From Spirochaeta thermophila DSM 6192 (GTDB lineage: Bacteria; Spirochaetota; Spirochaetia; Winmispirales; Winmispiraceae), in contig NC_014484.1 in the NCBI RefSeq assembly GCF_000147075.1, positions 2,187,501 through 2,251,500 of the forward strand: DNA of 64,000 nt, in the 5' to 3' direction. Positions 1-64,000 of this stretch are shown here, piece by piece. Position numbers and translations under genes: made by a program. The notes under the pieces are model-generated. The model was not told the DNA's origin, ran no database searches, and saw only the letters and a list, made by a program, of their open reading frames with translations. Position 1 is the stretch's first letter. Every line of letters starts with the position of its first letter.

Positions 1-1241
1 AGGAGGACGATGAGGTAGACCTCGGGATGGTTCTCGGTGATCGCATTGGCGATCTGCTGGAGGAGGATCGTCTTACCGGTACGCGGTGGGGAAACGATGA
101 GGCCCCTCTGCCCCTTTCCTATGGGACAGAAGAGATTGATCATTCGGGTGGAGATGTTCCCATCCCTGGTCTCGAGATCGAGCCGCTCGTTCGGATAGAC
201 CGGGATGAGGTTCTCGAACGGAATCCGCTGCTGGGCCACCGAAGGATCGGTGAAGTTGATGCTCTCCACCCGGAGCATCGCGAAATACCGCTCCCCCTCC
301 TTGTTGGGGAGGCGTATCTGACCGAAGACCGTATCTCCGGTCTTCAGGTTGAAGAGCCGTATCTGCGAAGGCGAGAGATAGATGTCGTCGGTCCCATTGA
401 GGAAGTTGTTCTGAGGGGATCTGAGGAACCCGTACCCGTCGGGAAGTATCTCGAGGGCACCGTATGCGTAGATGTTCCCACCCCTGTGGGTGTACTGCTT
501 GAGGATCTCGTAGATGAGCTCCTGCTTCCTGAAGGCCACCAGATCGTCGTGCTTCACACCAAGATACTCGGCGATTCCCCGTATCTCCTTCATGTCGAGG
601 AGGATGAGCTCGTTGATGGTGATACCCGCAGGATCGTTCGGGAGGATCATGCGATACGGCCGGTAGGGCTTCACCAGTTCGTGGATCCAGGTGGCGAGCC
701 GCTCTATCCTCGAAGGCCCGCGCGCGTCCACGGAAGGCATGGGGGGCGTGTGCTCTTCGCCCACCCCTTCTGCATTGGGAGGAGGCGAGATCGGCGGGAC
801 GAAAGCCTGGGAGACGGGCTTTCGCGTATGGCCGTTGCCGTTCTGGCGTTCGCCGTCCTTCACGATGGCCACCTTGATCTTCCGCCTCCTGCCCCGCCTC
901 TGCACCTTCTGTGGTGCGCTCTGCGGTTCCTCTTCCGCCTCCGCCTCTCCTGCTACTTCTTCGGGGTCCGCAGGAGCCGCATCCTCGGCGCCCACGGATT
1001 CCCCGGAAGGAGGTTCGGACCGGTCGTGGGCCTCATCTCCCGGACGCTCCTCTCCTTGAGCGGCTGCTTCCTTCTCGGCGGTTTCGGTCTTCTCAGAGGC
1101 TTCCGTCTCTCCGGTCTCCGAGGGATCGGAAGGCGGCTTCTCTTCTCCGGCAGGTGCGAGATCCCCGAAGAGATCCCCTTCTCCTGCGATGGATGTCGTC
1201 TCGTCAGTGGATTCGTTTCGTCTTCTGCGCAATAATGCCAT
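1..1241 (-). CDS. rho: Transcription termination factor Rho (C-terminus cut by window edge)
   Basis: Rho is the hexameric RNA-dependent ATPase helicase that terminates transcription. Translating the minus strand from the ATG at 1241 gives about 413 residues without a stop to the window edge. After roughly 130 acidic, Ala/Glu/Pro-rich low-complexity residues comes the Rho N-terminal and cold-shock RNA-binding region, with [17 protein letters not shown] and the [13 protein letters not shown] element. The Walker A segment [17 protein letters not shown] lies near residue 390, followed by [15 protein letters not shown] lies about 8 nt upstream of the ATG. The long acidic insert before the RNA-binding domain is known in Rho from several phyla. 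The plus-strand open frames here are antisense shadows. Confidence 0.95.
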
Positions 1242-1264
1242 GAAAAACTCCAGTATGCGAAGGG

Positions 1265-1270
1265 ATTATA
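1265..1270 (-). promoter_or_regulatory. Probable -10 element of rho
   Basis: The minus strand carries a perfect TATAAT 23 nt upstream of the rho start codon. The hexamer expected at -35 is poor, so only the -10 is called. Confidence 0.45.
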
Positions 1271-1347
1271 GGCGTGAACTCCTCACTACATCACTCTGTT
1301 CATGGAATTTCATCCCGCTATCAGGGGGAGAACGATCGGGGTGTGCC

Positions 1348-2610
1348 TCACGTCAGTTTATTTTCAATATAGTCCGCAAGTTCCCTCCTGTCAAGCCAGT
1401 CTTCCTCCTCCACCAGGATGTACGTGAGCAGCCCCGCGAGGAGCGCGCTCTTGTGTTGTATCCGCTCCCGGTCACCGCGAAGGAGGGCCCTAAAGGTACG
1501 GCTCCGGCCGTCTCTCCTGCCCACTCCCACACACACGGTGCCCACCGGCTTCTCGGGGCTCCCCCCCGAAGGTCCGGCGATCCCGGAGACCGCGGCAGCC
1601 ACGTCCACCGGCATGTGCTCGAACACCCCCCGCACCATCTCCTCCACGGTCTGTCGGGACACCGCCCCGAAGGTCCGCAAGGTCTCGGGCCGCACCCCCA
1701 GGAGCCGCTCCTTCGCCTCGTTGCTATAGACGACAACCCCTCCCCAAAAGACCTCAGAGGCACCAGGCACCTTTGTGAGCGAAGAGGCGATCCTCCCCCC
1801 GGTACACGACTCGGCGAAACCCACCGTGAGCCCACGCCGGGCAAGGGCCTCCTTGAGAAGCACGAACAGGTCCTTCTCCCCCTCGAAGACGAGCACGGGG
1901 AGGAACCGCTCCTCGAGCGAGGCCACGCACGCGCGGATGGTCTCCTCGTCCCCACCCGAGAGCACCAGGAACACCCTCCCCGGCTGGGCCTGCGTGGCCC
2001 AGGTGAGCCTCCCCTCCCAGGGTGCGAGGGCGTCTTCCAGGGCCGACTCGGGGATGAGGTAGGTGGTGTACATCCGCTCGCCGTTATCGCTCCCCCTCCC
2101 GGAGATCGCCCTGATGCGAGGCGCAACCTCATCCCCGAATACCCGGGCGAGCTCCACAGGAGGGCCTGGAAGCGCGGCCACCCACGTCTTCCCCACCCTG
2201 CCCCAGAGTCCCGGCGCGGTCCCCGCAGGGTTGGGCAGGGCCTCGAACCCTTCGGGCACGTAGGCCTGCCGACGGTTGGAGGGAACCTCGCTCAAGTGGG
2301 GATACCGCTCGACGAGGGCCTGCCACACATCCTCTCTGAAGACGAGCGGCACACCCGCACACGAGGCCAGAAGCTCTCTCCCGTGATCGTCGCTCGTGGG
2401 CCCAAGCCCCCCACAGACCACCACCACTCCACCCCGCTCGATCATGCGGGAAAGCTCCTCGCGCCCGAGCACAGGATCATCGGGGAGTACGAGCGCCTCC
2501 CTCACCTCCACACCCAGGAGCCTGAGCTCGCGGGAGAGGTACTGCACGTGACTGTCCCTCACCCTTCCACTGAGAAGCTCTGTACCGAAGACGATGATGG
2601 ATGCGTGCAT
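1348..2610 (-). CDS. cinA: CinA-family nicotinamide-nucleotide amidohydrolase-like protein
   Basis: The 420-residue product has the full CinA layout. An N-terminal MoCF-type domain begins MHASIIVFGTELLSGRVRD and includes VVVCGGLGPTSDDHGRE near residue 65. The C-terminal amidase domain, from about residue 255, contains TVGFAESCTGGRIASSLTKV and VSGIAGPSGGSPEKPVGTV. Known family members deamidate NMN in pyridine-nucleotide salvage (C-terminal domain) or hydrolyse ADP-ribose (N-terminal domain). Length is normal for two-domain CinA. The start lies 9 bp from the stop of the bactofilin gene, so it is probably the last gene of the response regulator-TPR-bactofilin operon. Confidence 0.93.
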   Translation of the reverse strand: MHASIIVFGTELLSGRVRDSHVQYLSRELRLLGVEVREALVLPDDPVLGREELSRMIERGGVVVVCGGLGPTSDDHGRELLASCAGVPLVFREDVWQALVERYPHLSEVPSNRRQAYVPEGFEALPNPAGTAPGLWGRVGKTWVAALPGPPVELARVFGDEVAPRIRAISGRGSDNGERMYTTYLIPESALEDALAPWEGRLTWATQAQPGRVFLVLSGGDEETIRACVASLEERFLPVLVFEGEKDLFVLLKEALARRGLTVGFAESCTGGRIASSLTKVPGASEVFWGGVVVYSNEAKERLLGVRPETLRTFGAVSRQTVEEMVRGVFEHMPVDVAAAVSGIAGPSGGSPEKPVGTVCVGVGRRDGRSRTFRALLRGDRERIQHKSALLAGLLTYILVEEEDWLDRRELADYIENKLT

Positions 2611-2618
2611 GGGACGTG

Positions 2619-3032
2619 CTACTTCACCTTCTTGAGCGAGTATCGAAGCTGATCCACCGTGTAGGCGAAGATATCGATCTCGTCAGGCGCACGAAGCATC
2701 TCACACGAACCTTCGAAGACCGCATCGTCGGCGATGCTGATACGCGCAGTACGGATGGAGCCGTACATCTCGCACCCCGAGAGCAGATACACCTTCGAGG
2801 AGGCCTCAACATCGCCTTCCACCCTACCCGCGAGCACCACCGCATCGGCCACGATGTCGGCCCTCACCATTGCGCCGGAGGCCACCGCCACCACGCTACC
2901 CCCCTCTATCCTTCCTTCGAAACGACCCTCTATCACCAGCGGCTCTTTCACCCTGAGCGTACCCGTCACCCTGGCCTCAGGCCCTATCCTGTGGGCGGGC
3001 TGCGGTACACCGACAACCGAAAGTATATCCAT
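2619..3032 (-). CDS. Bactofilin (polymer-forming cytoskeletal protein)
   Basis: This 137-residue protein carries the right-handed beta-helix bactofilin pattern: RVTGTLRVKEPLVIEGRFEG followed by repeated turns such as SGAMVRADIVADAVVLAGRV and EGDVEASSKVYLLSG. Bactofilins polymerise without nucleotide and scaffold cell shape or envelope synthesis; spirochaetal ones are tied to helical morphology. I chose the ATG at 3032 (MDILSVVGVPQ) rather than the longer frame from 3074 because AGGGG lies 6-10 nt before it and because the longer version would overlap the TPR gene. The upstream TPR stop is 8 bp away, indicating translational coupling. Confidence 0.88.
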   Translation of the reverse strand: MDILSVVGVPQPAHRIGPEARVTGTLRVKEPLVIEGRFEGRIEGGSVVAVASGAMVRADIVADAVVLAGRVEGDVEASSKVYLLSGCEMYGSIRTARISIADDAVFEGSCEMLRAPDEIDIFAYTVDQLRYSLKKVK

Positions 3033-3040
3033 GCAGACCC

Positions 3041-3262
3041 CTACTTCGTGGTCATCTCGAACACGCCGTCCCAATCCTCGGGCGGCGGGTTCTTCATGTA
3101 GTGAAGACAGCGCGCGTAGTAGACCTTTGAAGGTCCATCCTCGGGATCGAGGGCCAGGGCCTTGGCGAACTCCTCCCTGGCTTTCTCAAACTCCATCATC
3201 TTGTAGTAGTTGCGCCCCCGGGCGAAGTACTCCAGGACCTTTTTCTTGGTCTCGGAGATCAC
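3041..3262 (-). CDS. Small TPR protein
   Basis: The 73-residue product is essentially one or two tetratricopeptide helices. The segment YYKMMEFEKAREEFAKALAL matches the TPR consensus, followed by DPEDGPSKVYYARCLHY. TPR units mediate protein-protein contact; no catalytic residues or export signal are visible. It lies 9 bp after the response regulator gene and 8 bp before the bactofilin gene, so the three are probably co-transcribed and may act together. Confidence 0.8.
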   Translation of the reverse strand: MISETKKKVLEYFARGRNYYKMMEFEKAREEFAKALALDPEDGPSKVYYARCLHYMKNPPPEDWDGVFEMTTK

Positions 3263-3271
3263 GGCTGCCTC

Positions 3272-3997
3272 CTATACGATCTCCCGCTCTTTCCACACCT
3301 TGAAGTGTCGTTGATAGCGCTCTTCCAGATCATCGAGCGAGATCTCACCTTCCTTGAGGGAAGAATCCTGCCGGGAAAGCTCTTCCACCTCTTCCTCGAG
3401 AGCGTCGAGGGCCGCGAGGCTCTTCTCGGCCACCTCCCTCACCTTACCAAGGAAGGCCTCCACTGTCTTGGGGTCGGAGACACCCACCTCTCTGCTCTCA
3501 TCGAGGAGCACGGAGAGCGGCTCCCTCATGTGGCGGGCAAAGTAGGCGAGCGACTTGTTGAGCGACTCCAGCACGGCAAGCCTCCGCTCCCGCTGCACGA
3601 GCTGACGGGCCATGTCCTGATGCCTGAGCACCGAGTTGATCCGCGCGAGCACCTCCGAGAAGTTGAACGGCTTGGTGATGTAGTCTTCCACCCCCAGCTC
3701 GAATCCCTCGATCTTGTCCCTCACGTCGTCCATGGCCGAGAACATCACGATGGGAATGTGCGCCACGTCCCTGTAGTCGGGCTCCTGCTTCACGATGCGC
3801 GTCACCTCCCAGCCCGAGAGTTTCGGCATGATGTTGTCGAGGAGGACGAGGTCGGGTCGCTGCTCCTTCATTACCAGCAAGGCCTCTTCTCCGTCCCTCG
3901 CCTTGTAGACCTCGAACCCCAGCTTGCTCAGCATGATCTCGAAGAACTCGAGGTTGATCTCTTCATCGTCCACGATAAGGATCTTTTTCTTTTCCAT
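3272..3997 (-). CDS. Response regulator with receiver domain and helical C-terminus
   Basis: Residues 1-125 form a receiver domain: acidic pair D10-D11 in ILIVDDEEINLEFF, phospho-acceptor D54 in LVLLDNIMPK, and the conserved lysine K109 in DYITKPF. Residues 130-241 contain no recognisable output domain. They are Glu/Leu-rich and predicted helical (for example SLAALDALEEEVEELSRQ), so output is probably protein-protein contact. No histidine kinase is adjacent. The gene heads the minus-strand operon with the TPR protein, bactofilin and cinA, behind a good promoter at 4030-4058. Confidence 0.88.
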   Translation of the reverse strand: MEKKKILIVDDEEINLEFFEIMLSKLGFEVYKARDGEEALLVMKEQRPDLVLLDNIMPKLSGWEVTRIVKQEPDYRDVAHIPIVMFSAMDDVRDKIEGFELGVEDYITKPFNFSEVLARINSVLRHQDMARQLVQRERRLAVLESLNKSLAYFARHMREPLSVLLDESREVGVSDPKTVEAFLGKVREVAEKSLAALDALEEEVEELSRQDSSLKEGEISLDDLEERYQRHFKVWKEREIV

Positions 3998-4029
3998 AGG
4001 ACACCAGCCTTCTTCTGGGAGGTTATCCT

Positions 4030-4058
4030 ATTCTGTACCACCCTCGTCCTCTTGTCAA
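4030..4058 (-). promoter_or_regulatory. Sigma-70-type promoter of the response regulator-bactofilin-cinA operon
   Basis: On the minus strand a perfect TTGACA (4058-4053) is separated by 17 bp from CAGAAT (4035-4030). It lies 33 nt upstream of the response regulator ATG. Confidence 0.65.
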
Positions 4059-4081
4059 TGCGCATCCCCTCCCTTGAAAGC

Positions 4082-5371
4082 CTACTTCCTCAATCCCCTC
4101 TTCCGCTCCTCTTGTACCACCCGCTCCACCAGGCGCCTCCGCTCGGGAGGAAGCTCCAGCCTCCCAGGATCCACCCCGGGATCGGGCTCATACCACACCT
4201 GCTCGCTAAAATACTCCCTTAAGCTTTCATCCTTGAACACATACCCGTACAGCGCAAACACGCAGTTCCTAAGCAGCCTCAGCTCCTCATCGCTCATCTT
4301 CTCGAGTACACCATCCACATATTCCCCATACCAGTCATCCGTATACCCATTCACCGCAAGCGCATAGATGCTCGGCTCCCCCCACGTCCTCCGTATCCGA
4401 AACACCTCCGTGTACTCATACCCCGCCACATAAAAGTACACGTTCCCTCCAAACCCCACATATACCCCATACACAAGATACGGCGGCCGCATCACTCCTT
4501 CCGCTCTATATTCCCTCCCCAGTATCTCAGACCCCTTGGCCACGTGCTCGACCCTCACCAGATACTCCCCATCAGGCCCCACCACCGCAAACTCAGAACC
4601 TACATCTTCCTCAAAGTTCAAGTAAAGTTGGTAGAGGTTACCCTGCTCATCCGCATATATTGGATCGGCCTCGCTCCTGAACAACCACTCTCCCCAATAC
4701 TCGTGCAGCCGCTCTGGCGTGTCATAGTACGTCCTCCCCCATACCAGCGCCCGCCCTTCTTCAAAGGCCTCCCTAAGCCCCAGCTCCTCAGCCCGCCTCA
4801 CACTCGCCTCGTACTTCTCAGGATCAAGGGCTCTAAGAAGCTCTATAACCTCCTTACCCATATAGATCCGCCCATCCGTATCCACAGATCCTGCACTCCC
4901 GTTCTTCCATGGAAACACACTATAGAACCTATCCTTCCCCTTGAGAAAAAATACAGGTCCAAGCGGTAGCAGCCCATGAAGCGCTTCGCCATCAGCGCTT
5001 GAAAAACACACTATTCTATTATAGTGAGCATCACGCACCTGCACACTCCCATTCCTCACACCAAATGTATACTCACCTATTGGGTATACATCTCCTCCCA
5101 TCCACCAGCAAATCTTCTTCAACTCCTCCTTAAGGAGTCTTACCTTCTCTCCCCCCCACTCAATCTCAAACCGCTGGTAATCAATCTCGTCATCAATTAT
5201 TATACGCTGCCTTTTCTCATCCACCCAAAAACCGGAGGGAGTTATCATCATGGGCTCCATCACCTTAAACTTAATATCCTCAAAGCGCCCAACAAGCTCT
5301 ACCCTCACTTCCTGCGTATACCCCACCGCAAGACTCAAGAGCATTACTGCTGGCAAAAGTAATTTCCTCAT
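4082..5371 (-). CDS. Exported protein of unknown function, possibly beta-propeller-like
   Basis: The 429-residue product begins with a signal peptide (MRKLLLPAVMLLSLAVGYTQ), probably cleaved after Gln or Thr near residue 20; there is no lipobox cysteine. The body is rich in aromatic residues and has segments such as GPDGEYLVRVEHV and GFGGNVYFYVAGYEYTEVF that resemble blades of repeat-propeller proteins. I cannot name a family. A strong Shine-Dalgarno (GGAGG) precedes the ATG. Base composition is less GC-rich than the flanking genes, especially just upstream (5372-5420), which hints at acquired DNA. The downstream gene order changes to housekeeping genes immediately after it. Confidence 0.7.
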   Translation of the reverse strand: MRKLLLPAVMLLSLAVGYTQEVRVELVGRFEDIKFKVMEPMMITPSGFWVDEKRQRIIIDDEIDYQRFEIEWGGEKVRLLKEELKKICWWMGGDVYPIGEYTFGVRNGSVQVRDAHYNRIVCFSSADGEALHGLLPLGPVFFLKGKDRFYSVFPWKNGSAGSVDTDGRIYMGKEVIELLRALDPEKYEASVRRAEELGLREAFEEGRALVWGRTYYDTPERLHEYWGEWLFRSEADPIYADEQGNLYQLYLNFEEDVGSEFAVVGPDGEYLVRVEHVAKGSEILGREYRAEGVMRPPYLVYGVYVGFGGNVYFYVAGYEYTEVFRIRRTWGEPSIYALAVNGYTDDWYGEYVDGVLEKMSDEELRLLRNCVFALYGYVFKDESLREYFSEQVWYEPDPGVDPGRLELPPERRRLVERVVQEERKRGLRK

Positions 5372-5391
5372 CTATCAACCTCCGTTGTTAT

Positions 5392-5802
5392 TTATTGTAT
5401 ATGATATCTTCTCAGTTGGTATAACGCTCTATTTGCAACATCGTCCCAGGTGTCCCTCTGTACTTGCCAGTCCGGTGTTCCATACGAATGGATCACCTCC
5501 ACCTGATTATACCGCCTGATCACCTCATCCCCCTCGTCATACTGCACATCGTGGATGATCATCACATGATGCCCTCCCCATACCAACAGGTCCCCGGGCA
5601 CCGCCCGTAAGATCACATACTGATGTAGTCGAGTAGTCTCCTGCGTTCGAAAATTAAGTTGCCACGTCCAGTGCGTCTCCTCAGCTCCATAAAATCGTAT
5701 GGTGGCCTCTTTCTCTCTCACTGGATACTGCTTCCACTCCCACTTCTCTACTTTCGTCCCGTTTTCTTCGACTGTGGCCGCCGTGCGGCGGCCACGATAC
5801 AT
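5392..5802 (-). pseudogene. C-terminal fragment of an NlpC/P60-type peptidase or large-protein tail
   Basis: The open frame encodes 136 residues. The recognisable part starts near residue 15 and contains VPGDLLVWGGHHVMIIHDV, the His-containing half of an NlpC/P60 (C40) fold. It ends with QVEVIHSYGTPDWQVQRDTW, also typical of that fold. The Cys-containing N-terminal half is missing. The first dozen codons run through a perfect hairpin (5774-5795) that looks like the terminator of the upstream lipoprotein gene, and there is no good Shine-Dalgarno. I therefore call it a 3' remnant rather than a complete gene. It could instead be a translated orphan tail module. Confidence 0.6.
5774..5795 (-). 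terminator. Strong hairpin downstream of the PPC lipoprotein gene
   Basis: A 9-bp perfect GC stem (GTGGCCGCC / GGCGGCCAC) with a 4-nt loop lies 23 bp after the lipoprotein stop codon. No clear T tract follows, so its role as an intrinsic terminator is uncertain. Confidence 0.45.
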
Positions 5803-5817
5803 CGCGAGGCCCTCTCT

Positions 5818-6677
5818 TCAGGGGCTCGTGACGGTAAGCTGATAGATGCCCATCTCCCCGGTGGAGGATTGGACTGCGATAACATGGATGCCAGTAACCG
5901 TAGCGGTAAAGGAGAGGAAGGTGACGCCCTCGTCATACGCTACCAGTTGAGGTTCACCGGTAGAGACGTTCAGAACCATAATGACAAAGGCAGAGATATC
6001 GGCGGAAGAGAGGGTTATGGTATACGAGGTGCCGGCCGTCACATTGAGGACGAACATATCAGGATCCTCCGGGAGATGGAAGGTCCGCTCCACGGGCATA
6101 CCAAGTGTCACCGTAGGTACATTCGCCGAGTCGGTTCCATCAGTGGACTCCGGATCTTCGTACTCGTCCGGGGAGACCGCATCGTACTCCGTCACCTCGA
6201 TGGTGTACGCTCCCACGGCGCCGTACGACTCTACCCTCACGTAGAAGCTTCCTCCGGCCTCGGGAACGTAGAAGAACGGATTCTCCACATTGCCCCAATC
6301 GTCGTCGGATCCATCGCCTTCGTAGTCGATAGACATGGAGAGGTCCGCCTCCAGGGCAGGATCAGACGTGGAGAGGGAGACCTGATAGGCCTTGCCCGCG
6401 GTGGTGTTCACCACGAACCAGTCCACATCCGAAGAGTCGTGAAGGGTGTGGGTCTGGGGTGTACCGGGCACGAGGGCCGTCGCCCCGCTGATATCGTTGT
6501 CGGCTGGCTCCCATGAGTCAGGGCCCAAAGGTGTCGGTGTCGGTGTCGATGTCGGCGTGGGGGTGGCCTCCTCTTGCTCTATGACTTCAAGAGATCTTCA
6601 CACCCTGTGATGAACACCACTCCCGCCATCAGAACTGCGAGGGCCACCAGCATCGTCATTCGAAGAGGATGACGCAT
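5818..6677 (-). pseudogene. PPC-domain lipoprotein gene interrupted by a single frameshift
   Basis: Frame one starts at ATG 6677 with an AAGGAGG site. It encodes MRHPLRMTMLVALAVLMAGV followed by a lipobox ending ITGC, then hits TAG at 6579. The second frame is open from 6596 and reads EQEEATPTPTSTPTPTP, a typical lipoprotein linker. It then has two beta-sandwich repeats of the pre-peptidase C-terminal (PPC) type, with DVDWFVVNTTAGKAYQVSLS and DPDMFVLNVTAGTSYTITLS. One missing base within 6579-6596, for example in CTCTTG, would join signal peptide, linker and domains into about 286 residues. It is either a real inactivating or phase-variable indel or a sequencing error. Known PPC domains occur in secreted or surface proteins. 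Confidence 0.75.
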
Positions 6678-6768
6678 GACATAATCCTCCTTTTCACAAA
6701 GATATATGCGCACACCCTCTACTCTACACCACCTTCCTCCGGTTTTCAATCTCTTTTTTTCTAATCCC

Positions 6769-7071
6769 CTACCGTACCTCGAGCACGCGCTCCACGCCCT
6801 CGGGGACCCCGTCAACCCCGAAGAGGCGCTTGCAGCCCTCGAGGGTGTATTCCCTCACGCCGTTCACCCGGTTGTAGTAGTCGATGAAGGCCTGGATCTC
6901 CTCGGGATCCCCCGAGTAGAGGGCCGAACAGAAGGCGGCCCGGAAGAGGCCCTTCTCGGCGAGCTCCATGGTGGAGAGCTTCCCGTACTCACGCTTGGCC
7001 TTCCCGTCCACGATGGCGGTCCTCCCCTCGTACCCTATGGTGAAGATGAAGTCCTCTCGGCTGAGCGTCAT
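6769..7071 (-). CDS. Small conserved-looking protein downstream of groEL
   Basis: The ATG at 7071 with GGAGG 6-10 nt upstream gives 100 residues: MTLSREDFIFTIGYEGRTAI at the start and GVPEGVERVLEVR at the end. The longer in-frame extension overlaps groEL and has no support. The sequence looks like a real globular cytoplasmic protein (charged, no signal peptide, no TM segment), but I recognise no domain. It follows the groEL terminator by about 60 bp, so it may have its own promoter or rely on read-through. Confidence 0.65.
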   Translation of the reverse strand: MTLSREDFIFTIGYEGRTAIVDGKAKREYGKLSTMELAEKGLFRAAFCSALYSGDPEEIQAFIDYYNRVNGVREYTLEGCKRLFGVDGVPEGVERVLEVR

Positions 7072-7131
7072 GGGCCATCCTCCCTCTGGTGATGCACGGT
7101 ATGTGGTGTGCCGCTGTGATGAGCATAGATG

Positions 7132-7161
7132 AAAAAAGGGAGCCCTGCAACGAGGGCTCCC
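7132..7161 (-). terminator. Intrinsic terminator of groEL
   Basis: A 9-bp perfect stem (GGGAGCCCT / AGGGCTCCC) with a 6-nt loop is followed on the minus strand by six T residues. It begins 20 bp after the groEL stop. Confidence 0.9.
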
Positions 7162-7181
7162 GAATCCCCTTACGAGGGGTC

Positions 7182-8819
<1,638 letters not shown>

Positions 8820-8979
8820 TCACTTTCCTTAAGGTTTTGAGTGTGTTGTGTGTAACGGAAATAGAATATGTGTAGTCTCTTTTGTCAGTAAATTAACAAG
8901 CTTTCCCTCAAACGGCAACTGGTTCCCGCAAAAAGGAGGCCCATTGCAGCGGGAAGGGTCCTGTGGTAATAAGGTAGGC

Positions 8980-10542
8980 ATGAGAAAGATCCGGAACGCA
9001 CGTTCCATCTTGTTCATCCCCGATCCTCCGGCCGATGCCGTGCCCCTTGGGGAACTGGAGGAGTTCCTGAGGACTCTCCCGGGGAAGGCCACGGCGACAT
9101 GGAACATCCCCGTGTGCCCGTTTCTCGAAGATGAACAGTGGAGGCTGTTCCTCGAACAGAGGATGGCTCTGGGCGACGAGCTCGTGAGCATGGGCTACGC
9201 AGGGGTACCTCTCCACCTCCTCTCCCCACAGGAACAGGAGGACGAGCTCGCCTGGGCCCTCCACAATCCCTGGTGGAGCGGCACGTACGACCTCTGGCAC
9301 ATCACCCCCCGCGCCTACCACCATCCCGCCGGCACCCTCTCCCCCCTCCCCACCACCTTCCCCCTCACCCCCCTCACCACCTTCCTCTCCCCCTCCCGCC
9401 CCTTCCACGGCCGGCTCGCCTTCCCCCAGGGGGCGCTCCCCCTTATCCACCTCCCCTTCCTTCTCCTCTCCCCCTCACCCCTCCGCACCCTCACCCGCGC
9501 CCTCCTCTCCCCCGACCCCCTCGTCATCCTCATGACCCCCGGCCCCAACTTCGCCGCGCAGGCCGACCTCCTCCTCACCGCCCTCCTCGACCTCGACCGC
9601 AAGGGCCACACCTTCACCTTCGAAGCACTCCCCGATCCCCTTCCCCTCCCCCCCACCCCGCACCTCACCCCCCTCCTCGTGCCCCTGCCCTCGGTTCCCC
9701 ACGCCGACCGCCTCCGCGCCATGGACGAGGACTCGGAGGAGCACACCCGCCTCCTCCTCCAGACCCTCTCCGCCTACCACCCCGCTCCCGCCGCCCCCCT
9801 CCCCCCCGCCGAGCGGACCCTCGGCGCCCACATGGAGGGCAGGGCCATCCTGTCGGACGAGGGGATACACGTGGAGTTCGAAGGCGGCCTCCCGGTACTC
9901 GTGGCCTCCGGTCCCGGCCCCGCCCATCGCCTCCCCGCCCCGCAGGTGGAACTCGCAGGCAGGAAGACCCGCATCGCCGTACAGAGCGCCTTCTCGCTCG
10001 AGGGCGAGCACGTACGAGGGCTCCGGACCCTCCTGTCCGCAGGCGGCACCACGCCCCTCGCCACCGCGGATTTCCTCCTGGTGGAAGGCTTCCCCCACCT
10101 CATCCTCGACCTCGCCCTCTTTCCCGAAGCCCTCGAAGCCCCCTGGATGAGCCGGCTCCACCCCCTCTCCCTCCCCCTCCCCTCCTCCCCCTCGCCGCCG
10201 AAACTCACCCTCTTCCAGCACACCCTGAAGAGCCCCGCCACCCTGGAGACCCCCTCCCTCCTCTGCGCCCCCACCGCCCTCCTCGTCCAGACTCCCGACT
10301 CCCACCTCCTCGTCCAGCCGCTCTCACCCTGGGCGCCCGTCCCCTGTCCCCTCCTCCTCCAGTCCTCGAGCCGGAGCCACACCCTCTCCCTCACCCCCCT
10401 CCCCATCCCCGGCCCGACATCACCCCGCACCCTTCCCACCCCCCTCCGCACCATCCTCCTCGTCTCCCCCACCCTCACCTCCCCCCTCCCCGCCGGGGAC
10501 CTCCCGCCCCAGGTCCTCACCGCCCTCTTCCCCTCGGACTAG
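8980..10542 (+). CDS. Hypothetical protein, possibly with a deacetylase-like N-terminal barrel
   Basis: The ATG at 8980 has AAGG close upstream and gives 520 residues; the earlier start at 8848 is not supported. The first 110 residues (RSILFIPDPPADAVPLGELE, then GDELVSMGYAGVPLHLLSP) are weakly reminiscent of polysaccharide deacetylase-like proteins, but I would not assign that. The rest is Pro/Leu/Thr-rich, encoded by long runs of CTC and CCC codons. No signal peptide or TM segment is obvious. It ends 4 bp inside the 3' end of birA on the other strand. The strong C bias is unlike the neighbours; continuous openness and a plausible start favour a real gene. Confidence 0.6.
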   Translation: MRKIRNARSILFIPDPPADAVPLGELEEFLRTLPGKATATWNIPVCPFLEDEQWRLFLEQRMALGDELVSMGYAGVPLHLLSPQEQEDELAWALHNPWWSGTYDLWHITPRAYHHPAGTLSPLPTTFPLTPLTTFLSPSRPFHGRLAFPQGALPLIHLPFLLLSPSPLRTLTRALLSPDPLVILMTPGPNFAAQADLLLTALLDLDRKGHTFTFEALPDPLPLPPTPHLTPLLVPLPSVPHADRLRAMDEDSEEHTRLLLQTLSAYHPAPAAPLPPAERTLGAHMEGRAILSDEGIHVEFEGGLPVLVASGPGPAHRLPAPQVELAGRKTRIAVQSAFSLEGEHVRGLRTLLSAGGTTPLATADFLLVEGFPHLILDLALFPEALEAPWMSRLHPLSLPLPSSPSPPKLTLFQHTLKSPATLETPSLLCAPTALLVQTPDSHLLVQPLSPWAPVPCPLLLQSSSRSHTLSLTPLPIPGPTSPRTLPTPLRTILLVSPTLTSPLPAGDLPPQVLTALFPSD

Positions 10543-11279
10543 CCCCACTCCACCTCCCCGCTCACGAAGGCCCTGACCCCCGCCTCGGTACGGAGCAGGA
10601 GCTCTCCCGCTCCGCCCACCCCCTCCACCACCCCGCGGACCCTCACCCCCCGATCCGGATCCCCTTCCAGGAACACCACCTCCTCACCCCGCCTCCAGAG
10701 CCGGCGGTCCACCCCCTCACGCCACTCCCCATCCCCCAAGACCGCCTTCACCCCCTCCAGCACGCCCACCAGCACCTCCTCGAGATCGGCGCGACGGTGC
10801 CGCTCCCTGCGGATCGAGGTGGCCCGCCGCGAGAGCTCCCCGGGGAACGAACGCTGGTTCACATTGAGACCGATACCCACGAACACCGCCTCGTACTTGA
10901 CCTCGCAGAGGATGCCGCAGATCTTCCGGTCTTTCACGAGCACGTCGTTGGGCCACTTCACCCGGGCGGGGAGATCCCAGACCTCCTCCAGGTACCGGGC
11001 CACACCGAGCCCCACCCGCACTGGGAGCGAGGGAAACGGCTCGGGCACGTCGTCCTTGCGGAGGAAGAAGGTGAAGAGGAGGTTCTCACCCGGTTCCGAG
11101 ACCCACCGTCTCCCGGGGACCCGCCCCCTCCCCGCCACCTGGTGATCGGCCCAGACCACCGTGCCGGAGGGCAGGCTCTGGAGGTAGAGGTTCTTGGCAT
11201 CCACCATGGTGGAGGTGGTCTCGTCCTTGTGAAAGATGGGGGATCCATGGAACGGGCTGGTTCTCTCTATGGGCAGCAT
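10539..11279 (-). CDS. birA: Biotin--[acetyl-CoA-carboxylase] ligase
   Basis: The 246-residue enzyme activates biotin to biotinyl-AMP and transfers it to a lysine of biotin-dependent carboxylases. The signature GRGRVPGRRW (residues about 70-80) forms the adenylate loop, and ARVKWPNDVLVKDRKICGIL follows near residue 105, with FVGIGLNVNQ near 135. It lacks the N-terminal winged-helix domain of E. coli BirA, so it is the short non-repressor class. No Shine-Dalgarno is visible. A -10 element lies exactly 6 nt before the ATG, suggesting a leaderless mRNA. Confidence 0.93.
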   Translation of the reverse strand: MLPIERTSPFHGSPIFHKDETTSTMVDAKNLYLQSLPSGTVVWADHQVAGRGRVPGRRWVSEPGENLLFTFFLRKDDVPEPFPSLPVRVGLGVARYLEEVWDLPARVKWPNDVLVKDRKICGILCEVKYEAVFVGIGLNVNQRSFPGELSRRATSIRRERHRRADLEEVLVGVLEGVKAVLGDGEWREGVDRRLWRRGEEVVFLEGDPDRGVRVRGVVEGVGGAGELLLRTEAGVRAFVSGEVEWG

Positions 11280-11285
11280 GGAGAC

Positions 11286-11291
11286 ATTCTA
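11286..11291 (-). promoter_or_regulatory. -10 element placing the birA start codon at +1
   Basis: The minus strand reads TAGAAT (5 of 6 consensus) followed by GTCTCC and then the birA ATG. The -35 region is weak (TGTGCA at 17 bp). The geometry predicts transcription starting at the A of ATG. Confidence 0.55.
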
Positions 11292-11316
11292 GTACAGAAC
11301 CGGTGTTTTGCACAGG

Positions 11317-11340
11317 AAAAAACAGCGCCCCGGAGGGCGT
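11317..11340 (-). terminator. Possible leftward intrinsic terminator
   Basis: On the minus strand a short GC stem (CGCCC-TCCG-GGGCG) is followed after CTG by six T. It lies upstream of the birA promoter, so it would end a leftward transcript coming from the zwf side. Confidence 0.45.
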
Positions 11341-11520
11341 GGAACCGAGGCTCCCCTGCCGGGCGGAACCGTACGGGGGACCCCCCCGGTCCGCACGTGC
11401 GCTCCCTGCCCGTATGGGGCCGCACGTGGAACCCGGCCGCGGCCTCTCCGCCCCACCGCCTGCCGTGTTCCGGGTCTTCCGGCACCCGATGTATGACGAC
11501 CTACCTCTTCCGCATCCCCA
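11341..11520. other. GC-rich structured intergenic element between birA and zwf
   Basis: This 180-bp stretch has no credible ORF. It contains several self-complementary patches (CGCACGTGCG, a related CCGCACGTGG, GGGGGACCCCCC) and three copies of GGAACC. Outward-facing terminator-like hairpins bound it on both sides. It may encode a structured RNA of unknown strand. It lacks the conserved core of SRP RNA, tmRNA and RNase P RNA. Confidence 0.4.
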
Positions 11521-11544
11521 GGTATCCCGGCCGATACCTTTTTT
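11521..11544 (+). terminator. Intrinsic terminator immediately upstream of zwf
   Basis: A perfect GGTATC / GATACC stem with a CCGGCC loop is followed directly by six T. It ends only 14 bp before the zwf start codon. Confidence 0.7.
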
Positions 11545-11552
11545 GCTATATT
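11544..11552 (+). promoter_or_regulatory. Extended -10 of zwf, leaderless geometry
   Basis: TGCTATATT is an extended -10. Exactly six bases (ATTCCC) separate the hexamer from the zwf ATG, and no Shine-Dalgarno is present, so the ATG would be the mRNA 5' end. Confidence 0.55.
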
Positions 11553-11558
11553 ATTCCC

Positions 11559-13021
<1,463 letters not shown>

Positions 13022-13037
<16 letters not shown>

Positions 13038-13936
13038 GAGAACTCTTCGATCCCGAGACCATGGAGGCACGGCTCGCAGAGCTGCAGGCGGCGGCCTCGC
13101 CGGGGAAGCCCCGGGAGCTCCTGTTCACCCTCATCGTGGTGCACGACGAGGAGGGACGGGGGCAGGTGGAGCAGGCCCTGGACGGGCTCGTGGGGATGCG
13201 GGCAGCGCGGATCATACGGCTCGACCTCTCCCCCCACGGGCGCACGCGGATCTCGCTCTCGGCGCGGTGCAGCGTGGATGCGGCGAAGCGGGGGGTGTGC
13301 TTCCAGGAGGTGATCGTGGAGAACGGAACGGACGATGCAGGGTGTGCGCCGGGTACGTGGGGGGCGCTCGTGGTGCGCGATCTGCCGGTGGTGGCCTGGT
13401 GGGCGGCTCCCCTGGAGGGTCGGGAGGGGCTCCTGGACGTGCTCCTCGACCGGGTGGACAAGGTGCTCATCGACAGCGAGGCCCTGGAGCGACGGGGTGC
13501 AGGGCTGGAGGGGTTCATGGAGTGGCTCGGCCGCACGGTGCCCGAGGCGCGGGGGGTGCTCGCGGATATGGCGTGGGCACGGTACCGGCCGGTACGGGCG
13601 CAGGTGGCGCGGGCCTGCGGGGAACGGTGGCGGGTGTGGAGGGAGGAGGGCGTCCGGCTGCGCGTGGCGGCGCCAAGCGAGGCGGGAGCGCGGCTCCTCG
13701 CGGGGTGGGTGTGCAGCAGGCTGGGATGGGGGGGGAGGGAGCCGGGGGTGGCACTGGAGTGGGAAGGGGGTGCGGAGGAGGTGCGGGTGGCGTGGGAGGG
13801 GCGAGGAGGGGGGCGCGAGGAGGTGCGGGCGGGGGCGGCCGACCTGCCGGAGGACGCGGCGATACTGGCCGAGGAGTGCGAGAACCCGGTGAGCGACCCG
13901 CTCTACCGGGAGGCGCTGCGGTGCGCGGGGGTGTAG
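13022..13936 (+). CDS. opcA: OpcA-family glucose-6-phosphate dehydrogenase assembly protein
   Basis: The 304-residue product matches the OpcA/G6PD assembly family in length, context and motifs: LFTLIVVHDEEGRGQVEQAL, then RISLSARCSVDAAKRGVCFQ and ALVVRDLPVVAWWAAPL, followed by DKVLIDSEAL. Family members in cyanobacteria and actinobacteria bind G6PDH, promote its oligomerisation and confer redox-dependent activity. The ATG lies inside the last codons of zwf. The last 100 residues are Gly/Arg/Glu-rich and poorly conserved-looking. The coding strand is strongly G-biased in this 3' part. Confidence 0.85.
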
Positions 13937-14013
13937 GCGCGCGAGCTCCCCATCGGGGTCCCCTTCGGGCGCACGAGTTCTCGAATAATCCTGCGTAGTA
14001 CGCCCTCACCCCC

Positions 14014-14042
14014 TTGCAGAAGGGGCTTGTCTTCTGTATTTT
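14014..14042 (+). promoter_or_regulatory. Promoter of the argR operon with overlapping AT-rich ARG-box-like sequence
   Basis: TTGCAG (14014-14019), a 17-bp spacer and TATTTT (14037-14042) form a good promoter. The following bases to about 14055 contain ATTTTTATTCATTATTC, which resembles ArgR/AhrC operator half-sites. A second AT-rich patch, CATAAATATACAG, lies at 14079-14091. Autoregulation by ArgR is inferred. Confidence 0.6.
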
Positions 14043-14099
14043 TATTCATTATTCTCGGCATCCGTGACCGTGAGAGAGCATAAATATACAGGAGACGGT

Positions 14100-14576
14100 G
14101 TGAAAGGCAGGGAAGAGCGGCTCAAACTCATCAGGCAGATCATCCGATCGTCGCGGGTCCGCAGCCAGGAGGAACTCCTCGAGCGGCTGGCCGCCTACGG
14201 GCACAGGATCACCCAGGCAACGCTCTCTCGCGACCTCAAGTTGCTCAAGGTGGGAAAGGTGGCCGAGGGAGAGAACGGATACTACTACATCCTCCCCGGA
14301 GAGAACGAGGCCGAGGGAGAGGTGGGCAACAACTTCGTCCAGGACTTCATCCGGGGCTTCAGGTCGCTCGAGTTCTCTGGGAATCTCGTGGTCATACGCA
14401 CCCTGCCGGGGCACGCGAACAGCGTGGCCTTCGCCCTCGACACCTTCCAGATCCCGACCCTGCTCGGCACCGTGGCGGGGGACGATACCATCATCGCGGT
14501 GCTGAAGGAGGGGACCTCACGGAACACCTTCCTCGAGTCCCTCTCCCGTTACATCCCATCCTTCAGAGGAGCATAG
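14100..14576 (+). CDS. argR: Arginine repressor ArgR
   Basis: The 158-residue regulator has the ArgR winged-helix domain (RLKLIRQIIRSSRVRSQEEL, then ITQATLSRDLKLLKVGKV) at residues about 5-70. The C-terminal arginine-binding oligomerisation domain follows, ending with TLLGTVAGDDTIIAVLKEG. It binds ARG boxes as an arginine-responsive hexamer. I chose GTG at 14100, with AGGAGA 6 nt upstream, over the GTG at 14064, which has no ribosome site. It heads argCBDG, whose first ATG lies directly after its stop. Confidence 0.95.
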   Translation: MKGREERLKLIRQIIRSSRVRSQEELLERLAAYGHRITQATLSRDLKLLKVGKVAEGENGYYYILPGENEAEGEVGNNFVQDFIRGFRSLEFSGNLVVIRTLPGHANSVAFALDTFQIPTLLGTVAGDDTIIAVLKEGTSRNTFLESLSRYIPSFRGA

Positions 14577-15614
14577 ATGCGCATAGCTGTTCTCGGAGCC
14601 ACAGGCTACACCGGGATGGTGCTGATGAGACTCCTCTCCCGCCACCCCCGGGTGAGTGAGATCGTGCCTGTCTCGAGCTCGAAAGCGGACAGCCCGGTGG
14701 CCGAAGTCGACCGGGGCCTGGGCGGGGCTGCATACACCCGGCTCTCACTCACAGACGGCAGGTACGTCTCCCTCGAAGAGGCCGAGGCCCTCTCCCCCGA
14801 GGTGGTCTTCTCCTGTCTCCCCCACCTCGCCTCGGCACAGGCCTGTGCCACCTTCGTGGGGAAGGCCCTGGTCATCGACCTGTCCGCCGACTTCCGGTTG
14901 AAAGACCCCCACCTCTTCAAGGCCACCTATGGCGGGGAGCATCCGGCGCCCCACCTGCTTCCCCGTGCGGTCTACGGGCTCGCGGAGTGGAACCACGAGA
15001 AGATCGCCCAGGCGGACCTGGTGGCGAATCCGGGCTGCTATCCCACCGCCACCCTCCTCCCCCTCCTCCCCCTCGTGAAGGAAGGGCTGGTCCGCGACAC
15101 CGTGACGGTGAACGCCCTCTCGGGTATCTCAGGGGCGGGGAGGAAGCTCGCAGATACGTACCTGTTCACCGAGCGTACCGAAAACATGACCCCCTACCTT
15201 CCCGGCAGGAGCCACAGGCACCTCCCCGAGATGGAGCAGGAGGTGGGCGCCGTCTCGTCCCGGGTGCGTCTCCTGTTCACCCCGCACCTCGTCCCGCTCA
15301 AGCAGGGTATGCTCGTCACCACGGTCTGCACCCTCACCCGCGAGGTCTCCGACGAGGAGCTGCGCGCATGCTACCAGGCGTACTACGGTTCACGCCCCTG
15401 GGTACGCATCATCCATCCCTCGCTTCCCGAGACGAGGTGGGTGCGCGGGACCAACCGGTGCGACGTGAGCTGGAAGCGGGAGGGTGGGCATCTCCTCCTC
15501 TTCTCGGCGGTCGACAACCTCGTGAAGGGGGCCTCGGGCCAGGCCGTGCAGAACATGAACATCCGCCTCGGGTTCCCCGAAACCGAGGGGCTGCCCGACG
15601 CAGGCGAGATATAG
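14577..15614 (+). CDS. argC: N-acetyl-gamma-glutamyl-phosphate reductase
   Basis: The 345-residue NADPH-dependent enzyme makes N-acetylglutamate semialdehyde, step 3 of arginine synthesis. The N-terminal Rossmann motif is MRIAVLGATGYTGMVLMRLL. The catalytic cysteine sits in LVANPGCYPTATLLPLLP near residue 151, and ALSGISGAGRKLADTYLF follows. The ATG starts immediately after the argR stop codon, with GAGGAG as ribosome site inside argR. Confidence 0.97.
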   Translation: MRIAVLGATGYTGMVLMRLLSRHPRVSEIVPVSSSKADSPVAEVDRGLGGAAYTRLSLTDGRYVSLEEAEALSPEVVFSCLPHLASAQACATFVGKALVIDLSADFRLKDPHLFKATYGGEHPAPHLLPRAVYGLAEWNHEKIAQADLVANPGCYPTATLLPLLPLVKEGLVRDTVTVNALSGISGAGRKLADTYLFTERTENMTPYLPGRSHRHLPEMEQEVGAVSSRVRLLFTPHLVPLKQGMLVTTVCTLTREVSDEELRACYQAYYGSRPWVRIIHPSLPETRWVRGTNRCDVSWKREGGHLLLFSAVDNLVKGASGQAVQNMNIRLGFPETEGLPDAGEI

Positions 15615-15629
15615 GAGGCTATACATCCC

Positions 15630-16409
15630 ATGGACGAAGACGAGACCCACACCATCGTCGTCAAGATAGGCGGCCGTGCGGTGGAGGACGAAGCGTCCCT
15701 CCACCGGTTCCTCGAAGAGCTCTCCGGATTCCTGAGACTCGGCGGCAACGGGGTGCTGGTGCACGGCGGGGGGGCGGAGGTCTCCCGGATCAGCAGGCTG
15801 TTGGGTATAGAGCCGGTCTTCCGCGACGGCCTGCGCATCACCAGGCCGGAGGAGATCCCGATCCTGGAGATGGTCCTCGCAGGCAGGATGAACAAGTCCC
15901 TCGTGCGGGCCGCCCATGCGGCCGGCATCAGGGCAGTGGGGCTCTCGGGTGCGGACGGCCCCATCCTCGTAGGCGAAGCGATCTCCGACGGGACGCGCAC
16001 CGGGAGGGTGGTCTCCACCGATCCCTCGCTCCTCTCCCTCCTCATGGCCGCAGGGTACGTTCCCGTTCTCGCATCCACCACCATGGACTCCTCGGGAGAG
16101 GGTCTCAACATCAATGCCGATGAAGCCGCCCTCGCGGTGGCAGAGGCGCTGAAGGCCGACGCACTGATCTTCCTCTCCGACATACCGGGGATCCTCTCGG
16201 GGGGAGAGGTGCTCTCCTCTCTCACCCCGCACGAGGCCGAAGCGGCGATCGCCCACGGGGTGATCCAGGGCGGCATGATCCCCAAGGTGCGCTCGTCGCT
16301 CAAGGCCCTGGGAGCGGGCGTGGGGCACATCGTGATCGGGCAGTACACCGGCGAAGGGGACCTCCGCCGCCTCCTCGAGGGCAAGACAGGCACCACACTC
16401 CACACGTAA
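15630..16409 (+). CDS. argB: Acetylglutamate kinase
   Basis: The 259-residue amino-acid kinase phosphorylates N-acetylglutamate, step 2 of arginine synthesis. It shows the N-terminal VVKIGGRAVEDE lysine motif, VLVHGGGAEVSRISRLLGIE, and the C-terminal DIPGILSGGEVLSSL plus GGMIPKVRSSLKAL (conserved Lys). Length is close to the E. coli type (about 258). The extended N-terminal helix of the arginine-inhibited hexameric class is absent, so feedback inhibition by arginine is less likely. Confidence 0.96.
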   Translation: MDEDETHTIVVKIGGRAVEDEASLHRFLEELSGFLRLGGNGVLVHGGGAEVSRISRLLGIEPVFRDGLRITRPEEIPILEMVLAGRMNKSLVRAAHAAGIRAVGLSGADGPILVGEAISDGTRTGRVVSTDPSLLSLLMAAGYVPVLASTTMDSSGEGLNINADEAALAVAEALKADALIFLSDIPGILSGGEVLSSLTPHEAEAAIAHGVIQGGMIPKVRSSLKALGAGVGHIVIGQYTGEGDLRRLLEGKTGTTLHT

Positions 16410-16419
16410 GGGGTTTACC

Positions 16420-17619
16420 ATGAAGCTCAAAGACCAGTTCGCCACGAATACCGCACTCCCCCGTCAGTACGGGACCGAGTTCCTCGTGCTCGAGCGGGGC
16501 GAGGGAGTGTATCTCTACGACATCGCGGGCAACCGGTACCTGGACTTCACCGCCGGGATCGCGGTGAACGCCCTGGGCTACGGCGACCCGGAGATCTCCC
16601 GCATCATGGCCGAACAGGCGGAGAAGCTCATCCACGTCTCCAACCTCTTCTCCGCCATGCCCACACTCACCCTCGCAGAGCGGCTCTGCGCCTCGGGCGG
16701 ATTCGCGGCCGCGCACCTGTGCAACAGCGGCACCGAGGCCAACGAGGCGGCCCTCAAGTACGCTCGCCTCTATGCGAGGGCCGCCAAGGGGGAGCACGCC
16801 GTCCGGTTTCTCTGCTTCACCCACGGGTTCCACGGCAGGACCATGGGGAGCCTCTCGGTCACCCCTACCCCGGCCTATCAGGAGAAGTTCCTCCCCCTCG
16901 TGCCGGGGGTGGTGAGCGCACCCTACAACGACGTGGAGGCCCTCGAGGCCCTTCTCGACGAACGGTACGCGGCCGTGATCGTGGAGCCGGTGCAGGGAGA
17001 GGGGGGCCTGGAGGTGATGAGCCGTGAGTTCGCCGAGGTCCTCAACCGGCTCTGCAGGAAGTACGACGTGCTCCTCATCGCCGACGAGGTGCAGACGGGG
17101 CTGGGCCGCACGGGCTACCTCTACGGGTCCGAGGCGGTGGGGCTCGAGCCGGACATCATCACCCTCGCCAAGCCACTGGGAGGGGGGCTCCCACTCGGTG
17201 CCACGCTCATCCCCGAGCGGGTGAACAACCTCCTGTCCGTGGGCGACCATGGGAGCACCTTCGGCGGCGGACCGCTCGCGTGCGCGGTGGGGCTCCACGT
17301 CTGGGAGACCGTCTCCCGGCCGGAGTTCCTCGCAGAGGTGCGGGAGAAGGGCGAGTTCCTCGCCCGAAAGCTCGAGGCCATGGTGGAGACCTTCCCCTTC
17401 GTGCTCAGGCGCAAGGGCCTCGGACTCCTTCAGGGGCTCGAGCTCTCCGAGAAGGTACCGGTGAAGGAGGTGATCGCCCGCGCGCGGGAGAAGGGGCTCC
17501 TCGTGCTCAGGAGCGGGAGGAACGTGGTCCGCCTCGCCCCGCCCCTGGTGGTGAGCCGTGAGGAACTCGAGGAAGGCTGCGCCATCCTCGAAGCCATATT
17601 CGCAGAGGACGTTTCATAA
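16420..17619 (+). CDS. argD: Acetylornithine aminotransferase
   Basis: The 399-residue class-III PLP aminotransferase converts N-acetylglutamate semialdehyde to N-acetylornithine. Signatures are YLDFTAGIAVNALGYGDPEI, HLCNSGTEANEAALKYAR, LLIADEVQTGLGRTGYLYG and the PLP-lysine segment ITLAKPLGGGLPLGA near residue 250. It lies 10 bp after argB and 10 bp before argG in the same operon. It could also serve as succinyldiaminopimelate aminotransferase, as in E. coli. Confidence 0.95.
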   Translation: MKLKDQFATNTALPRQYGTEFLVLERGEGVYLYDIAGNRYLDFTAGIAVNALGYGDPEISRIMAEQAEKLIHVSNLFSAMPTLTLAERLCASGGFAAAHLCNSGTEANEAALKYARLYARAAKGEHAVRFLCFTHGFHGRTMGSLSVTPTPAYQEKFLPLVPGVVSAPYNDVEALEALLDERYAAVIVEPVQGEGGLEVMSREFAEVLNRLCRKYDVLLIADEVQTGLGRTGYLYGSEAVGLEPDIITLAKPLGGGLPLGATLIPERVNNLLSVGDHGSTFGGGPLACAVGLHVWETVSRPEFLAEVREKGEFLARKLEAMVETFPFVLRRKGLGLLQGLELSEKVPVKEVIARAREKGLLVLRSGRNVVRLAPPLVVSREELEEGCAILEAIFAEDVS

Positions 17620-17629
17620 GGAGTGAGAC

Positions 17630-18895
17630 ATGAAGGAGATCAAGAAGATCGTGCTCGCCTACTCGGGAGGGCTCGACACCTCCATCATCATCCCCTGGCT
17701 CAAGGAGCAGTACCCCGGCTGCGAGGTGGTGGCCGTGTGTACCGACGTGGGCCAGAAGGAGGACTGGGAGGCCCTCAAGGAGAAGGCCCTCGCTTCGGGG
17801 GCCTCGAAGATCTACGTGCTCGACGTGAAAGAGGAGCTGGTTCGGGACTATATCTTCCCCATGCTCCGGGCCGGCGCCATCTACGAGGGGAAGTACCTCC
17901 TCGGGACCTCGATCGCCCGTCCCCTCCAGGCCAAGAAGCAGGTGGAGATCGCCCTCAAGGAAGGTGCCGACGCCGTGGCCCACGGCTGTACGGGCAAGGG
18001 CAACGACCAGGTGCGCTTCGAACTCACCTACAAGGCCCTCGCACCCCATCTCGAGATCATCGCGCCCTGGCGGATGTGGGATATCCGCTCGCGGGAGCAG
18101 GCCATCGAGTACGCACAGAAGCACGGCATCCCCCTGGGCACCATCTCGAAAAAGAATATCTACTCCCGCGACTGGAACATCTGGCACATAAGCCACGAGG
18201 GAGGTGTCCTCGAGGACCTCTGGAACAGGCCCGAGGAGGAGATGTTCATGCTCAGCCGGTCCCCCAAGGACGCCCCCGACAAGGAGGAGGAGATCACGGT
18301 GGAATTCGAACAGGGCATCCCCGTGGCCCTCGACGGCGAGCGGCTCGGTCCGGTGGAGCTCCTCACCCGGCTCAACGAGGTGGGAGGCACGCACGGCATA
18401 GGGAGGGCCGACGTGGTGGAGACCCGCGTGGTGGGGATGAAGAGCAGAGGCGTCTACGAGACCCCGGGCGGTACCATCCTCTTCACGGCCCTGCGGGAGC
18501 TCGAGATGATCACCCTGGACGCCGAGACCCTGAGCCTCAAGCGCCAACTCGCCGCCAGGTATGCGGAACTCGTGTACCAGGGCAAGTGGTTCACCCTCCA
18601 GAGGGAGGCCCTCGACGCCTTTATGAAGAGCGTGGCCCGGTTCCTCACAGGGAAGATCAGGCTCGCCCTCTACAAGGGTAACATCATCGTCTGCGGGAGA
18701 TCCTCGGAGTACTCGCTCTATCTCCAGGACCTCGCCTCTTTCGGCGAGAGCAGCTATGATCACCGCGACGCCACCGGGTTCATCAAGCTCTACGGCCTCC
18801 CTGTAGGGGTCAGCGCCATGGTCCAGAAGAAGCTCGAGGCAGAAGGCGGGCCGGCCGAGGAGATGAAGGAGATGGCCCGCTTCTCCGAGAAGTGA
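17630..18895 (+). CDS. argG: Argininosuccinate synthase
   Basis: The 421-residue enzyme joins citrulline and aspartate with ATP to argininosuccinate. The ATP pyrophosphatase P-loop reads KIVLAYSGGLDTSIIIPWL at the N-terminus. Other conserved blocks are VAHGCTGKGNDQVRFELTY and IYSRDWNIWHISHEGG. The start has a GGAG site. argH, argF and argJ are not in the window, so the pathway is completed elsewhere. Confidence 0.97.
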   Translation: MKEIKKIVLAYSGGLDTSIIIPWLKEQYPGCEVVAVCTDVGQKEDWEALKEKALASGASKIYVLDVKEELVRDYIFPMLRAGAIYEGKYLLGTSIARPLQAKKQVEIALKEGADAVAHGCTGKGNDQVRFELTYKALAPHLEIIAPWRMWDIRSREQAIEYAQKHGIPLGTISKKNIYSRDWNIWHISHEGGVLEDLWNRPEEEMFMLSRSPKDAPDKEEEITVEFEQGIPVALDGERLGPVELLTRLNEVGGTHGIGRADVVETRVVGMKSRGVYETPGGTILFTALRELEMITLDAETLSLKRQLAARYAELVYQGKWFTLQREALDAFMKSVARFLTGKIRLALYKGNIIVCGRSSEYSLYLQDLASFGESSYDHRDATGFIKLYGLPVGVSAMVQKKLEAEGGPAEEMKEMARFSEK

Positions 18896-18938
18896 ACGGG
18901 GATCCTCGACCACACCACACATGACACAAGGAGGATGC

Positions 18939-20534
18939 ATGGGATCGATTTCCTACAGGAACCTCGACCAGTGTGAGAGCTTTCACGCCCTCCTCAAGGA
19001 GAAGGGAGGAGTATCGCTCAGAGAGGTGCTCACACCCGAGCGGGTGGGTTCGTACCAGGTCCCCGGGGGTGGAGGCCTCCTCTACAACTACGCGGCAAAG
19101 GCGGTGGACGAGCGCATCCTCTCCCTCCTCTCCGACCTCGCGAAGGAGCAGCAGATCCTCGAGAAGTATCGGGCCCTGCTCGCAGGCGAGGTGATGAACA
19201 CCGGAGAGAAGCGGAAGGTCCTCCACCACCTCCAGCGGGGCGAGCTCGCAGGCCCTGTGGTCCACGAAGGGGTGAACCTGAGGGAGTTCTACGTGGAGCA
19301 ACACGAGAAGGCCTTCGAGTTCGCGCGCAAGGTCCACGAGGGCACGGTGCGAGGCCCCTCGGGCGCACCCTTCACCACCGTGGTCCAGATAGGGATAGGG
19401 GGCTCCGACCTCGGCCCGCGCGCCCTCTACTATGCCCTCGAGGGGTATGTGCGGGCGACGAAGGGGGCCCTCCCCATGGAGGCGCGCTTCATCTCCAACG
19501 TGGATCCAGACGATGCGGCCGCGGTCCTCTCCTCGATCGACCCTGCGCGCACCCTCTTCATCCTGGTCTCCAAGAGCGGGACCACGCAGGAGACCCTCAC
19601 CAATGCGGCCCTCGTCTCCTCTTTCCTCCGGGAGAAGGGGATCACTGAGCCGAAACAACAGATGCTCGTGGTCACGAGCAAGACGAGCCCCCTCGCACAG
19701 GATCCCGACTACCTCGCGGGGTTCTACATCGACGACTTCATCGGCGGCCGCTACTCGGCCACGAGCCCGGTGGGGGGAGTCGTTCTCTCGCTCGCCCTGG
19801 GGCCGGAGGTCTTCGAGGAGCTCCTCGCAGGGGCACACGAGGCGGACCGGGCGGCCCTCGAGCCCGATCCGCTCAAGAATGCGGCCATGCTCGACGCCCT
19901 CATCGGGGTGTACGAACGGAACGTGCTGGGCTATCCCGCGACGGCCATCCTCCCCTACAGCCAGGCGCTCCACCGGTTCCCGGCCCACCTCCAGCAGCTC
20001 GACATGGAGAGCAACGGGAAGCGGGTGAACCGATATGGGGAGCCCGTCGCCTATCCTACCGGGCCCATCATCTTCGGTGAGCCCGGCACGAACGGCCAGC
20101 ATTCCTTCTACCAGCTCCTCCATCAGGGGACCGACATCGTGCCCCTCCAGTTCATAGGCTTCGTCGAAGGCCAGACGGGCTTCGACAGAGAGATCGACGG
20201 CTCCACCAGTCAGCAGAAGCTCAACGCCAACCTCGCGGCCCAGATCGTGGCCTTCGCCAAGGGCAAGGACGCCGAGGACCAGAACACACACTTCCCCGGC
20301 GACCGTCCCTCGAGCCTGCTCTACGGTGAGCGGCTCACTCCCCGGACCGCGGGGGCCCTCCTCGCACACTACGAGAACAAGGTGATGTTCCAGGGATTCC
20401 TGTGGAACATCAACAGCTTCGATCAGGAGGGGGTGCAGCTCGGGAAGGTGCTCACCAAAGAGGTGCTCGCAGGCAGTCCGACCGACCCGGCCCTCACGGC
20501 ATACGCCCGGATCCTGGGGGTACGCCGATCTTGA
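18939..20534 (+). CDS. pgi: Glucose-6-phosphate isomerase
   Basis: The 531-residue glycolytic isomerase interconverts glucose 6-phosphate and fructose 6-phosphate. Signatures include VVQIGIGGSDLGPRALYYAL, FILVSKSGTTQETLTN, GGRYSATSPVGGVVLSLALG and QLDMESNGKRVNRYGE. I chose ATG 18939 (MGSISYRN) because AAGGAGG lies 4-10 nt upstream; the ATG at 18921 lies before that site. It follows argG by 43 bp, probably in the same transcript. It acts on the same substrate as the Zwf encoded 7 kb upstream. Confidence 0.96.
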   Translation: MGSISYRNLDQCESFHALLKEKGGVSLREVLTPERVGSYQVPGGGGLLYNYAAKAVDERILSLLSDLAKEQQILEKYRALLAGEVMNTGEKRKVLHHLQRGELAGPVVHEGVNLREFYVEQHEKAFEFARKVHEGTVRGPSGAPFTTVVQIGIGGSDLGPRALYYALEGYVRATKGALPMEARFISNVDPDDAAAVLSSIDPARTLFILVSKSGTTQETLTNAALVSSFLREKGITEPKQQMLVVTSKTSPLAQDPDYLAGFYIDDFIGGRYSATSPVGGVVLSLALGPEVFEELLAGAHEADRAALEPDPLKNAAMLDALIGVYERNVLGYPATAILPYSQALHRFPAHLQQLDMESNGKRVNRYGEPVAYPTGPIIFGEPGTNGQHSFYQLLHQGTDIVPLQFIGFVEGQTGFDREIDGSTSQQKLNANLAAQIVAFAKGKDAEDQNTHFPGDRPSSLLYGERLTPRTAGALLAHYENKVMFQGFLWNINSFDQEGVQLGKVLTKEVLAGSPTDPALTAYARILGVRRS

Positions 20535-20559
20535 CACCCCCCCCGTGCTCGGGTACGGT
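20531..20559 (+). promoter_or_regulatory. Probable internal promoter for eno
   Basis: A perfect TTGACA overlaps the pgi stop codon and is followed after 17 bp by TACGGT, a weak -10. It would allow enolase to be expressed independently of the arg operon. Confidence 0.4.
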
Positions 20560-20561
20560 GA

Positions 20562-21896
<1,335 letters not shown>

Positions 21897-21921
21897 TCAA
21901 GAAACCTGCAACGATGCGATG

Positions 21922-21954
21922 AGAGGGGCCTGCCGGTGCAGGCCCCTCTTTTTT
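21922..21954 (+). terminator. Intrinsic terminator of the arg-pgi-eno operon
   Basis: A 12-bp perfect stem (AGAGGGGCCTGC with its complement) and a CGGT loop are followed by six T. Confidence 0.95.
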
Positions 21955-21984
21955 GACGATGGGTCGCCTGGGATGGTGGACTCT

Positions 21985-22257
21985 TCAGTACCTGATCATG
22001 AACTCGTGGTGGTGTCCGGTGGGTTCCATGGGATGGATGTCTACCTTGAGCACCTGGGCGTAGAGCGGCCCCTTGTGGAGCCACCGGGCGAGTTCCTCCA
22101 GGGCCGCCTCGGGCCCTTCGGCGTACACCTCCACCGCGCCGTCGGGGGTGTTCCTCACCCATCCCACCAGGCCGAGGGCACGTGCTTTCTGCAGGCACGC
22201 GTACCTGAAACCCACACCCTGTACGCGCCCTTCCACTCGTGCGAAAAAGGCCTTCAT
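21985..22257 (-). CDS. acyP: Acylphosphatase
   Basis: The 90-residue enzyme hydrolyses carboxyl-phosphate bonds such as acetyl phosphate. The signature EGRVQGVGFRYACLQKARAL contains the phosphate-binding loop and catalytic Arg, and GLVGWVRNTPDGAVEVYAEG contains the catalytic Asn. I start at ATG 22257, which overlaps the upstream response regulator stop as ATGA. Coupling to two receiver-domain genes is notable because acetyl phosphate can phosphorylate receivers. Confidence 0.92.
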   Translation of the reverse strand: MKAFFARVEGRVQGVGFRYACLQKARALGLVGWVRNTPDGAVEVYAEGPEAALEELARWLHKGPLYAQVLKVDIHPMEPTGHHHEFMIRY

Positions 22258-22613
22258 TTCCCCAGACACTCCGACACCTTCCTCAATATCTCCTCGTAAT
22301 CAAAGGGTTTGTAGATGAGAGGAAAGGGTATCTCGAATCCGGGCTCGAGGAATCCGCTTATGACGATGACGGGCAGGTGCCCGCAGAACTTCTTGAGGAA
22401 TCTGATCCAGTAGTCCCCGCCGAGCCCGGAGAGCCGGTAGTCGGTGACGATACACTGGATGTCATGGTCGATGAGGATCCTGAGGGCACCGAGACCGTCG
22501 GAGGCCACGTGGACGTGGAAACGTCCGTCTTTGGAGAGGAAGTCCCTGAGGCTGAGGCGTATGGCGTCGTCGTCTTCCACAAGGAGTATGTGGGGGAGGT
22601 CTTTCTCACTCAT
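22254..22613 (-). CDS. Stand-alone response regulator receiver
   Basis: The 119-residue protein is a single receiver domain. It has the acidic cluster in HILLVEDDDAIRLSL, phospho-acceptor D58 in CIVTDYRLSGLGG, and K102 in LIYKPFDYEE. No output domain is present, so it likely signals by protein contact, CheY/Spo0F-like. The ATG at 22613 overlaps the upstream gene stop by 8 nt; the longer frame from 22685 would lie inside that gene. Confidence 0.88.
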   Translation of the reverse strand: MSEKDLPHILLVEDDDAIRLSLRDFLSKDGRFHVHVASDGLGALRILIDHDIQCIVTDYRLSGLGGDYWIRFLKKFCGHLPVIVISGFLEPGFEIPFPLIYKPFDYEEILRKVSECLGK

Positions 22614-23205
22614 TGTCGAACACCTTCCGTATCTCCGAAGCGAGGGCTTCGAACTCGAAGGGCTTCCTGAAGAAGGCGTCGGCACCTTCGAGAAGGATCT
22701 GCTGTTTCTCTCGGTCCCCCTCCAGCCCTGTGATGGCGAATACCACGGGAGCCCCCCAGGCGGATTCCTCCTTGATGCGGCGACACAGCTCGTGGCCGTT
22801 GATACCGGGAAGATCGAGGTCGAGGAGCACGAGGTCGGGACGTTCGCGGGCGAGGAGCATGCCCGCCTCGAAGCCGTCGAAGGCCTGGAGTATGGTGTAG
22901 CCCGGGAACTGTTTCTCGAGATATCGGCGCAGGAGGTTGTTGAGCTGGCGGTCGTCGTCGATGATGAGGATGCTGCCGGCGTTGAGATCCGCGAGCTCCT
23001 GGAGTTCGAGGGGGATCTTCATGCCGCGCTTCTCGAGGAAGTGGAGGAGGTCTTCGAGATACACGCGGTAGTGTCCTCCGGGGGTGGTGAAGCCCTTGAG
23101 GTGTCCCTGCTTGATCCAGTTGATGGCGGTCTGGTTGACCACACCGCAGATGTTGGCCACCTCGAGCGCCGAGAAGGTACGCACTTTCATCTTTCTCTGC
23201 GCCAT
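22606..23205 (-). CDS. MerR/excisionase-type HTH fused to a receiver domain
   Basis: Residues 6-60 form a winged helix of the MerR/excisionase type (TFSALEVANICGVVNQTAIN, then WIKQGHLKGFTTPGGHYRVY). Residues 76-199 form a receiver with DDD near 83-85, phospho-acceptor D129 in LVLLDLDLPG and K181 in FFRKPFEF. This order, DNA-binding domain first, is the reverse of ordinary response regulators. The start at 23205 has GGGAG 8 nt upstream. It leads the operon with the stand-alone receiver and acylphosphatase behind a near-consensus promoter. No histidine kinase is adjacent. Confidence 0.87.
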   Translation of the reverse strand: MAQRKMKVRTFSALEVANICGVVNQTAINWIKQGHLKGFTTPGGHYRVYLEDLLHFLEKRGMKIPLELQELADLNAGSILIIDDDRQLNNLLRRYLEKQFPGYTILQAFDGFEAGMLLARERPDLVLLDLDLPGINGHELCRRIKEESAWGAPVVFAITGLEGDREKQQILLEGADAFFRKPFEFEALASEIRKVFDNE

Positions 23206-23275
23206 CCGAGAGCTCCCGACGTACAAGCCATACTTTTTCTCTTATTCGCTATGATTATATTCATAGGATAAGTGT

Positions 23276-23303
23276 ATTATATCCAAAATCCCCGAAAAGT
23301 CAA
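23276..23303 (-). promoter_or_regulatory. Near-consensus promoter of the HTH-receiver operon
   Basis: The minus strand has TTGACT (23303-23298), a 16-bp spacer and a perfect TATAAT (23281-23276). A second TATAAT-like hexamer lies at 23259-23254. Confidence 0.75.
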
Positions 23304-23332
23304 TTGAAATAGGGTGCAATTCCAGATACCAT
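23304..23332 (+). promoter_or_regulatory. Promoter of the thioesterase gene
   Basis: TTGAAA (23304-23309), 17 bp and TACCAT (23327-23332). Its -35 abuts the -35 of the opposite promoter. It places transcription start after the upstream ATG at 23331, supporting the start codon at 23355. Confidence 0.55.
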
Positions 23333-23354
23333 GAGAAAATCCAGGAGGTTCCAT

Positions 23355-23849
23355 ATGGGAGATCGTATCAGAAATCCGTATGTGGGGATAGAGGGGTACC
23401 GGTGCTTCGGGTGTGCTCCCCATAATCCGGTGGGGCTCAGGATGTCGTTCGAGGTGGAGGGGGAGGAGGTGGTGTGCAGGTGGGAGCCGCGGGAGGAGTT
23501 GCAGGGCTACTATCGGGTGCTCCACGGCGGGATCCAGGCGACGCTCCTCGACGAGGCGGGGAGCTGGGTGGTCTTCGCCCTGGTGGGGACCTCCGGAACC
23601 ACACAGGAGCTCCAGGTCTCCTACGAGCGGCCGGTCTACGTGGACAGGGGGGCCCTCACGGTGCGGGCGCGTCTCGTGCGCATGGAGGGCCACCTGGCCC
23701 ATGTGGAGGGGGTGATCGAGGACGGGGAGGGACGGGTGTGCGCGAGGGGGCGGATGGTCTACTTCACGGTGCCCGAACACATCGCGAGGCGCCGGTTCTT
23801 CTACCCGGGGAGGGAGGCCTTCCTGGAGGGGGCTACCGGCGATCGGTGA
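23355..23849 (+). CDS. PaaI/4HBT-family hotdog thioesterase
   Basis: The 164-residue product has a cysteine-containing N-terminal element (GYRCFGCAPHNPVGLRMSF) and the hotdog core with YRVLHGGIQATLLDEAGSWV, where HGG and the acidic DE match the acyl-CoA thioesterase catalytic region. Start ATG 23355 has AGGAGG 7 nt upstream. Substrate is unknown; PaaI-type enzymes hydrolyse aryl- or acyl-CoA. The 3' end overlaps the convergent Crp/Fnr gene by 17 bp. Confidence 0.85.
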   Translation: MGDRIRNPYVGIEGYRCFGCAPHNPVGLRMSFEVEGEEVVCRWEPREELQGYYRVLHGGIQATLLDEAGSWVVFALVGTSGTTQELQVSYERPVYVDRGALTVRARLVRMEGHLAHVEGVIEDGEGRVCARGRMVYFTVPEHIARRRFFYPGREAFLEGATGDR

Positions 23850-24546
23850 GGATGCGGGTGAGGGCCCCGCGGTCGAGGATGCGCACGCGCCTCCCGGTCT
23901 TCTCGACGAGGCCTTCCCGGCGGAACCGGGAGAAGAGTCGGGAGAGCGAGGGGCGCGTGGTGCCGAGGTAGGTGGCGAGGTGCCCCACGGTGGAAGGGAG
24001 GGTCACGGCGCCGTCGGGATCGGCGGGGAGGGAGAGGAGGTAGCGGGCGAGGCGCTCCCGGAGGGAGAGGAGAGTGAGGAAGGAGAGGCGGCGGGAAAGG
24101 GCGAGGAGCTTGTCGGAGACGTCGGCGAGGAAGGAGGAGAGGAGGGCCGGATAGTGGCGGAAGAGCAGCAGGAGGTCGTCCTTCCGGAAGATCGCGGCCT
24201 TCCCCGAGGTGAGGGCGCGGACCTGCACGGGGAGCCGGGGGTCGGGGGCGAAGAGCACGGCAGGGGCGAGGACCGATGGTGCGTCGAAGCGCTCCACGGT
24301 GATGGTCCTGCCCTCGGGGTCGACGATCTCCCCTGCGCAGGAGCCTTCCAGGATGACCCAGAGCGCGGTGTAGGGTTCCTCCTGGAGGAGGAGGATCTGA
24401 TGACGGCGGAAGGGGTGGAGGGTGGGGAGGGCGCGCGTGAAGGCGGTGCGGGCTTCCTGGGGGGAGAGGGGGGAGAAGAGGGTGACCTGGAGGAGGCGGC
24501 GGAGGAGGGGGGGGAGGGGGGCTGCGCTATCCTTCCTGGCGTTCAT
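23833..24546 (-). CDS. Crp/Fnr-family regulator, probable HcpR-type
   Basis: The 237-residue protein has a cyclic-nucleotide-like sensor domain (RHQILLLQEEPYTALWVILE, then GSCAGEIVDPEGRTITVERF) and a C-terminal Crp HTH (VGHLATYLGTTRPSLSRLFS, then RFRREGLVEK). It lacks an N-terminal Fe-S cysteine cluster of the FNR type. Divergent placement from the ferredoxin-hcp operon, with a shared palindrome, points to HcpR, the nitrosative-stress regulator of hcp; this is inference from context. Start is ATG 24546, with no Shine-Dalgarno and a -10 exactly 6 nt upstream. Confidence 0.82.
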   Translation of the reverse strand: MNARKDSAAPLPPLLRRLLQVTLFSPLSPQEARTAFTRALPTLHPFRRHQILLLQEEPYTALWVILEGSCAGEIVDPEGRTITVERFDAPSVLAPAVLFAPDPRLPVQVRALTSGKAAIFRKDDLLLLFRHYPALLSSFLADVSDKLLALSRRLSFLTLLSLRERLARYLLSLPADPDGAVTLPSTVGHLATYLGTTRPSLSRLFSRFRREGLVEKTGRRVRILDRGALTRILTDRR

Positions 24547-24552
24547 GATAAA

Positions 24553-24558
24553 AATATA
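24553..24558 (-). promoter_or_regulatory. -10 of the Crp/Fnr regulator, leaderless geometry
   Basis: The minus strand reads TGT-TATATT (extended -10), then six bases TTTATC, then the start codon ATG. Confidence 0.5.
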
Positions 24559-24575
24559 ACACATTTTCTCAAGAA

Positions 24576-24593
24576 ATGTAACAATCGTTACAT
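24576..24593. promoter_or_regulatory. Palindromic Crp/Fnr-type operator
   Basis: ATGTAAC-AATC-GTTACAT is a perfect inverted repeat in the divergent region between the regulator and the ferredoxin-hcp operon. Its 6-4-6 spacing is that expected for a Crp/Fnr dimer. It sits between candidate -35 TTCTCA (24566-24571) and -10 TACATA (24589-24594) for the plus strand, so occupancy could repress that promoter, or activate one further downstream. Confidence 0.8.
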
Positions 24594-24647
24594 ACATGTG
24601 CGCTCCTCCTGTGTAGACTCGAGGCAGCACGATACCGGGAGGAGATC

Positions 24648-25481
24648 ATGAAGCGGACGATCATCACTATAGACGAGGACCTGTGTACCGGATGCGGGGA
24701 GTGCATCCCCAATTGTCCGGAAGGGGCGCTCCAGATCATCGACGGAAAGGCGCGGCTCATAAGCGACCTGTTCTGCGATGGGCTGGGGGCCTGCATCGGC
24801 CACTGCCCGGTGGGGGCCATCAGCTTCGAGGAACGTGAGGCCGAGCCCTACGACGAGCGGGCCGTCATCGCGAACATCGTGAGGCAGGGCCCGGAGGTGA
24901 TCCGTGCCCACCTCGCCCACCTCGCGGAACACGGCGAGGAGGAGCACCTCTCCGAGGCGATTGCCTACCTCAAAGAGCACCACATCCCGGTGCCGGAGTA
25001 CAGGCCCACCGCACCCCATGCCTTTACGGGGTGTCCCTCGAGCGTGGCGCGCACCATCGAGCGGCCGGAGGCGCCGTCCCCGGTCTCCACCCCCTCCGCC
25101 CTCTCCCAGTGGCCCATCCAGCTCCACCTCGTCCACCCGGAGGCCCCCTTCTTCAGGGAGGCGCACCTCCTCGTCGCGGCCGACTGCACGGCCTTCGCCC
25201 TCGGGGGGTTCCACGCCCAGCTCCTCGCAGGGAGAAAGCTCCTCATCGCCTGTCCCAAGCTCGACGAAGGCCAGGACGTCTACCTCGAGAAGCTCTCCCA
25301 CCTCTTCGCACATGCCCGTCCCGCGAGCATCACGGTGGCGATCATGGAGGTTCCCTGCTGCAGGGGGCTCCTCTACCTCGTGGAAGAGGCGCTGAAGCGG
25401 GCGGGGACCGAGGTGCCCCTTTCCCTCGCCGTCGTGAGCATAGACGGCGAACTCATATCCAGAGAGGAGATCGCCCTCTGA
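24648..25481 (+). CDS. Hcp-associated ferredoxin-like protein
   Basis: The 277-residue protein has two [4Fe-4S] modules at residues 13-60: CTGCGECIPNCPEG (four Cys) and CDGLGACIGHCPVG, in which the usual second Cys is Leu. The remaining 200 residues include LLVAADCTAFALGGFHAQLL and ITVAIMEVPCCRGLLYL, a layout I know from proteins encoded next to hcp. It probably donates electrons to Hcp in the cytoplasm. The gene is 36 bp upstream of hcp and has a GGAGGAG site. Confidence 0.87.
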   Translation: MKRTIITIDEDLCTGCGECIPNCPEGALQIIDGKARLISDLFCDGLGACIGHCPVGAISFEEREAEPYDERAVIANIVRQGPEVIRAHLAHLAEHGEEEHLSEAIAYLKEHHIPVPEYRPTAPHAFTGCPSSVARTIERPEAPSPVSTPSALSQWPIQLHLVHPEAPFFREAHLLVAADCTAFALGGFHAQLLAGRKLLIACPKLDEGQDVYLEKLSHLFAHARPASITVAIMEVPCCRGLLYLVEEALKRAGTEVPLSLAVVSIDGELISREEIAL

Positions 25482-25517
25482 TCTTCCCCTACACCACAAC
25501 CTACAGGAGGATGCAGC

Positions 25518-27176
25518 ATGAGTATGTTCTGCTTCCAGTGTCAGGAGGCTGCCCGCGGCACAGGATGCGAGATCCGCGGGGTGTGCGGTAAAACCGGGGA
25601 GGTATCCAACCTGCAGGATACCCTCGTCCACGTGCTCAAAGGCCTCGCCTTCTACCACCGCACGGCCATGGAGGCCGGCATCGACGACCGGGAGGCCGAG
25701 CGGATCATCATCGAGGGACTCTTCACCACGGTCACCAACGTGAACTTCGATCCCGATGACTTCGTGAGGAGGATCCAGGAGGCGCTCCAGGTGCGCGAAT
25801 CCCTCAGGAAGAGGCTCCACGAGGCCGGGGTTCAGATGAAGGAGCCCGACTTCGCCCGATGGCACGAGGGAGGCCCCGCCGACTGGAAACGGGAGGGGTA
25901 CAAGCTGGGGCCACGGCGCACCGAAGATCCGGACGTACGGTCGCTCAAGGAGCTCCTCCTCTACGGTCTCAAAGGCATGGCGGCCTACACACACCATGCC
26001 GCAGTCCTCGGCTACAGGGACGAGCGGATCATCTCCTTCATCGATGAGGCGCTCATCGCCACAGAAGATACCACGCGCTCTGCCGGGGAACTCATCGATC
26101 TGGTCATGGAGTGCGGCCGCACAGGCGTGCTCGCCATGGAGCTTCTCGACAAGGCCAACACCTCCACCTACGGGAATCCCGAGGTGAGCACCGTGAACCT
26201 GGGGGTGAGGAACAGGCCGGGAATCCTGGTGAGCGGACACGACCTCAAGGATCTCGAGGACCTCCTCGAACAGACGAAGGATGCGGGTATCGACATCTAC
26301 ACCCACGGTGAGATGCTCCCCGCCCACTACTATCCTTTCTTCAAGAAGTATCCGCATTTCGCCGGCAACTACGGAAACGCATGGTGGAAGCAGGTGGAGG
26401 AATTCGAGGCATTCGGCGGGCCCATCCTCATGACCACCAACTGCCTCGTGCCGCCTCCTGCGAACGCATCCTACCTTTCCAGGCTCTACACCACCGGTCC
26501 GGTGCGGTACCCCGGCGCGCACCACATCCCGGAGAGAACACCGGGGGCCCGAAAGGACTTCTCCCGCCTCATCGAACACGCAAAGACCTGTCCGCCTCCT
26601 GCTCAGCTGGAGGAAGGCACCATCGTGGGAGGCTTTGCCCACCACCAGGTAGCGGCAGTGGCGGAGAAGGTCCTCGAGGCGATAAAGGCCGGCAAGATCA
26701 CCCGGTTCGTCGTGATGGCAGGCTGTGACGGCCGATTCCCCTCGCGTGCGTACTACACCGAGTTCGCCCAGCGCCTCCCCCGGGACACCGTGATCCTCAC
26801 CGCAGGGTGCGCTAAATATCGATACCACAAGCTCCCGCTGGGAGAGATCGACGGGATACCACGGATCCTCGACGCGGGACAGTGCAACGACAGCTACTCG
26901 CTCATCAAGACCGCCCTCACCCTCAAGGAGGCCCTGGGTGTCGCATCGGTGAACGATCTCCCCATCGTCTACAATATCGCCTGGTACGAGCAGAAGGCGG
27001 TCATCGTCCTCCTCGCCCTCCTTGCCCTGGGGGTGAAGCGGATCCACCTCGGTCCCACCCTCCCCGCCTTTCTCTCCGAGGGGGTGCGCGACGTCCTCAT
27101 CAGAGAGTTCGAAATCGGGACCATCGACACGGTGGGCGATGATCTCGACCGGATGCTCGCTGCTGCAATGGCCTAG
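25518..27176 (+). CDS. hcp: Hybrid cluster protein (hydroxylamine/NO reductase)
   Basis: The 552-residue protein has the N-terminal cubane ligands C5-x2-C8-x8-C17-x5-C23 ([17 protein letters not shown] then EIRGVC), the spacing of class I Hcp. The hybrid-cluster region includes [59 protein letters not shown] and [19 protein letters not shown]. Hcp reduces NO or hydroxylamine and protects against nitrosative stress. Length fits class I. It is co-transcribed with the ferredoxin-like gene and likely controlled by the divergent regulator. Confidence 0.97.
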
Positions 27177-27198
27177 AGGATGAGCCCTCATTATCCAA

Positions 27199-27232
27199 GA
27201 GGAGGAGGTGGGGCCCCCCTCACCTCCTCCTC
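27199..27232 (+). terminator. Hairpin after hcp, at the island boundary
   Basis: GAGGAGGAGGTG and its perfect complement flank a 10-nt loop 23 bp after the hcp stop. A T tract is lacking, so termination efficiency is uncertain. It could serve transcripts from both sides. Confidence 0.5.
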
Positions 27233-27241
27233 GATCTCAAA

Positions 27242-27280
27242 TGATCACACGCACCCCGTCCTCCCACACCGTCTCCGCCA
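27242..27280 (-). repeat. 39-bp exact copy of part of the giant gene
   Basis: These 39 bases are identical, in the same orientation, to 31819-31857 inside the giant gene, where they encode AETVWEDGVRVI. Here they lie outside any ORF, 9 bp beyond the restored stop of the broken glycan-binding-like gene. They look like a recombination scar or the remains of a paralogous tail. Confidence 0.85.
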
Positions 27281-27289
27281 ACTTTCCCC

Positions 27290-28332
27290 TTACTTCTTCT
27301 TCCTCTTCTCCCACTCCTCAACCTCCTTTGCAGGCTCCCAGTCATCATATTCCTCAGGATCAAAGGGACTCACCCGCTCAAGAAATATCCCCGTTACGCA
27401 CGTGTCGTCCCACCTCGTCCCCTTGTACACCTCCCTGATCTCAACACTCCACCTCCTTCGCCAGCCGCGGGAGCTTCACCACGTGAAACCTCACCACATC
27501 AGGAAACTCCACCTCTACCTCAAACGGCTCACCCCCATCCACCGACCGGATCACCGCCCGCTTCACCCGGTTGTTCATCTTGTACAGGTGCGGACGCAAA
27601 GGATCCACAAACCCGTTCAGCACCACCAGCGTGTTCGTCCCCTCACCCTTCCCCTCTACCTCCCACAACACCCCACCGGGCACCACCCGCCTCCCCTTCA
27701 CCGTCACCCTGATCTTCTCCCCTATCCCAGGCCACTCCACCCCCTCCACCCACGGCTCGATACTCGCACTATTGAACACGCGGGAATTCGCCTCTCTCCC
27801 AGGGCCAAATATGAAAATAAAGAGCTCCCGCATCTTCTCTCCTGTGTATCGGATCGTCCTCCCCCTCACCGTCTCCACCAGATACGAAAAAGGCTCCACA
27901 GACGCAATCCCCGTCTCCTCGTATATACTCCACCATAATATCTCTAGGTGTTCCTCCCTCATCTTCCTAAACGTCTCTTTATCCTACCCATACCGCATCG
28001 ATCGGCTTCGAAATACACATGTCCGACCACCCAGACGGCTCCACAATGTGATACACAAACCACCCCCCTCCCCATATCAACATGTACCGACGCCCGTTCA
28101 CCCTCACATACAGATATCCATCATCACCTTCCTCCACCATCTCCTCGTAGATCCACCAACTCCCTCCATCCTTAAACGCCCCCCAATCCTCAAAATAGAG
28201 TCTCCCTCCTGCCTCTCCTACAAAACAGAGCGGGAAATACATGGAAAACCCCACTCCTACTCCCACCTCGTGCCCTTGGACCACACCCACCATCCATAGC
28301 CCACAGACCATCCATACCCACATCCGCTTCAT
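27290..28332 (-). pseudogene. Exported protein with discoidin/NADase-type glycan-binding-like domain, two frameshifts
   Basis: Segment 1 (ATG 28332, strong GGAGGGA site) has signal peptide MKRMWVWMVCGLWMVGVVQG and ends at TAA 27979. Segment 2 (27962-27441, another frame) contains NTLVVLNGFVDPLRPHLYKM and NNRVKRAVIRSV. Segment 3 continues in a third register with EIREVYKGTRWDDTCVTGIF to TAA at 27292-27290. The last two together resemble, from memory, the C-terminal discoidin-like NADase-type glycan-binding domain of spirochaetal exported proteins (NNRVK... then KGTRWDDT). Two single-base shifts, near 27965-27980 and near 27441, restore one protein of roughly 345 residues. The decay of a coherent protein in three adjacent frames is the evidence. 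Confidence 0.72.
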
Positions 28333-28342
28333 CGTTCCCTCC

Positions 28343-29274
28343 TTACTCCTGTGTCCATAGTGGTGGATACTCACTATAGCTCCAGTACCTGCCAAAGAGA
28401 TCATACAGCTTCAGAAACGTCTCGTAGCCGTCCTTAAGCCCTCACTCATCATACACCGTCCCCTTGATGGCCTGAAGCACATCAGGAGGAGGCATGATGC
28501 ATCCATCACTCCCTGACCACACCTCCGTCCTCCTGTCAGTGTAGTACGCAGTGTGGAAATTCCACGCCGCATCCTCCTCATCGTCGTACCCACTCCACGC
28601 GATGATGTCCCCATCCATCACCACCGCATCGTGGAGTATCCCTACACTCTCAAAAGTCATTCCTGTGCCTTTGAAATTCTCTATTTTGTTATACCCCAGC
28701 CTCCACCACACATCGCTCACAATCGTATTCCCCTGCACCGTGCCAAACACAGGATGCTCGTACGACTGGTTCCGTATCGTCCCATCAGCCCCATCCTTCC
28801 ACAAAGAGTCCACACTCTGGACCGGTGAGAACTGGCGACGATCCAGCTCTTCTCCCTCTATACTCTGCTTTATCAATACCACTTCATCCAGCCCGAGATT
28901 CCTCCCCTTATGGAAGTTAGAAAAATAGCTCGCTCCCTGCCGGAACACTCCTCCCACACCACAAACCGCTCCTGAATGATCCCTCTCTCATCTACTCTCA
29001 ACGCAAGCATCTTATCCCCCACCTTCCACCCCAACTCCTCCTCCACATTGATCGCTACCGCCCCCGCTCCCGCATCACCACTCCGTTCCCATATCCTCTT
29101 CTCCTCATTCCACGAAAACCCCAGCCCCTTGAGCACCGCCTCCCCTCCAAGCCGCAACAGCTGCTCCTCACTCACCCACCCAGGAAGTTACCCCGTTCGG
29201 TAGATCGCCACCACCCCCGCATCGTCCACCTCCAACACATCCTTCAATGTCTGCGCATCGTAGTGCCTCGCATC
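28343..29274 (-). pseudogene. Broken tail module in frame with the RCC1 gene
   Basis: Reading on from the RCC1 stop (TAG, 29277-29275) in the same frame gives DARHYDAQTLKDVLEVDDAG and VVAIYRTG, then TAA, then LPGWVSEEQLLRLGGEAVLK and further to about 28950. A one-base shift near 28950 leads to FRQGASYFSNFHKGRNLGLD and on to a TGA at 28444-28442. After that TGA the same frame continues GLKDGYETFLKLYDLFGRYW to a final TAA at 28343. The lesions are thus one shift and two internal nonsense codons. The tail is of unknown function, Trp/Tyr-rich and with the same codon bias as the giant gene. It is either the lost C-terminus of the RCC1 protein or an abandoned C-terminal cassette of a large protein. 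Confidence 0.68.
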
Positions 29275-30426
29275 CTACTCCCCTTCCACTCCCTCAATCC
29301 CCAACTGCCCATACCCATTCTCCCCTATCCCCCATAAGCTCCCATCCTCCTTCAGCACAAACGCGTACAGCTCCCCTGTCTCAACCGCCTTCACCCCCTC
29401 CATCACCTTCACCCATGGATACTCAGGATCCCGTTCCCTCCCCACCTTCCCAAGCACCGTTTCCTCCGGCACCCACACACTCCCATCCTCCTTCAACGCA
29501 AGCGTCACAGCGTATCCAGAACTCACCTCCTTCACTCCCTCAAATACCTTTGTCCACCTCCACACATAATCCTCGCTCCTCACATAGTCCTTCTCCTTCA
29601 CCCTCAACCCCACTTGCCCTACCCGGTTGTCTCCCGCACCCCACAAGCTCCCATCCTCCTTGATCACAAACGAGTGCCACTTCCCCGCCCCCACCGCCTT
29701 CGCACCCTCCATCACCTTCGTCCACTCCTCTCTCCACCTCCTCTCCCCCACCCCAAGCTGCCCCGCAAAGTTAGTCCCCACCACCCACACACTCCCATCC
29801 GCCTTCAACGCCAGCGCGTGAGACTCCCCTGTCGCCACGTCCACCACCCCCTCCATCACCTTCTTCCACCCCATCCCCTCCTTCCAATTCATCGCAGGCT
29901 CCACTCCAAAGTCCGTATCCTCTTCCCATCCCCCTACCCACAGACTCCCATCCTCCTTGATCACAAACGAGTGCATCGCACACGCTGCGATCTTCACCAC
30001 CCCCTCCGCCACCTTCACCCACTCCATCCTCACCCACTTCTCCCTGTCCCATCTGTCCTCCTCCACAAGCCCAAGCTGCCCATACGTGTTCGACCCTATC
30101 CCCCACACAGTCCCATCCCCCTTCAACACCAGAATGTGACCTCCGCCCATGGCTACGTCCTCCACCCCACCCCACTCCCGTATCTTCACCCACTTCCGTA
30201 ACTCCTCCTCCCCCTCCCTCCTCATCAGCCGCTTCGCCAACCGCCCCACCCCCCACAAGCTCCCATCCTCCTTCAGCACCACCGAACTGATCCAATCAGC
30301 CGCCACCTCCCTCACCCCCTCCATCACCTTCACCCACTCCCCCACCCACTCCCTCTTCCACTCGTCCCCACTCACCACTCCCACCCCCACCAGCATCATC
30401 ATCACGAACACCACTGCTCTCTTCAT
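29275..30426 (-). CDS. Exported RCC1-repeat (beta-propeller) protein
   Basis: ATG 30426 (MKRAVVFVMMMLVGVGVVSG, signal peptide) has GGAGG 7 nt upstream; the ATG 6 nt earlier is too close to that site. The 383 residues contain about seven RCC1-type repeats, each with a V.EVA.G..H..VLKEDGSLWG.G.N.YGQLG pattern, for example SHALALKADGSVWVVGTNFA and HSFVIKEDGSLWGAGDNRVG. RCC1 propellers mediate protein binding; bacterial secreted forms are poorly understood. The gene is 25 bp downstream of the giant gene and probably co-transcribed. The open frame ends at a TAG beyond which coding-like sequence continues in frame. Confidence 0.85.
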   Translation of the reverse strand: MKRAVVFVMMMLVGVGVVSGDEWKREWVGEWVKVMEGVREVAADWISSVVLKEDGSLWGVGRLAKRLMRREGEEELRKWVKIREWGGVEDVAMGGGHILVLKGDGTVWGIGSNTYGQLGLVEEDRWDREKWVRMEWVKVAEGVVKIAACAMHSFVIKEDGSLWVGGWEEDTDFGVEPAMNWKEGMGWKKVMEGVVDVATGESHALALKADGSVWVVGTNFAGQLGVGERRWREEWTKVMEGAKAVGAGKWHSFVIKEDGSLWGAGDNRVGQVGLRVKEKDYVRSEDYVWRWTKVFEGVKEVSSGYAVTLALKEDGSVWVPEETVLGKVGRERDPEYPWVKVMEGVKAVETGELYAFVLKEDGSLWGIGENGYGQLGIEGVEGE

Positions 30427-30451
30427 CTTCATGCCTCCTCTCTTAAGTATT

Positions 30452-33400
30452 TCAGTAATAGTACGCATACGGCGCATGGCTCCTCCCGTACTCCAACGGA
30501 TCAAACCCAAACTCGATCACCCTCAGCTCCTCCAACCCATACCCTCCCCCTGTCCACCCTATCCACGGCTCGCCTACCCCCCCATCCGGAAAGAGCACGT
30601 TAAAGTGATAAGTATCAGAGTCTTCATTTTTCCACTTCTTAATCACAGGAAGCCATGTCTTCCCGTTCTCCCACACCAGGGAGGGATCGGTAAGGTATGC
30701 TCCTCCGGGGGATGTATACCCCTCATACGTGAGCCACGTGATCCCATCCTCTCGAAGTACCACCGGTACGAACTTATTAGGCGAGGCATTACCCTTCTCA
30801 TCTATCCCCCCGTTCCCAGGCCGCAGGATCCTCGAAAGCTCATCAAAGCTGTACCCCGCCTCTGCAGGATCCAGCAGCCTCACCAGCTGGTCCGTCACCC
30901 ACAACTCGGATACCGCATTGCACAGGCTCGGCCGCGGAAACCCATACACCGCCTCCAACACCTGCTGGTCGTGCCACCACTCCTCCGGCACCGCCTCCCC
31001 CTTCACCCCCGCATACCTCCCCAGCACCTCCTCCCCTATGTACCCTCCCAACGCACCCTCCCCCCCGTTCACCTGCTCCAGTACCCACAGGTACCCTCCC
31101 TTCAACGCACCCATCAGCGCATCCACCCCTATCTCCTTCCCTCGATTCACCTCGGTAAGCGTCTCCCACACCGGTATCCCATAGAGCTCATGCAACGTCA
31201 CCTCCCCTGTCCACCGCCGCTCCTCTATCTCCTCCGCCCCGTCGTGCAGCATCCCTCCCCCTATCATCACCTTCTGCACCAGCTCCTTCTGCTCATGCGA
31301 AAACGCTCCATACCCACCTCCACTCGTCATCCCAAACAGGATGTTCAACAGCCCCGTCTCCACTCCCCTCGCCCCCACCGTACCCTCCCGGATCCGCCTC
31401 GTGTCATATCGTCGCTCCACCACCTCATCCGTGAGCACCACCTTCCCGTCCCTCCACGTCACGTACTTCACGTCCCCATCCCCCACCTCCACCTTCAGCC
31501 ATCCCTCGCCATCATTCACCATCGTCCCGTCACGCTTCAACAGCCAGTAGTCCCCTCTCCACTCGTACTGGCTCGCATACCCCATGAGCCGCAGCACATC
31601 ACCCTCCAGGTAGGCCTCCGCCTCCTCCTTCATCCGCCCCTCGAGCGCCCCCTCCCCATACTGGGAGAGCACCAATCCCCCCATCCGCATGTGCGCAAGC
31701 GCAGCCCGCAGCGTCTCCTCCTGCTGCGCTTCCGCACTCCCCACCACCCCGTCTCGGTGCGCCTCGTGCGCGAGCACCACCCCAAACCCAAGCCCCTCCA
31801 CCTTCCCCTTCGCCACCTTGATCACACGCACCCCGTCCTCCCACACCGTCTCCGCCACCTCCCCCTCCCCTACCCCCTCCACATACTCGATCACCGCCCT
31901 CCCTGCAATCACATCCTCGTACAACCGCCTCCCTTCCTCATCCCCCGCACTCCAGTTCATCCGCATCCCCACCGCCTCATCCCCAAAGTGCCCGCTCCCC
32001 CAAATCCGCAGGTTCTGCCGCCACACCTCAAGCCCCCTCACCGCCTGCGCCACACGACCCCACCCTACGTTCACTCCCCCACTCCCTATCTGCCCGTACA
32101 CCCCACCCCTCCCTATGTGCACCTCGAACAGCCCCATGTGCACCTCCCTCTTCTTCCCATCATCCCCTTCCACACTGAGCCCCGTCAGGTCGTAGAAGTC
32201 AAGCACGTTGAACACCATCTCCCCTCCCATCGCGTACCTCGTCAGGTTCCCCGCAAGACCTCCCACGATCCCATGAAGCTGACTGCTCCACGTCCTCCAC
32301 TTCCTACCACGCCCATCGTCCAATACCCCGTACGTCCCAAGATCGAGAAGCCCCACCGTCGCGGTCTGTACCACTCCCGCCGCATACCCTATGAGCGCAT
32401 CCTTGCCTACCACGCTCTCCTTGAAGGCCTCTGCGTTCCACCTCAGACCCCCCTCCCCCAGCTCCACCGCATTGATCGCCCCTACGGCTGCGTTCGTCAC
32501 CACCTCCTGGTGTACGTTCAGCACGGTCGTGCCCACCACCCTCCCCAACCCTGTCGTCTGTGTCGCCAGGGTCTCCCCAAGACCCCCGTAGACTGCCCCT
32601 ATCCCCGCACTCACCCCGGTGCTCACCACCTTCTTCCCCAGCCCCAGCAGCACCTGGCCCGCGTCCTTGCCCGCACCTATGTCCGCCACCGCAAACACCA
32701 CGTCGTCCAGAAGCCCCAACACCATCCCCCCTCCAGGCATGAGCGCGTTCGCCACTATGCTCACCCCAAGGTCCACCACCGCACGCAGGTTCGGCGCCTT
32801 GATCCACGTCCCCCGGTCGTCCCACAGTTTCTTGTCCCACCACGGCGCACGCGCCTCCGCCTCCCCTTTCGCCTCCAGCATCTTGTGCATGCTGAACCAC
32901 CCCATGATCCGCCCCATCTCCCCGGCCCCGGGAAGCCGCACGTTCTTCTCCCACTCCCCTACCCCCACCCCAAGGTCCACCTCCTCCCCGCTCTTCATCA
33001 CCGGCGCATACCCCACGTACTCGTTGAACTCCCCATCACGTATCTCCAGCACCCGCCAGCTCCCGTCCGCATCCCCATCTTCCACCAGCTCCTGGTACGC
33101 TTCGTACGCCCCTTCGTCCACCTCCTCCTCCACCACCTCACGGTGCACCACCATCGTCCACGGTGACCCCGCTGCCATACCACCACCCATCAGCAGCCCC
33201 CACCACGGCCGTCCACCCTGCTCCCGCCACTCCTCCTCTGCCTGCTTCACGTACCGCACCGCCCCCGTCCCGAAGATCCGCTCCTGCTCCCCTTTCAGCA
33301 CGTCCATCATCTGCCGCACGTACACCTGCACCGCACCCGCCCCCACACGCCCATCTCCGTCCGCATCCACTCCTCCCCCCTCCACCATCTGCTCAAACTC

Positions 33401-36400
33401 CGCCACGATGTCCTTCACCTCGGTCCGGTACGGCCGGTAGTCCTCCACCCGGTGCCACTCGTACAGGTCCTCCCACAACGTAGACCCTATCAGGGTCTTC
33501 TTCACCCACTTCCTCCCCTCCTTCCGAAATCCCTCACTCAGGAACATCCGCTCGATCCCTTCCCCCACCTGCTCGTTCGCCTTCTCCACCTGCTCCTCAA
33601 GCTGCGCCTTCGCCTCCTCAAGCTGCTCCTTCGCCTGCTCGTACGCAAGGGTCGCAAGGTGTTCCTCGAGCCCTTCGTACTTCTCCTCCACATACCTCGC
33701 CACCAGCTCCATCACCTCCCCCGAGCTGTACTCGTCGGCTACGTGCGCCCACACCACCAGCGCCTCCTCCCCACTCCGCTCCGTCCACCGCTGCCCCAGC
33801 TCCACCAGGCCCGCAAGGTACTCCCGGTCGATGATGGTCCCATACAGCTCCTCCCGTACCTCCTCCACCCCGGTCGGAAGCCCTATGTCGGCCACCACGA
33901 ACGAGAGCACCGCCGCTATCGCCTCCTCCGCACGCTCACCAAGGGCCATGCACACCGCCTCGCTCTCCGCCTGCACCACCTTCCTCCCCGCATCCTCCAC
34001 CCACTCCTTCTGCGCCTCCACAAAGGCAAGATAGTGCCGGTCCCACTCCTCCCGCTTCTCCTCATACGCCGCTTCGTAGGCCTCCTCCCACTCCCGTTGC
34101 GCCGCCTTCACCATCGCCGCCCCCTTCCTGAAGGCCATCATCCCTCGACTCACGATCGCCTCCATCTGCTTCTCCCCCACCTTCCGCTCCTCCTCCACCC
34201 CTCGCACCAGCTGGCCCCACTGCTCACCCCATACCTCCATGAACCCTCCCATCCGCGCCTGCTCTATCACACCCCCCACTTCACCAAGGGCCCCCAACAC
34301 CACTCGGTGCACCTCGCCCCCCATGCCCGCCACCTCGTCCCGCAGCTCCCGGTACAGCGCCGCCTCACGAAGCAGCGCCACCTTCTCCTGCCCCTTCCCC
34401 ATACCCCTCACCCTCTCCTTCGCCTCCTCCCACGCCTCCCTCACCACAGCCTCCCGCCGCATCGCTCCCACGATCCCTACCACCTCGGCCTCCTTCCCCG
34501 CCCGAATCTCTCGCCGCTCCTCGTCGTCCCCTCCCGCCTTCTGTCCCTCCTCCCACTGCTCAATCGCCTCCCTCAACCACCGCGGCGCACCCTCCTTCCA
34601 CCCCTCCACCTTCTCCTCAAAGGCCTCCCGCTCCTCTTCCGTCCGCTCTACCTCCCCTCCCGCCCGCTCCCACTCAAGGTATGCCTTGAGAAGATACCCC
34701 TCCCGCATCCCCAACACCCCCTCCTTCGCCTCAAGATAGCTCCGCACCGCCTCCATCACGGCCTGGCCTTCAGCCCCTTCCTCCACCACCTCGAGGAGCT
34801 CAAGGTCTTCGTACGCCACATCACCTCCCCCCGCCACGTACGCTCGCCACGCCTCCCCTACCTCACCCCACTCCGCCGCCTCATCCCCGGCAACAGATCC
34901 CACCGCCTGCCGATACGCCACCTTCGCCTCCCCCACCTCGGCCTCCCAGAAGCTCCGAAGCCTCCCCACGAGCGAGGTGTCCGCCTCCCAGTCATCAGGG
35001 GTTCCCTCCAACAGGACCGAGACAAGGTCCCCACACCAACTCTCATCCTTCACCTCCACACCCACAAGCTCCCCCATCGCCTCCACATCGTCCCGATACT
35101 CGTCCATCTCCCACAGGGCCTCCAGGACCGCCTCGAGCCCCTCCGCTCCAGAGAGCGCCCCCGCCCGCGCAACCCATCCCTCGTACTCCTTATCCGCCGT
35201 GACAATCGCTTCAAGCGCATCCCTCAATCCAGCCACCGAATCGGTGAACCACTGCTCACCTCTCCTCTCCTTCTCTTCAAAACCCGCTCTGATCTCATCT
35301 CCCCCCTTCTTCCCTCCAGGATACTCCACATGTCCGTATGTTTCCCACTGTTTATACCCTTCCAGATCAAGCTCTCCGCTGTAAAGCACAAGTGCCTTGA
35401 ACACCCAATACCACTCCTCCTCGTGAACTCTCTCGTAGGCATCCCTGAGATCCTCTGCCAGACCTCGCGCATCTCCATAACGCTCCGCCTTCTTCTCGTG
35501 GAAGCCCGAACCAAAGACCTCCTTCATCTCCTCCCATACCTCACTATAGGCCTCATAATAGGGCTTGAGCATCTCCACTTGTCTTTTCGTCTCCTCATAC
35601 TCGCTTTCCCAGCCCGTAGGGTTCATGCTCTGGTATTCACTGTTATACTTCAGACTCCGAAGCTTCGCCACCGCCTGCTCGTATGCTCCAGGGGTATACT
35701 CCCAGAACAACTCCCATGTCCCTCCTTCCACCCTCCCAGCAAGCTCCTCCCACACCACCGCTCGTATATACCCCCTCACGTCCTTCACTCCCACCCCTCT
35801 CCCCACATACCACGAGGCCCACCGTCGCAACGTCTCCTCATATTCTGAGAACATCTCCCCAGCCTCCACCTCCGTAGCAAGCCGCTTCTTCTCCTCTTCC
35901 GTCAGCCCCACATGTCCAAACCCCTTCCCCTCCGCCCCACCTGCGTTCACATCCCGTATCTGTATCTCTGCAAGGGCCTTCTTCAGCGCCCGCTCAGCCT
36001 CGGCCCGCTTCGCCCTCACGTAGGTAGAGGCATCCTCCACCAGCTCGGCAAGCCGTACCGCCGCCACCTGCATCCTGAAGGCTTCCTCATACCTCTCCCA
36101 CTCCTCCTCCACCACATCCTGCTCCCGCTGCCCCTCAAGACCCTCCCGCAGCGCCGATGCCACCTCCCCCGCACGCGCCTCCATCCCCTTCGCATACGCC
36201 AGCCGGTCGTCGGGATCTACCAGCCCGTACAGGTCTGCCGCACCTTCATCCCCACTCGCCACCCCCTCCTCAAGATACCGGCTCTCCGCATACTCCACCA
36301 CCGCCTTCGCCTTCCTCAACGCCCACTTCGCCTCCTCAAGCGCCTCATACGCCGCCTTCGCCCCCTCATACGCCTTCTCATAGTCCTCTACCGCAGCCAC

Positions 36401-39400
36401 ATACCCCGTCACCGCAGCCTCCCACGCCGCCTTCGCATCCCTCACCTCCGCCTCAGCTCCCTCCATCGCCTCCTCATACGAGGCCTTCTTCGCTGCCACC
36501 TCAGGATCGTCCTCCACAATCGCCCCGCCCTCTCCCGCAAGAAAACACACCTCCCCCTTCGCCCGCAGATCCTCCACCACCGCACGCTCCTCTCCCCTCA
36601 TCCCCAGATACGTCCCCTGCGCCTCCTCTTCGGCTACCACGTACCCCGACCCCTCCCCCACCAGCTCCTCATACCCGGTAAGCCCCTCCCGTTCCCCTCT
36701 CCTCACCTCCTCCACCTCTCCCTTCACCGCCTCCCAGTAGGCCCCTCCTATCCCGTCACCCTGCGCCCTCGCCGCCTCATACGCCCACACCCCCTCCCGA
36801 TACGCCCACGCCGCCTCCGCCACCACCCCACAGTCCGCATCCGCGGTGTACCCAAGCCCCTCCCCAGGCTCGCTCAGATCCTCGCCGAGCGGATCCGGGG
36901 TCACGTCGTACGCCTCATCCTCCTCCCCTCCCTCAGGGGTCTCCCCAGGATCGTCGTCCACAAGGGCTTCCACCAGATACTGCCGCAGGTTCCCTTCCTC
37001 CGCCGCCGCCTCAAGCTTCCTCACCACCTCCACCCACCTCTCCCCCTCCCTCAGCCGGTCCCTCCCCTCCTCACACCGCACCTTAAGACCCTCCACCGCC
37101 CTTCCTTTCTCACGCTCGTACGCCACCTCCACCCGCTTCCCCACCACCTCCTCCACCTCCCCCTCACTCCTCGCATACCACAGCCCCACCTCACCGGGCC
37201 ACACCCCCTCCTCCCACCACACCTCAGCCGCCGCAACCTCCTCCTCCCCAAACCCCAGCCCACTAAGATACGTCCCAAGCGCACCGTCAGCCCCAGGCAC
37301 GTACCCCCGTACCGCATCGATAAGCGCCGCCACACGTACCCCTCCCTCCCCTACCTCATCCACCGCTCCCTTATACGCTCCCTCCACCTCAGTCCACCGA
37401 CGCCCCCGCACCACCACCTCCCTCAGAAGATAGTACGCCCCATACCCCCCCTTCCGGTACACCTCGTACCACCCCTCCTCCCCCGCCACCTCATCACCCA
37501 CCCCCCACGCCTCCGCGACCTTATCCTCCCACCTACTCCACCCCTCCACCGCGGTACACAGGTCCCACACCGCCTTCCCACACGCCGCCTCCCACAAGGC
37601 CTCATGCCCCGTCCCCCACGCCGGTACCGCCTCCTCCACCTCACCTACCACCTCCTCCCACCGATCCGCAAGAAAGCCCGCTACGTCGTACGTCCCGCTC
37701 TCCTTCTCGTAGTAGGCTCCCTTCACATCCTCCCACTCATCCACTACCTCTCCTATCGCCTCATCAATCACCTCATTCCCCGTCGCATATTTTTCAACCG
37801 ACTCCTCCCCGTCCCACCCCTCAAGCCGTAGAAGCGCAGCCATACGCCCTACCTCATCCGCCACACCCCTCACCCACTCCTCAAGCGACTCCTCGTTCGT
37901 GAACAGCCACCGAAGGTCCCCCTTCGCCTCCTCAACCTCCCCCTCCTGCTCCTCCATCGCTTCCTCGATCTTCTCCCGCCACCCCTCCCACACCCCCTCC
38001 ACGTACGCCCGCGCCTCCTCGTCAACTACCGCCGTCTCCTCATCCACCCACGCATCCCACCCGCCTGCCGCACGTACCTCCCCCGCAAGGTACGCGTACA
38101 CCTCTTCCGGGACCGCCTCCTCACCCCACAGATAGGCCGCCCGTACCCCCTCCCCTACCCCCTCATCCACCACCTCCTCATACCGCTCCCATAGCTCCTC
38201 CACCTCCCCCCGCAATGCCTCAACCGCAGCCTCCCCCTCAACCCGCTCATCCCCCTCCCCATACACCGGCTCCTCTCCCGCATCACCTCCCCGCATCCTC
38301 GCCTCGTACGCCACCGCATACCGCTCATACCCCTCAAGCCACTCCCTAAGCCCCTCCTCCTCATACCCAGGAAGCTCCCCCGCCACCTCCTCCACTACCG
38401 CTCGCAGCTTCCCAAGGTGCACCGCAAGCCCTTCCTCCGCCCACGGCACCTCCCCTCCCTCCCACTCACCCCACAGCTCCTCCACCCTCTTCCACCTCCC
38501 CTCCTCTCCGTGCCATAGCCCCTCCTCCTCACCCACTTCCCTCACCTTCGCCCTCGCCGCATCCCACACTCCCCCCTCCCCTCCCCACGCCTCCACTTCC
38601 TCCCTCACCCCCTCCCACCGCGCAGCCGCACGCCACACCCCCTTCGCCTCCGCAACCTCTCCCACATGCAGCAGCAACAGGTCCTCCCCCCCCTCCCCCT
38701 CAAGGATGCTCCCCCCTCGCCGATACCGCTCCCACTTCGCCCACTCGCTCAGCTCCCCTCGATCCCCTCCTTCCCCTCGATATATCGCCAAGAGGTCCTC
38801 CACCTTCGCCACGTGCGCTTCGAGGTCTTCCATGAAGGCATCCCTCTCATACTTCCCCGTCTCCTCGTCCCGGTACCCCTCCTTCTCCTCCTCCCAGTAC
38901 CGCCTCGCCCACTCCCCAAGCCACGCCTCTACCCCCTCACACGCCTCCTCAAAGGCATCCTCCGGCCCCTTCCCCCCTCCAACAGCCGCCCGGTAGGCCC
39001 CCACCAGCCCCCCAAGCAGCTCCGCTTCCGCCTCAAGCCGTGCCTCCCAGTACGCCCTCTCGGCCTCCTCCACCCCCGGTACTACCTCCCCACCTGCGTC
39101 CCCACCCTCCACCGCCACCCGCAGAAGCGCTCCCACCACCTCCTTCTCACCCTCCCGCTCCCTCTCCCACATCTCCCTCACCGCTGCAACCCCCTCCATC
39201 GCAGCAGCGATCTTCCCCTTCTCCTCATCGGTCACTTCCCCATCCGCCACCGCCTCGTCACATGCATCCCACCACCTCCCCACCGCCGCCTCAAGCATCT
39301 CCCACTCCCCACTCCCCCGCTCCATGCCCCACCCCACCCCTACCTCGTCCACCCACTCCCACGCCGGCTTCCCCACCACTCCCTCTACGTCCCCCTTCCC

Positions 39401-41098
39401 TACCTCCTCCACTTTCTCCACTTTCTTCCCAAACGGATCCCACACCACCTCCCCCTCACACCCCTCATACGCACCCACAAGCCGCTCCAGCACCCCGTGC
39501 ACCCCCTTCCACTTCTCCCACCACCACCTCTCCGCCGCCGCCTCATAGTACGCATCACCCGCTTCCTTCACCCCTTTCCCCTCCACCAGCCCACGCAGCT
39601 CGAGCAACCGTCTATACCCGGCCCGAAACCGCTCACGCTGCCACGCCACATCCTTTACCTCAAGCGTCGCCAAAAACTCCTCATACGCCTTCACCACCCC
39701 CTCAAGCTCACGCCGCGCCTCCTCGTACGCCGCCTTCTTCCCCCCTACCTCAGCCCCCGCCTCGGCCCGCGCCGCCTTCGCCTCCACCAACACCCGCTCC
39801 GCCACCCGGTACGCCTCCAGCGCCTCCTCATACCCCGCCTTCGCCGCATCGTACGCCGCCCGCGTCTCGGCCTCTCGCTCAGCTCCCCCTCCCCCCACCT
39901 CCTCCGCATACGCACACACCGCCTCCCATACCTCCACCTCCCGCGCCCACCACGCCTCCTCCAGCTCCGCCTTCACCACCTCCCGCTCCCACCGCGAAAG
40001 ATACACGTCCTCCCACCGATCCACCGCATCCTCACCCCATACCTCGGCCCCCACCTCGTCCACCCCCACCGCCTCCCCATACACCTCCTCAAGCCCCCTC
40101 CTCCCCTCCTCCTCATACCCCGCACACATCTCCCACTTCCCCAACCACCACCCCGCCTCCGCAAGGGCTCTGCTCCCTCCCTCGAGCACATCCCTCGCTC
40201 CGGCATACTTATGCGCCTCCGGAAGACCCCCCACCCACTCCCCAAAGGCCTCGTATACCTCCACCACCACCTCCCACCGCTCCACCTCCCTCAGCCGCCC
40301 CTCAAGCGCCCTCTCTATGTCCGCCCTCACCCCCTCCCTCGCCCCCTCCCCATACCGCCCAACCCCCCACTCCTCTACCCCAGCCCACACCCCAGCAGCA
40401 CCCGCCTCCCCTCTCACCGCCTCCCACACCTCACCCAACGGAAGCGTGCTCCATGGCATCTTCACCAACTCCCCCTTCCACCTCTTATACCCCTCCTCCA
40501 TCGCCCCCTTCATCGCCTCCACCCCCTCCTCCACCACCCGCACCTTCTCCTCACTCACCCCCAGCCGCTCCATCCACCACTCCCAGTTCTCCCTCGCCAT
40601 CTCCCTCATCGCCACCGCATCTCCCACCAGCCCCACCAGCTGCCCCACCCGATCACTATACGCCTCAGCCCGCTCCCCTACCTCCTCCTCCATCCTCGCC
40701 CGCACCTCCCTCTCCAGCTCCTCAAGCTCACCCCACCGCTCACCCCACTTCGCTTCCCCCTCCTCCCTCACCCGCTCCACCTCCTTCACCCACCGCTCCC
40801 GCTCCGCATACAGCTCCTCCCACACCGCCTCCCACTCCTCCTCCCCCTCCTCCCACCGCTCCCCTGCCTCTCGCTCCCACGCCATCCGCCTCCTCAACAA
40901 CTCACCCTCCGCCTCCTCCCACCTCATAAGACCCTTCTCAAACGCCTCCTCAAACCGCTCCTTCCACCCCTCACTCCCCCCTCCCCCCACCAGCGCCGCC
41001 CGCACCCCCTCTATCGCACCCCATACCTCCTCCTTCGCCTCCTCTATAAGCCCCCTCGCCACCTCCTCCCCTCGCTCCCCCTCCCGCTTCCCCCGCAA
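30452..41098 (-). CDS. Giant coiled-coil protein with glycine-rich hydrophobic pre-C-terminal region
   Basis: An unbroken 3548-codon frame. Residues 1 to about 2560 are Glu/Ala/Val/Trp/Tyr-rich and helical, with repetitive stretches such as KKAAYEEARRELEGVVKAYE (near 440) and ALEEAKWALRKAKAVVEYAE (near 1590). An EF-hand-like loop DADGDGRVGAGA lies near 2575. Residues about 2770-2960 are Gly/Ala-rich and hydrophobic (LMPGGGMVLGLLDDVVFAVA). The C-terminal 550 residues include GFGVVLAHEAHRDGVV near 3108. The C-terminal part resembles a family of giant Leptospira proteins that I recall as TIGR04388; this is unverified. The listed start is a TTG; coding-like sequence continues upstream in other frames, so the true N-terminus is uncertain or lost. 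No signal peptide is visible in this frame. The coding strand is extremely purine-rich. Confidence 0.82.
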   Translation of the reverse strand: MRGKREGERGEEVARGLIEEAKEEVWGAIEGVRAALVGGGGSEGWKERFEEAFEKGLMRWEEAEGELLRRRMAWEREAGERWEEGEEEWEAVWEELYAERERWVKEVERVREEGEAKWGERWGELEELEREVRARMEEEVGERAEAYSDRVGQLVGLVGDAVAMREMARENWEWWMERLGVSEEKVRVVEEGVEAMKGAMEEGYKRWKGELVKMPWSTLPLGEVWEAVRGEAGAAGVWAGVEEWGVGRYGEGAREGVRADIERALEGRLREVERWEVVVEVYEAFGEWVGGLPEAHKYAGARDVLEGGSRALAEAGWWLGKWEMCAGYEEEGRRGLEEVYGEAVGVDEVGAEVWGEDAVDRWEDVYLSRWEREVVKAELEEAWWAREVEVWEAVCAYAEEVGGGGAEREAETRAAYDAAKAGYEEALEAYRVAERVLVEAKAARAEAGAEVGGKKAAYEEARRELEGVVKAYEEFLATLEVKDVAWQRERFRAGYRRLLELRGLVEGKGVKEAGDAYYEAAAERWWWEKWKGVHGVLERLVGAYEGCEGEVVWDPFGKKVEKVEEVGKGDVEGVVGKPAWEWVDEVGVGWGMERGSGEWEMLEAAVGRWWDACDEAVADGEVTDEEKGKIAAAMEGVAAVREMWEREREGEKEVVGALLRVAVEGGDAGGEVVPGVEEAERAYWEARLEAEAELLGGLVGAYRAAVGGGKGPEDAFEEACEGVEAWLGEWARRYWEEEKEGYRDEETGKYERDAFMEDLEAHVAKVEDLLAIYRGEGGDRGELSEWAKWERYRRGGSILEGEGGEDLLLLHVGEVAEAKGVWRAAARWEGVREEVEAWGGEGGVWDAARAKVREVGEEEGLWHGEEGRWKRVEELWGEWEGGEVPWAEEGLAVHLGKLRAVVEEVAGELPGYEEEGLREWLEGYERYAVAYEARMRGGDAGEEPVYGEGDERVEGEAAVEALRGEVEELWERYEEVVDEGVGEGVRAAYLWGEEAVPEEVYAYLAGEVRAAGGWDAWVDEETAVVDEEARAYVEGVWEGWREKIEEAMEEQEGEVEEAKGDLRWLFTNEESLEEWVRGVADEVGRMAALLRLEGWDGEESVEKYATGNEVIDEAIGEVVDEWEDVKGAYYEKESGTYDVAGFLADRWEEVVGEVEEAVPAWGTGHEALWEAACGKAVWDLCTAVEGWSRWEDKVAEAWGVGDEVAGEEGWYEVYRKGGYGAYYLLREVVVRGRRWTEVEGAYKGAVDEVGEGGVRVAALIDAVRGYVPGADGALGTYLSGLGFGEEEVAAAEVWWEEGVWPGEVGLWYARSEGEVEEVVGKRVEVAYEREKGRAVEGLKVRCEEGRDRLREGERWVEVVRKLEAAAEEGNLRQYLVEALVDDDPGETPEGGEEDEAYDVTPDPLGEDLSEPGEGLGYTADADCGVVAEAAWAYREGVWAYEAARAQGDGIGGAYWEAVKGEVEEVRRGEREGLTGYEELVGEGSGYVVAEEEAQGTYLGMRGEERAVVEDLRAKGEVCFLAGEGGAIVEDDPEVAAKKASYEEAMEGAEAEVRDAKAAWEAAVTGYVAAVEDYEKAYEGAKAAYEALEEAKWALRKAKAVVEYAESRYLEEGVASGDEGAADLYGLVDPDDRLAYAKGMEARAGEVASALREGLEGQREQDVVEEEWERYEEAFRMQVAAVRLAELVEDASTYVRAKRAEAERALKKALAEIQIRDVNAGGAEGKGFGHVGLTEEEKKRLATEVEAGEMFSEYEETLRRWASWYVGRGVGVKDVRGYIRAVVWEELAGRVEGGTWELFWEYTPGAYEQAVAKLRSLKYNSEYQSMNPTGWESEYEETKRQVEMLKPYYEAYSEVWEEMKEVFGSGFHEKKAERYGDARGLAEDLRDAYERVHEEEWYWVFKALVLYSGELDLEGYKQWETYGHVEYPGGKKGGDEIRAGFEEKERRGEQWFTDSVAGLRDALEAIVTADKEYEGWVARAGALSGAEGLEAVLEALWEMDEYRDDVEAMGELVGVEVKDESWCGDLVSVLLEGTPDDWEADTSLVGRLRSFWEAEVGEAKVAYRQAVGSVAGDEAAEWGEVGEAWRAYVAGGGDVAYEDLELLEVVEEGAEGQAVMEAVRSYLEAKEGVLGMREGYLLKAYLEWERAGGEVERTEEEREAFEEKVEGWKEGAPRWLREAIEQWEEGQKAGGDDEERREIRAGKEAEVVGIVGAMRREAVVREAWEEAKERVRGMGKGQEKVALLREAALYRELRDEVAGMGGEVHRVVLGALGEVGGVIEQARMGGFMEVWGEQWGQLVRGVEEERKVGEKQMEAIVSRGMMAFRKGAAMVKAAQREWEEAYEAAYEEKREEWDRHYLAFVEAQKEWVEDAGRKVVQAESEAVCMALGERAEEAIAAVLSFVVADIGLPTGVEEVREELYGTIIDREYLAGLVELGQRWTERSGEEALVVWAHVADEYSSGEVMELVARYVEEKYEGLEEHLATLAYEQAKEQLEEAKAQLEEQVEKANEQVGEGIERMFLSEGFRKEGRKWVKKTLIGSTLWEDLYEWHRVEDYRPYRTEVKDIVAEFEQMVEGGGVDADGDGRVGAGAVQVYVRQMMDVLKGEQERIFGTGAVRYVKQAEEEWREQGGRPWWGLLMGGGMAAGSPWTMVVHREVVEEEVDEGAYEAYQELVEDGDADGSWRVLEIRDGEFNEYVGYAPVMKSGEEVDLGVGVGEWEKNVRLPGAGEMGRIMGWFSMHKMLEAKGEAEARAPWWDKKLWDDRGTWIKAPNLRAVVDLGVSIVANALMPGGGMVLGLLDDVVFAVADIGAGKDAGQVLLGLGKKVVSTGVSAGIGAVYGGLGETLATQTTGLGRVVGTTVLNVHQEVVTNAAVGAINAVELGEGGLRWNAEAFKESVVGKDALIGYAAGVVQTATVGLLDLGTYGVLDDGRGRKWRTWSSQLHGIVGGLAGNLTRYAMGGEMVFNVLDFYDLTGLSVEGDDGKKREVHMGLFEVHIGRGGVYGQIGSGGVNVGWGRVAQAVRGLEVWRQNLRIWGSGHFGDEAVGMRMNWSAGDEEGRRLYEDVIAGRAVIEYVEGVGEGEVAETVWEDGVRVIKVAKGKVEGLGFGVVLAHEAHRDGVVGSAEAQQEETLRAALAHMRMGGLVLSQYGEGALEGRMKEEAEAYLEGDVLRLMGYASQYEWRGDYWLLKRDGTMVNDGEGWLKVEVGDGDVKYVTWRDGKVVLTDEVVERRYDTRRIREGTVGARGVETGLLNILFGMTSGGGYGAFSHEQKELVQKVMIGGGMLHDGAEEIEERRWTGEVTLHELYGIPVWETLTEVNRGKEIGVDALMGALKGGYLWVLEQVNGGEGALGGYIGEEVLGRYAGVKGEAVPEEWWHDQQVLEAVYGFPRPSLCNAVSELWVTDQLVRLLDPAEAGYSFDELSRILRPGNGGIDEKGNASPNKFVPVVLREDGITWLTYEGYTSPGGAYLTDPSLVWENGKTWLPVIKKWKNEDSDTYHFNVLFPDGGVGEPWIGWTGGGYGLEELRVIEFGFDPLEYGRSHAPYAYYY
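31819..31857 (-). repeat. Source copy of the 39-bp direct repeat inside the giant gene
   Basis: Identical to 27242-27280, same orientation, 4.6 kb apart. Here it is in frame within the C-terminal region of the giant protein. Confidence 0.85.
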
Positions 41099-41103
41099 CG
41101 ACG

Positions 41104-41690
41104 CCCTATCCTCCTTCGCAAGCCGCTCCCCCCCACCCCCGCTCCCACTCCACCCACCTCACCACCTCCCCCCAATACCTCCCCTCCATCTCCTCCACCA
41201 CCCCCTCCACATCCCCCCACGCAACCCCATACCTCTCAACCCCCTCCCTCACCCCCTCCTCCACCTCGCCATCACCTCCTCCACCACCCCTCTCACCTCA
41301 CCCTCACCCACTACCTCCTCCTCCCATACCCCCTCCCGCTTCACCACATCCCCCACCTCATCCCGCTCCCACCCCCCATCCTCACCACGCTCATATACCT
41401 CCCCCCAACCACCTCCCGCACCAGAGCCACACACTCCACCCACCCCACTCCCCCCACCCCCCCCACCACCTTCCTCACCACCCACTCCCGCCACGCCTCC
41501 TCCACTCTCCCACTCACATCCACCCCACCACCTTCACCCCCTCCTCCACCCACCTCCTCCACCCCCCCTCATCCCCCGCCATCATCGCCCGCTCCTCGTA
41601 CCACCCCCATACCTCCTCCCACGCCTCCTCCCCCCACACCCCATACCCCCCCCCACCACCACCACTTGCAGCATACCCCTCCCATGCTAC
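41104..41690 (-). pseudogene. Frameshifted N-terminal coding of the giant gene
   Basis: Upstream of the giant frame, protein-like Glu/Trp/Val-rich segments continue in alternating frames. In transcription order they are GEEAWEEVWGWYEERAMMAG, SGRVEEAWREWVVRKVVGG, VGDVVKREGVWEEEVVGEGE, EGVERYGVAWGDVEGVVEEM ending VRWVEWERGWGG, then ERLAKEDRASLRGKREG in the giant frame. Joining them needs at least four single-base changes, several at runs of G (for example the G7 near 41130 and the G9 near 41650). Either the 5' end has decayed or the sequence has homopolymer errors. Confidence 0.6.
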
Positions 41691-41693
41691 ACT
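41666..41693 (+). promoter_or_regulatory. Promoter of the RND operon
   Basis: TTGCAG (41666-41671), 16 bp and TACACT (41688-41693). The start codon of the first gene follows 9 nt later without a Shine-Dalgarno, so the transcript has almost no leader. Confidence 0.55.
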
Positions 41694-41702
41694 CCCTACA
41701 CC

Positions 41703-42437
41703 ATGATTCTACTAAACGTAACACCACCTTCAAAACATGACCTACTCGTATCTCCAAAATCTCCAACTTCTCCAATATGCCGCACTTTTTGCCCATACCT
41801 CCCCCTTTTACTGCTCGTAGTATCACTTACCTCCTGCAACTATACCCCCTCCCCTCAGGAACTGTCAAGTTTACACCAGGCGGAGGAACTCTATACCAAA
41901 GGTCGGTTTACCTCCGTGGTGGAACTCCTCCAACCCTACTCCTCTTCGCATCACCCACCCCTCCTCCTCCTCTATGCAAAGTCCGCCATACTTGCAGGAC
42001 ATCCGGATCTTGCAATCCCACCTCTCACACGCCTCCTCAAACTCTCACCCTCACACACCGACGCCCGCATATGGCTCATACGGGCTCACATCGCCCGAGG
42101 AGACCTCACCACCGCCAAACACCTCCTTCTCGCCCTCCTCCCTCTCAATCGAGAAGACCCCCGCCTCGCCTATCTCGAGGGACTTATTGCAGAAAAAGAA
42201 GGCAGACTCCAGGATGCCATCCTCTCCTATCACAGGGCTGCACTCTTCGAAACAGAGCTCGCAAAGACCTACGTTGCCCTAGGAGGACTGTACTTCCGCT
42301 TCCTCCAGTACGAAAAGGCCCGAGAATATATCGAAAAAGCCCACAGCATCCTTCCCCCCGAACACCCCCTCTCCCGACCCCTCACGGAACTCACGGAAAG
42401 TCTCAACCTCTCACGATCAGGAGGAACACCCCCATGA
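41703..42437 (+). CDS. TPR lipoprotein heading the RND efflux operon
   Basis: The 244-residue product has a hydrophobic segment LPLLLLVVSLTSC ending in a lipobox cysteine near residue 45, unusually far from the ATG at 41703. It is followed by TPR-type helices (AILSYHRAALFETELAKTYV, then ALGGLYFRFLQYEKAREYIE). It is probably anchored in the inner or outer membrane leaflet facing the periplasm, with a scaffold role for the efflux machinery. The stop overlaps the next ATG (ATGA). Confidence 0.75.
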   Translation: MILLNVTPPSKHDLLVSPKSPTSPICRTFCPYLPLLLLVVSLTSCNYTPSPQELSSLHQAEELYTKGRFTSVVELLQPYSSSHHPPLLLLYAKSAILAGHPDLAIPPLTRLLKLSPSHTDARIWLIRAHIARGDLTTAKHLLLALLPLNREDPRLAYLEGLIAEKEGRLQDAILSYHRAALFETELAKTYVALGGLYFRFLQYEKAREYIEKAHSILPPEHPLSRPLTELTESLNLSRSGGTPP

Positions 42438-42931
42438 GGATCTTCTCCCTCCTCGCCACCACTCTCCTCCTCTCATCATGCGTGCTGCTTCACACCACCT
42501 CCATATCCTTCACCACAATAGACGCTTCAGCCCTCTATCCAGTACGTCTGGAGGAACTTTCCTTCGATCCACCCTACGAGTTCACCACCACCAGGGAAGA
42601 GCGACTCCTCTCGGCCGTGAAAACGCTCGCGGTGGCACAGGGTCTCCCCCTCCTCCTCCCCGACGAAAAAGGGGAGCCTCGAACTTTCCTCTCGATACAC
42701 GTCCGACAGCGTCGGTACATAAAAGGGTTCTCCGAGACCTACTCGATCTCACTCTTCCTCGACCTCTTCACGGAAAGGGAACGTCTCGCGCACGTCCTGG
42801 TGGTCTACGAGGGACCCCAATCCTTCGCATCCATGGACCTCTTGTTCCGGCTCATGGAGAAGGGATTCCAGGATCTCGCCCGTCTGATAGAAAAGGAAAC
42901 CCAGGCCGCCCCCAAAAAGGACAACGTATAG
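42434..42931 (+). CDS. Small lipoprotein of the RND operon
   Basis: The 165-residue product begins MRIFSLLATTLLLSSC, a clear type II signal peptide with lipobox LLSSC. The remainder (for example FSETYSISLFLDLFTERERL) resembles small outer-membrane lipoproteins of mixed alpha/beta type, but I cannot name a family. It overlaps the previous gene by 4 bp and lies 4 bp before the TolC-like gene, so it is likely part of the same envelope complex. Confidence 0.72.
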   Translation: MRIFSLLATTLLLSSCVLLHTTSISFTTIDASALYPVRLEELSFDPPYEFTTTREERLLSAVKTLAVAQGLPLLLPDEKGEPRTFLSIHVRQRRYIKGFSETYSISLFLDLFTERERLAHVLVVYEGPQSFASMDLLFRLMEKGFQDLARLIEKETQAAPKKDNV

Positions 42932-42935
42932 TACT

Positions 42936-44314
42936 ATGAAACGGATCTTTTCCCTGCTCCTCTTCCTGAGCTGCACCCTTTCGACTGTGGGGATCGAACC
43001 TCTCACCCTCTCCCTCCAGGAGGCCATATCCCTCTCCCTCGAGGCATCCCCCGATCTCTTCCAGCGAGAACGGACCCTCGCTCTTGCCCATCTCTCGTAT
43101 AGACTCGGCTTCTATGCCTACGCCCCTCTCCTTTCCCTCTCATTCTCGGACTCGCGTACCGTCTACTACTCGAATCCCGACACCCTCCAAACTTCGCTCG
43201 GTGCCCAACTCTCCATCCCCCTCTATAGGGGAGGTCGACGTATACTGCAGCAGGAAAGCACGCGCCTTTCCCTCAACACCACCCAGGAAGAAGTTCTCAC
43301 GACACGTGCAGAGACCACTATTACCTGCATGCAGGCCTACTACCAGGTGCTCATCGCCCAGGAAAAGCAGAAACTTCTCCAGAACATGGTCTCCCTTGCT
43401 CGGGAACAGCAGCGTATCGCCGAGGTGGAATATCGCACAGGTGCAATACGGGAACTCGACCTCGTGGAGATCTCCCTTCAGGTCCAGGAGATGGAACTCT
43501 CACTCTCGGAAGCGGAGAGATCACTTCGGGAGAGCGAATATACCCTCAAGAAGCTACTGGGAGTTCCTCCTGAGACCGAAATACTGCTCACAGACACGCT
43601 CCCCCCTCTTACAGCGGTCTCAACCTCCCTAAGATCCCTGAGCCTCTCATCCAGATCGCCCTCTCCCACAACAAAGAGCTCAAGGCCCTCTACTTCCAGA
43701 TGCGTTCCCTCGATATTCAGAAGAAGATGCTCTCATCACAGTGGTACCCTGATGTGGATCTTCAGACAAGCATCAGAGTATCAGGAGAGGACTTCCCCCT
43801 CAGTCTTCCTGGCTTCTCGGTGAAGTTGAGCATATCCCTCCCCTCCGCTCCGGTACCTTTTGCTCTGGACACTTCCTTTGACCACACCCCCCAACAATCC
43901 CACGGCCGCACCATCTCCACCCAGATATCAACTCCCCGAACCCTCGATTTCCTCATCTCACCACAGGAAGTCGCGCTCCAAGAGACACTTCTCCTCAAAC
44001 AAAAAGAAGAAAAGGAAAAGGATCTCGCCTTCTCCCTCACCCAGCTGCTCGAGGAATACCACTGGGCGAGGAAACAGATCGATCTCCTGAGAAAAGGGAT
44101 ATCACTCGAAGAACGAAAGTATGAGATCCTCGAGACAGAGGTAGAACTGGGGAAAACCACCAGAATCGACCTGGTGAAAGCCCAGAACGATCTTCTGCAA
44201 CAAAAGCTCTCGGAGCTCAATTACGTGCTCCAGCTCCTCATGAGGGAGAGGAACATGGAACGCATCCTGGGAATCACCCCCGGAAGCCTCATCTCCTTGG
44301 AGGCAGAAGAATGA
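42936..44314 (+). pseudogene. TolC-family outer-membrane channel gene with one frameshift
   Basis: From ATG 42936 the first frame encodes signal peptide MKRIFSLLLFLSCTLSTVG and the TolC helical pattern (LTLSLQEAISLSLEASPDLF, then YRTGAIRELDLVEISLQVQE). Near 43601, at a run of six C, the coding register shifts. The second frame continues with LNLPKIPEPLIQIALSHNKE, then LETEVELGKTTRIDLVKAQN and LLQQKLSELNYVLQLLMRE to TGA at 44314. One extra C in the run would give an intact protein of about 459 residues. The rest of the operon is intact, so a sequencing error or a phase-variable C tract is as likely as true loss. The stop overlaps the adaptor ATG. Confidence 0.78.
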
Positions 44315-45660
44315 ATCGGACCACATTCCTCCTTCTTGTGGGAGTCCTTCTCTCTCTTGCTGGATGCGGGGAAAGGGCCCCTGAGAGGACAGGATCCTCA
44401 GTCGTCCCTGTAGTAGAGGTGCGCCGTGTTCACATGGAAAAGGTAGAACCGGTGATCACTTCATTCGGAACCGTCACCTATACCCAGAAGGCCGATGTTA
44501 CCACCCAGGTGGACGGGACCCTCGAACGGTTTTTCAAAGAAGAAGGCGAACGAGTGAGGGAAGGAGAACCTGTGGCCCGACTCTCCAATATCCAACTGGA
44601 AATCAGAAAAATCCAGGCCCAGAGTGCCCTAAAGAGCGCGGAGGCCCAGGCCCGGCTTGCCGAGGCAAGGTACCGGGATGCACTCCTTCAAGCCGAGACC
44701 AGGTTCCTCTCTCTTGAAAAGCTCCTCGTACAACGGGAGTCTCTCCTCCATGACATCGCTACGCTGGAAAAAGAATACCAAGATAGAAAGATTCTCTTCG
44801 AGGCCGGAGGAATTCCAGAGGACACGCTCAGAGATGCTGAAAACGCACTTCTTAAAGCCCGCAATGAACTGAAGATACTGGAGAAAAATATCGAAACCGC
44901 CTCCATTGGCCTGAGGGACGAGGATATCCTCTCGGCGGGGTTTCCTTTACCAACCTCCTTCGATGAAAGGAAAAAACTCCTCATACGACTCAACACCCGG
45001 GTGGAAGAGGCCCAAGTAGAGGTGGCCAAGGCCCAGGTTGAAGTCGCAAGGGCGGAGATCCAATCGGTAGAAGCCTTGTCGGACGAGACGATCCTCCGAA
45101 GCCCTATCGACGGAGTACTCGGTACGCGGTACGTAGAGCCGGGGGAATACCTGAAGGAAAACACCCGCGTCTGTACCATCTTCTCATCAGAGGATGCGTG
45201 GGTTGTCTTCTCGATTCCGGAGAAGGAGGCCCTTCTCCTCAAAGAAGGCCTGGAGGCGAATATACACGTCGAAGCACTCGACCAGACGCTCACCGGAAGG
45301 ATTGACGCTATCTCCCCCTTCGTCGACCCTAAGACGGGTAATGTTACGGTAAAGGCAAGACTCCCTCGCTTCCTCAGAGAGGCCCGCCCTGGTATGTTCG
45401 CCCGTGTGTCGGTAAAAACGGGCACTACCGTGGATCGCATCCTCCTTCCCAAAGAGGCCCTTCTCCACGAAGAGGGGGATAAAGGGGAGGTGTTTGTGGT
45501 ACGAAACAATCATATCTTCCGACGCACTCTCACCCTGGGGGTATCCCGGGAGAACAAAAAAGAAGTGTTGGAGGGACTCAATGAAGGGGAACTGGTGGTC
45601 ATCAACCCCTCTCCCCTCCTCCGCGAAGGCCAGGAGGTGGAGGTGGTGGAAATCGAGTAA
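44311..45660 (+). CDS. RND efflux periplasmic adaptor (membrane fusion protein)
   Basis: The 449-residue lipoprotein starts MNRTTFLLLVGVLLSLAGC. It has the HlyD/AcrA layout: lipoyl half-motif TTQVDGTLERFFKEEGERVR near residue 65, a long coiled-coil hairpin (residues about 95-250), the second lipoyl half with ILRSPIDGVLGTRYVEPGEY, and a beta-barrel with VFSIPEKEALLLKEGLEANI. It links the inner-membrane RND pump to the TolC channel. It overlaps tolC by 4 bp. Confidence 0.9.
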   Translation: MNRTTFLLLVGVLLSLAGCGERAPERTGSSVVPVVEVRRVHMEKVEPVITSFGTVTYTQKADVTTQVDGTLERFFKEEGERVREGEPVARLSNIQLEIRKIQAQSALKSAEAQARLAEARYRDALLQAETRFLSLEKLLVQRESLLHDIATLEKEYQDRKILFEAGGIPEDTLRDAENALLKARNELKILEKNIETASIGLRDEDILSAGFPLPTSFDERKKLLIRLNTRVEEAQVEVAKAQVEVARAEIQSVEALSDETILRSPIDGVLGTRYVEPGEYLKENTRVCTIFSSEDAWVVFSIPEKEALLLKEGLEANIHVEALDQTLTGRIDAISPFVDPKTGNVTVKARLPRFLREARPGMFARVSVKTGTTVDRILLPKEALLHEEGDKGEVFVVRNNHIFRRTLTLGVSRENKKEVLEGLNEGELVVINPSPLLREGQEVEVVEIE

Positions 45661-45661
45661 C

Positions 45662-47125
45662 TTGTCCAAGGCTAGTCTTTACCTTACTGCCCTCTCGATG
45701 TGGTTTTTCACCAGCTGTACAGACTTGGTGGATCTCACGCCTCTTTCCCTTGAAACCTATCCCGCACAGTCAGATTCGATTATCGACTGCGAGGATTCCC
45801 TCTGGATCCGCTTCTCCCTCCCGATGAACCCCGATCGCACAGAACCGCTCTTCAGTGTCAAAGACGAAGAGAATGCACCGGTAGCCCTGGATACTGAATG
45901 GAAAGAGGAAAACGCTCTCCTCATCCTCATCCCCCGGGAACCATGGAAACGAGGTGCCCGGTACAGACTCATAGGAGAGGGGACGGCAAAATCGGAGAGG
46001 GGAACCCGGCATCCCATTCATCTCAATATTCCCTTTTTTGCAGGTTCCTCAGATCTCCCTCTCACCCTCCTGTGGGTATCACCACAAGAGGGTAACTCGG
46101 TAGGGCTTACCACTCCTCTCGTATTTCACTTCTCCAGGAGTCTCAACCCCACTTCGTTCGAAGCGCACTTCTCCCTCTCGCCTTCGAGCGAGTATGAGAT
46201 TTCGTTCAACCAAGACAATACAGAGGTGACAATAACGCCCTCGGTAACATGGGAAGGTCTTACCACGTACACCTGGCGGACAGGAAAAGAAGTCACAGAT
46301 ACGGAGGGAATCAGCATCTCCCACGAGTACGAGGGCTCTTTCAGGACCCTCGAGGATACCACACCCCCTTCTGTCGAAGGACTCTACACCACGTCGAAGG
46401 AAACCCCTGACCCCTCTTCTAGGATGCCGCTCGAGATGCTCGACAATGAGCGAGGGATCCTCATCCGGTTCTCAGAGGCCATGCAGCAGGAAAAACTTGA
46501 ACAGCTCATTACCCTTGAACCCTCACTCGATGTAGATATCATCCCTCTCACCCCATCGACCGTCTTCCTCTCTCCCCAGCAGCTGTGGGAGCCAGAAGGC
46601 ACCTATACCCTCACCATATCAGGCGATATCACGGACATCTCGGGTAACACCATGGGGGAAGAGTTCCATCACACCTTCACCATCGAGGGCATACCGGCCC
46701 AACGTCTCGAATCCGTGACGCTCCAATCTGAACACGAATCCTACACCTACACCCAACCGGACTGGGGCTCAGAAACATTCCTCCCCGCTGTTGTAGGAAT
46801 AGACAGCACACTCACGGTGATACTCACGTTCTCACAACCCTTTACCGAAGAAGAGGCCCAACGCCTGGTGGACGCGGTCTCACTTGAACCATTCTTCCCG
46901 TACTACCTTTCCAATCCGGAATGCGTACGGGTGACATCTCTCCCGGACTCCAAACAGGTCACGTTCGAATTCCATGAAGTAGAGGGGGTAGATTCCGATG
47001 ATCCTGGGTACCTAGAATATTGGTATCTACTAAAGATCAAAGGAGGCCCTCGGTACTTTATCAATGAGACAGGGTCGTATCTGCTTGAGGATCTCACCAT
47101 CCGGTTGAGCCTGCGTGAGATGTAG
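45662..47125 (+). CDS. Ig-like (SbsA/Big_5-type) lipoprotein A
   Basis: I choose TTG 45662, directly after the adaptor stop, because it yields LSKASLYLTALSMWFFTSC, a signal peptide with a lipobox. The 487-residue product contains at least three repeats of the Ig-like fold, with DSLWIRFSLPMNPDRTEPLF, GILIRFSEAMQQEKLEQLIT and TLTISGDITDISGNTMGEEF, typical of SbsA-type Big_5 domains. It is probably periplasmic or surface-exposed. The presence of such proteins inside an RND operon is unusual; they may be accessory subunits or exported cargo. Confidence 0.75.
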   Translation: MSKASLYLTALSMWFFTSCTDLVDLTPLSLETYPAQSDSIIDCEDSLWIRFSLPMNPDRTEPLFSVKDEENAPVALDTEWKEENALLILIPREPWKRGARYRLIGEGTAKSERGTRHPIHLNIPFFAGSSDLPLTLLWVSPQEGNSVGLTTPLVFHFSRSLNPTSFEAHFSLSPSSEYEISFNQDNTEVTITPSVTWEGLTTYTWRTGKEVTDTEGISISHEYEGSFRTLEDTTPPSVEGLYTTSKETPDPSSRMPLEMLDNERGILIRFSEAMQQEKLEQLITLEPSLDVDIIPLTPSTVFLSPQQLWEPEGTYTLTISGDITDISGNTMGEEFHHTFTIEGIPAQRLESVTLQSEHESYTYTQPDWGSETFLPAVVGIDSTLTVILTFSQPFTEEEAQRLVDAVSLEPFFPYYLSNPECVRVTSLPDSKQVTFEFHEVEGVDSDDPGYLEYWYLLKIKGGPRYFINETGSYLLEDLTIRLSLREM

Positions 47126-47136
47126 AGGAGGAAGTC

Positions 47137-48678
47137 ATGAAACCGATGGGAGGATTCACTATATTCTTCATGCTTTTGATGGTACCGATCATTACTGGGT
47201 GTGAATTTTTCACTATCTCTCCACTGGAGGTCATCTCATGGAAGCCCTCCGAAGAGGTGGTAAGTCTCGAAGACCTTTCGGTAGTGGAGGTGGTATTCTC
47301 CGCTCCCGTGAACAAGCCCCTCACCGAGACCGCCTTCTCCTTCACAGGAAACGGGGATCCTATAGAAGGTCGCATCGAGTGGCCTGCTGAGAATACCCTT
47401 CGATTCATTCCTTATGAACCACCTTCTGAGCATGGCGAGTACACTATTGTTGTGGACACTACAGCAGAAGACACTCATGGGAATTCCCTAAGAGAAGATT
47501 TCTCGTACACCTTCTACACGAGCACCGATCGAACCCGGCCCCGACTTCTCTCCACCTATCCGGAAGACGGAAGCGCAATCGACACGATACGCCCCACTAT
47601 TCGCTTCACCTTTTCAGAAGCAGTGAACCTCCCTTCCGTGATAGAAGGGGTGGAGTTCTCCCCTTCCATCAAAGGATACTTCCAATCCGATGCCACTGGA
47701 ACGGAAATCATGTTCTTCCCCACAGAGGACCTTATGTGGCAGACCTACTACACCATTACGTTGAAAGAGGATATCAAAGACCTCTTTGGGAACACCCTCG
47801 GGAGGGAAGAAACCCTTGTGTTCTACACAGGAACCGACACCACCCCTCCCGAAGAGCCGAGCTTTGAGAACTCAGACGGCACTACGGCACTGGTCTTCGA
47901 CGATCCCGAAGACAATGAACAGACAGTAACTCATGAATGGGAAAAAGAATGGAACATCTACATCAGATTTAATGAACCAGTGGATCGAAACTCTATAGAG
48001 ACACGACTCCACATTTCCCCTCGCATCGACCTCTCATATACATGGGAAGATGATACATGCCTCGTCCTCACCCATGAGGAAGCCCTCGAACCTGAGACTC
48101 TCTACGAGATCACCCTTGAGGAAGGTTGGAAGGACCTCCAGGGGAACGCCTTTCTTCAACCGCTCAGGAGATATCTCATGACCGATGGACCTGGTTCCCG
48201 GAGACCCAAGGTGCTGGGGATCTACTTTCTCAACTCCTTCGAGGGAACAACTCCCACCGGGATGGAGCACATCCTTCCCCTCGGATCCTTCTCATACCAT
48301 GACGTATACGCTGATCCTCTCTATGATAAAAAAAGTGTACTGGATGTGTACTTTGAACTCTCCGAAGGTGCTCACATCGATCCCTTCATGTTCATCGATA
48401 ATTTCTTCCTTTCGGCAGAGGAAATCTCCATCACCCCCCAGGCCATCCAAATCGACGAGAACATCTCCCATCTCGCTGCAGAACTCCCTCCTGAAAACTA
48501 TGAAAACTACGGCACTGATCCACGGGTGCACGTCGTGCGGGTGATCCTCAATGTGGATAATCAGGAGAGTACTCCTGCCGGAGGAGAGTTCAAGATTACA
48601 ATAGCCGGAGACTTCGAAGACTCCCTGGGAAACGCTATGGGGGAAGACTGGGAGCTCATCACGTACACCACCAACTAA
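47137..48678 (+). CDS. Ig-like (SbsA/Big_5-type) lipoprotein B
   Basis: The 513-residue product starts MKPMGGFTIFFMLLMVPIIT followed by GC, a lipobox, behind a GGAGG site. Ig-like repeats include VVEVVFSAPVNKPLTETAFS, TIRFTFSEAVNLPSVIEGVE, TITLKEDIKDLFGNTLGRE and YIRFNEPVDRNSIETRLHIS. It is a divergent paralogue of the preceding gene. Both lie between the adaptor and the pump genes. Confidence 0.78.
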   Translation: MKPMGGFTIFFMLLMVPIITGCEFFTISPLEVISWKPSEEVVSLEDLSVVEVVFSAPVNKPLTETAFSFTGNGDPIEGRIEWPAENTLRFIPYEPPSEHGEYTIVVDTTAEDTHGNSLREDFSYTFYTSTDRTRPRLLSTYPEDGSAIDTIRPTIRFTFSEAVNLPSVIEGVEFSPSIKGYFQSDATGTEIMFFPTEDLMWQTYYTITLKEDIKDLFGNTLGREETLVFYTGTDTTPPEEPSFENSDGTTALVFDDPEDNEQTVTHEWEKEWNIYIRFNEPVDRNSIETRLHISPRIDLSYTWEDDTCLVLTHEEALEPETLYEITLEEGWKDLQGNAFLQPLRRYLMTDGPGSRRPKVLGIYFLNSFEGTTPTGMEHILPLGSFSYHDVYADPLYDKKSVLDVYFELSEGAHIDPFMFIDNFFLSAEEISITPQAIQIDENISHLAAELPPENYENYGTDPRVHVVRVILNVDNQESTPAGGEFKITIAGDFEDSLGNAMGEDWELITYTTN

Positions 48679-48699
48679 CCTGACTAAAAGGGGAAGCAC

Positions 48700-51696
48700 G
48701 TGCCAATACGTCTCACAAGGCTCACCCTTGAAAGACCTGTAAGCGCCCTCATGATAGCCCTTCTCCTGCTCCTCCTGGGGGTGTTGAGCGTCCTCTTCCT
48801 CCCTGTGGATTTCCTCCCTCCCCTCACGGTACCGAGGCTCACGGTAGTATGCTCCTACACCGGTCTCCCCGCCCGGGAAGTGAGAGACCTCATCACGCTC
48901 CCTCTGGAGGATACCCTCTCTACAGTCCAGGGGCTCCGACACATCTCCTCCACCTCCCGCGACGGGTTCGCGATCCTCACTCTCGAGTTCTCATGGGGTA
49001 CCAATATGGAGATCGCCGCGGCCCAGACTAAAGAACTCATCGACGTGGCCTATACCCGGCTTCCCCACGAGGCATCCAAACCCATGATCCTTCCCGCCGA
49101 TCCCGGCGAACAACCGGTGATGATCCTGGGAGTCCTCCCGACAGGGGAATTGTCCCTCGAACGACTCACCAATCTCGTAGAGAGAGAACTCTCTACTGCG
49201 TTCCAACAGATAGAAGGGGTGGGATCCGTCCAGGTGCTCGGAGGAAGGGAGGAGGAAGTACATATCATCATTGATCCTCACCGTCTTACCTCGTATGGAC
49301 TCTCCTTCAGCTCGTTTGTTCAGGCTCTCAACTCATTCACCATGGAAATACCGGCAGGATTCATGAAAGAGGAGACAACAGAATACATCGTGAAGGTGGA
49401 ACCCCTTGCGGAGGAACCGGAGGATCTCCCTACCCTTTTCATCCCCACCCCTCTACAGCCCGTGCCTGTTACCTCGATAGGGGAAGTACACAGAGACTCC
49501 TTAGAACAACGGTCTTTCTTTTTCTACCGGGGTAAGGAAGGGGTCGCCCTCCTCATAAGGAGACAAGCAGGATATAGTCCTATAAAGATTGCGCAGGAGA
49601 TCAGAACACGCATCCCTGCACTTATGGAATCATACAGCCATGACGTGGAAATCGTGGTGGTTCAGGATAATTCGATCCTCATCCAAGAAAGCCTCTCCAG
49701 CCTCCTCTTCTCCGCACTCCTGGGAATGGGGGCTGCATTCTTCCTTATTCTCCTTTTAATGAGACATCTCCTTCCTGCACTCCTCCTTATCCTCACCATT
49801 CCCCTCTCCATGACCCTCAGCTTTCTCCTCTTCCCCATCTTCCGACTCACTATCAATGTAATGTCCCTTGGGGGACTCGCCATCGCAGTAGGCATGGTGG
49901 TAGACAACAGCGCCGTAATCCTCGAAAACATCCTACGGCTCCCTCAGAAGAGGACAAAAGAGTATATCCTCCATGCCACTGCAGAGGTGGCAGGTTCCAC
50001 ATTGGCTTCCACAACCACCACAATAATCGTGTTTCTCCCTCTCTTTTTTCTCCCCGGAATTATCGGGAAGGTCTTCTCTCCCCTCGCTGCTTCTGTGTGC
50101 CTCACCCTTCTCTCATCCTATCTCGTCTCCATTACAATAGTGCCACTCTTCCTCTTTCTCATTCCCGGGGAGATATCATCCCCTTCTCTTTCTCGCACAC
50201 CCAAACGGGTATTCAAAATCCTCTTTTCCCTCGGCACAAAGGCACCGGTACTCACCAGCATCGTAGTCTTGCTTTCCATGGGTATAGGGATCCTCGGTCT
50301 CATCCACACCCCTTTCTTATGGCTCGAGACTCCTCAAAGTGAGACATATCTCCTCGAATACACCTTCCCGCAGAACACGAAATTGGAATCACTGAAAGAG
50401 GTAGCCTCAGAGCTGGAAGCAGTCTGCACCGCCCACGACATAGAAGCGTATTTCCTAGGGGGGTACAACCCTGAAGATCCCTATGCCATCGCAGAAAACC
50501 CCGATGCTCCTACCACGTTGAAAGTGGTAGCCCATCTCCCGCCACATCATGGATATACTCCCCGCTCCCTTCTTTCGACGCTCTCCGTACCTCTCGCCCG
50601 TACGATCAACATCACCACCTCCTCGAACCTCCTCATAGAGGCACTCGGACTCCCCGATACAGGCCGCTCTCTCTTCTATGTGAGTGGTAAGACACCAGAG
50701 GAAGCAGAGGCTCTCGCCCAGCACATCCTCTCAACATACTCCATCCCCGACGTCCAGGTTCTCCCCTCGGAGAAGAGGGTTTCCCTGGTGGTCTCCCCGA
50801 TTATGGAAAGAGTCCTGCAATACGGACTTGATGTCCAGACCGTGGCCTCCACACTCAGAACAGTGCTGTGGGGTACCTATGGAGGAAGCGTAAAAGAAGA
50901 GGGAAGGAGAATTCCGATCCGGATAAAGGCGCCCCCACAATTCCAGGAAGAACGTGCACTCATTGAAGGGATTTCTTTACCCACCGAGGGGGGAGACTCT
51001 ATTCTGTTTACCCAGCTGGTTCGATTCGAACAAAGAGAGGACTACCCTTACCTCCTCAGACACGATCGGAAAGATATATTTATCCTCTCATGTGCTCGTT
51101 CAAAGGAGACCCTCCACCTCTCTCATATGTTGGAGAGAGAACCCAGGGTGATCGATGTCTTAAAGCTTCAATGGTCGCAACAGCTCAAGGAGACCATGTT
51201 TCTCTTTTTTCTCGCGATCCTTTTCCTCTACGTGCTCCTGGGCTACCAGTTCGAGTCTTTCTTTCTTCCCTTCATCATCATGCTTACGATCCCCGTAGGC
51301 TTCTCTGGAATAGGCCCCTTCTATCTGCTCACCCATACACCCCTTTCCCTCAACACCTTTCTTGGGATCCTCGTCCTCATAGGTACCGCGGTGAATAACG
51401 GTATCATCCTCTTTGAGATTCTCTCACAGAGAATCAAGAGCCCTCTCCACCTCATCTCCCGAACCTATGTAGGCTCTCTCCAAAGGCTGCGCGCCATCCT
51501 CCTCACAGTAGGGAGTTCCCTCCTCGCCCTCCTCCCCCTTGCCCTTGACCTCTTTGGGAAGAATGCCCAACGAAGCATGGCTCTTTCTATTCTTGTAGGT
51601 CTCTTGTGTTCCACCTTTTTCTCACTCCTCATCCTCCCCTCGATTTTCATGCGATTCTTCGGTAGGAGGAGGAAGAACCCTCCATGGAAGCCTTAA
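48700..51696 (+). CDS. RND-family efflux pump subunit 1
   Basis: The 998-residue AcrB-like transporter begins at GTG 48700 (AGGGGA site) with PIRLTRLTLERPVSALMIAL as TM1. It then has periplasmic porter domains, TM2-6 from about residue 330, and a second half from about 500 to 998. TM4 reads VGMVVDNSAVILENI, where the second Asp of AcrB (D408) is Asn. TM10 reads IGTAVNNGIILFEILSQ, with Asn at the position of the AcrB lysine. This pattern occurs in other RND subfamilies. It probably works with subunit 2 as a heteromeric pump. Confidence 0.92.
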   Translation: MPIRLTRLTLERPVSALMIALLLLLLGVLSVLFLPVDFLPPLTVPRLTVVCSYTGLPAREVRDLITLPLEDTLSTVQGLRHISSTSRDGFAILTLEFSWGTNMEIAAAQTKELIDVAYTRLPHEASKPMILPADPGEQPVMILGVLPTGELSLERLTNLVERELSTAFQQIEGVGSVQVLGGREEEVHIIIDPHRLTSYGLSFSSFVQALNSFTMEIPAGFMKEETTEYIVKVEPLAEEPEDLPTLFIPTPLQPVPVTSIGEVHRDSLEQRSFFFYRGKEGVALLIRRQAGYSPIKIAQEIRTRIPALMESYSHDVEIVVVQDNSILIQESLSSLLFSALLGMGAAFFLILLLMRHLLPALLLILTIPLSMTLSFLLFPIFRLTINVMSLGGLAIAVGMVVDNSAVILENILRLPQKRTKEYILHATAEVAGSTLASTTTTIIVFLPLFFLPGIIGKVFSPLAASVCLTLLSSYLVSITIVPLFLFLIPGEISSPSLSRTPKRVFKILFSLGTKAPVLTSIVVLLSMGIGILGLIHTPFLWLETPQSETYLLEYTFPQNTKLESLKEVASELEAVCTAHDIEAYFLGGYNPEDPYAIAENPDAPTTLKVVAHLPPHHGYTPRSLLSTLSVPLARTINITTSSNLLIEALGLPDTGRSLFYVSGKTPEEAEALAQHILSTYSIPDVQVLPSEKRVSLVVSPIMERVLQYGLDVQTVASTLRTVLWGTYGGSVKEEGRRIPIRIKAPPQFQEERALIEGISLPTEGGDSILFTQLVRFEQREDYPYLLRHDRKDIFILSCARSKETLHLSHMLEREPRVIDVLKLQWSQQLKETMFLFFLAILFLYVLLGYQFESFFLPFIIMLTIPVGFSGIGPFYLLTHTPLSLNTFLGILVLIGTAVNNGIILFEILSQRIKSPLHLISRTYVGSLQRLRAILLTVGSSLLALLPLALDLFGKNAQRSMALSILVGLLCSTFFSLLILPSIFMRFFGRRRKNPPWKP

Positions 51697-54638
51697 GAGA
51701 GCATCCCACTCGGTATGTGCTCCTCCTCCTTTCCCTCATTGTCATCTCCCTCCTCTTTGTGAGCAGGCTCGAGATCGGTAACCCTCCCTCCGTCGAAAAG
51801 GTATTCACCATCACCACTCATTACTACGGGGTCGATGCCGAGGAGATCCAGAAGGTGATCACCATTCCTCTGGAGAACGCTATAAGCATACTCCCGGGAA
51901 TAAAAACGATAAAAAGCATCAGTGAGACGAACACTTCCCGCATCTTCGTCACACTTCACCCCACCACCGAGGCTCAGGAGTTCTATCTCGATCTGAGAGA
52001 ACAAGTGGACCTTGTGAGCTCCAGATTTCCCAGGGCAGTACAGAGACCCCAAATTTTCTACTCCGATACCACACGAGAGCCTGTGTTCATCGTGAGTTTC
52101 TATTCTCCTGCTCTCCCCTTACCCAGGCTCGCAGAATACGTAAAAGAAAAGCTTGTCCCTGAGCTACAGAAACTCAGCGGGATTGGGGAGATAATCATCG
52201 GGGGTGAAGCGGTAGAAGAGGTAAGGATCTCCACATACCCCGATCGAATGGCTACCTACGGGATCTCGATCTCCCAACTGGTAAGGAATCTCCAGAAAGC
52301 CTACCTCCGCCAGCCATTGGGAGAACTCCGGACAAGAAGCTCCCAGATCCCGGTGTTTTTCGATAGTTCTTTTACTTCTCTTGAGGACATGCTCGAGTTT
52401 CCTCTTCTCTACGAAAGGGATACGCTCATCCGAGTGAAAGACCTCGCCTCGGTGGAGAAGGGATACCGAGAACCTGAGAGAATCAGTCGTATCAACGGGG
52501 AAACACGAGTGGTGCTTTACATCCATGCCTCCAGCGAGGCGAATATCCTGTTGCTCTCCAAAAATATAAGAAACTTCGTCAACGGATATGAAGAGCTCCA
52601 GCCTCTCGTCGTATATGACCAGGGAGCAAAGGTAGAGGAAGAGGTAAAAAGACTCTTCACAGCAGTAATGATCAGTATCGGCTCTCTCGTGGTTCTCATG
52701 TTCCTTTTCACAAGAAACCTTCGTCTCACTCTCTCCCTTTCGTTACCCCTCCCCCTCACCATTCTTGTAGCTTTCGCTCTCTTCTCTCTCTTAGGGATCA
52801 CCGTCCATACCTATCTCCTTTCGTCTCTTGCACTGGGAGTAGGGCTCATCATCGATACCTCATTCGTGATATTCGAGCACCGCCGACATAGTCTTCACAC
52901 TCCTCTTACTCCTCTCATTCCCCCGGTCATTGCTTCCTCGCTCACGACGCTCATCACTCTCTTGCCCCTGTGGTACCTACGATACGAGTACGTATGGATC
53001 GAATCGCTCATCATGGGGTTTATATTCCTCTTCTCCCTCTCGTTCATTATTCACTTCTTCTTCCTCGATCCTCCGCTCTCCCAGTCCCTCCTTCGGGTAA
53101 GGAATATTCGACCTCTCCTGCCACTCACCCCTCTGAGAAAGTTTTTCCTCTCACTCGCTCATGGAGCGTATCCTGAAAATCGAGTACGGCGGGCTCTCAT
53201 GTGGGGAGGCTATGCGGGCATATCCGTTCTTTCCCTCATACTGCTTCTCCTCCTCCCTAAAGAGATCACCCCTCCGCAGCTCCGCGATACGTACTTCCTC
53301 AGAGTGGAATACCCTCCGGGCACGACCATCGAGGCAGTGGACAGATTCATTCAGCCGTATCTCGGGTATCTCTCTCAGCAGCCCGGGATCCTCCTGGTGG
53401 AATCAAGAGCTGAACGGGCGAGCGCCAACATCTCGCTCAAATTCGACCCTTCCCGCATCTACCCGGAAGAATTGAAGGACCTCACCGAAAAAGGGGAGAG
53501 TCTTCTCGGAAAGGGAAAGGTCTTCACCGAAGAAAGTGGAGAAGAGACGGGTATCCAACTGGAGTACGTGCTCACAGGGGATGATTACGACACGCTGAAG
53601 CGTCATATCTCCCAGATAGCCAAGAGACTTTCAGCGCAACACTGGGTCTCGGAAGTGGTGCTTCATTTCAAGGATCCTCCTCCCTCCCTCATCCTTAAGC
53701 CCTCTATGGCTTCTTCCTTCTACAGGGTGGCTCCCGATGAGATGGGCAACACCCTACGGTGGTTCATTCAGCGCCCCGTAGCACTCAAGTGGCTCTTCAA
53801 TGGGAAAGAGCTGGATCTCAGGGTAGGCATGGCCCCGGAATCGGTTTCCCCTCAGGATCTCTCCTTTCTTCCTTTGCCCGCCTCCTCCCAGAACACGTAC
53901 ACAGTCCGCCAGTTCTTCTCGACCACTACATCTACTCTCCCCTCCCGGTATTATCGCTACAACAGACAGAACGCCCTTGCCTTCTCCTTTCGCGTCCCCC
54001 CGATGCCCCTGGAGAGACTTTCCACTCTCCTCAAGGGGTTTTTCTCCTCCCTTGAGCTTCCTCCTGGCTATGCGTTTCACCCCGATCCCCTCATAGCCAC
54101 GACCCAGAAGAGCTACAGCCTGCTTCTCCTTCTGCTCATTCTCGCTGCATTCCTTATCTTGGCCGTACTTATTATCCAATCGAACAGTGTGGTCCAGCCC
54201 CTCTTCGTGTTGAGTATCATCCCTCCCTCACTCTTGTTTCCTCTTTTAGGACTTCTCCTCGCGCGAAGATCTCTCTCGTTTCCCATCCTCCTTGGACTCA
54301 TTCTCCTCTCGGGAATATGCGTGAATAATTTCATCCTCATCTCTGAGAGATTCCTCTTTTTCAAAAAGCGATGCACGAATCACTATAAGGCCCTGCTCCT
54401 CAGTCTCAACCACAGGTTCGAATCGCTCTTCCTCTCCACCTCTACGAGCATGATAGGGGCCATTCCCATGTTTTGGACGAGAAACCCTTTCTCCACTTCT
54501 CTCGCCTATACGCTTTTCATCGGCCTCGCAGGCGCGTTCCTCTTCACCTTCTGGTTTGTCCCTCTTTTTCTCCCCTCGCTCACGAGCCGAAAATCTCCTG
54601 AAGCCTTATCCGATATCGTGCAGGAGGATCGGGTATGA
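51684..54638 (+). CDS. RND-family efflux pump subunit 2
   Basis: The 984-residue paralogue overlaps subunit 1 by 13 bp. TM1 is YVLLLLSLIVISLLFVSRLE. TM4 reads LGVGLIIDTSFVIFEHRRH, with Thr replacing the second relay Asp and Glu-His replacing Glu-Asn. TM10 reads LLSGICVNNFILISERFLF. Two different pump genes in one operon fit the MdtBC-type heterotrimer idea, with subunit 2 likely less active in proton relay. Its 3' end overlaps the convergent TPR lipoprotein gene by 59 bp. Confidence 0.9.
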   Translation: MEALREHPTRYVLLLLSLIVISLLFVSRLEIGNPPSVEKVFTITTHYYGVDAEEIQKVITIPLENAISILPGIKTIKSISETNTSRIFVTLHPTTEAQEFYLDLREQVDLVSSRFPRAVQRPQIFYSDTTREPVFIVSFYSPALPLPRLAEYVKEKLVPELQKLSGIGEIIIGGEAVEEVRISTYPDRMATYGISISQLVRNLQKAYLRQPLGELRTRSSQIPVFFDSSFTSLEDMLEFPLLYERDTLIRVKDLASVEKGYREPERISRINGETRVVLYIHASSEANILLLSKNIRNFVNGYEELQPLVVYDQGAKVEEEVKRLFTAVMISIGSLVVLMFLFTRNLRLTLSLSLPLPLTILVAFALFSLLGITVHTYLLSSLALGVGLIIDTSFVIFEHRRHSLHTPLTPLIPPVIASSLTTLITLLPLWYLRYEYVWIESLIMGFIFLFSLSFIIHFFFLDPPLSQSLLRVRNIRPLLPLTPLRKFFLSLAHGAYPENRVRRALMWGGYAGISVLSLILLLLLPKEITPPQLRDTYFLRVEYPPGTTIEAVDRFIQPYLGYLSQQPGILLVESRAERASANISLKFDPSRIYPEELKDLTEKGESLLGKGKVFTEESGEETGIQLEYVLTGDDYDTLKRHISQIAKRLSAQHWVSEVVLHFKDPPPSLILKPSMASSFYRVAPDEMGNTLRWFIQRPVALKWLFNGKELDLRVGMAPESVSPQDLSFLPLPASSQNTYTVRQFFSTTTSTLPSRYYRYNRQNALAFSFRVPPMPLERLSTLLKGFFSSLELPPGYAFHPDPLIATTQKSYSLLLLLLILAAFLILAVLIIQSNSVVQPLFVLSIIPPSLLFPLLGLLLARRSLSFPILLGLILLSGICVNNFILISERFLFFKKRCTNHYKALLLSLNHRFESLFLSTSTSMIGAIPMFWTRNPFSTSLAYTLFIGLAGAFLFTFWFVPLFLPSLTSRKSPEALSDIVQEDRV

Positions 54639-56007
54639 TCTTCTCGAAATAGGCTTTTACATCGTAAAATGAGGAGAACTGCCTAAGCTGCTGAATCGCA
54701 TAGTCTACATATGGATTGTTCTCGAGGGTAAGGAGATAGGCAAGAGGTCTCAAGAGGCTTTTCTCTCCGCTCTGACGAAAGGCTTCTATAGTACGATCTA
54801 TCTCGGGTGTGACGAGGAGGTAGCGAGTGGTCTCAGGAGAAAGGCCAAGGAGTCTGACGATCTCACTACGACTTTCTTTTTGATATTCAGAATCGGCGGG
54901 GAGGAGATATATCGCCTTCTCCAATACCTTCTGCACAGTAGAGAAGGTATACTTTCCCTCTCCCTTCGACATGGCCCACCAGAGATAGTAATAGAAGATC
55001 CCTTGTGTCTTGAAGAAGGGTTCCAGCTCTACATACTCCTGAAGCGTGCTGATGTCCACAGGCCGCTCCCGATGGAATGCGACAATACATCTGAAAAACT
55101 CACTCACCGGGAGAGTACGATTATCGGTCTTGAACTCTTCCAGCAAAGAAGCGCCAAGATCCCATTCTTCCTCGATGATTCGACGGCAGAAGAGGAGTGC
55201 GGAAGAGAACTCAGTTTCCTTCACCCGATTCTCAAGAAGGGTTTCCCTTACGGAATTCAGGCGAGATACTACTGCACCCCGATCATATAGGCCTTCTTTA
55301 TAGAGGAACCAGAGATCGAGGAACGCCCAGAGGATACTCTCTTCCCAGTCTCCCTCCTTTTCAGCAATAGAAGAGAGGATGAGTCCATCCCCCCTTCTAT
55401 ACCCGTACCGTTCTACAGAATAGAGTGCTACCTCTCTCAGAGGTTTCCACTCCCCTTTCTCCTGAAGGTATCTCATGAAGTAGGTGAGGTCTTCTTGTGT
55501 GAAAAAGTCTCTTTTGGTTTCCCACTGCGCTCGATACTGGGCCCCCGCACCCTCTGTATCATCGAGATGCACCATGCTTCGGGCAAGAAGTACTCCTATA
55601 CCCAGTGCATCCTCTGCTGATCGAGCCAAGGCTCTCTCCGCATAGGATCGGGCAGAGGCATAGTCCTTTTTACGGGTATAGTAGTCCGAGAGTGCTCCAT
55701 AGAGGAGGTAATACTCCTCCTCCGTGAGTTTCTCCTTCTTTTCAAAAGCGAGAGCCCTTTCCAGATAAGCCCCCGCCTCTTCAAGCCTCCCCTCCATGAG
55801 ATAGAGAACACCAAGATGAATCTTGGCAAGCGGTTTCTCGGGATATCGGCCGTCAATGGCAAGAAGGCGTTCCTTCGCTTCTCCCGGGGTCTCAGACGTG
55901 GAGGTGATTCTCTTTACCTCCTCACGATACGACACTTCCTCTCCTCCACAAGAAACAAGTGAGACGAGGAATGACAAGAATACCAAGAAACTTCCCCATC
56001 TGTTCAT
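54580..56007 (-). CDS. TPR-repeat lipoprotein
   Basis: The 475-residue product begins MNRWGSFLVFLSFLVSLVSC, a type II signal peptide with lipobox, preceded by GGAGGG. TPR-like helices follow: PLAKIHLGVLYLMEGRLEEA, GAYLERALAFEKKEKLTEEE and KKDYASARSYAERALARSAE. The C-terminal half (TPEIDRTIEAFRQSGEKSLL) resembles tetratricopeptide proteins that act as envelope scaffolds. It overlaps the end of RND subunit 2 on the opposite strand. Confidence 0.8.
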   Translation of the reverse strand: MNRWGSFLVFLSFLVSLVSCGGEEVSYREEVKRITSTSETPGEAKERLLAIDGRYPEKPLAKIHLGVLYLMEGRLEEAGAYLERALAFEKKEKLTEEEYYLLYGALSDYYTRKKDYASARSYAERALARSAEDALGIGVLLARSMVHLDDTEGAGAQYRAQWETKRDFFTQEDLTYFMRYLQEKGEWKPLREVALYSVERYGYRRGDGLILSSIAEKEGDWEESILWAFLDLWFLYKEGLYDRGAVVSRLNSVRETLLENRVKETEFSSALLFCRRIIEEEWDLGASLLEEFKTDNRTLPVSEFFRCIVAFHRERPVDISTLQEYVELEPFFKTQGIFYYYLWWAMSKGEGKYTFSTVQKVLEKAIYLLPADSEYQKESRSEIVRLLGLSPETTRYLLVTPEIDRTIEAFRQSGEKSLLRPLAYLLTLENNPYVDYAIQQLRQFSSFYDVKAYFEKIIPDPPARYRIRLQEIFGS

Positions 56008-56137
56008 CCAAATTCAACCCTCCTTTTTCCAAATGTTTTACAATAGGCTATCTTCTAGAGACTCAACAGTCAAGCACTCCCCACATTCCTCTTCACATGG
56101 TAGACTTCTTTCATACCTTCCATCCAGAGGAGGGACT

Positions 56138-56683
56138 ATGGCGAGGATCACCTACAGGGACATCGTGATAGAGACACGACAGGGGGACATCGCCTCACAG
56201 CCGGACCTCGAGGCGATCGTGAACGCGGCCAATGCCATGCTCATGCCGGGTGGAGGAGTAGCAGGTGCCATTCACCGCGCCGCAGGCCCAGGGCTCGCAG
56301 AGGAGTGTCGCAAATACGCGCCCATCAAGCCCGGTGAGGCGGTGATCACCGGAGGTCACAACCTCCCCAATCGCTACGTCATCCACACCCTCGGTCCTGT
56401 GTATGGGAAAGACAGGCCCGAGGCAGACCTCCTCTCGCGGTGCTACGAGAACTCACTCCGTCTCTGCGAGCAGCACAGGATAGAGAGCGTGGGCTTTCCG
56501 GCCATCTCCACCGGGGTTTTCGGCTATCCCATGAGGGAAGCGGCCGAGGTGGCCTTTGCCACGATCAAATCGGTGATCGAGAGGGGACTCACCTACCCCA
56601 AGAGGATCGTCTTCGTCCTCTACCGGTCCCAGGACCAAGCCCTCCACGACGAGGTGCTCTCCCGCATGTTCCCCTCGTCATGA
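56138..56683 (+). CDS. Macro-domain protein (ADP-ribose binding)
   Basis: The 181-residue protein is a stand-alone macro domain. It has the Asn-rich loop EAIVNAANAMLMPGGGVAGA, IHRAAGPGLAEECRKY, and the phosphate loop FPAISTGVFGYPMREAAEVA. Known relatives hydrolyse O-acetyl-ADP-ribose or remove ADP-ribose from proteins. ATG 56138 follows a GAGGAGGGA site; the longer upstream frame runs antisense to the lipoprotein gene and is rejected. Confidence 0.93.
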   Translation: MARITYRDIVIETRQGDIASQPDLEAIVNAANAMLMPGGGVAGAIHRAAGPGLAEECRKYAPIKPGEAVITGGHNLPNRYVIHTLGPVYGKDRPEADLLSRCYENSLRLCEQHRIESVGFPAISTGVFGYPMREAAEVAFATIKSVIERGLTYPKRIVFVLYRSQDQALHDEVLSRMFPSS

Positions 56684-56693
56684 GGGCCCGACC

Positions 56694-57026
56694 CTACGTG
56701 AGGTCCTCCAGCGTGATGAGGGGAAAGGCGCCGTAGGCCGGTTCCTCGTAGGGGTGGGCCTCCACGAGGGCACGCAACACGTTCTTCAGCACCTCTTCCC
56801 TGCAGATGCACTCCACCTTCACCTCCCGTACGTGCTCCACCTTTCCCTTTTCGCCGATGAACGGATCGCTCCCCTCGAGGGGCCGGAACTGGCCCGTTCC
56901 CTCGGTCTGCCAGGCACAACTGTCGTAGGCCTCGTACCGCCCGGCTCCGGCGGCAAAGACCGCCTCCTTCACCTGCTCCGCATGGTCCACAGGCACGTAA
57001 CACTCCACCTTATAGAGACGCGGCAT
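56694..57026 (-). CDS. NIF3/CutA-like small protein
   Basis: The 110-residue product begins MPRLYKVECYVPVDHAEQVK and ends with NVLRALVEAHPYEEPAYGAF. It matches the PII/CutA-like insert domain of NIF3 (YqfO) proteins occurring alone, with AGAGRYEAYDSCAWQTEGTG as the middle block. Metal-related or regulatory roles are assumed; the function is unknown. ATG 57026 has GGAGG 5 nt upstream. It is convergent with the macro-domain gene, 10 bp away. Confidence 0.8.
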   Translation of the reverse strand: MPRLYKVECYVPVDHAEQVKEAVFAAGAGRYEAYDSCAWQTEGTGQFRPLEGSDPFIGEKGKVEHVREVKVECICREEVLKNVLRALVEAHPYEEPAYGAFPLITLEDLT

Positions 57027-57077
57027 GCACACCTCCTCGGCTCATAAGGTGCATCCACGTCCCTCTCCTGTCAACCC

Positions 57078-57106
57078 TTTCCAGTACAGTGTTTTTGCGG
57101 TATCTT
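57078..57106 (+). promoter_or_regulatory. Promoter of the ABC exporter, leaderless geometry
   Basis: TTTCCA (57078-57083), 17 bp, TATCTT (57101-57106), then 7 nt to the ATG. No Shine-Dalgarno is present. Confidence 0.5.
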
Positions 57107-57113
57107 CCATACC

Positions 57114-58028
57114 ATGGAAACGATCGTACGGGTGGAACACTGTCACAAGACCTATGGAACCTTCCGGGCCCTCACCGATCTCTCTTTCTCCGCCGGGCGG
57201 GGCGAGTGCGTGGCACTCCTCGGTCCCAACGGGGCGGGAAAGACCACCATGATCAAGATCCTCTACGGCAAGGCACGCCGCGATCCGCATCCCGAGACCC
57301 GGGTGGAGGTCTTCGGCCTCGACCCGGAGGTGGACGAGCTCGCCATCAAACAGCGTACCGGCGTGGTGCAGCAGGAGAACAACCTCGACGACGAACTCAA
57401 CGTGGTGCAGAACCTCAAGATCTTCGCACGATTCTACAGGATGAAACCCTCCCGCGCCAGGACGCGCATCGAAGAGCTCCTGGAGTTCATGGAGCTTTCG
57501 GAGAAGAGGGATCAGCCGGTGAAGGCCCTCTCCGGCGGGATGAAGCGGAGACTCGTCATCGCCCGGGCCCTCCTCAATCAGCCCGAGCTTCTCTTCCTGG
57601 ACGAACCCACCACGGGGCTCGATCCGCAGGTGCGCCAGCTCATCTGGGACAGGATTCGGGCCCTCACCAGACAGGGAGTCACGGTGCTCCTCACCACTCA
57701 CTACATGGAGGAGGCCTACCACATCGCCGACAGGATCATCATCATGGACCACGGCACGTCGCTCCTCGAAGGCAACCCCCGCGAGCTCGTGGAGAAGCAC
57801 ATAGAACCTCACGTCGTAGAGGTGCTCATCCCCTCCTACACCCTGCCGTCGGGTGATTCCCTCAGGGTGGAACACTCCGAGGAGAGGACCCTCATCTACG
57901 CCCCCTCGAGAGAGAAACTCGAAGCCCTGACCGCGGAGCTCCCGGCCGGGAGCTACTTCATCCGCCCGTCCACACTCGAGGACCTGTTTCTCAAGATCAC
58001 CGGAAGGAGGCTGAAAGATGGTCAATGA
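57114..58028 (+). CDS. ABC-2 type exporter ATP-binding protein
   Basis: The 304-residue ATPase has Walker A LLGPNGAGKTTMIKIL (residues about 35-50), the Q-loop VVQQENNLDDELNVVQNL, signature KALSGGMKRRLVIARALL, Walker B ELLFLDEPTTGLDPQ and the H-loop TTHYMEEAYHIADR. The sequence type is the NodI/DrrA/CcmA-like export family, with a C-terminal extension typical of DrrA. It overlaps its permease gene by 11 bp. Substrate is unknown. Confidence 0.94.
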   Translation: METIVRVEHCHKTYGTFRALTDLSFSAGRGECVALLGPNGAGKTTMIKILYGKARRDPHPETRVEVFGLDPEVDELAIKQRTGVVQQENNLDDELNVVQNLKIFARFYRMKPSRARTRIEELLEFMELSEKRDQPVKALSGGMKRRLVIARALLNQPELLFLDEPTTGLDPQVRQLIWDRIRALTRQGVTVLLTTHYMEEAYHIADRIIIMDHGTSLLEGNPRELVEKHIEPHVVEVLIPSYTLPSGDSLRVEHSEERTLIYAPSREKLEALTAELPAGSYFIRPSTLEDLFLKITGRRLKDGQ

Positions 58029-58806
58029 AGCCCTCTCCCTTCACGCCCCGTTCTTGTACCGGATCTACAGCGTGTGGTTCAGGCACGTGCGCGTGTACTC
58101 CCAGAATCTCCTCGCCAACGCCTTTCCTCCCTTCGTGGAGCCGATCATCTTCCTCATCGGGATCGGCCTGGGACTGGGCCGCTTCGTCCCCGACATCAAC
58201 GGACAGCCGTTCGTCCAGTACCTCGCCATCGGGATCATCGTGACACCCGCCATGTTCACGGCGGCCTACGAGTGCACCTTCGGCACCTTCATCAGGCTCA
58301 AGTACGAAAAGATCTACGACGGCATGCTTGCCGCCCCTCTCACCGCACACGATCTCCTCATCGGGGAGATCCTCTGGGCGGGAACCAAGGGGTTCTTCTT
58401 CTCCTTGAGCGTGCTCGTCGTGGTGAGCATCTTCGGCATCCTGAACCCCTTCCAGGTGATCATAGCCCCCCTCGTGGGATTCCTGACCGCGAGCATGTTC
58501 GCCACCATCGCCTTCATCATCACTTCCATCGTGGACAACCTCGAACAGTTCAACTTCTTCTTCACCGGATTCATGGAACCCATGTTCTTCCTCTCCGGGG
58601 TGGTCTTCCCCATAGAACAGCTCCCGAGTTGGCTCAAGCCTGTGGCGGAGGTCTTCCCCCTCACCCACCCTGTCCGCCTCCTCAGGACATACTCCATGGG
58701 TGACATGGGCCTCACCCAGCTGTGGGACCTCGTCTACTGTGTGGCCCTCATTGCGGCAGCAGGATGGTTCGGGATGCGCAGGCTCAGACGCCAGATGGTG
58801 GACTGA
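58018..58806 (+). CDS. ABC-2 type exporter permease
   Basis: The 262-residue membrane protein has about six TM segments, for example PFVEPIIFLIGIGLGLGRFV, FSLSVLVVVSIFGILNPFQV and FMEPMFFLSGVVFPIEQLPS, the last being the conserved ABC-2 loop (MEPMFFLSGVVFP). It is of the NodJ/DrrB kind. ATG 58018 lies inside the end of the ATPase gene, so the two are coupled. Confidence 0.93.
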   Translation: MVNEALSLHAPFLYRIYSVWFRHVRVYSQNLLANAFPPFVEPIIFLIGIGLGLGRFVPDINGQPFVQYLAIGIIVTPAMFTAAYECTFGTFIRLKYEKIYDGMLAAPLTAHDLLIGEILWAGTKGFFFSLSVLVVVSIFGILNPFQVIIAPLVGFLTASMFATIAFIITSIVDNLEQFNFFFTGFMEPMFFLSGVVFPIEQLPSWLKPVAEVFPLTHPVRLLRTYSMGDMGLTQLWDLVYCVALIAAAGWFGMRRLRRQMVD

Positions 58807-58810
58807 AAAT

Positions 58811-58839
58811 TTGACGAATCCGTAGAATCGGGGTACAAT
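58811..58839 (+). promoter_or_regulatory. Near-consensus promoter of a small RNA
   Basis: TTGACG (58811-58816), exactly 17 bp, TACAAT (58834-58839). It lies 5 bp after the permease stop codon. Transcription start is predicted near 58846. Confidence 0.8.
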
Positions 58840-58845
58840 AGCACA

Positions 58846-58940
58846 TCGAAAAAAAGAAAAGCTTCCGATAGCGAGGAGGTGACACTATCGGAAGCCAGAA
58901 AAAAAGGAGGCTGAAGGAGAGCGCGACGCGCTCTCCTTTT
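58846..58940 (+). ncRNA. Small RNA with Shine-Dalgarno-like hairpin loop
   Basis: Between a strong promoter and a terminator lies about 95 nt with no convincing ORF. An 11-bp perfect hairpin (GCTTCCGATAG at 58861 with CTATCGGAAGC at 58885) has a 13-nt loop containing AGGAGGUGA, a 9-nt complement of the 16S rRNA 3' end. A single-stranded A7-GGAGG segment follows before the terminator stem. An 11-codon frame starting at the loop GTG exists but has no properly spaced ribosome site. It could bind ribosomes, act as a GGA-motif sponge for a CsrA-like protein, or carry a leader peptide. No known sRNA family is recognised. Confidence 0.65.
58916..58940 (+). terminator. Intrinsic terminator of the small RNA
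   Basis: GGAGAGCGC and its perfect complement around a GAC loop are followed by TTTT. Confidence 0.8.
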
Positions 58941-59046
58941 ACGTTATTATAAACATCGGAAGGAGGGGAAAGTTACACAAGCCCCTTTCCGGCACTCTCT
59001 TTTTTGAGTAGAGTGTAAGGAGAGACCACAGATCAGGGAGGGAGCC

Positions 59047-59751
59047 ATGCTCGCACGACCACAGGCACTCACCGGGCCTCAGACCGGTGCGCTTCAAAGG
59101 ATCCTCACCAATGTCTACCTCTGGATGACGGGAGGCCTCGCCCTTACCGGCGTGGTGTCCTTGGGCGTGGCAAGTTCACCGGCACTCCTCAGGGCGTTCT
59201 TCAGCAATCCCCTCATCTTCTTCCTCCTCATAGGAGGAGAGCTCGCCCTCGTCTTCTACCTCTCTCTCCGGATACAGAAGATGAGCCCCTTCGCCGCCAC
59301 GGTGGCGTTCGCATCCTATTCGGCGCTCAACGGGGTGACCCTCGCCCCCCTCTTCCTCGTCTACACGGGAACGAGCATCGCCCAGGTGTTCTTCATCACC
59401 GCAGCCACCTTCGCGGGGATGAGCGCCTACGGCTATCTCACGAAGCGCGATCTCTCCAGGGTGGGGAGCATCGTGGGGATGGCCTTGTGGGGACTCATCA
59501 TCGCCTCTCTCGTGAACATCTTCCTGCGAAGCGAAGGGTTCTCCCTCGTCATCTCCTACGTGGGGGTGCTCATCTTCGTGGGACTCACGGCGTACGACAC
59601 CCAGGTCCTCAAACAGTGGGCCACCCAGATCGATCCGTCCGACGAGAGCGTCTACGTGAGGTTCTCCATCATGGGCGCACTCAAGCTCTACCTGGACTTC
59701 ATCAACCTCTTCCTCTTCCTCCTCAGGATCATGGGGAGCCGGAGGGATTAG
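59047..59751 (+). CDS. Bax inhibitor-1/YccA family membrane protein
   Basis: The 234-residue protein has seven likely TM helices and the family signature: VYLWMTGGLALTGVVSLGVA at TM1, ALNGVTLAPLFLVYTGTSIA, and VGLTAYDTQVLKQWATQ near the C-terminus. Family members are pH-sensitive calcium-leak channels or FtsH modulators. The start has GGGAGG about 7 nt upstream. The 106 bp before it after the sRNA terminator hold only weak stems (CACTCT/AGAGTG at 58993-59018). Confidence 0.93.
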   Translation: MLARPQALTGPQTGALQRILTNVYLWMTGGLALTGVVSLGVASSPALLRAFFSNPLIFFLLIGGELALVFYLSLRIQKMSPFAATVAFASYSALNGVTLAPLFLVYTGTSIAQVFFITAATFAGMSAYGYLTKRDLSRVGSIVGMALWGLIIASLVNIFLRSEGFSLVISYVGVLIFVGLTAYDTQVLKQWATQIDPSDESVYVRFSIMGALKLYLDFINLFLFLLRIMGSRRD

Positions 59752-59779
59752 GGGAAAGGACCTCCACCGGGAAAGAGAA

Positions 59780-59809
59780 GAGGGCCGTCGCGGACGGCCC
59801 TCTCGTTTT
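59780..59809 (+). terminator. Intrinsic terminator of the Bax-inhibitor gene
   Basis: A 10-bp perfect stem (GAGGGCCGTC with its complement) and a GCG loop are followed by TCGTTTT. Confidence 0.88.
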
Positions 59810-59853
59810 GTGTCGTGCACCTCTCCTGGTCCTGCGAACCCCCGGCCGAATGG

Positions 59854-60885
59854 TCACTGAGGCTGCGTCACGAGGTGATGGATGATCTCCCGGTTGTACA
59901 CCTTCACCACTATCTCGGCATTGGCCGGAAGGAGGTAAGGGAAGCTCAGCCGTCCTCCCGGATGTTTCATGGAGAAGAGCACCTCCCGCTCTCCACCGGG
60001 GACGATCACCTCAACCGAGAGGTCGACCGGCACGGGATAGGTCGGAAGGGCATAGTCGAAGAGACCGGCGATCGCAGTCCGGGTGTTGCGGTAGGGTACG
60101 TACTTCAGCTCCACCCTCGTGCCGGGAGCGACCCTCGTACCCGCCTCCGGGAGCTGCTCCCTGATCACACCCGGATCGGATGGGCCGTCCTCTTCCTCCA
60201 CGGGAGAGAAGGTGAAGGGAAGGGCGAGGGAGGCGAGGATCTGTAGTGCCTCATCCGGGAGCTTACCCACCAGTTGAGGGACGGTCACCCGCTGCGGCGC
60301 AGGCCCACGGCTCACCACCAGTTCGAGCTCCACGGGACCGGTGATCCGGGTGCCAGGCTCGGGTTTCTGTTCGAGCACGGTTCCCACAGGCTTGTCGCTG
60401 TACACGTAGATGAGGGGCTGCTTTATGGTGATGAGGGGTTCATAGGGTGCGAAGAGGCTCCTGAGCTCGAGCGACACTTCTTCGACGAGCTTGCCCCTGT
60501 AGTCCTGCACTTCTTCCACCACGGCCCCCCTGCTCACCACGAGCGTCACTTCCTTGCCCACCTTCATGAGAGAACCGGGTGGAGGGCTCTGTGCGACGAC
60601 CTTCCCCTTGGTGGTGGGGTCAGAGCTGTATCTGAGCTGCACGTAGGGATAGAGCTTGTATTTCTGGAGGGCGAGGAGGGCGTCTTCGAGCTCCAGGCCT
60701 TCCACGGCGGGCACGAGCACCTCTTCCGGCGCTCGGATAGCCAGCATGAAAGCCCCTACCCCTCCCAGGGCCATGAGGAGCATGAGAAAGATGCTCGCGT
60801 AGATGAAGAACGAGAACCACTTCTTCGCCGGTTCATCAGGAGAACGGGGAATCGCTTCTCGCACCTTACGGACCAGTCGTTTCAC
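59854..60885 (-). CDS. PASTA-domain membrane protein
   Basis: The 343-residue protein has a short cytoplasmic N-terminus, one TM segment (FFIYASIFLMLLMALGGVGA, residues about 25-50) and three extracytoplasmic PASTA repeats: VPAVEGLELEDALLALQKYK, then a second around DYRGKLVEEV, then VPQLVGKLPDEALQILASLA. A C-terminal beta-rich segment follows. There is no kinase domain, unlike PknB. PASTA domains bind peptidoglycan. I prefer GTG 60885, with GGAGGA 4-9 nt upstream, over TTG 60912; either overlaps the fmt 3' end. Confidence 0.86.
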   Translation of the reverse strand: MKRLVRKVREAIPRSPDEPAKKWFSFFIYASIFLMLLMALGGVGAFMLAIRAPEEVLVPAVEGLELEDALLALQKYKLYPYVQLRYSSDPTTKGKVVAQSPPPGSLMKVGKEVTLVVSRGAVVEEVQDYRGKLVEEVSLELRSLFAPYEPLITIKQPLIYVYSDKPVGTVLEQKPEPGTRITGPVELELVVSRGPAPQRVTVPQLVGKLPDEALQILASLALPFTFSPVEEEDGPSDPGVIREQLPEAGTRVAPGTRVELKYVPYRNTRTAIAGLFDYALPTYPVPVDLSVEVIVPGGEREVLFSMKHPGGRLSFPYLLPANAEIVVKVYNREIIHHLVTQPQ

Positions 60886-61843
60886 CAGTTCCTCCCAGCC
60901 GCAGCCCGACAAGATCCGGCATACCGTTGAGGAATTCCTTCCATCCCAGGGGGTTGCGACCCTCTCTCTGGAGCTTGAGGACCCCGAGGAGGCCCTTCCC
61001 GGTTTGTATCAGAATTCCGTAGTCCTTGTCTACTCCTGCCACCGTACCGGGAGATGCATCCGCCTCCCGGTCTTCCAGAGGGACGGTTTCCAGAAGATAG
61101 AGCCTGTGCCGGTTGAGGGAGGTGTAGGCCCGCGGCCAGGGGTAGAAGGCCCGCACCTTCGCATCGATCCTGACGGCTGTTTCCTCCCAGGCGATGAGTC
61201 CGTCTTCTTTCTTCAACAACGTACAGTAGGTGGCCGCAGTCTCGTCCTGGGGGACGGGCGAGGCCTTCCCTTCCTCGATGAGGCTGAGGGCTTCCACGAG
61301 GAGCTCGGCCCCCCGCTCCGAGGCCCAGCGAGAGAGGCTCTCCGAGGTCTCCCGGCCGGTGAGGGATATGCGTTCCTGAAGGATGATGTCACCGGCATCC
61401 ATCCTGAGATCGAGCTTCTGCACGGTGATGCCGGTCTCAGGGTCCAGGTTGAGTATGGCTGCGGGGATGGGGGCAGGTCCCCGATACTTGGGAAGCAGGG
61501 AGGGATGGAGGTTGATGCCCCCTTTGGGGAAGAGCGCGAGAAACTTCGGGCCGAAGATCTTTCCGTACGCCACCACCACCAGGATGTCGGGCGCCAGGCG
61601 GGCCACCTGCTCACGGAACGCTGCATCGAGTCGTTCAGGCTGAAAGACACGAAGCCCCAACCTGAGGGCCTCCTCTTTCACCGGAGGGCTCTGGAGGCGG
61701 CGTCCCCTCCCGCGAGGGGCATCGGGATTGGTGAGCACCCCCACGACAGGAAAGCGTGAGGCCACCGCCCGGAGCGAAGGGACGGCGAACGCAGGGGTGC
61801 CTGCGAACAGGACCCTCAGCGAGCCACGCGCGTTCGTCTCCAA
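60866..61843 (-). CDS. fmt: Methionyl-tRNA formyltransferase
   Basis: The 325-residue enzyme formylates initiator Met-tRNA using 10-formyl-THF. Signatures are VLFAGTPAFAVPSLRAVASR, PDILVVVAYGKIFGPKFLAL, the catalytic GGINLHPSLLPKYRGPAPIP and ETGITVQKLDLRMDAGDIIL. The start is probably TTG 61843, inside the end of def. A later CTG is possible, since TTG is unusual. It is co-transcribed with def upstream and the PASTA gene downstream. Confidence 0.95.
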   Translation of the reverse strand: METNARGSLRVLFAGTPAFAVPSLRAVASRFPVVGVLTNPDAPRGRGRRLQSPPVKEEALRLGLRVFQPERLDAAFREQVARLAPDILVVVAYGKIFGPKFLALFPKGGINLHPSLLPKYRGPAPIPAAILNLDPETGITVQKLDLRMDAGDIILQERISLTGRETSESLSRWASERGAELLVEALSLIEEGKASPVPQDETAATYCTLLKKEDGLIAWEETAVRIDAKVRAFYPWPRAYTSLNRHRLYLLETVPLEDREADASPGTVAGVDKDYGILIQTGKGLLGVLKLQREGRNPLGWKEFLNGMPDLVGLRLGGTGETTGP

Positions 61844-62307
61844 TAGAGCTGCTCCAGTCTCTCACGTTTTTTGGAGGGAAGCCTATCGAGGAAGAGCACA
61901 CCGTTGAGGTGATCGAACTCGTGCTGGATCACCCGGGCGAGCATGCCATCGGCCTCCATCCTGAACGGTTTTCCCTGCAGGTTCCAGGCAGACACCTCCA
62001 CCGCGGCAGGCCGCACCACGTCGGCGTAGATCTGGGGGATGCTGAGGCACCCCTCCTCAAAGGTGGTGAGCTCCGGTGAGGTCGCGGTGATCTCGGGGTT
62101 TATGAAGACGAGAGGTTCCCCCTCGGGGACGTGACAGATGAAGAAACGCTGCGAGATCCCCACCTGAGGGGCGGCGAGCCCTATCCCGTTGGCCTCGTGC
62201 ATGAGGTCGAACATCCCCTCGACCACCCGGGCGACCCGTCCGTCTATCTCCGGAACGAGGACCGCACGCTTCCTCAGGATCTCGTCTCCAAGATATCGCA
62301 ACTCCAT
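61816..62307 (-). CDS. def: Peptide deformylase
   Basis: The 163-residue metalloenzyme removes the N-formyl group from nascent proteins. All three motifs are present: GIGLAAPQVG, EEGCLSIP (metal Cys) and QHEFDHLNG (metal His pair). A GGGAGGAG site precedes the ATG. It pairs functionally with fmt, whose start it overlaps by 28 bp. Confidence 0.97.
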   Translation of the reverse strand: MELRYLGDEILRKRAVLVPEIDGRVARVVEGMFDLMHEANGIGLAAPQVGISQRFFICHVPEGEPLVFINPEITATSPELTTFEEGCLSIPQIYADVVRPAAVEVSAWNLQGKPFRMEADGMLARVIQHEFDHLNGVLFLDRLPSKKRERLEQLYWRRTRVAR

Positions 62308-62365
62308 ACTATATACTCCTCCCTGTTATAGTACGAAAAACGGCCATCACTGACAACGCGGGGAG

Positions 62366-62394
62366 TGGACAAAGCTCTCTTTTTTTAGTAATAC
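62366..62394 (+). promoter_or_regulatory. Probable promoter of tRNA-Cys
   Basis: TGGACA (62366-62371), 17 bp, TAATAC (62389-62394). It would start about 8 nt before the mature tRNA. Confidence 0.4.
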
Positions 62395-62408
62395 TCTATA
62401 TCGAACGG

Positions 62409-62480
62409 GGCGCCGTACCCAAGTGGTAAGGGAGGGGCCTGCAAAGCCCTTATTCGCCGGTTCGAATCCGGCCGGCGCCT
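62409..62480 (+). tRNA. tRNA-Cys (anticodon GCA)
   Basis: A 72-nt cloverleaf. The acceptor stem is GGCGCCG/CGGCGCC with discriminator U. The D arm includes TACCCAAGTGGTAAGGG, the anticodon loop is CTGCAAA (GCA), and the T arm is GCCGGTTCGAATCCGGC. CCA is not encoded. A T-rich tail follows. Confidence 0.96.
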
Positions 62481-62560
62481 CTTTTCATCTCCACGGACAT
62501 GCCCCTGCAACCCGAGAGAAAACCCTTGCGCAGAGAGAAAATCTGATACATCATATACCT

Positions 62561-63553
62561 ATGCGGAGGCTCTTCTTTCTATTTCTCCTCGTGTGCGTGA
62601 TGGTGGCGGTCTTTCCCTCCTGCTCCCTCAACAAGATGATCACCCGCGCGGTGGTCTCTTCTCTCGGCACGGGAGGAGTCGACCCCTTCTCGACCGAGGA
62701 AGATCCTCAGCTCGTAGCAGAGGCCCTGCCCTTCGCCCTCAAACTCTACGAGACCCTCCTCCAGTCGGATCCCGACAACCGGGAGCTGCTCCTCACCCTC
62801 GCCCGGGGCTACGTCTCCTATGCGAAGGCCTTCGTGGAGGAACCGGCCCGTAGACTCCCCCTCTCCTCGTACGCCGCGCAGAAGAAGGCCTACCGGAGAG
62901 CGAGGCTCCTCTACCTCCGGGGGACACGCTACGCCCTCCACGCCCTGGAGGAGGCGCACCCCCGGGCCTACACCGAATGGGAAGGGGGGAACCTCTCGGC
63001 CTTTCTCGGCACCGTACGAGAGGAGGACGTCGCCGCCCTCTACTGGGGGGCCGCAGGGCTCCTTTCAGCCATCTCCCTCGACCCGTCGGATCCGGAACTC
63101 TCGCTCTCGATACCCAAGGCCGTGAGCCTGGCTGCGACGATCCTGCTCTCCTTTCCCGATTCCCAGGAGGGGGCGGTCCACGAGATGTTCATCTCCCTCT
63201 ATGGGGGCCTCCCGGAGGCCCTGTGGTGGGGACCGAACCCTCCGGCGCTCCTCGTGGAGGGGCTCCGCCGTTACTACGAGAGCGAAGGTCTGGCCGACGC
63301 GACTCCCGAGGGAAAGGCCCGCCACCACTTCGAGCGGGCGGTGGCCTTGAGCGGGGGGAAGAAGCTCTCCCCCTACATCACGTACGCGGAGAGCATCGTG
63401 TATCCGAGGCAGGACAAGGATGCCTACCGGAACCTGCTCGAGAGGGCGCTTTCCATACCTCCCGGCGACACACCGGAGCACGCCCTGGAGAACGCCGTTG
63501 CACGGGAGAAGGCGGAGTGGCTTCTCGAGACCCTCGACGACCGATTCTTCTAG
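62561..63553 (+). CDS. TatT-like TRAP-associated TPR lipoprotein
   Basis: The 330-residue product begins MRRLFFLFLLVCVMVAVFPS followed by a lipobox cysteine. The middle region (AEALPFALKLYETLLQSDPD, then NRELLLTLARGYVSYAKAFV, VAALYWGAAGLLSAISLDPS) matches the helical TatT/TP0956 family, which forms a trimeric chaperone for the TRAP substrate-binding protein. The next gene is such a protein. No Shine-Dalgarno precedes the ATG; TACATC lies 8 nt upstream, so a near-leaderless mRNA is possible. Confidence 0.87.
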   Translation: MRRLFFLFLLVCVMVAVFPSCSLNKMITRAVVSSLGTGGVDPFSTEEDPQLVAEALPFALKLYETLLQSDPDNRELLLTLARGYVSYAKAFVEEPARRLPLSSYAAQKKAYRRARLLYLRGTRYALHALEEAHPRAYTEWEGGNLSAFLGTVREEDVAALYWGAAGLLSAISLDPSDPELSLSIPKAVSLAATILLSFPDSQEGAVHEMFISLYGGLPEALWWGPNPPALLVEGLRRYYESEGLADATPEGKARHHFERAVALSGGKKLSPYITYAESIVYPRQDKDAYRNLLERALSIPPGDTPEHALENAVAREKAEWLLETLDDRFF

Positions 63554-63567
63554 AAAAAGGAGTGCCT

Positions 63568-64000
63568 ATGCGACACCTGGTCAAGCTCTTCTTCCTCTTC
63601 CTGGGGATCCCTCTGTGGGCTCTCACCATCAAGGTGGCGAGCCTGGCGCCAGTAGGAACACCTTGGGACGATGCCCTCAGAGAGGTGGCCCAAAAGTGGG
63701 CGGAGCTCTCGAACGGTGAGGTGGAGATGAAGATATATCCGGGAGGGATCGCAGGCGATGAGATCGACGTGATTCGAAAGATGAGGCTCGGCCAGCTGCA
63801 GGGCGCGGTTCTCACCTCGGTGGGTCTCAATAAGATTCACCCGGACATGATCACCATGGCGCTCCCTCTGGTCACTCGAACCGATGAGGAGGTCTCCTAT
63901 CTCCTCGAGAAGATGGGTCCTCGCTGGGAAGGGCTTCTCGTCCAGAAGGGCTTCGTCCCCGTGGTGTGGCAGGTGGCGGGATGGGTCAACTTTTTTACGA
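63568..64000 (+). CDS. TRAP transporter substrate-binding protein, DctP/TatP family (3' end beyond window)
   Basis: The 144 visible residues include a signal peptide (MRHLVKLFFLFLGIPLWALT) and the DctP-family start TIKVASLAPVGTPWDDALRE, then VEMKIYPGGIAGDEIDVIRK and GAVLTSVGLNKIHPDMITMA. It binds an organic-acid or hydrophobic ligand in the periplasm and delivers it to TRAP membrane subunits, expected just beyond the window. AAGGAG lies 5-10 nt before the ATG; spacing of 14 bp to the TatT stop indicates one operon. Confidence 0.92.
   Translation, partial: MRHLVKLFFLFLGIPLWALTIKVASLAPVGTPWDDALREVAQKWAELSNGEVEMKIYPGGIAGDEIDVIRKMRLGQLQGAVLTSVGLNKIHPDMITMALPLVTRTDEEVSYLLEKMGPRWEGLLVQKGFVPVVWQVAGWVNFFT

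What the first reader, a model, noticed from the sequence alone, without database searches (positions are those of the whole stretch)
30452..41690. 10.6-kb giant coiled-coil gene with frameshifted 5' coding upstream
A 3548-codon frame has stayed open, which argues for selection. Yet Glu/Trp-rich coding clearly continues upstream through at least four register changes, mostly at G runs. The C-terminal third (Gly-rich hydrophobic region, AHEAHRDG region, tail) resembles giant Leptospira proteins of unknown function, as I recall them. The product could be a surface fibre, or a polymorphic-toxin-like carrier with its membrane-insertion region before the tail.
Basis: partly seen in the sequence, partly recalled or inferred. 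Interest (0 to 1): 0.75.

Follow-up and report, generated by a model that had tools for sequence, protein, structure and literature searches.

The report
Giant spirochaete toxin with swappable tip
The 10.6-kb gene is a partly broken copy of a widespread but unnamed family of giant spirochaete proteins that look like long exported stalks carrying an interchangeable wall-attacking tip, each tip paired with its own secreted protective protein and nearly always found with one particular pump operon that may export it.

Summary
In detail: a 3548-codon minus-strand frame (30452-41098) is open, and recognisable coding continues to about 41796 through at least four register changes. It belongs to a giant-protein family absent from Pfam and NCBIfam, found in 97 of 395 Spirochaetia genomes (50 of 133 genera). 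Members share a Sec signal peptide, a coiled-coil stalk, a hydrophobic region and a zincin-like domain; only the last 200-400 residues vary. Variable tips include M23, L,D-transpeptidase-like, papain-like/CHAP and M15 domains, mostly cell-wall enzymes. Each tip is normally followed within about 14 nt by a small, usually secreted protein whose family follows the tip, not the core; orphan tip cassettes lie downstream. That is the anatomy of a polymorphic toxin with periplasmic immunity. Nearly every genome with a full-length member (55 of 57) also has a TolC/HlyD/Big_5/RND operon, usually adjacent; 287 of 298 genomes without the family lack it. In the sister genome the giant gene and operon are gone, but immunity gene and orphan cassettes remain. 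Here the giant gene's 5' end, the TolC-like gene, the orphan cassette and its partner are broken: a decaying copy. Toxicity, immunity and export are inferred, not shown.

The parts
30452..41098 (-). giant open frame, 3548 codons: stalk, core and C-terminal tip
   Evidence: relatives
41099..41796 (-). degenerate 5' coding (signal peptide and N-terminus region) with at least four register changes and stops
41839..41868 (-). promoter-like site TTGACA-18-TATAGT, 11 of 12 matches, upstream of the inferred start
   Evidence: consensus match only (2 found, 2.0 expected by chance)
34289..41098 (-). coiled-coil-like charged stalk, residues 1-2270
   Evidence: N-terminal part aligns with relatives
31511..33088 (-). 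conserved family core (alignment A1): hydrophobic helical region followed by the HExxRxG...ET...H domain
32129..32821 (-). Gly/Ala-rich hydrophobic helical region, putative membrane insertion
31589..32011 (-). zincin-like domain with HEAHRDG (31748-31768) and ETLRAALAHM (31688-31717)
   Evidence: fold match weak (Z 4.6-6.5)
30455..31108 (-). variable C-terminal tip, Cys 3393 (LCNAV) and His 3498 (YHFN), possibly papain-like
   Evidence: fold not predicted
29275..30432 (-). secreted RCC1-like propeller protein, 385 aa, 22 nt downstream; inferred periplasmic immunity protein
28363..29274 (-). broken orphan cassette with H...SDGC L,D-transpeptidase-like domain (its longest piece is ORF 28442-28957); intact in the sister genome
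27501..28332 (-). broken partner gene of the orphan cassette (ORF 27979-28332 is the secreted N-terminal piece); intact 345 aa in the sister genome
41703..42437 (+). TPR lipoprotein, divergent; conserved neighbour of giants in other genera
42936..44314 (+). TolC-like outer-membrane factor, split by a frame change near 43.6 kb
44311..45660 (+). HlyD-family periplasmic adaptor
45494..47125 (+). Big_5 Ig-like protein (a)
47137..48678 (+). Big_5 Ig-like lipoprotein (b), marker used for co-occurrence
48700..51696 (+). RND transporter 1
51684..54638 (+). RND transporter 2

Best explanation
The gene is a decaying member of an undescribed spirochaetal polymorphic toxin family. In intact members a Sec-exported giant protein (about 2000-4000 aa) forms a long coiled-coil stalk. 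It ends in a hydrophobic, probably membrane-inserting segment, a zincin-like domain that may process or release the tip, and an exchangeable C-terminal tip that usually attacks or modifies peptidoglycan of another cell. The producer is protected by a secreted or lipid-anchored periplasmic immunity protein encoded just downstream; here that is the RCC1-like propeller protein. Orphan tip+immunity cassettes downstream provide replacements by recombination through the shared core. A linked TolC/HlyD/Big_5/RND operon is the likely export or assembly apparatus. Shown by computation: the family, the variable tips, tip-partner pairing, orphan cassettes, operon linkage, and breakage here. Inferred: toxicity, immunity, delivery, and the role of the operon. 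In this genome the giant gene has no intact signal-peptide frame, so the present product is probably not exported.
For: Family: 12 of 41 relatives, mostly with giant frames; 97 of 395 Spirochaetia genomes, 50 of 133 genera. Similarity covers N-terminus and core, while tails differ. Tips: Pfam M23 in 8, M15 in 1, CHAP in 1 of 63 tails (best M23 E 2e-15); a 14-member SDGC cluster that includes the window's orphan, whose model matches only L,D-transpeptidases well (29 rows, Z 8.2 to 5.5, mainly YkuD-type, including the antibacterial effector Tlde1a; unrelated rows at Z 2.2). Partner: 58 of 63 cassettes have an ORF within 180 nt on the same strand, median gap 14 nt; 38 of 57 look secreted against 76 of 238 control ORFs (p 3e-6). 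Pairing: same-tip pairs share a homologous partner in 31 of 67 cases against 49 of 1586 for different tips (0 of 2000 permutations), at every level of core identity; tandem cassettes with 87-100% identical cores mostly carry different tips and different partners. The intact partner of the orphan in the sister genome matches partners of SDGC tips in other genera (E 6e-15 to 3e-36 for eight of them). Partners use folds common among immunity proteins: Ank, LRR, WG, TPR, propellers, FGE-sulfatase, SH3/glycan-binding. Operon: colinear next to the giant in about 24 of 39 loci, in both orientations; 55 of 57 genomes with a frame of 1900 aa or more have it, 287 of 298 without the core lack it (odds ratio 89). 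Sister genome: giant and operon lost together, immunity gene and orphan cassettes kept, transposase-like genes in place.
Against: No toxicity, neutralisation or secretion data exist. The window's own tip matches no Pfam or NCBIfam family, its fold was not predicted (pLDDT<50), and its papain-like assignment rests on a Cys/His pattern and a weak top rank with the Cys-type tips (probability under 2%). Some members lack a convincing partner: lineages L023/L092 are followed by a dihydroorotate dehydrogenase electron-transfer gene. A few tips (L067, L081, L060/L061) show no enzyme motif. Co-occurrence counts are not corrected for phylogeny. RND pumps are not known protein exporters. The partner's dN/dS of 0.62 fits diversification or relaxed constraint equally well.
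Confidence: 0.78

Rival explanations
1. A self-directed cell-envelope machine: a giant periplasmic or surface scaffold that positions a peptidoglycan enzyme for the cell's own wall remodelling, with the downstream secreted protein as regulator rather than immunity protein.
For: Most recognised tips act on peptidoglycan; partners are often secreted; a tripartite envelope complex is linked.
Against: Tip families swap between near-identical cores inside one genome, with partners swapping along; orphan cassettes accumulate; presence is patchy (97 of 395 genomes) and the sister genome lost it. A housekeeping remodeller would be expected to be conserved.
Confidence: 0.1
2. An adhesin or surface fibre whose C-terminal domains only bind the wall or anchor the fibre.
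For: Length, coiled-coil stalk, signal peptide, export-like operon.
Against: Catalytic motifs are kept in tips (M23 HxH, H...S[DN]GC); tip-specific partners; variable end at the C-terminus beyond a zincin-like domain.
Confidence: 0.07
3. The 5' register changes and the split TolC-like gene are sequencing or assembly errors, and the gene is intact in the organism (compatible with the toxin reading, but not with decay).
For: G/C homopolymers are common here and the changes lie at or near them; the immunity gene is intact and the rest of the 10.6-kb frame is clean.
Against: Shifts cluster: at least 4 at 10 runs upstream, 0 at 25 runs inside the ORF (p 0.004). The orphan cassette and its partner are broken too, by a stop as well as frame changes, and the sister genome lost the whole giant gene: a pattern of decay.
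Confidence: 0.2
4. Chance open frame in a G-rich strand with no present or past protein function.
For: The antisense strand also has long open stretches, up to 904 codons.
Against: Shuffles reach at most 263 codons; about 30% identity over 500+ residues with intact giants in many genera.
Confidence: 0.01

Closest known systems
Polymorphic toxin systems as defined by Zhang et al. 2012 (PMC3482391)
   Same: Long exported carrier, exchangeable C-terminal toxin domain, adjacent immunity gene, orphan cassettes; that paper already lists NlpC/P60 and L,D-peptidase toxin domains.
   Different: Carrier here is a coiled-coil giant with its own hydrophobic/zincin-like core, without RHS or filamentous-haemagglutinin repeats in Pfam; tips are biased to the wall; partners are mostly secreted; linkage to an RND-type operon.
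CdiA/CdiI contact-dependent inhibition
   Same: Giant stalk with C-terminal toxin, immunity gene directly downstream, orphan cassettes.
   Different: No TPS/haemagglutinin repeats found in the protein, and no CdiB-type partner noted next to the window gene; tips mostly aimed at the wall and partners periplasmic.
Type VI peptidoglycan effectors such as Tlde1a/Tldi1a (PMC9638812)
   Same: L,D-transpeptidase fold with an H...S[H/D]GC motif, paired with an immunity protein.
   Different: Tip is covalently part of a giant exported protein; no T6SS genes seen next to the window gene.
TIGR04388 Lepto_longest giant Leptospira proteins
   Same: Giant spirochaetal proteins with Trp-rich coiled coil and a Gly-rich hydrophobic part.
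   Different: Window protein has no match; family members only below cut-off.
RND tripartite efflux systems (for example BesABC of Borrelia, PMC2279261)
   Same: TolC-like factor, HlyD-type adaptor, RND pumps.
   Different: Two RND proteins plus two Big_5 proteins and a TPR lipoprotein, tied to a giant toxin gene; substrate inferred to be a protein.

Membership tests
Polymorphic toxin system | Conserved long carrier with a variable C-terminal domain | tested here: met
   core conserved, tails fall into many unrelated clusters
Polymorphic toxin system | C-terminal domains of known toxin/effector types | tested here: met
   for the family: M23, M15, CHAP, L,D-transpeptidase fold
Polymorphic toxin system | The window protein's own tip is a recognised toxin domain | tested here: inconclusive
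   no family hit, no model, weak Cys-type ranking
Polymorphic toxin system | Tip-specific immunity gene directly downstream | tested here: met
   window partner 29275-30432 (position and pairing only; neutralisation not tested)
Polymorphic toxin system | Orphan toxin/immunity cassettes that share the carrier core | tested here: met
   tandem cassettes in L063, L065, L071, L091; window orphan and sister genome
Polymorphic toxin system | Export signal on the carrier | tested here: met
   Sec signal peptides in relatives; in the window copy the 5' end is broken
Polymorphic toxin system | Toxicity and specific neutralisation | not testable with these tools
   needs bench work
CdiA / two-partner secretion | Haemagglutinin/TPS repeats in the carrier | tested here: not met
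   no Pfam match
RHS toxins | RHS/YD repeat shell | tested here: not met
   no Pfam match
TIGR04388 Lepto_longest | Score over the curated cut-off of 45 bits | tested here: not met
   no match in this genome at E<=10; sub-cut-off hits in two other family members
L,D-transpeptidase (YkuD) domain, for the orphan cassette | Catalytic H...[S/T]xGC motif | tested here: met
   invariant His, Ser, Gly, Cys in 8 sequences
L,D-transpeptidase (YkuD) domain, for the orphan cassette | Pfam PF03734 above gathering score | tested here: inconclusive
   one relative at E 0.088, below cut-off; fold match Z up to 8.2
Tripartite RND system (neighbour operon) | OEP, HlyD and ACR_tran proteins encoded together | tested here: met
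   the OEP gene is split here
Zincin metallopeptidase (core domain) | HExxH zinc site | tested here: not met
   conserved motif is HE(A/S)xRxG with a later ET...H; the fold resemblance is weak

The most novel reading that the evidence does not exclude
Spirochaetes possess a previously undescribed toxin-delivery system in which a dedicated TolC/HlyD/RND apparatus with two Big_5 proteins and a TPR lipoprotein exports or displays a giant single-chain stalk carrying an exchangeable wall-attacking tip. This would be RND-driven protein export with its own polymorphic toxin class.
Probability: 0.5. Interest if true: 0.88.

Novelty: new variant of a known kind. Interest (0 to 1): 0.74.

Why it matters
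It gives a function and a test for some of the largest unexplained proteins of spirochaetes, present in about a quarter of sampled Spirochaetia genomes and with no family model in Pfam or NCBIfam. If true, spirochaetes carry a class of interbacterial weapon aimed largely at peptidoglycan, with periplasmic immunity, and a drug-pump-like operon has been recruited as its exporter. The sister genomes also offer a natural case of toxin loss with immunity retained.

Tried and rejected
Pfam/NCBIfam scans of the whole protein, C-terminal third and pieces: nothing meaningful. Lepto_longest membership: not met. A genome-contig scan with the single sequence found no relatives; the alignment query found 31. 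Viral contigs and plasmids: no relatives. Direct match of the window's tip elsewhere: only two marginal hits, E about 0.006-0.008. PDB sequence profiles of core and SDGC domain: nothing useful. Foldseek alone gave no significant hit for either model. A simple phase-variable switch for the 5' end was rejected because at least four separate register changes exist. The 25,910-aa frame reported for one relative is an artefact of a long N stretch. Papers searched for an earlier description of this family gave none in the open-access library.

Full report
OBSERVATION. The reported frame is real: 30452-41098 on the minus strand, 3548 codons from a TTG. Shuffles of the strand that keep dinucleotides never exceed 263 open codons, and the two other sense frames hold 149 and 161 stops. 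Codons are strongly G-biased (third position 68% G), which explains the Glu/Gly/Ala/Val/Trp-rich product. Upstream, relatives' N-terminal profile matches the main frame from about 41116 and, weakly and in order, other frames at 41395-41258 and 41615-41535. The expected missing length (about 240-280 residues by alignment to intact relatives) fits a start near 41796, with a promoter-like site at 41868-41839. The coding is therefore continuous in origin but broken in at least four places.

WHERE IT IS. The window lies at 2187501-2251500 of a 2,472,645-bp single-contig genome. The closest genome held, G001 (2,560,222 bp), is of the same genus.

FAMILY. A search with the last 1000 residues finds relatives in 12 of 41 genomes, mostly within very long open frames. 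A core alignment (A1; about 25-33% identity to the window sequence) finds 97 of 395 Spirochaetia genomes and 50 of 133 genera, and only weak traces elsewhere in the phylum. None were found in viral contigs or plasmids. Complete members run from about 1900 to 4100 aa and start with a Sec signal peptide. Conservation covers an N-terminal stalk segment and the core (window residues about 2270-3210) and stops before the C-terminus.

ANATOMY. From N to C: (broken) signal region; charged coiled-coil-like stalk, residues 1-2270; pre-core; Gly/Ala-rich helical region, about 2760-2990, the only hydrophobic stretch of the protein; a domain with invariant H-E, R, G, E-T and H, in which HEAHRDG is the window's version; a linker; and the tip. 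The core is modelled well (pLDDT about 80-95 over much of residues 50-500 of the 881-residue model). Its HE domain resembles zincins only weakly (Z 4.6-6.5) and lacks HExxH. I infer a processing or release role and mark this as speculation.

VARIABLE TIPS. Tails of 63 cassettes fall into many clusters. Pfam recognises M23 in 8, M15 in one and CHAP in one. The largest cluster has an invariant H...S[DN]GC motif; its model (pTM 0.75) gives 29 leading structural matches at Z 8.2-5.5, essentially all L,D-transpeptidases including Tlde1a, with the next rows at Z 2.2. Several other clusters carry a Cys...His pattern. The recognised activities therefore mostly concern peptidoglycan. The window's own tip has Cys 3393 and His 3498 and ranks, weakly, with the Cys-type tips, but its fold was not predicted, so its activity is open.

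PARTNERS. 58 of 63 cassettes are followed on the same strand within 180 nt (median 14) by one ORF; 38 of 57 of these look secreted against 76 of 238 control ORFs. Same-tip pairs share a homologous partner in 31 of 67 cases, different-tip pairs in 49 of 1586 (no permutation of 2000 reaches this). Many of those 49 link remote members of the same tip superfamily, for example L013 or L080 with the SDGC group. The effect holds at every level of core identity, and tandem cassettes with 87-100% identical cores mostly carry different tips and different partners. Partner folds include FGE-sulfatase, ankyrin, LRR, WG, TPR, propellers and SH3/glycan-binding domains. The window partner is an RCC1-like propeller with a signal peptide. 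This is the signature of toxin-specific immunity, and secretion of the partner fits a periplasmic target.

ORPHAN CASSETTES AND THE SISTER GENOME. Downstream of the window's partner lies a broken SDGC cassette and a broken secreted partner. In G001 the flanks are 92-94% identical up to window 27241 and from 56074. Between them the RCC1-like gene (389 aa), the SDGC cassette (279 aa), its secreted partner (345 aa) and a second SDGC cassette are intact, while the giant gene and everything up to 56 kb are gone, with two transposase-like genes in place (the transposase naming is by eye from the translations). The intact partner matches the partners of SDGC tips in other genera. The RCC1-like gene evolves fast (dN/dS 0.62 against 0.15 in a flanking gene) but keeps its frame in both genomes.

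NEIGHBOUR OPERON. The window's plus-strand genes at 41.7-54.6 kb encode a TPR lipoprotein, a TolC-like factor, an HlyD adaptor, two Big_5 proteins and two RND proteins. The same operon, colinear, lies beside the giant in about 24 of 39 loci examined, divergent in about 13 and codirectional in about 11, with the last RND gene sometimes only 126-500 bp before the giant. With a Big_5 profile as marker (E<=1e-30), 55 of 57 genomes with a giant frame of 1900 aa or more have it, and 287 of 298 genomes without the core lack it (odds ratio 89). Several genomes that keep only orphan-size cassettes (G028, G048, G179, G233) lack it, as does G001. The association is very strong, though not corrected for phylogeny. 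That the operon exports the giant protein is inference.

STATE OF THE WINDOW COPY. The giant gene's 5' end, the TolC-like gene (frame change near 43.6 kb), the orphan cassette and its partner are all broken, whereas the 3548-codon frame and the RCC1-like gene are intact. With the loss in the sister genome this reads as a system decaying in this species. Sequencing error remains possible for the homopolymer sites.

COMPARISON. The system works like polymorphic toxins (PMC3482391) and CDI, and meets the anatomical criteria of the former. It fails the carrier criteria of CdiA, RHS and Lepto_longest that were tested. L,D-peptidase and NlpC/P60 toxin domains are already known in other carriers. What appears new is the carrier, its breadth in Spirochaetia, its bias to wall-directed tips with secreted partners, and the tie to an RND-type operon.

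Noticed in passing
window 28000-42000: Extreme GC skew (down to -0.78) over the giant gene and its partner, with third codon positions 68% G. The related strain DSM 6578 is listed as a G-quadruplex outlier (PMC6539912). Cause not explained.
   Followed up: partly
window 42936-44314: TolC-like gene split into two overlapping ORFs by a frame change near 43.6 kb, close to a C6 run.
   Followed up: yes
L140 9376-12244 (G001): Two transposase-like genes sit where the giant gene and operon are in the window genome, suggesting IS-mediated loss.
   Followed up: partly
L063 (G048) and L065 (G221): Up to six copies of the core in one locus: in G221 one 3707-aa giant followed by five orphan cassettes; in G048 only orphan-size cassettes and no Big_5 operon marker.
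   Followed up: partly
L023 and L092 (G012, G055; L023's contig is recorded as a sheep-rumen spirochaete): 1935-aa members with an unusual tail are followed by a dihydroorotate dehydrogenase electron-transfer gene, not an immunity-like gene; possibly a different function in this lineage.
   Followed up: no
G133:C22 (L067): A reported 25,910-aa open frame is an artefact: the stretch contains a long run of N.
   Followed up: yes
L015, L062, L070, L064, L090 downstream genes: Partners of Cys-type tips are homologous to one another (FGE-sulfatase-like, five members), shared between remotely related tip clusters.
   Followed up: partly
L146 (G511, another class of the phylum): Coiled-coil frame of about 5000 aa with a sub-cut-off Lepto_longest match; may be a further giant family.
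   Followed up: no
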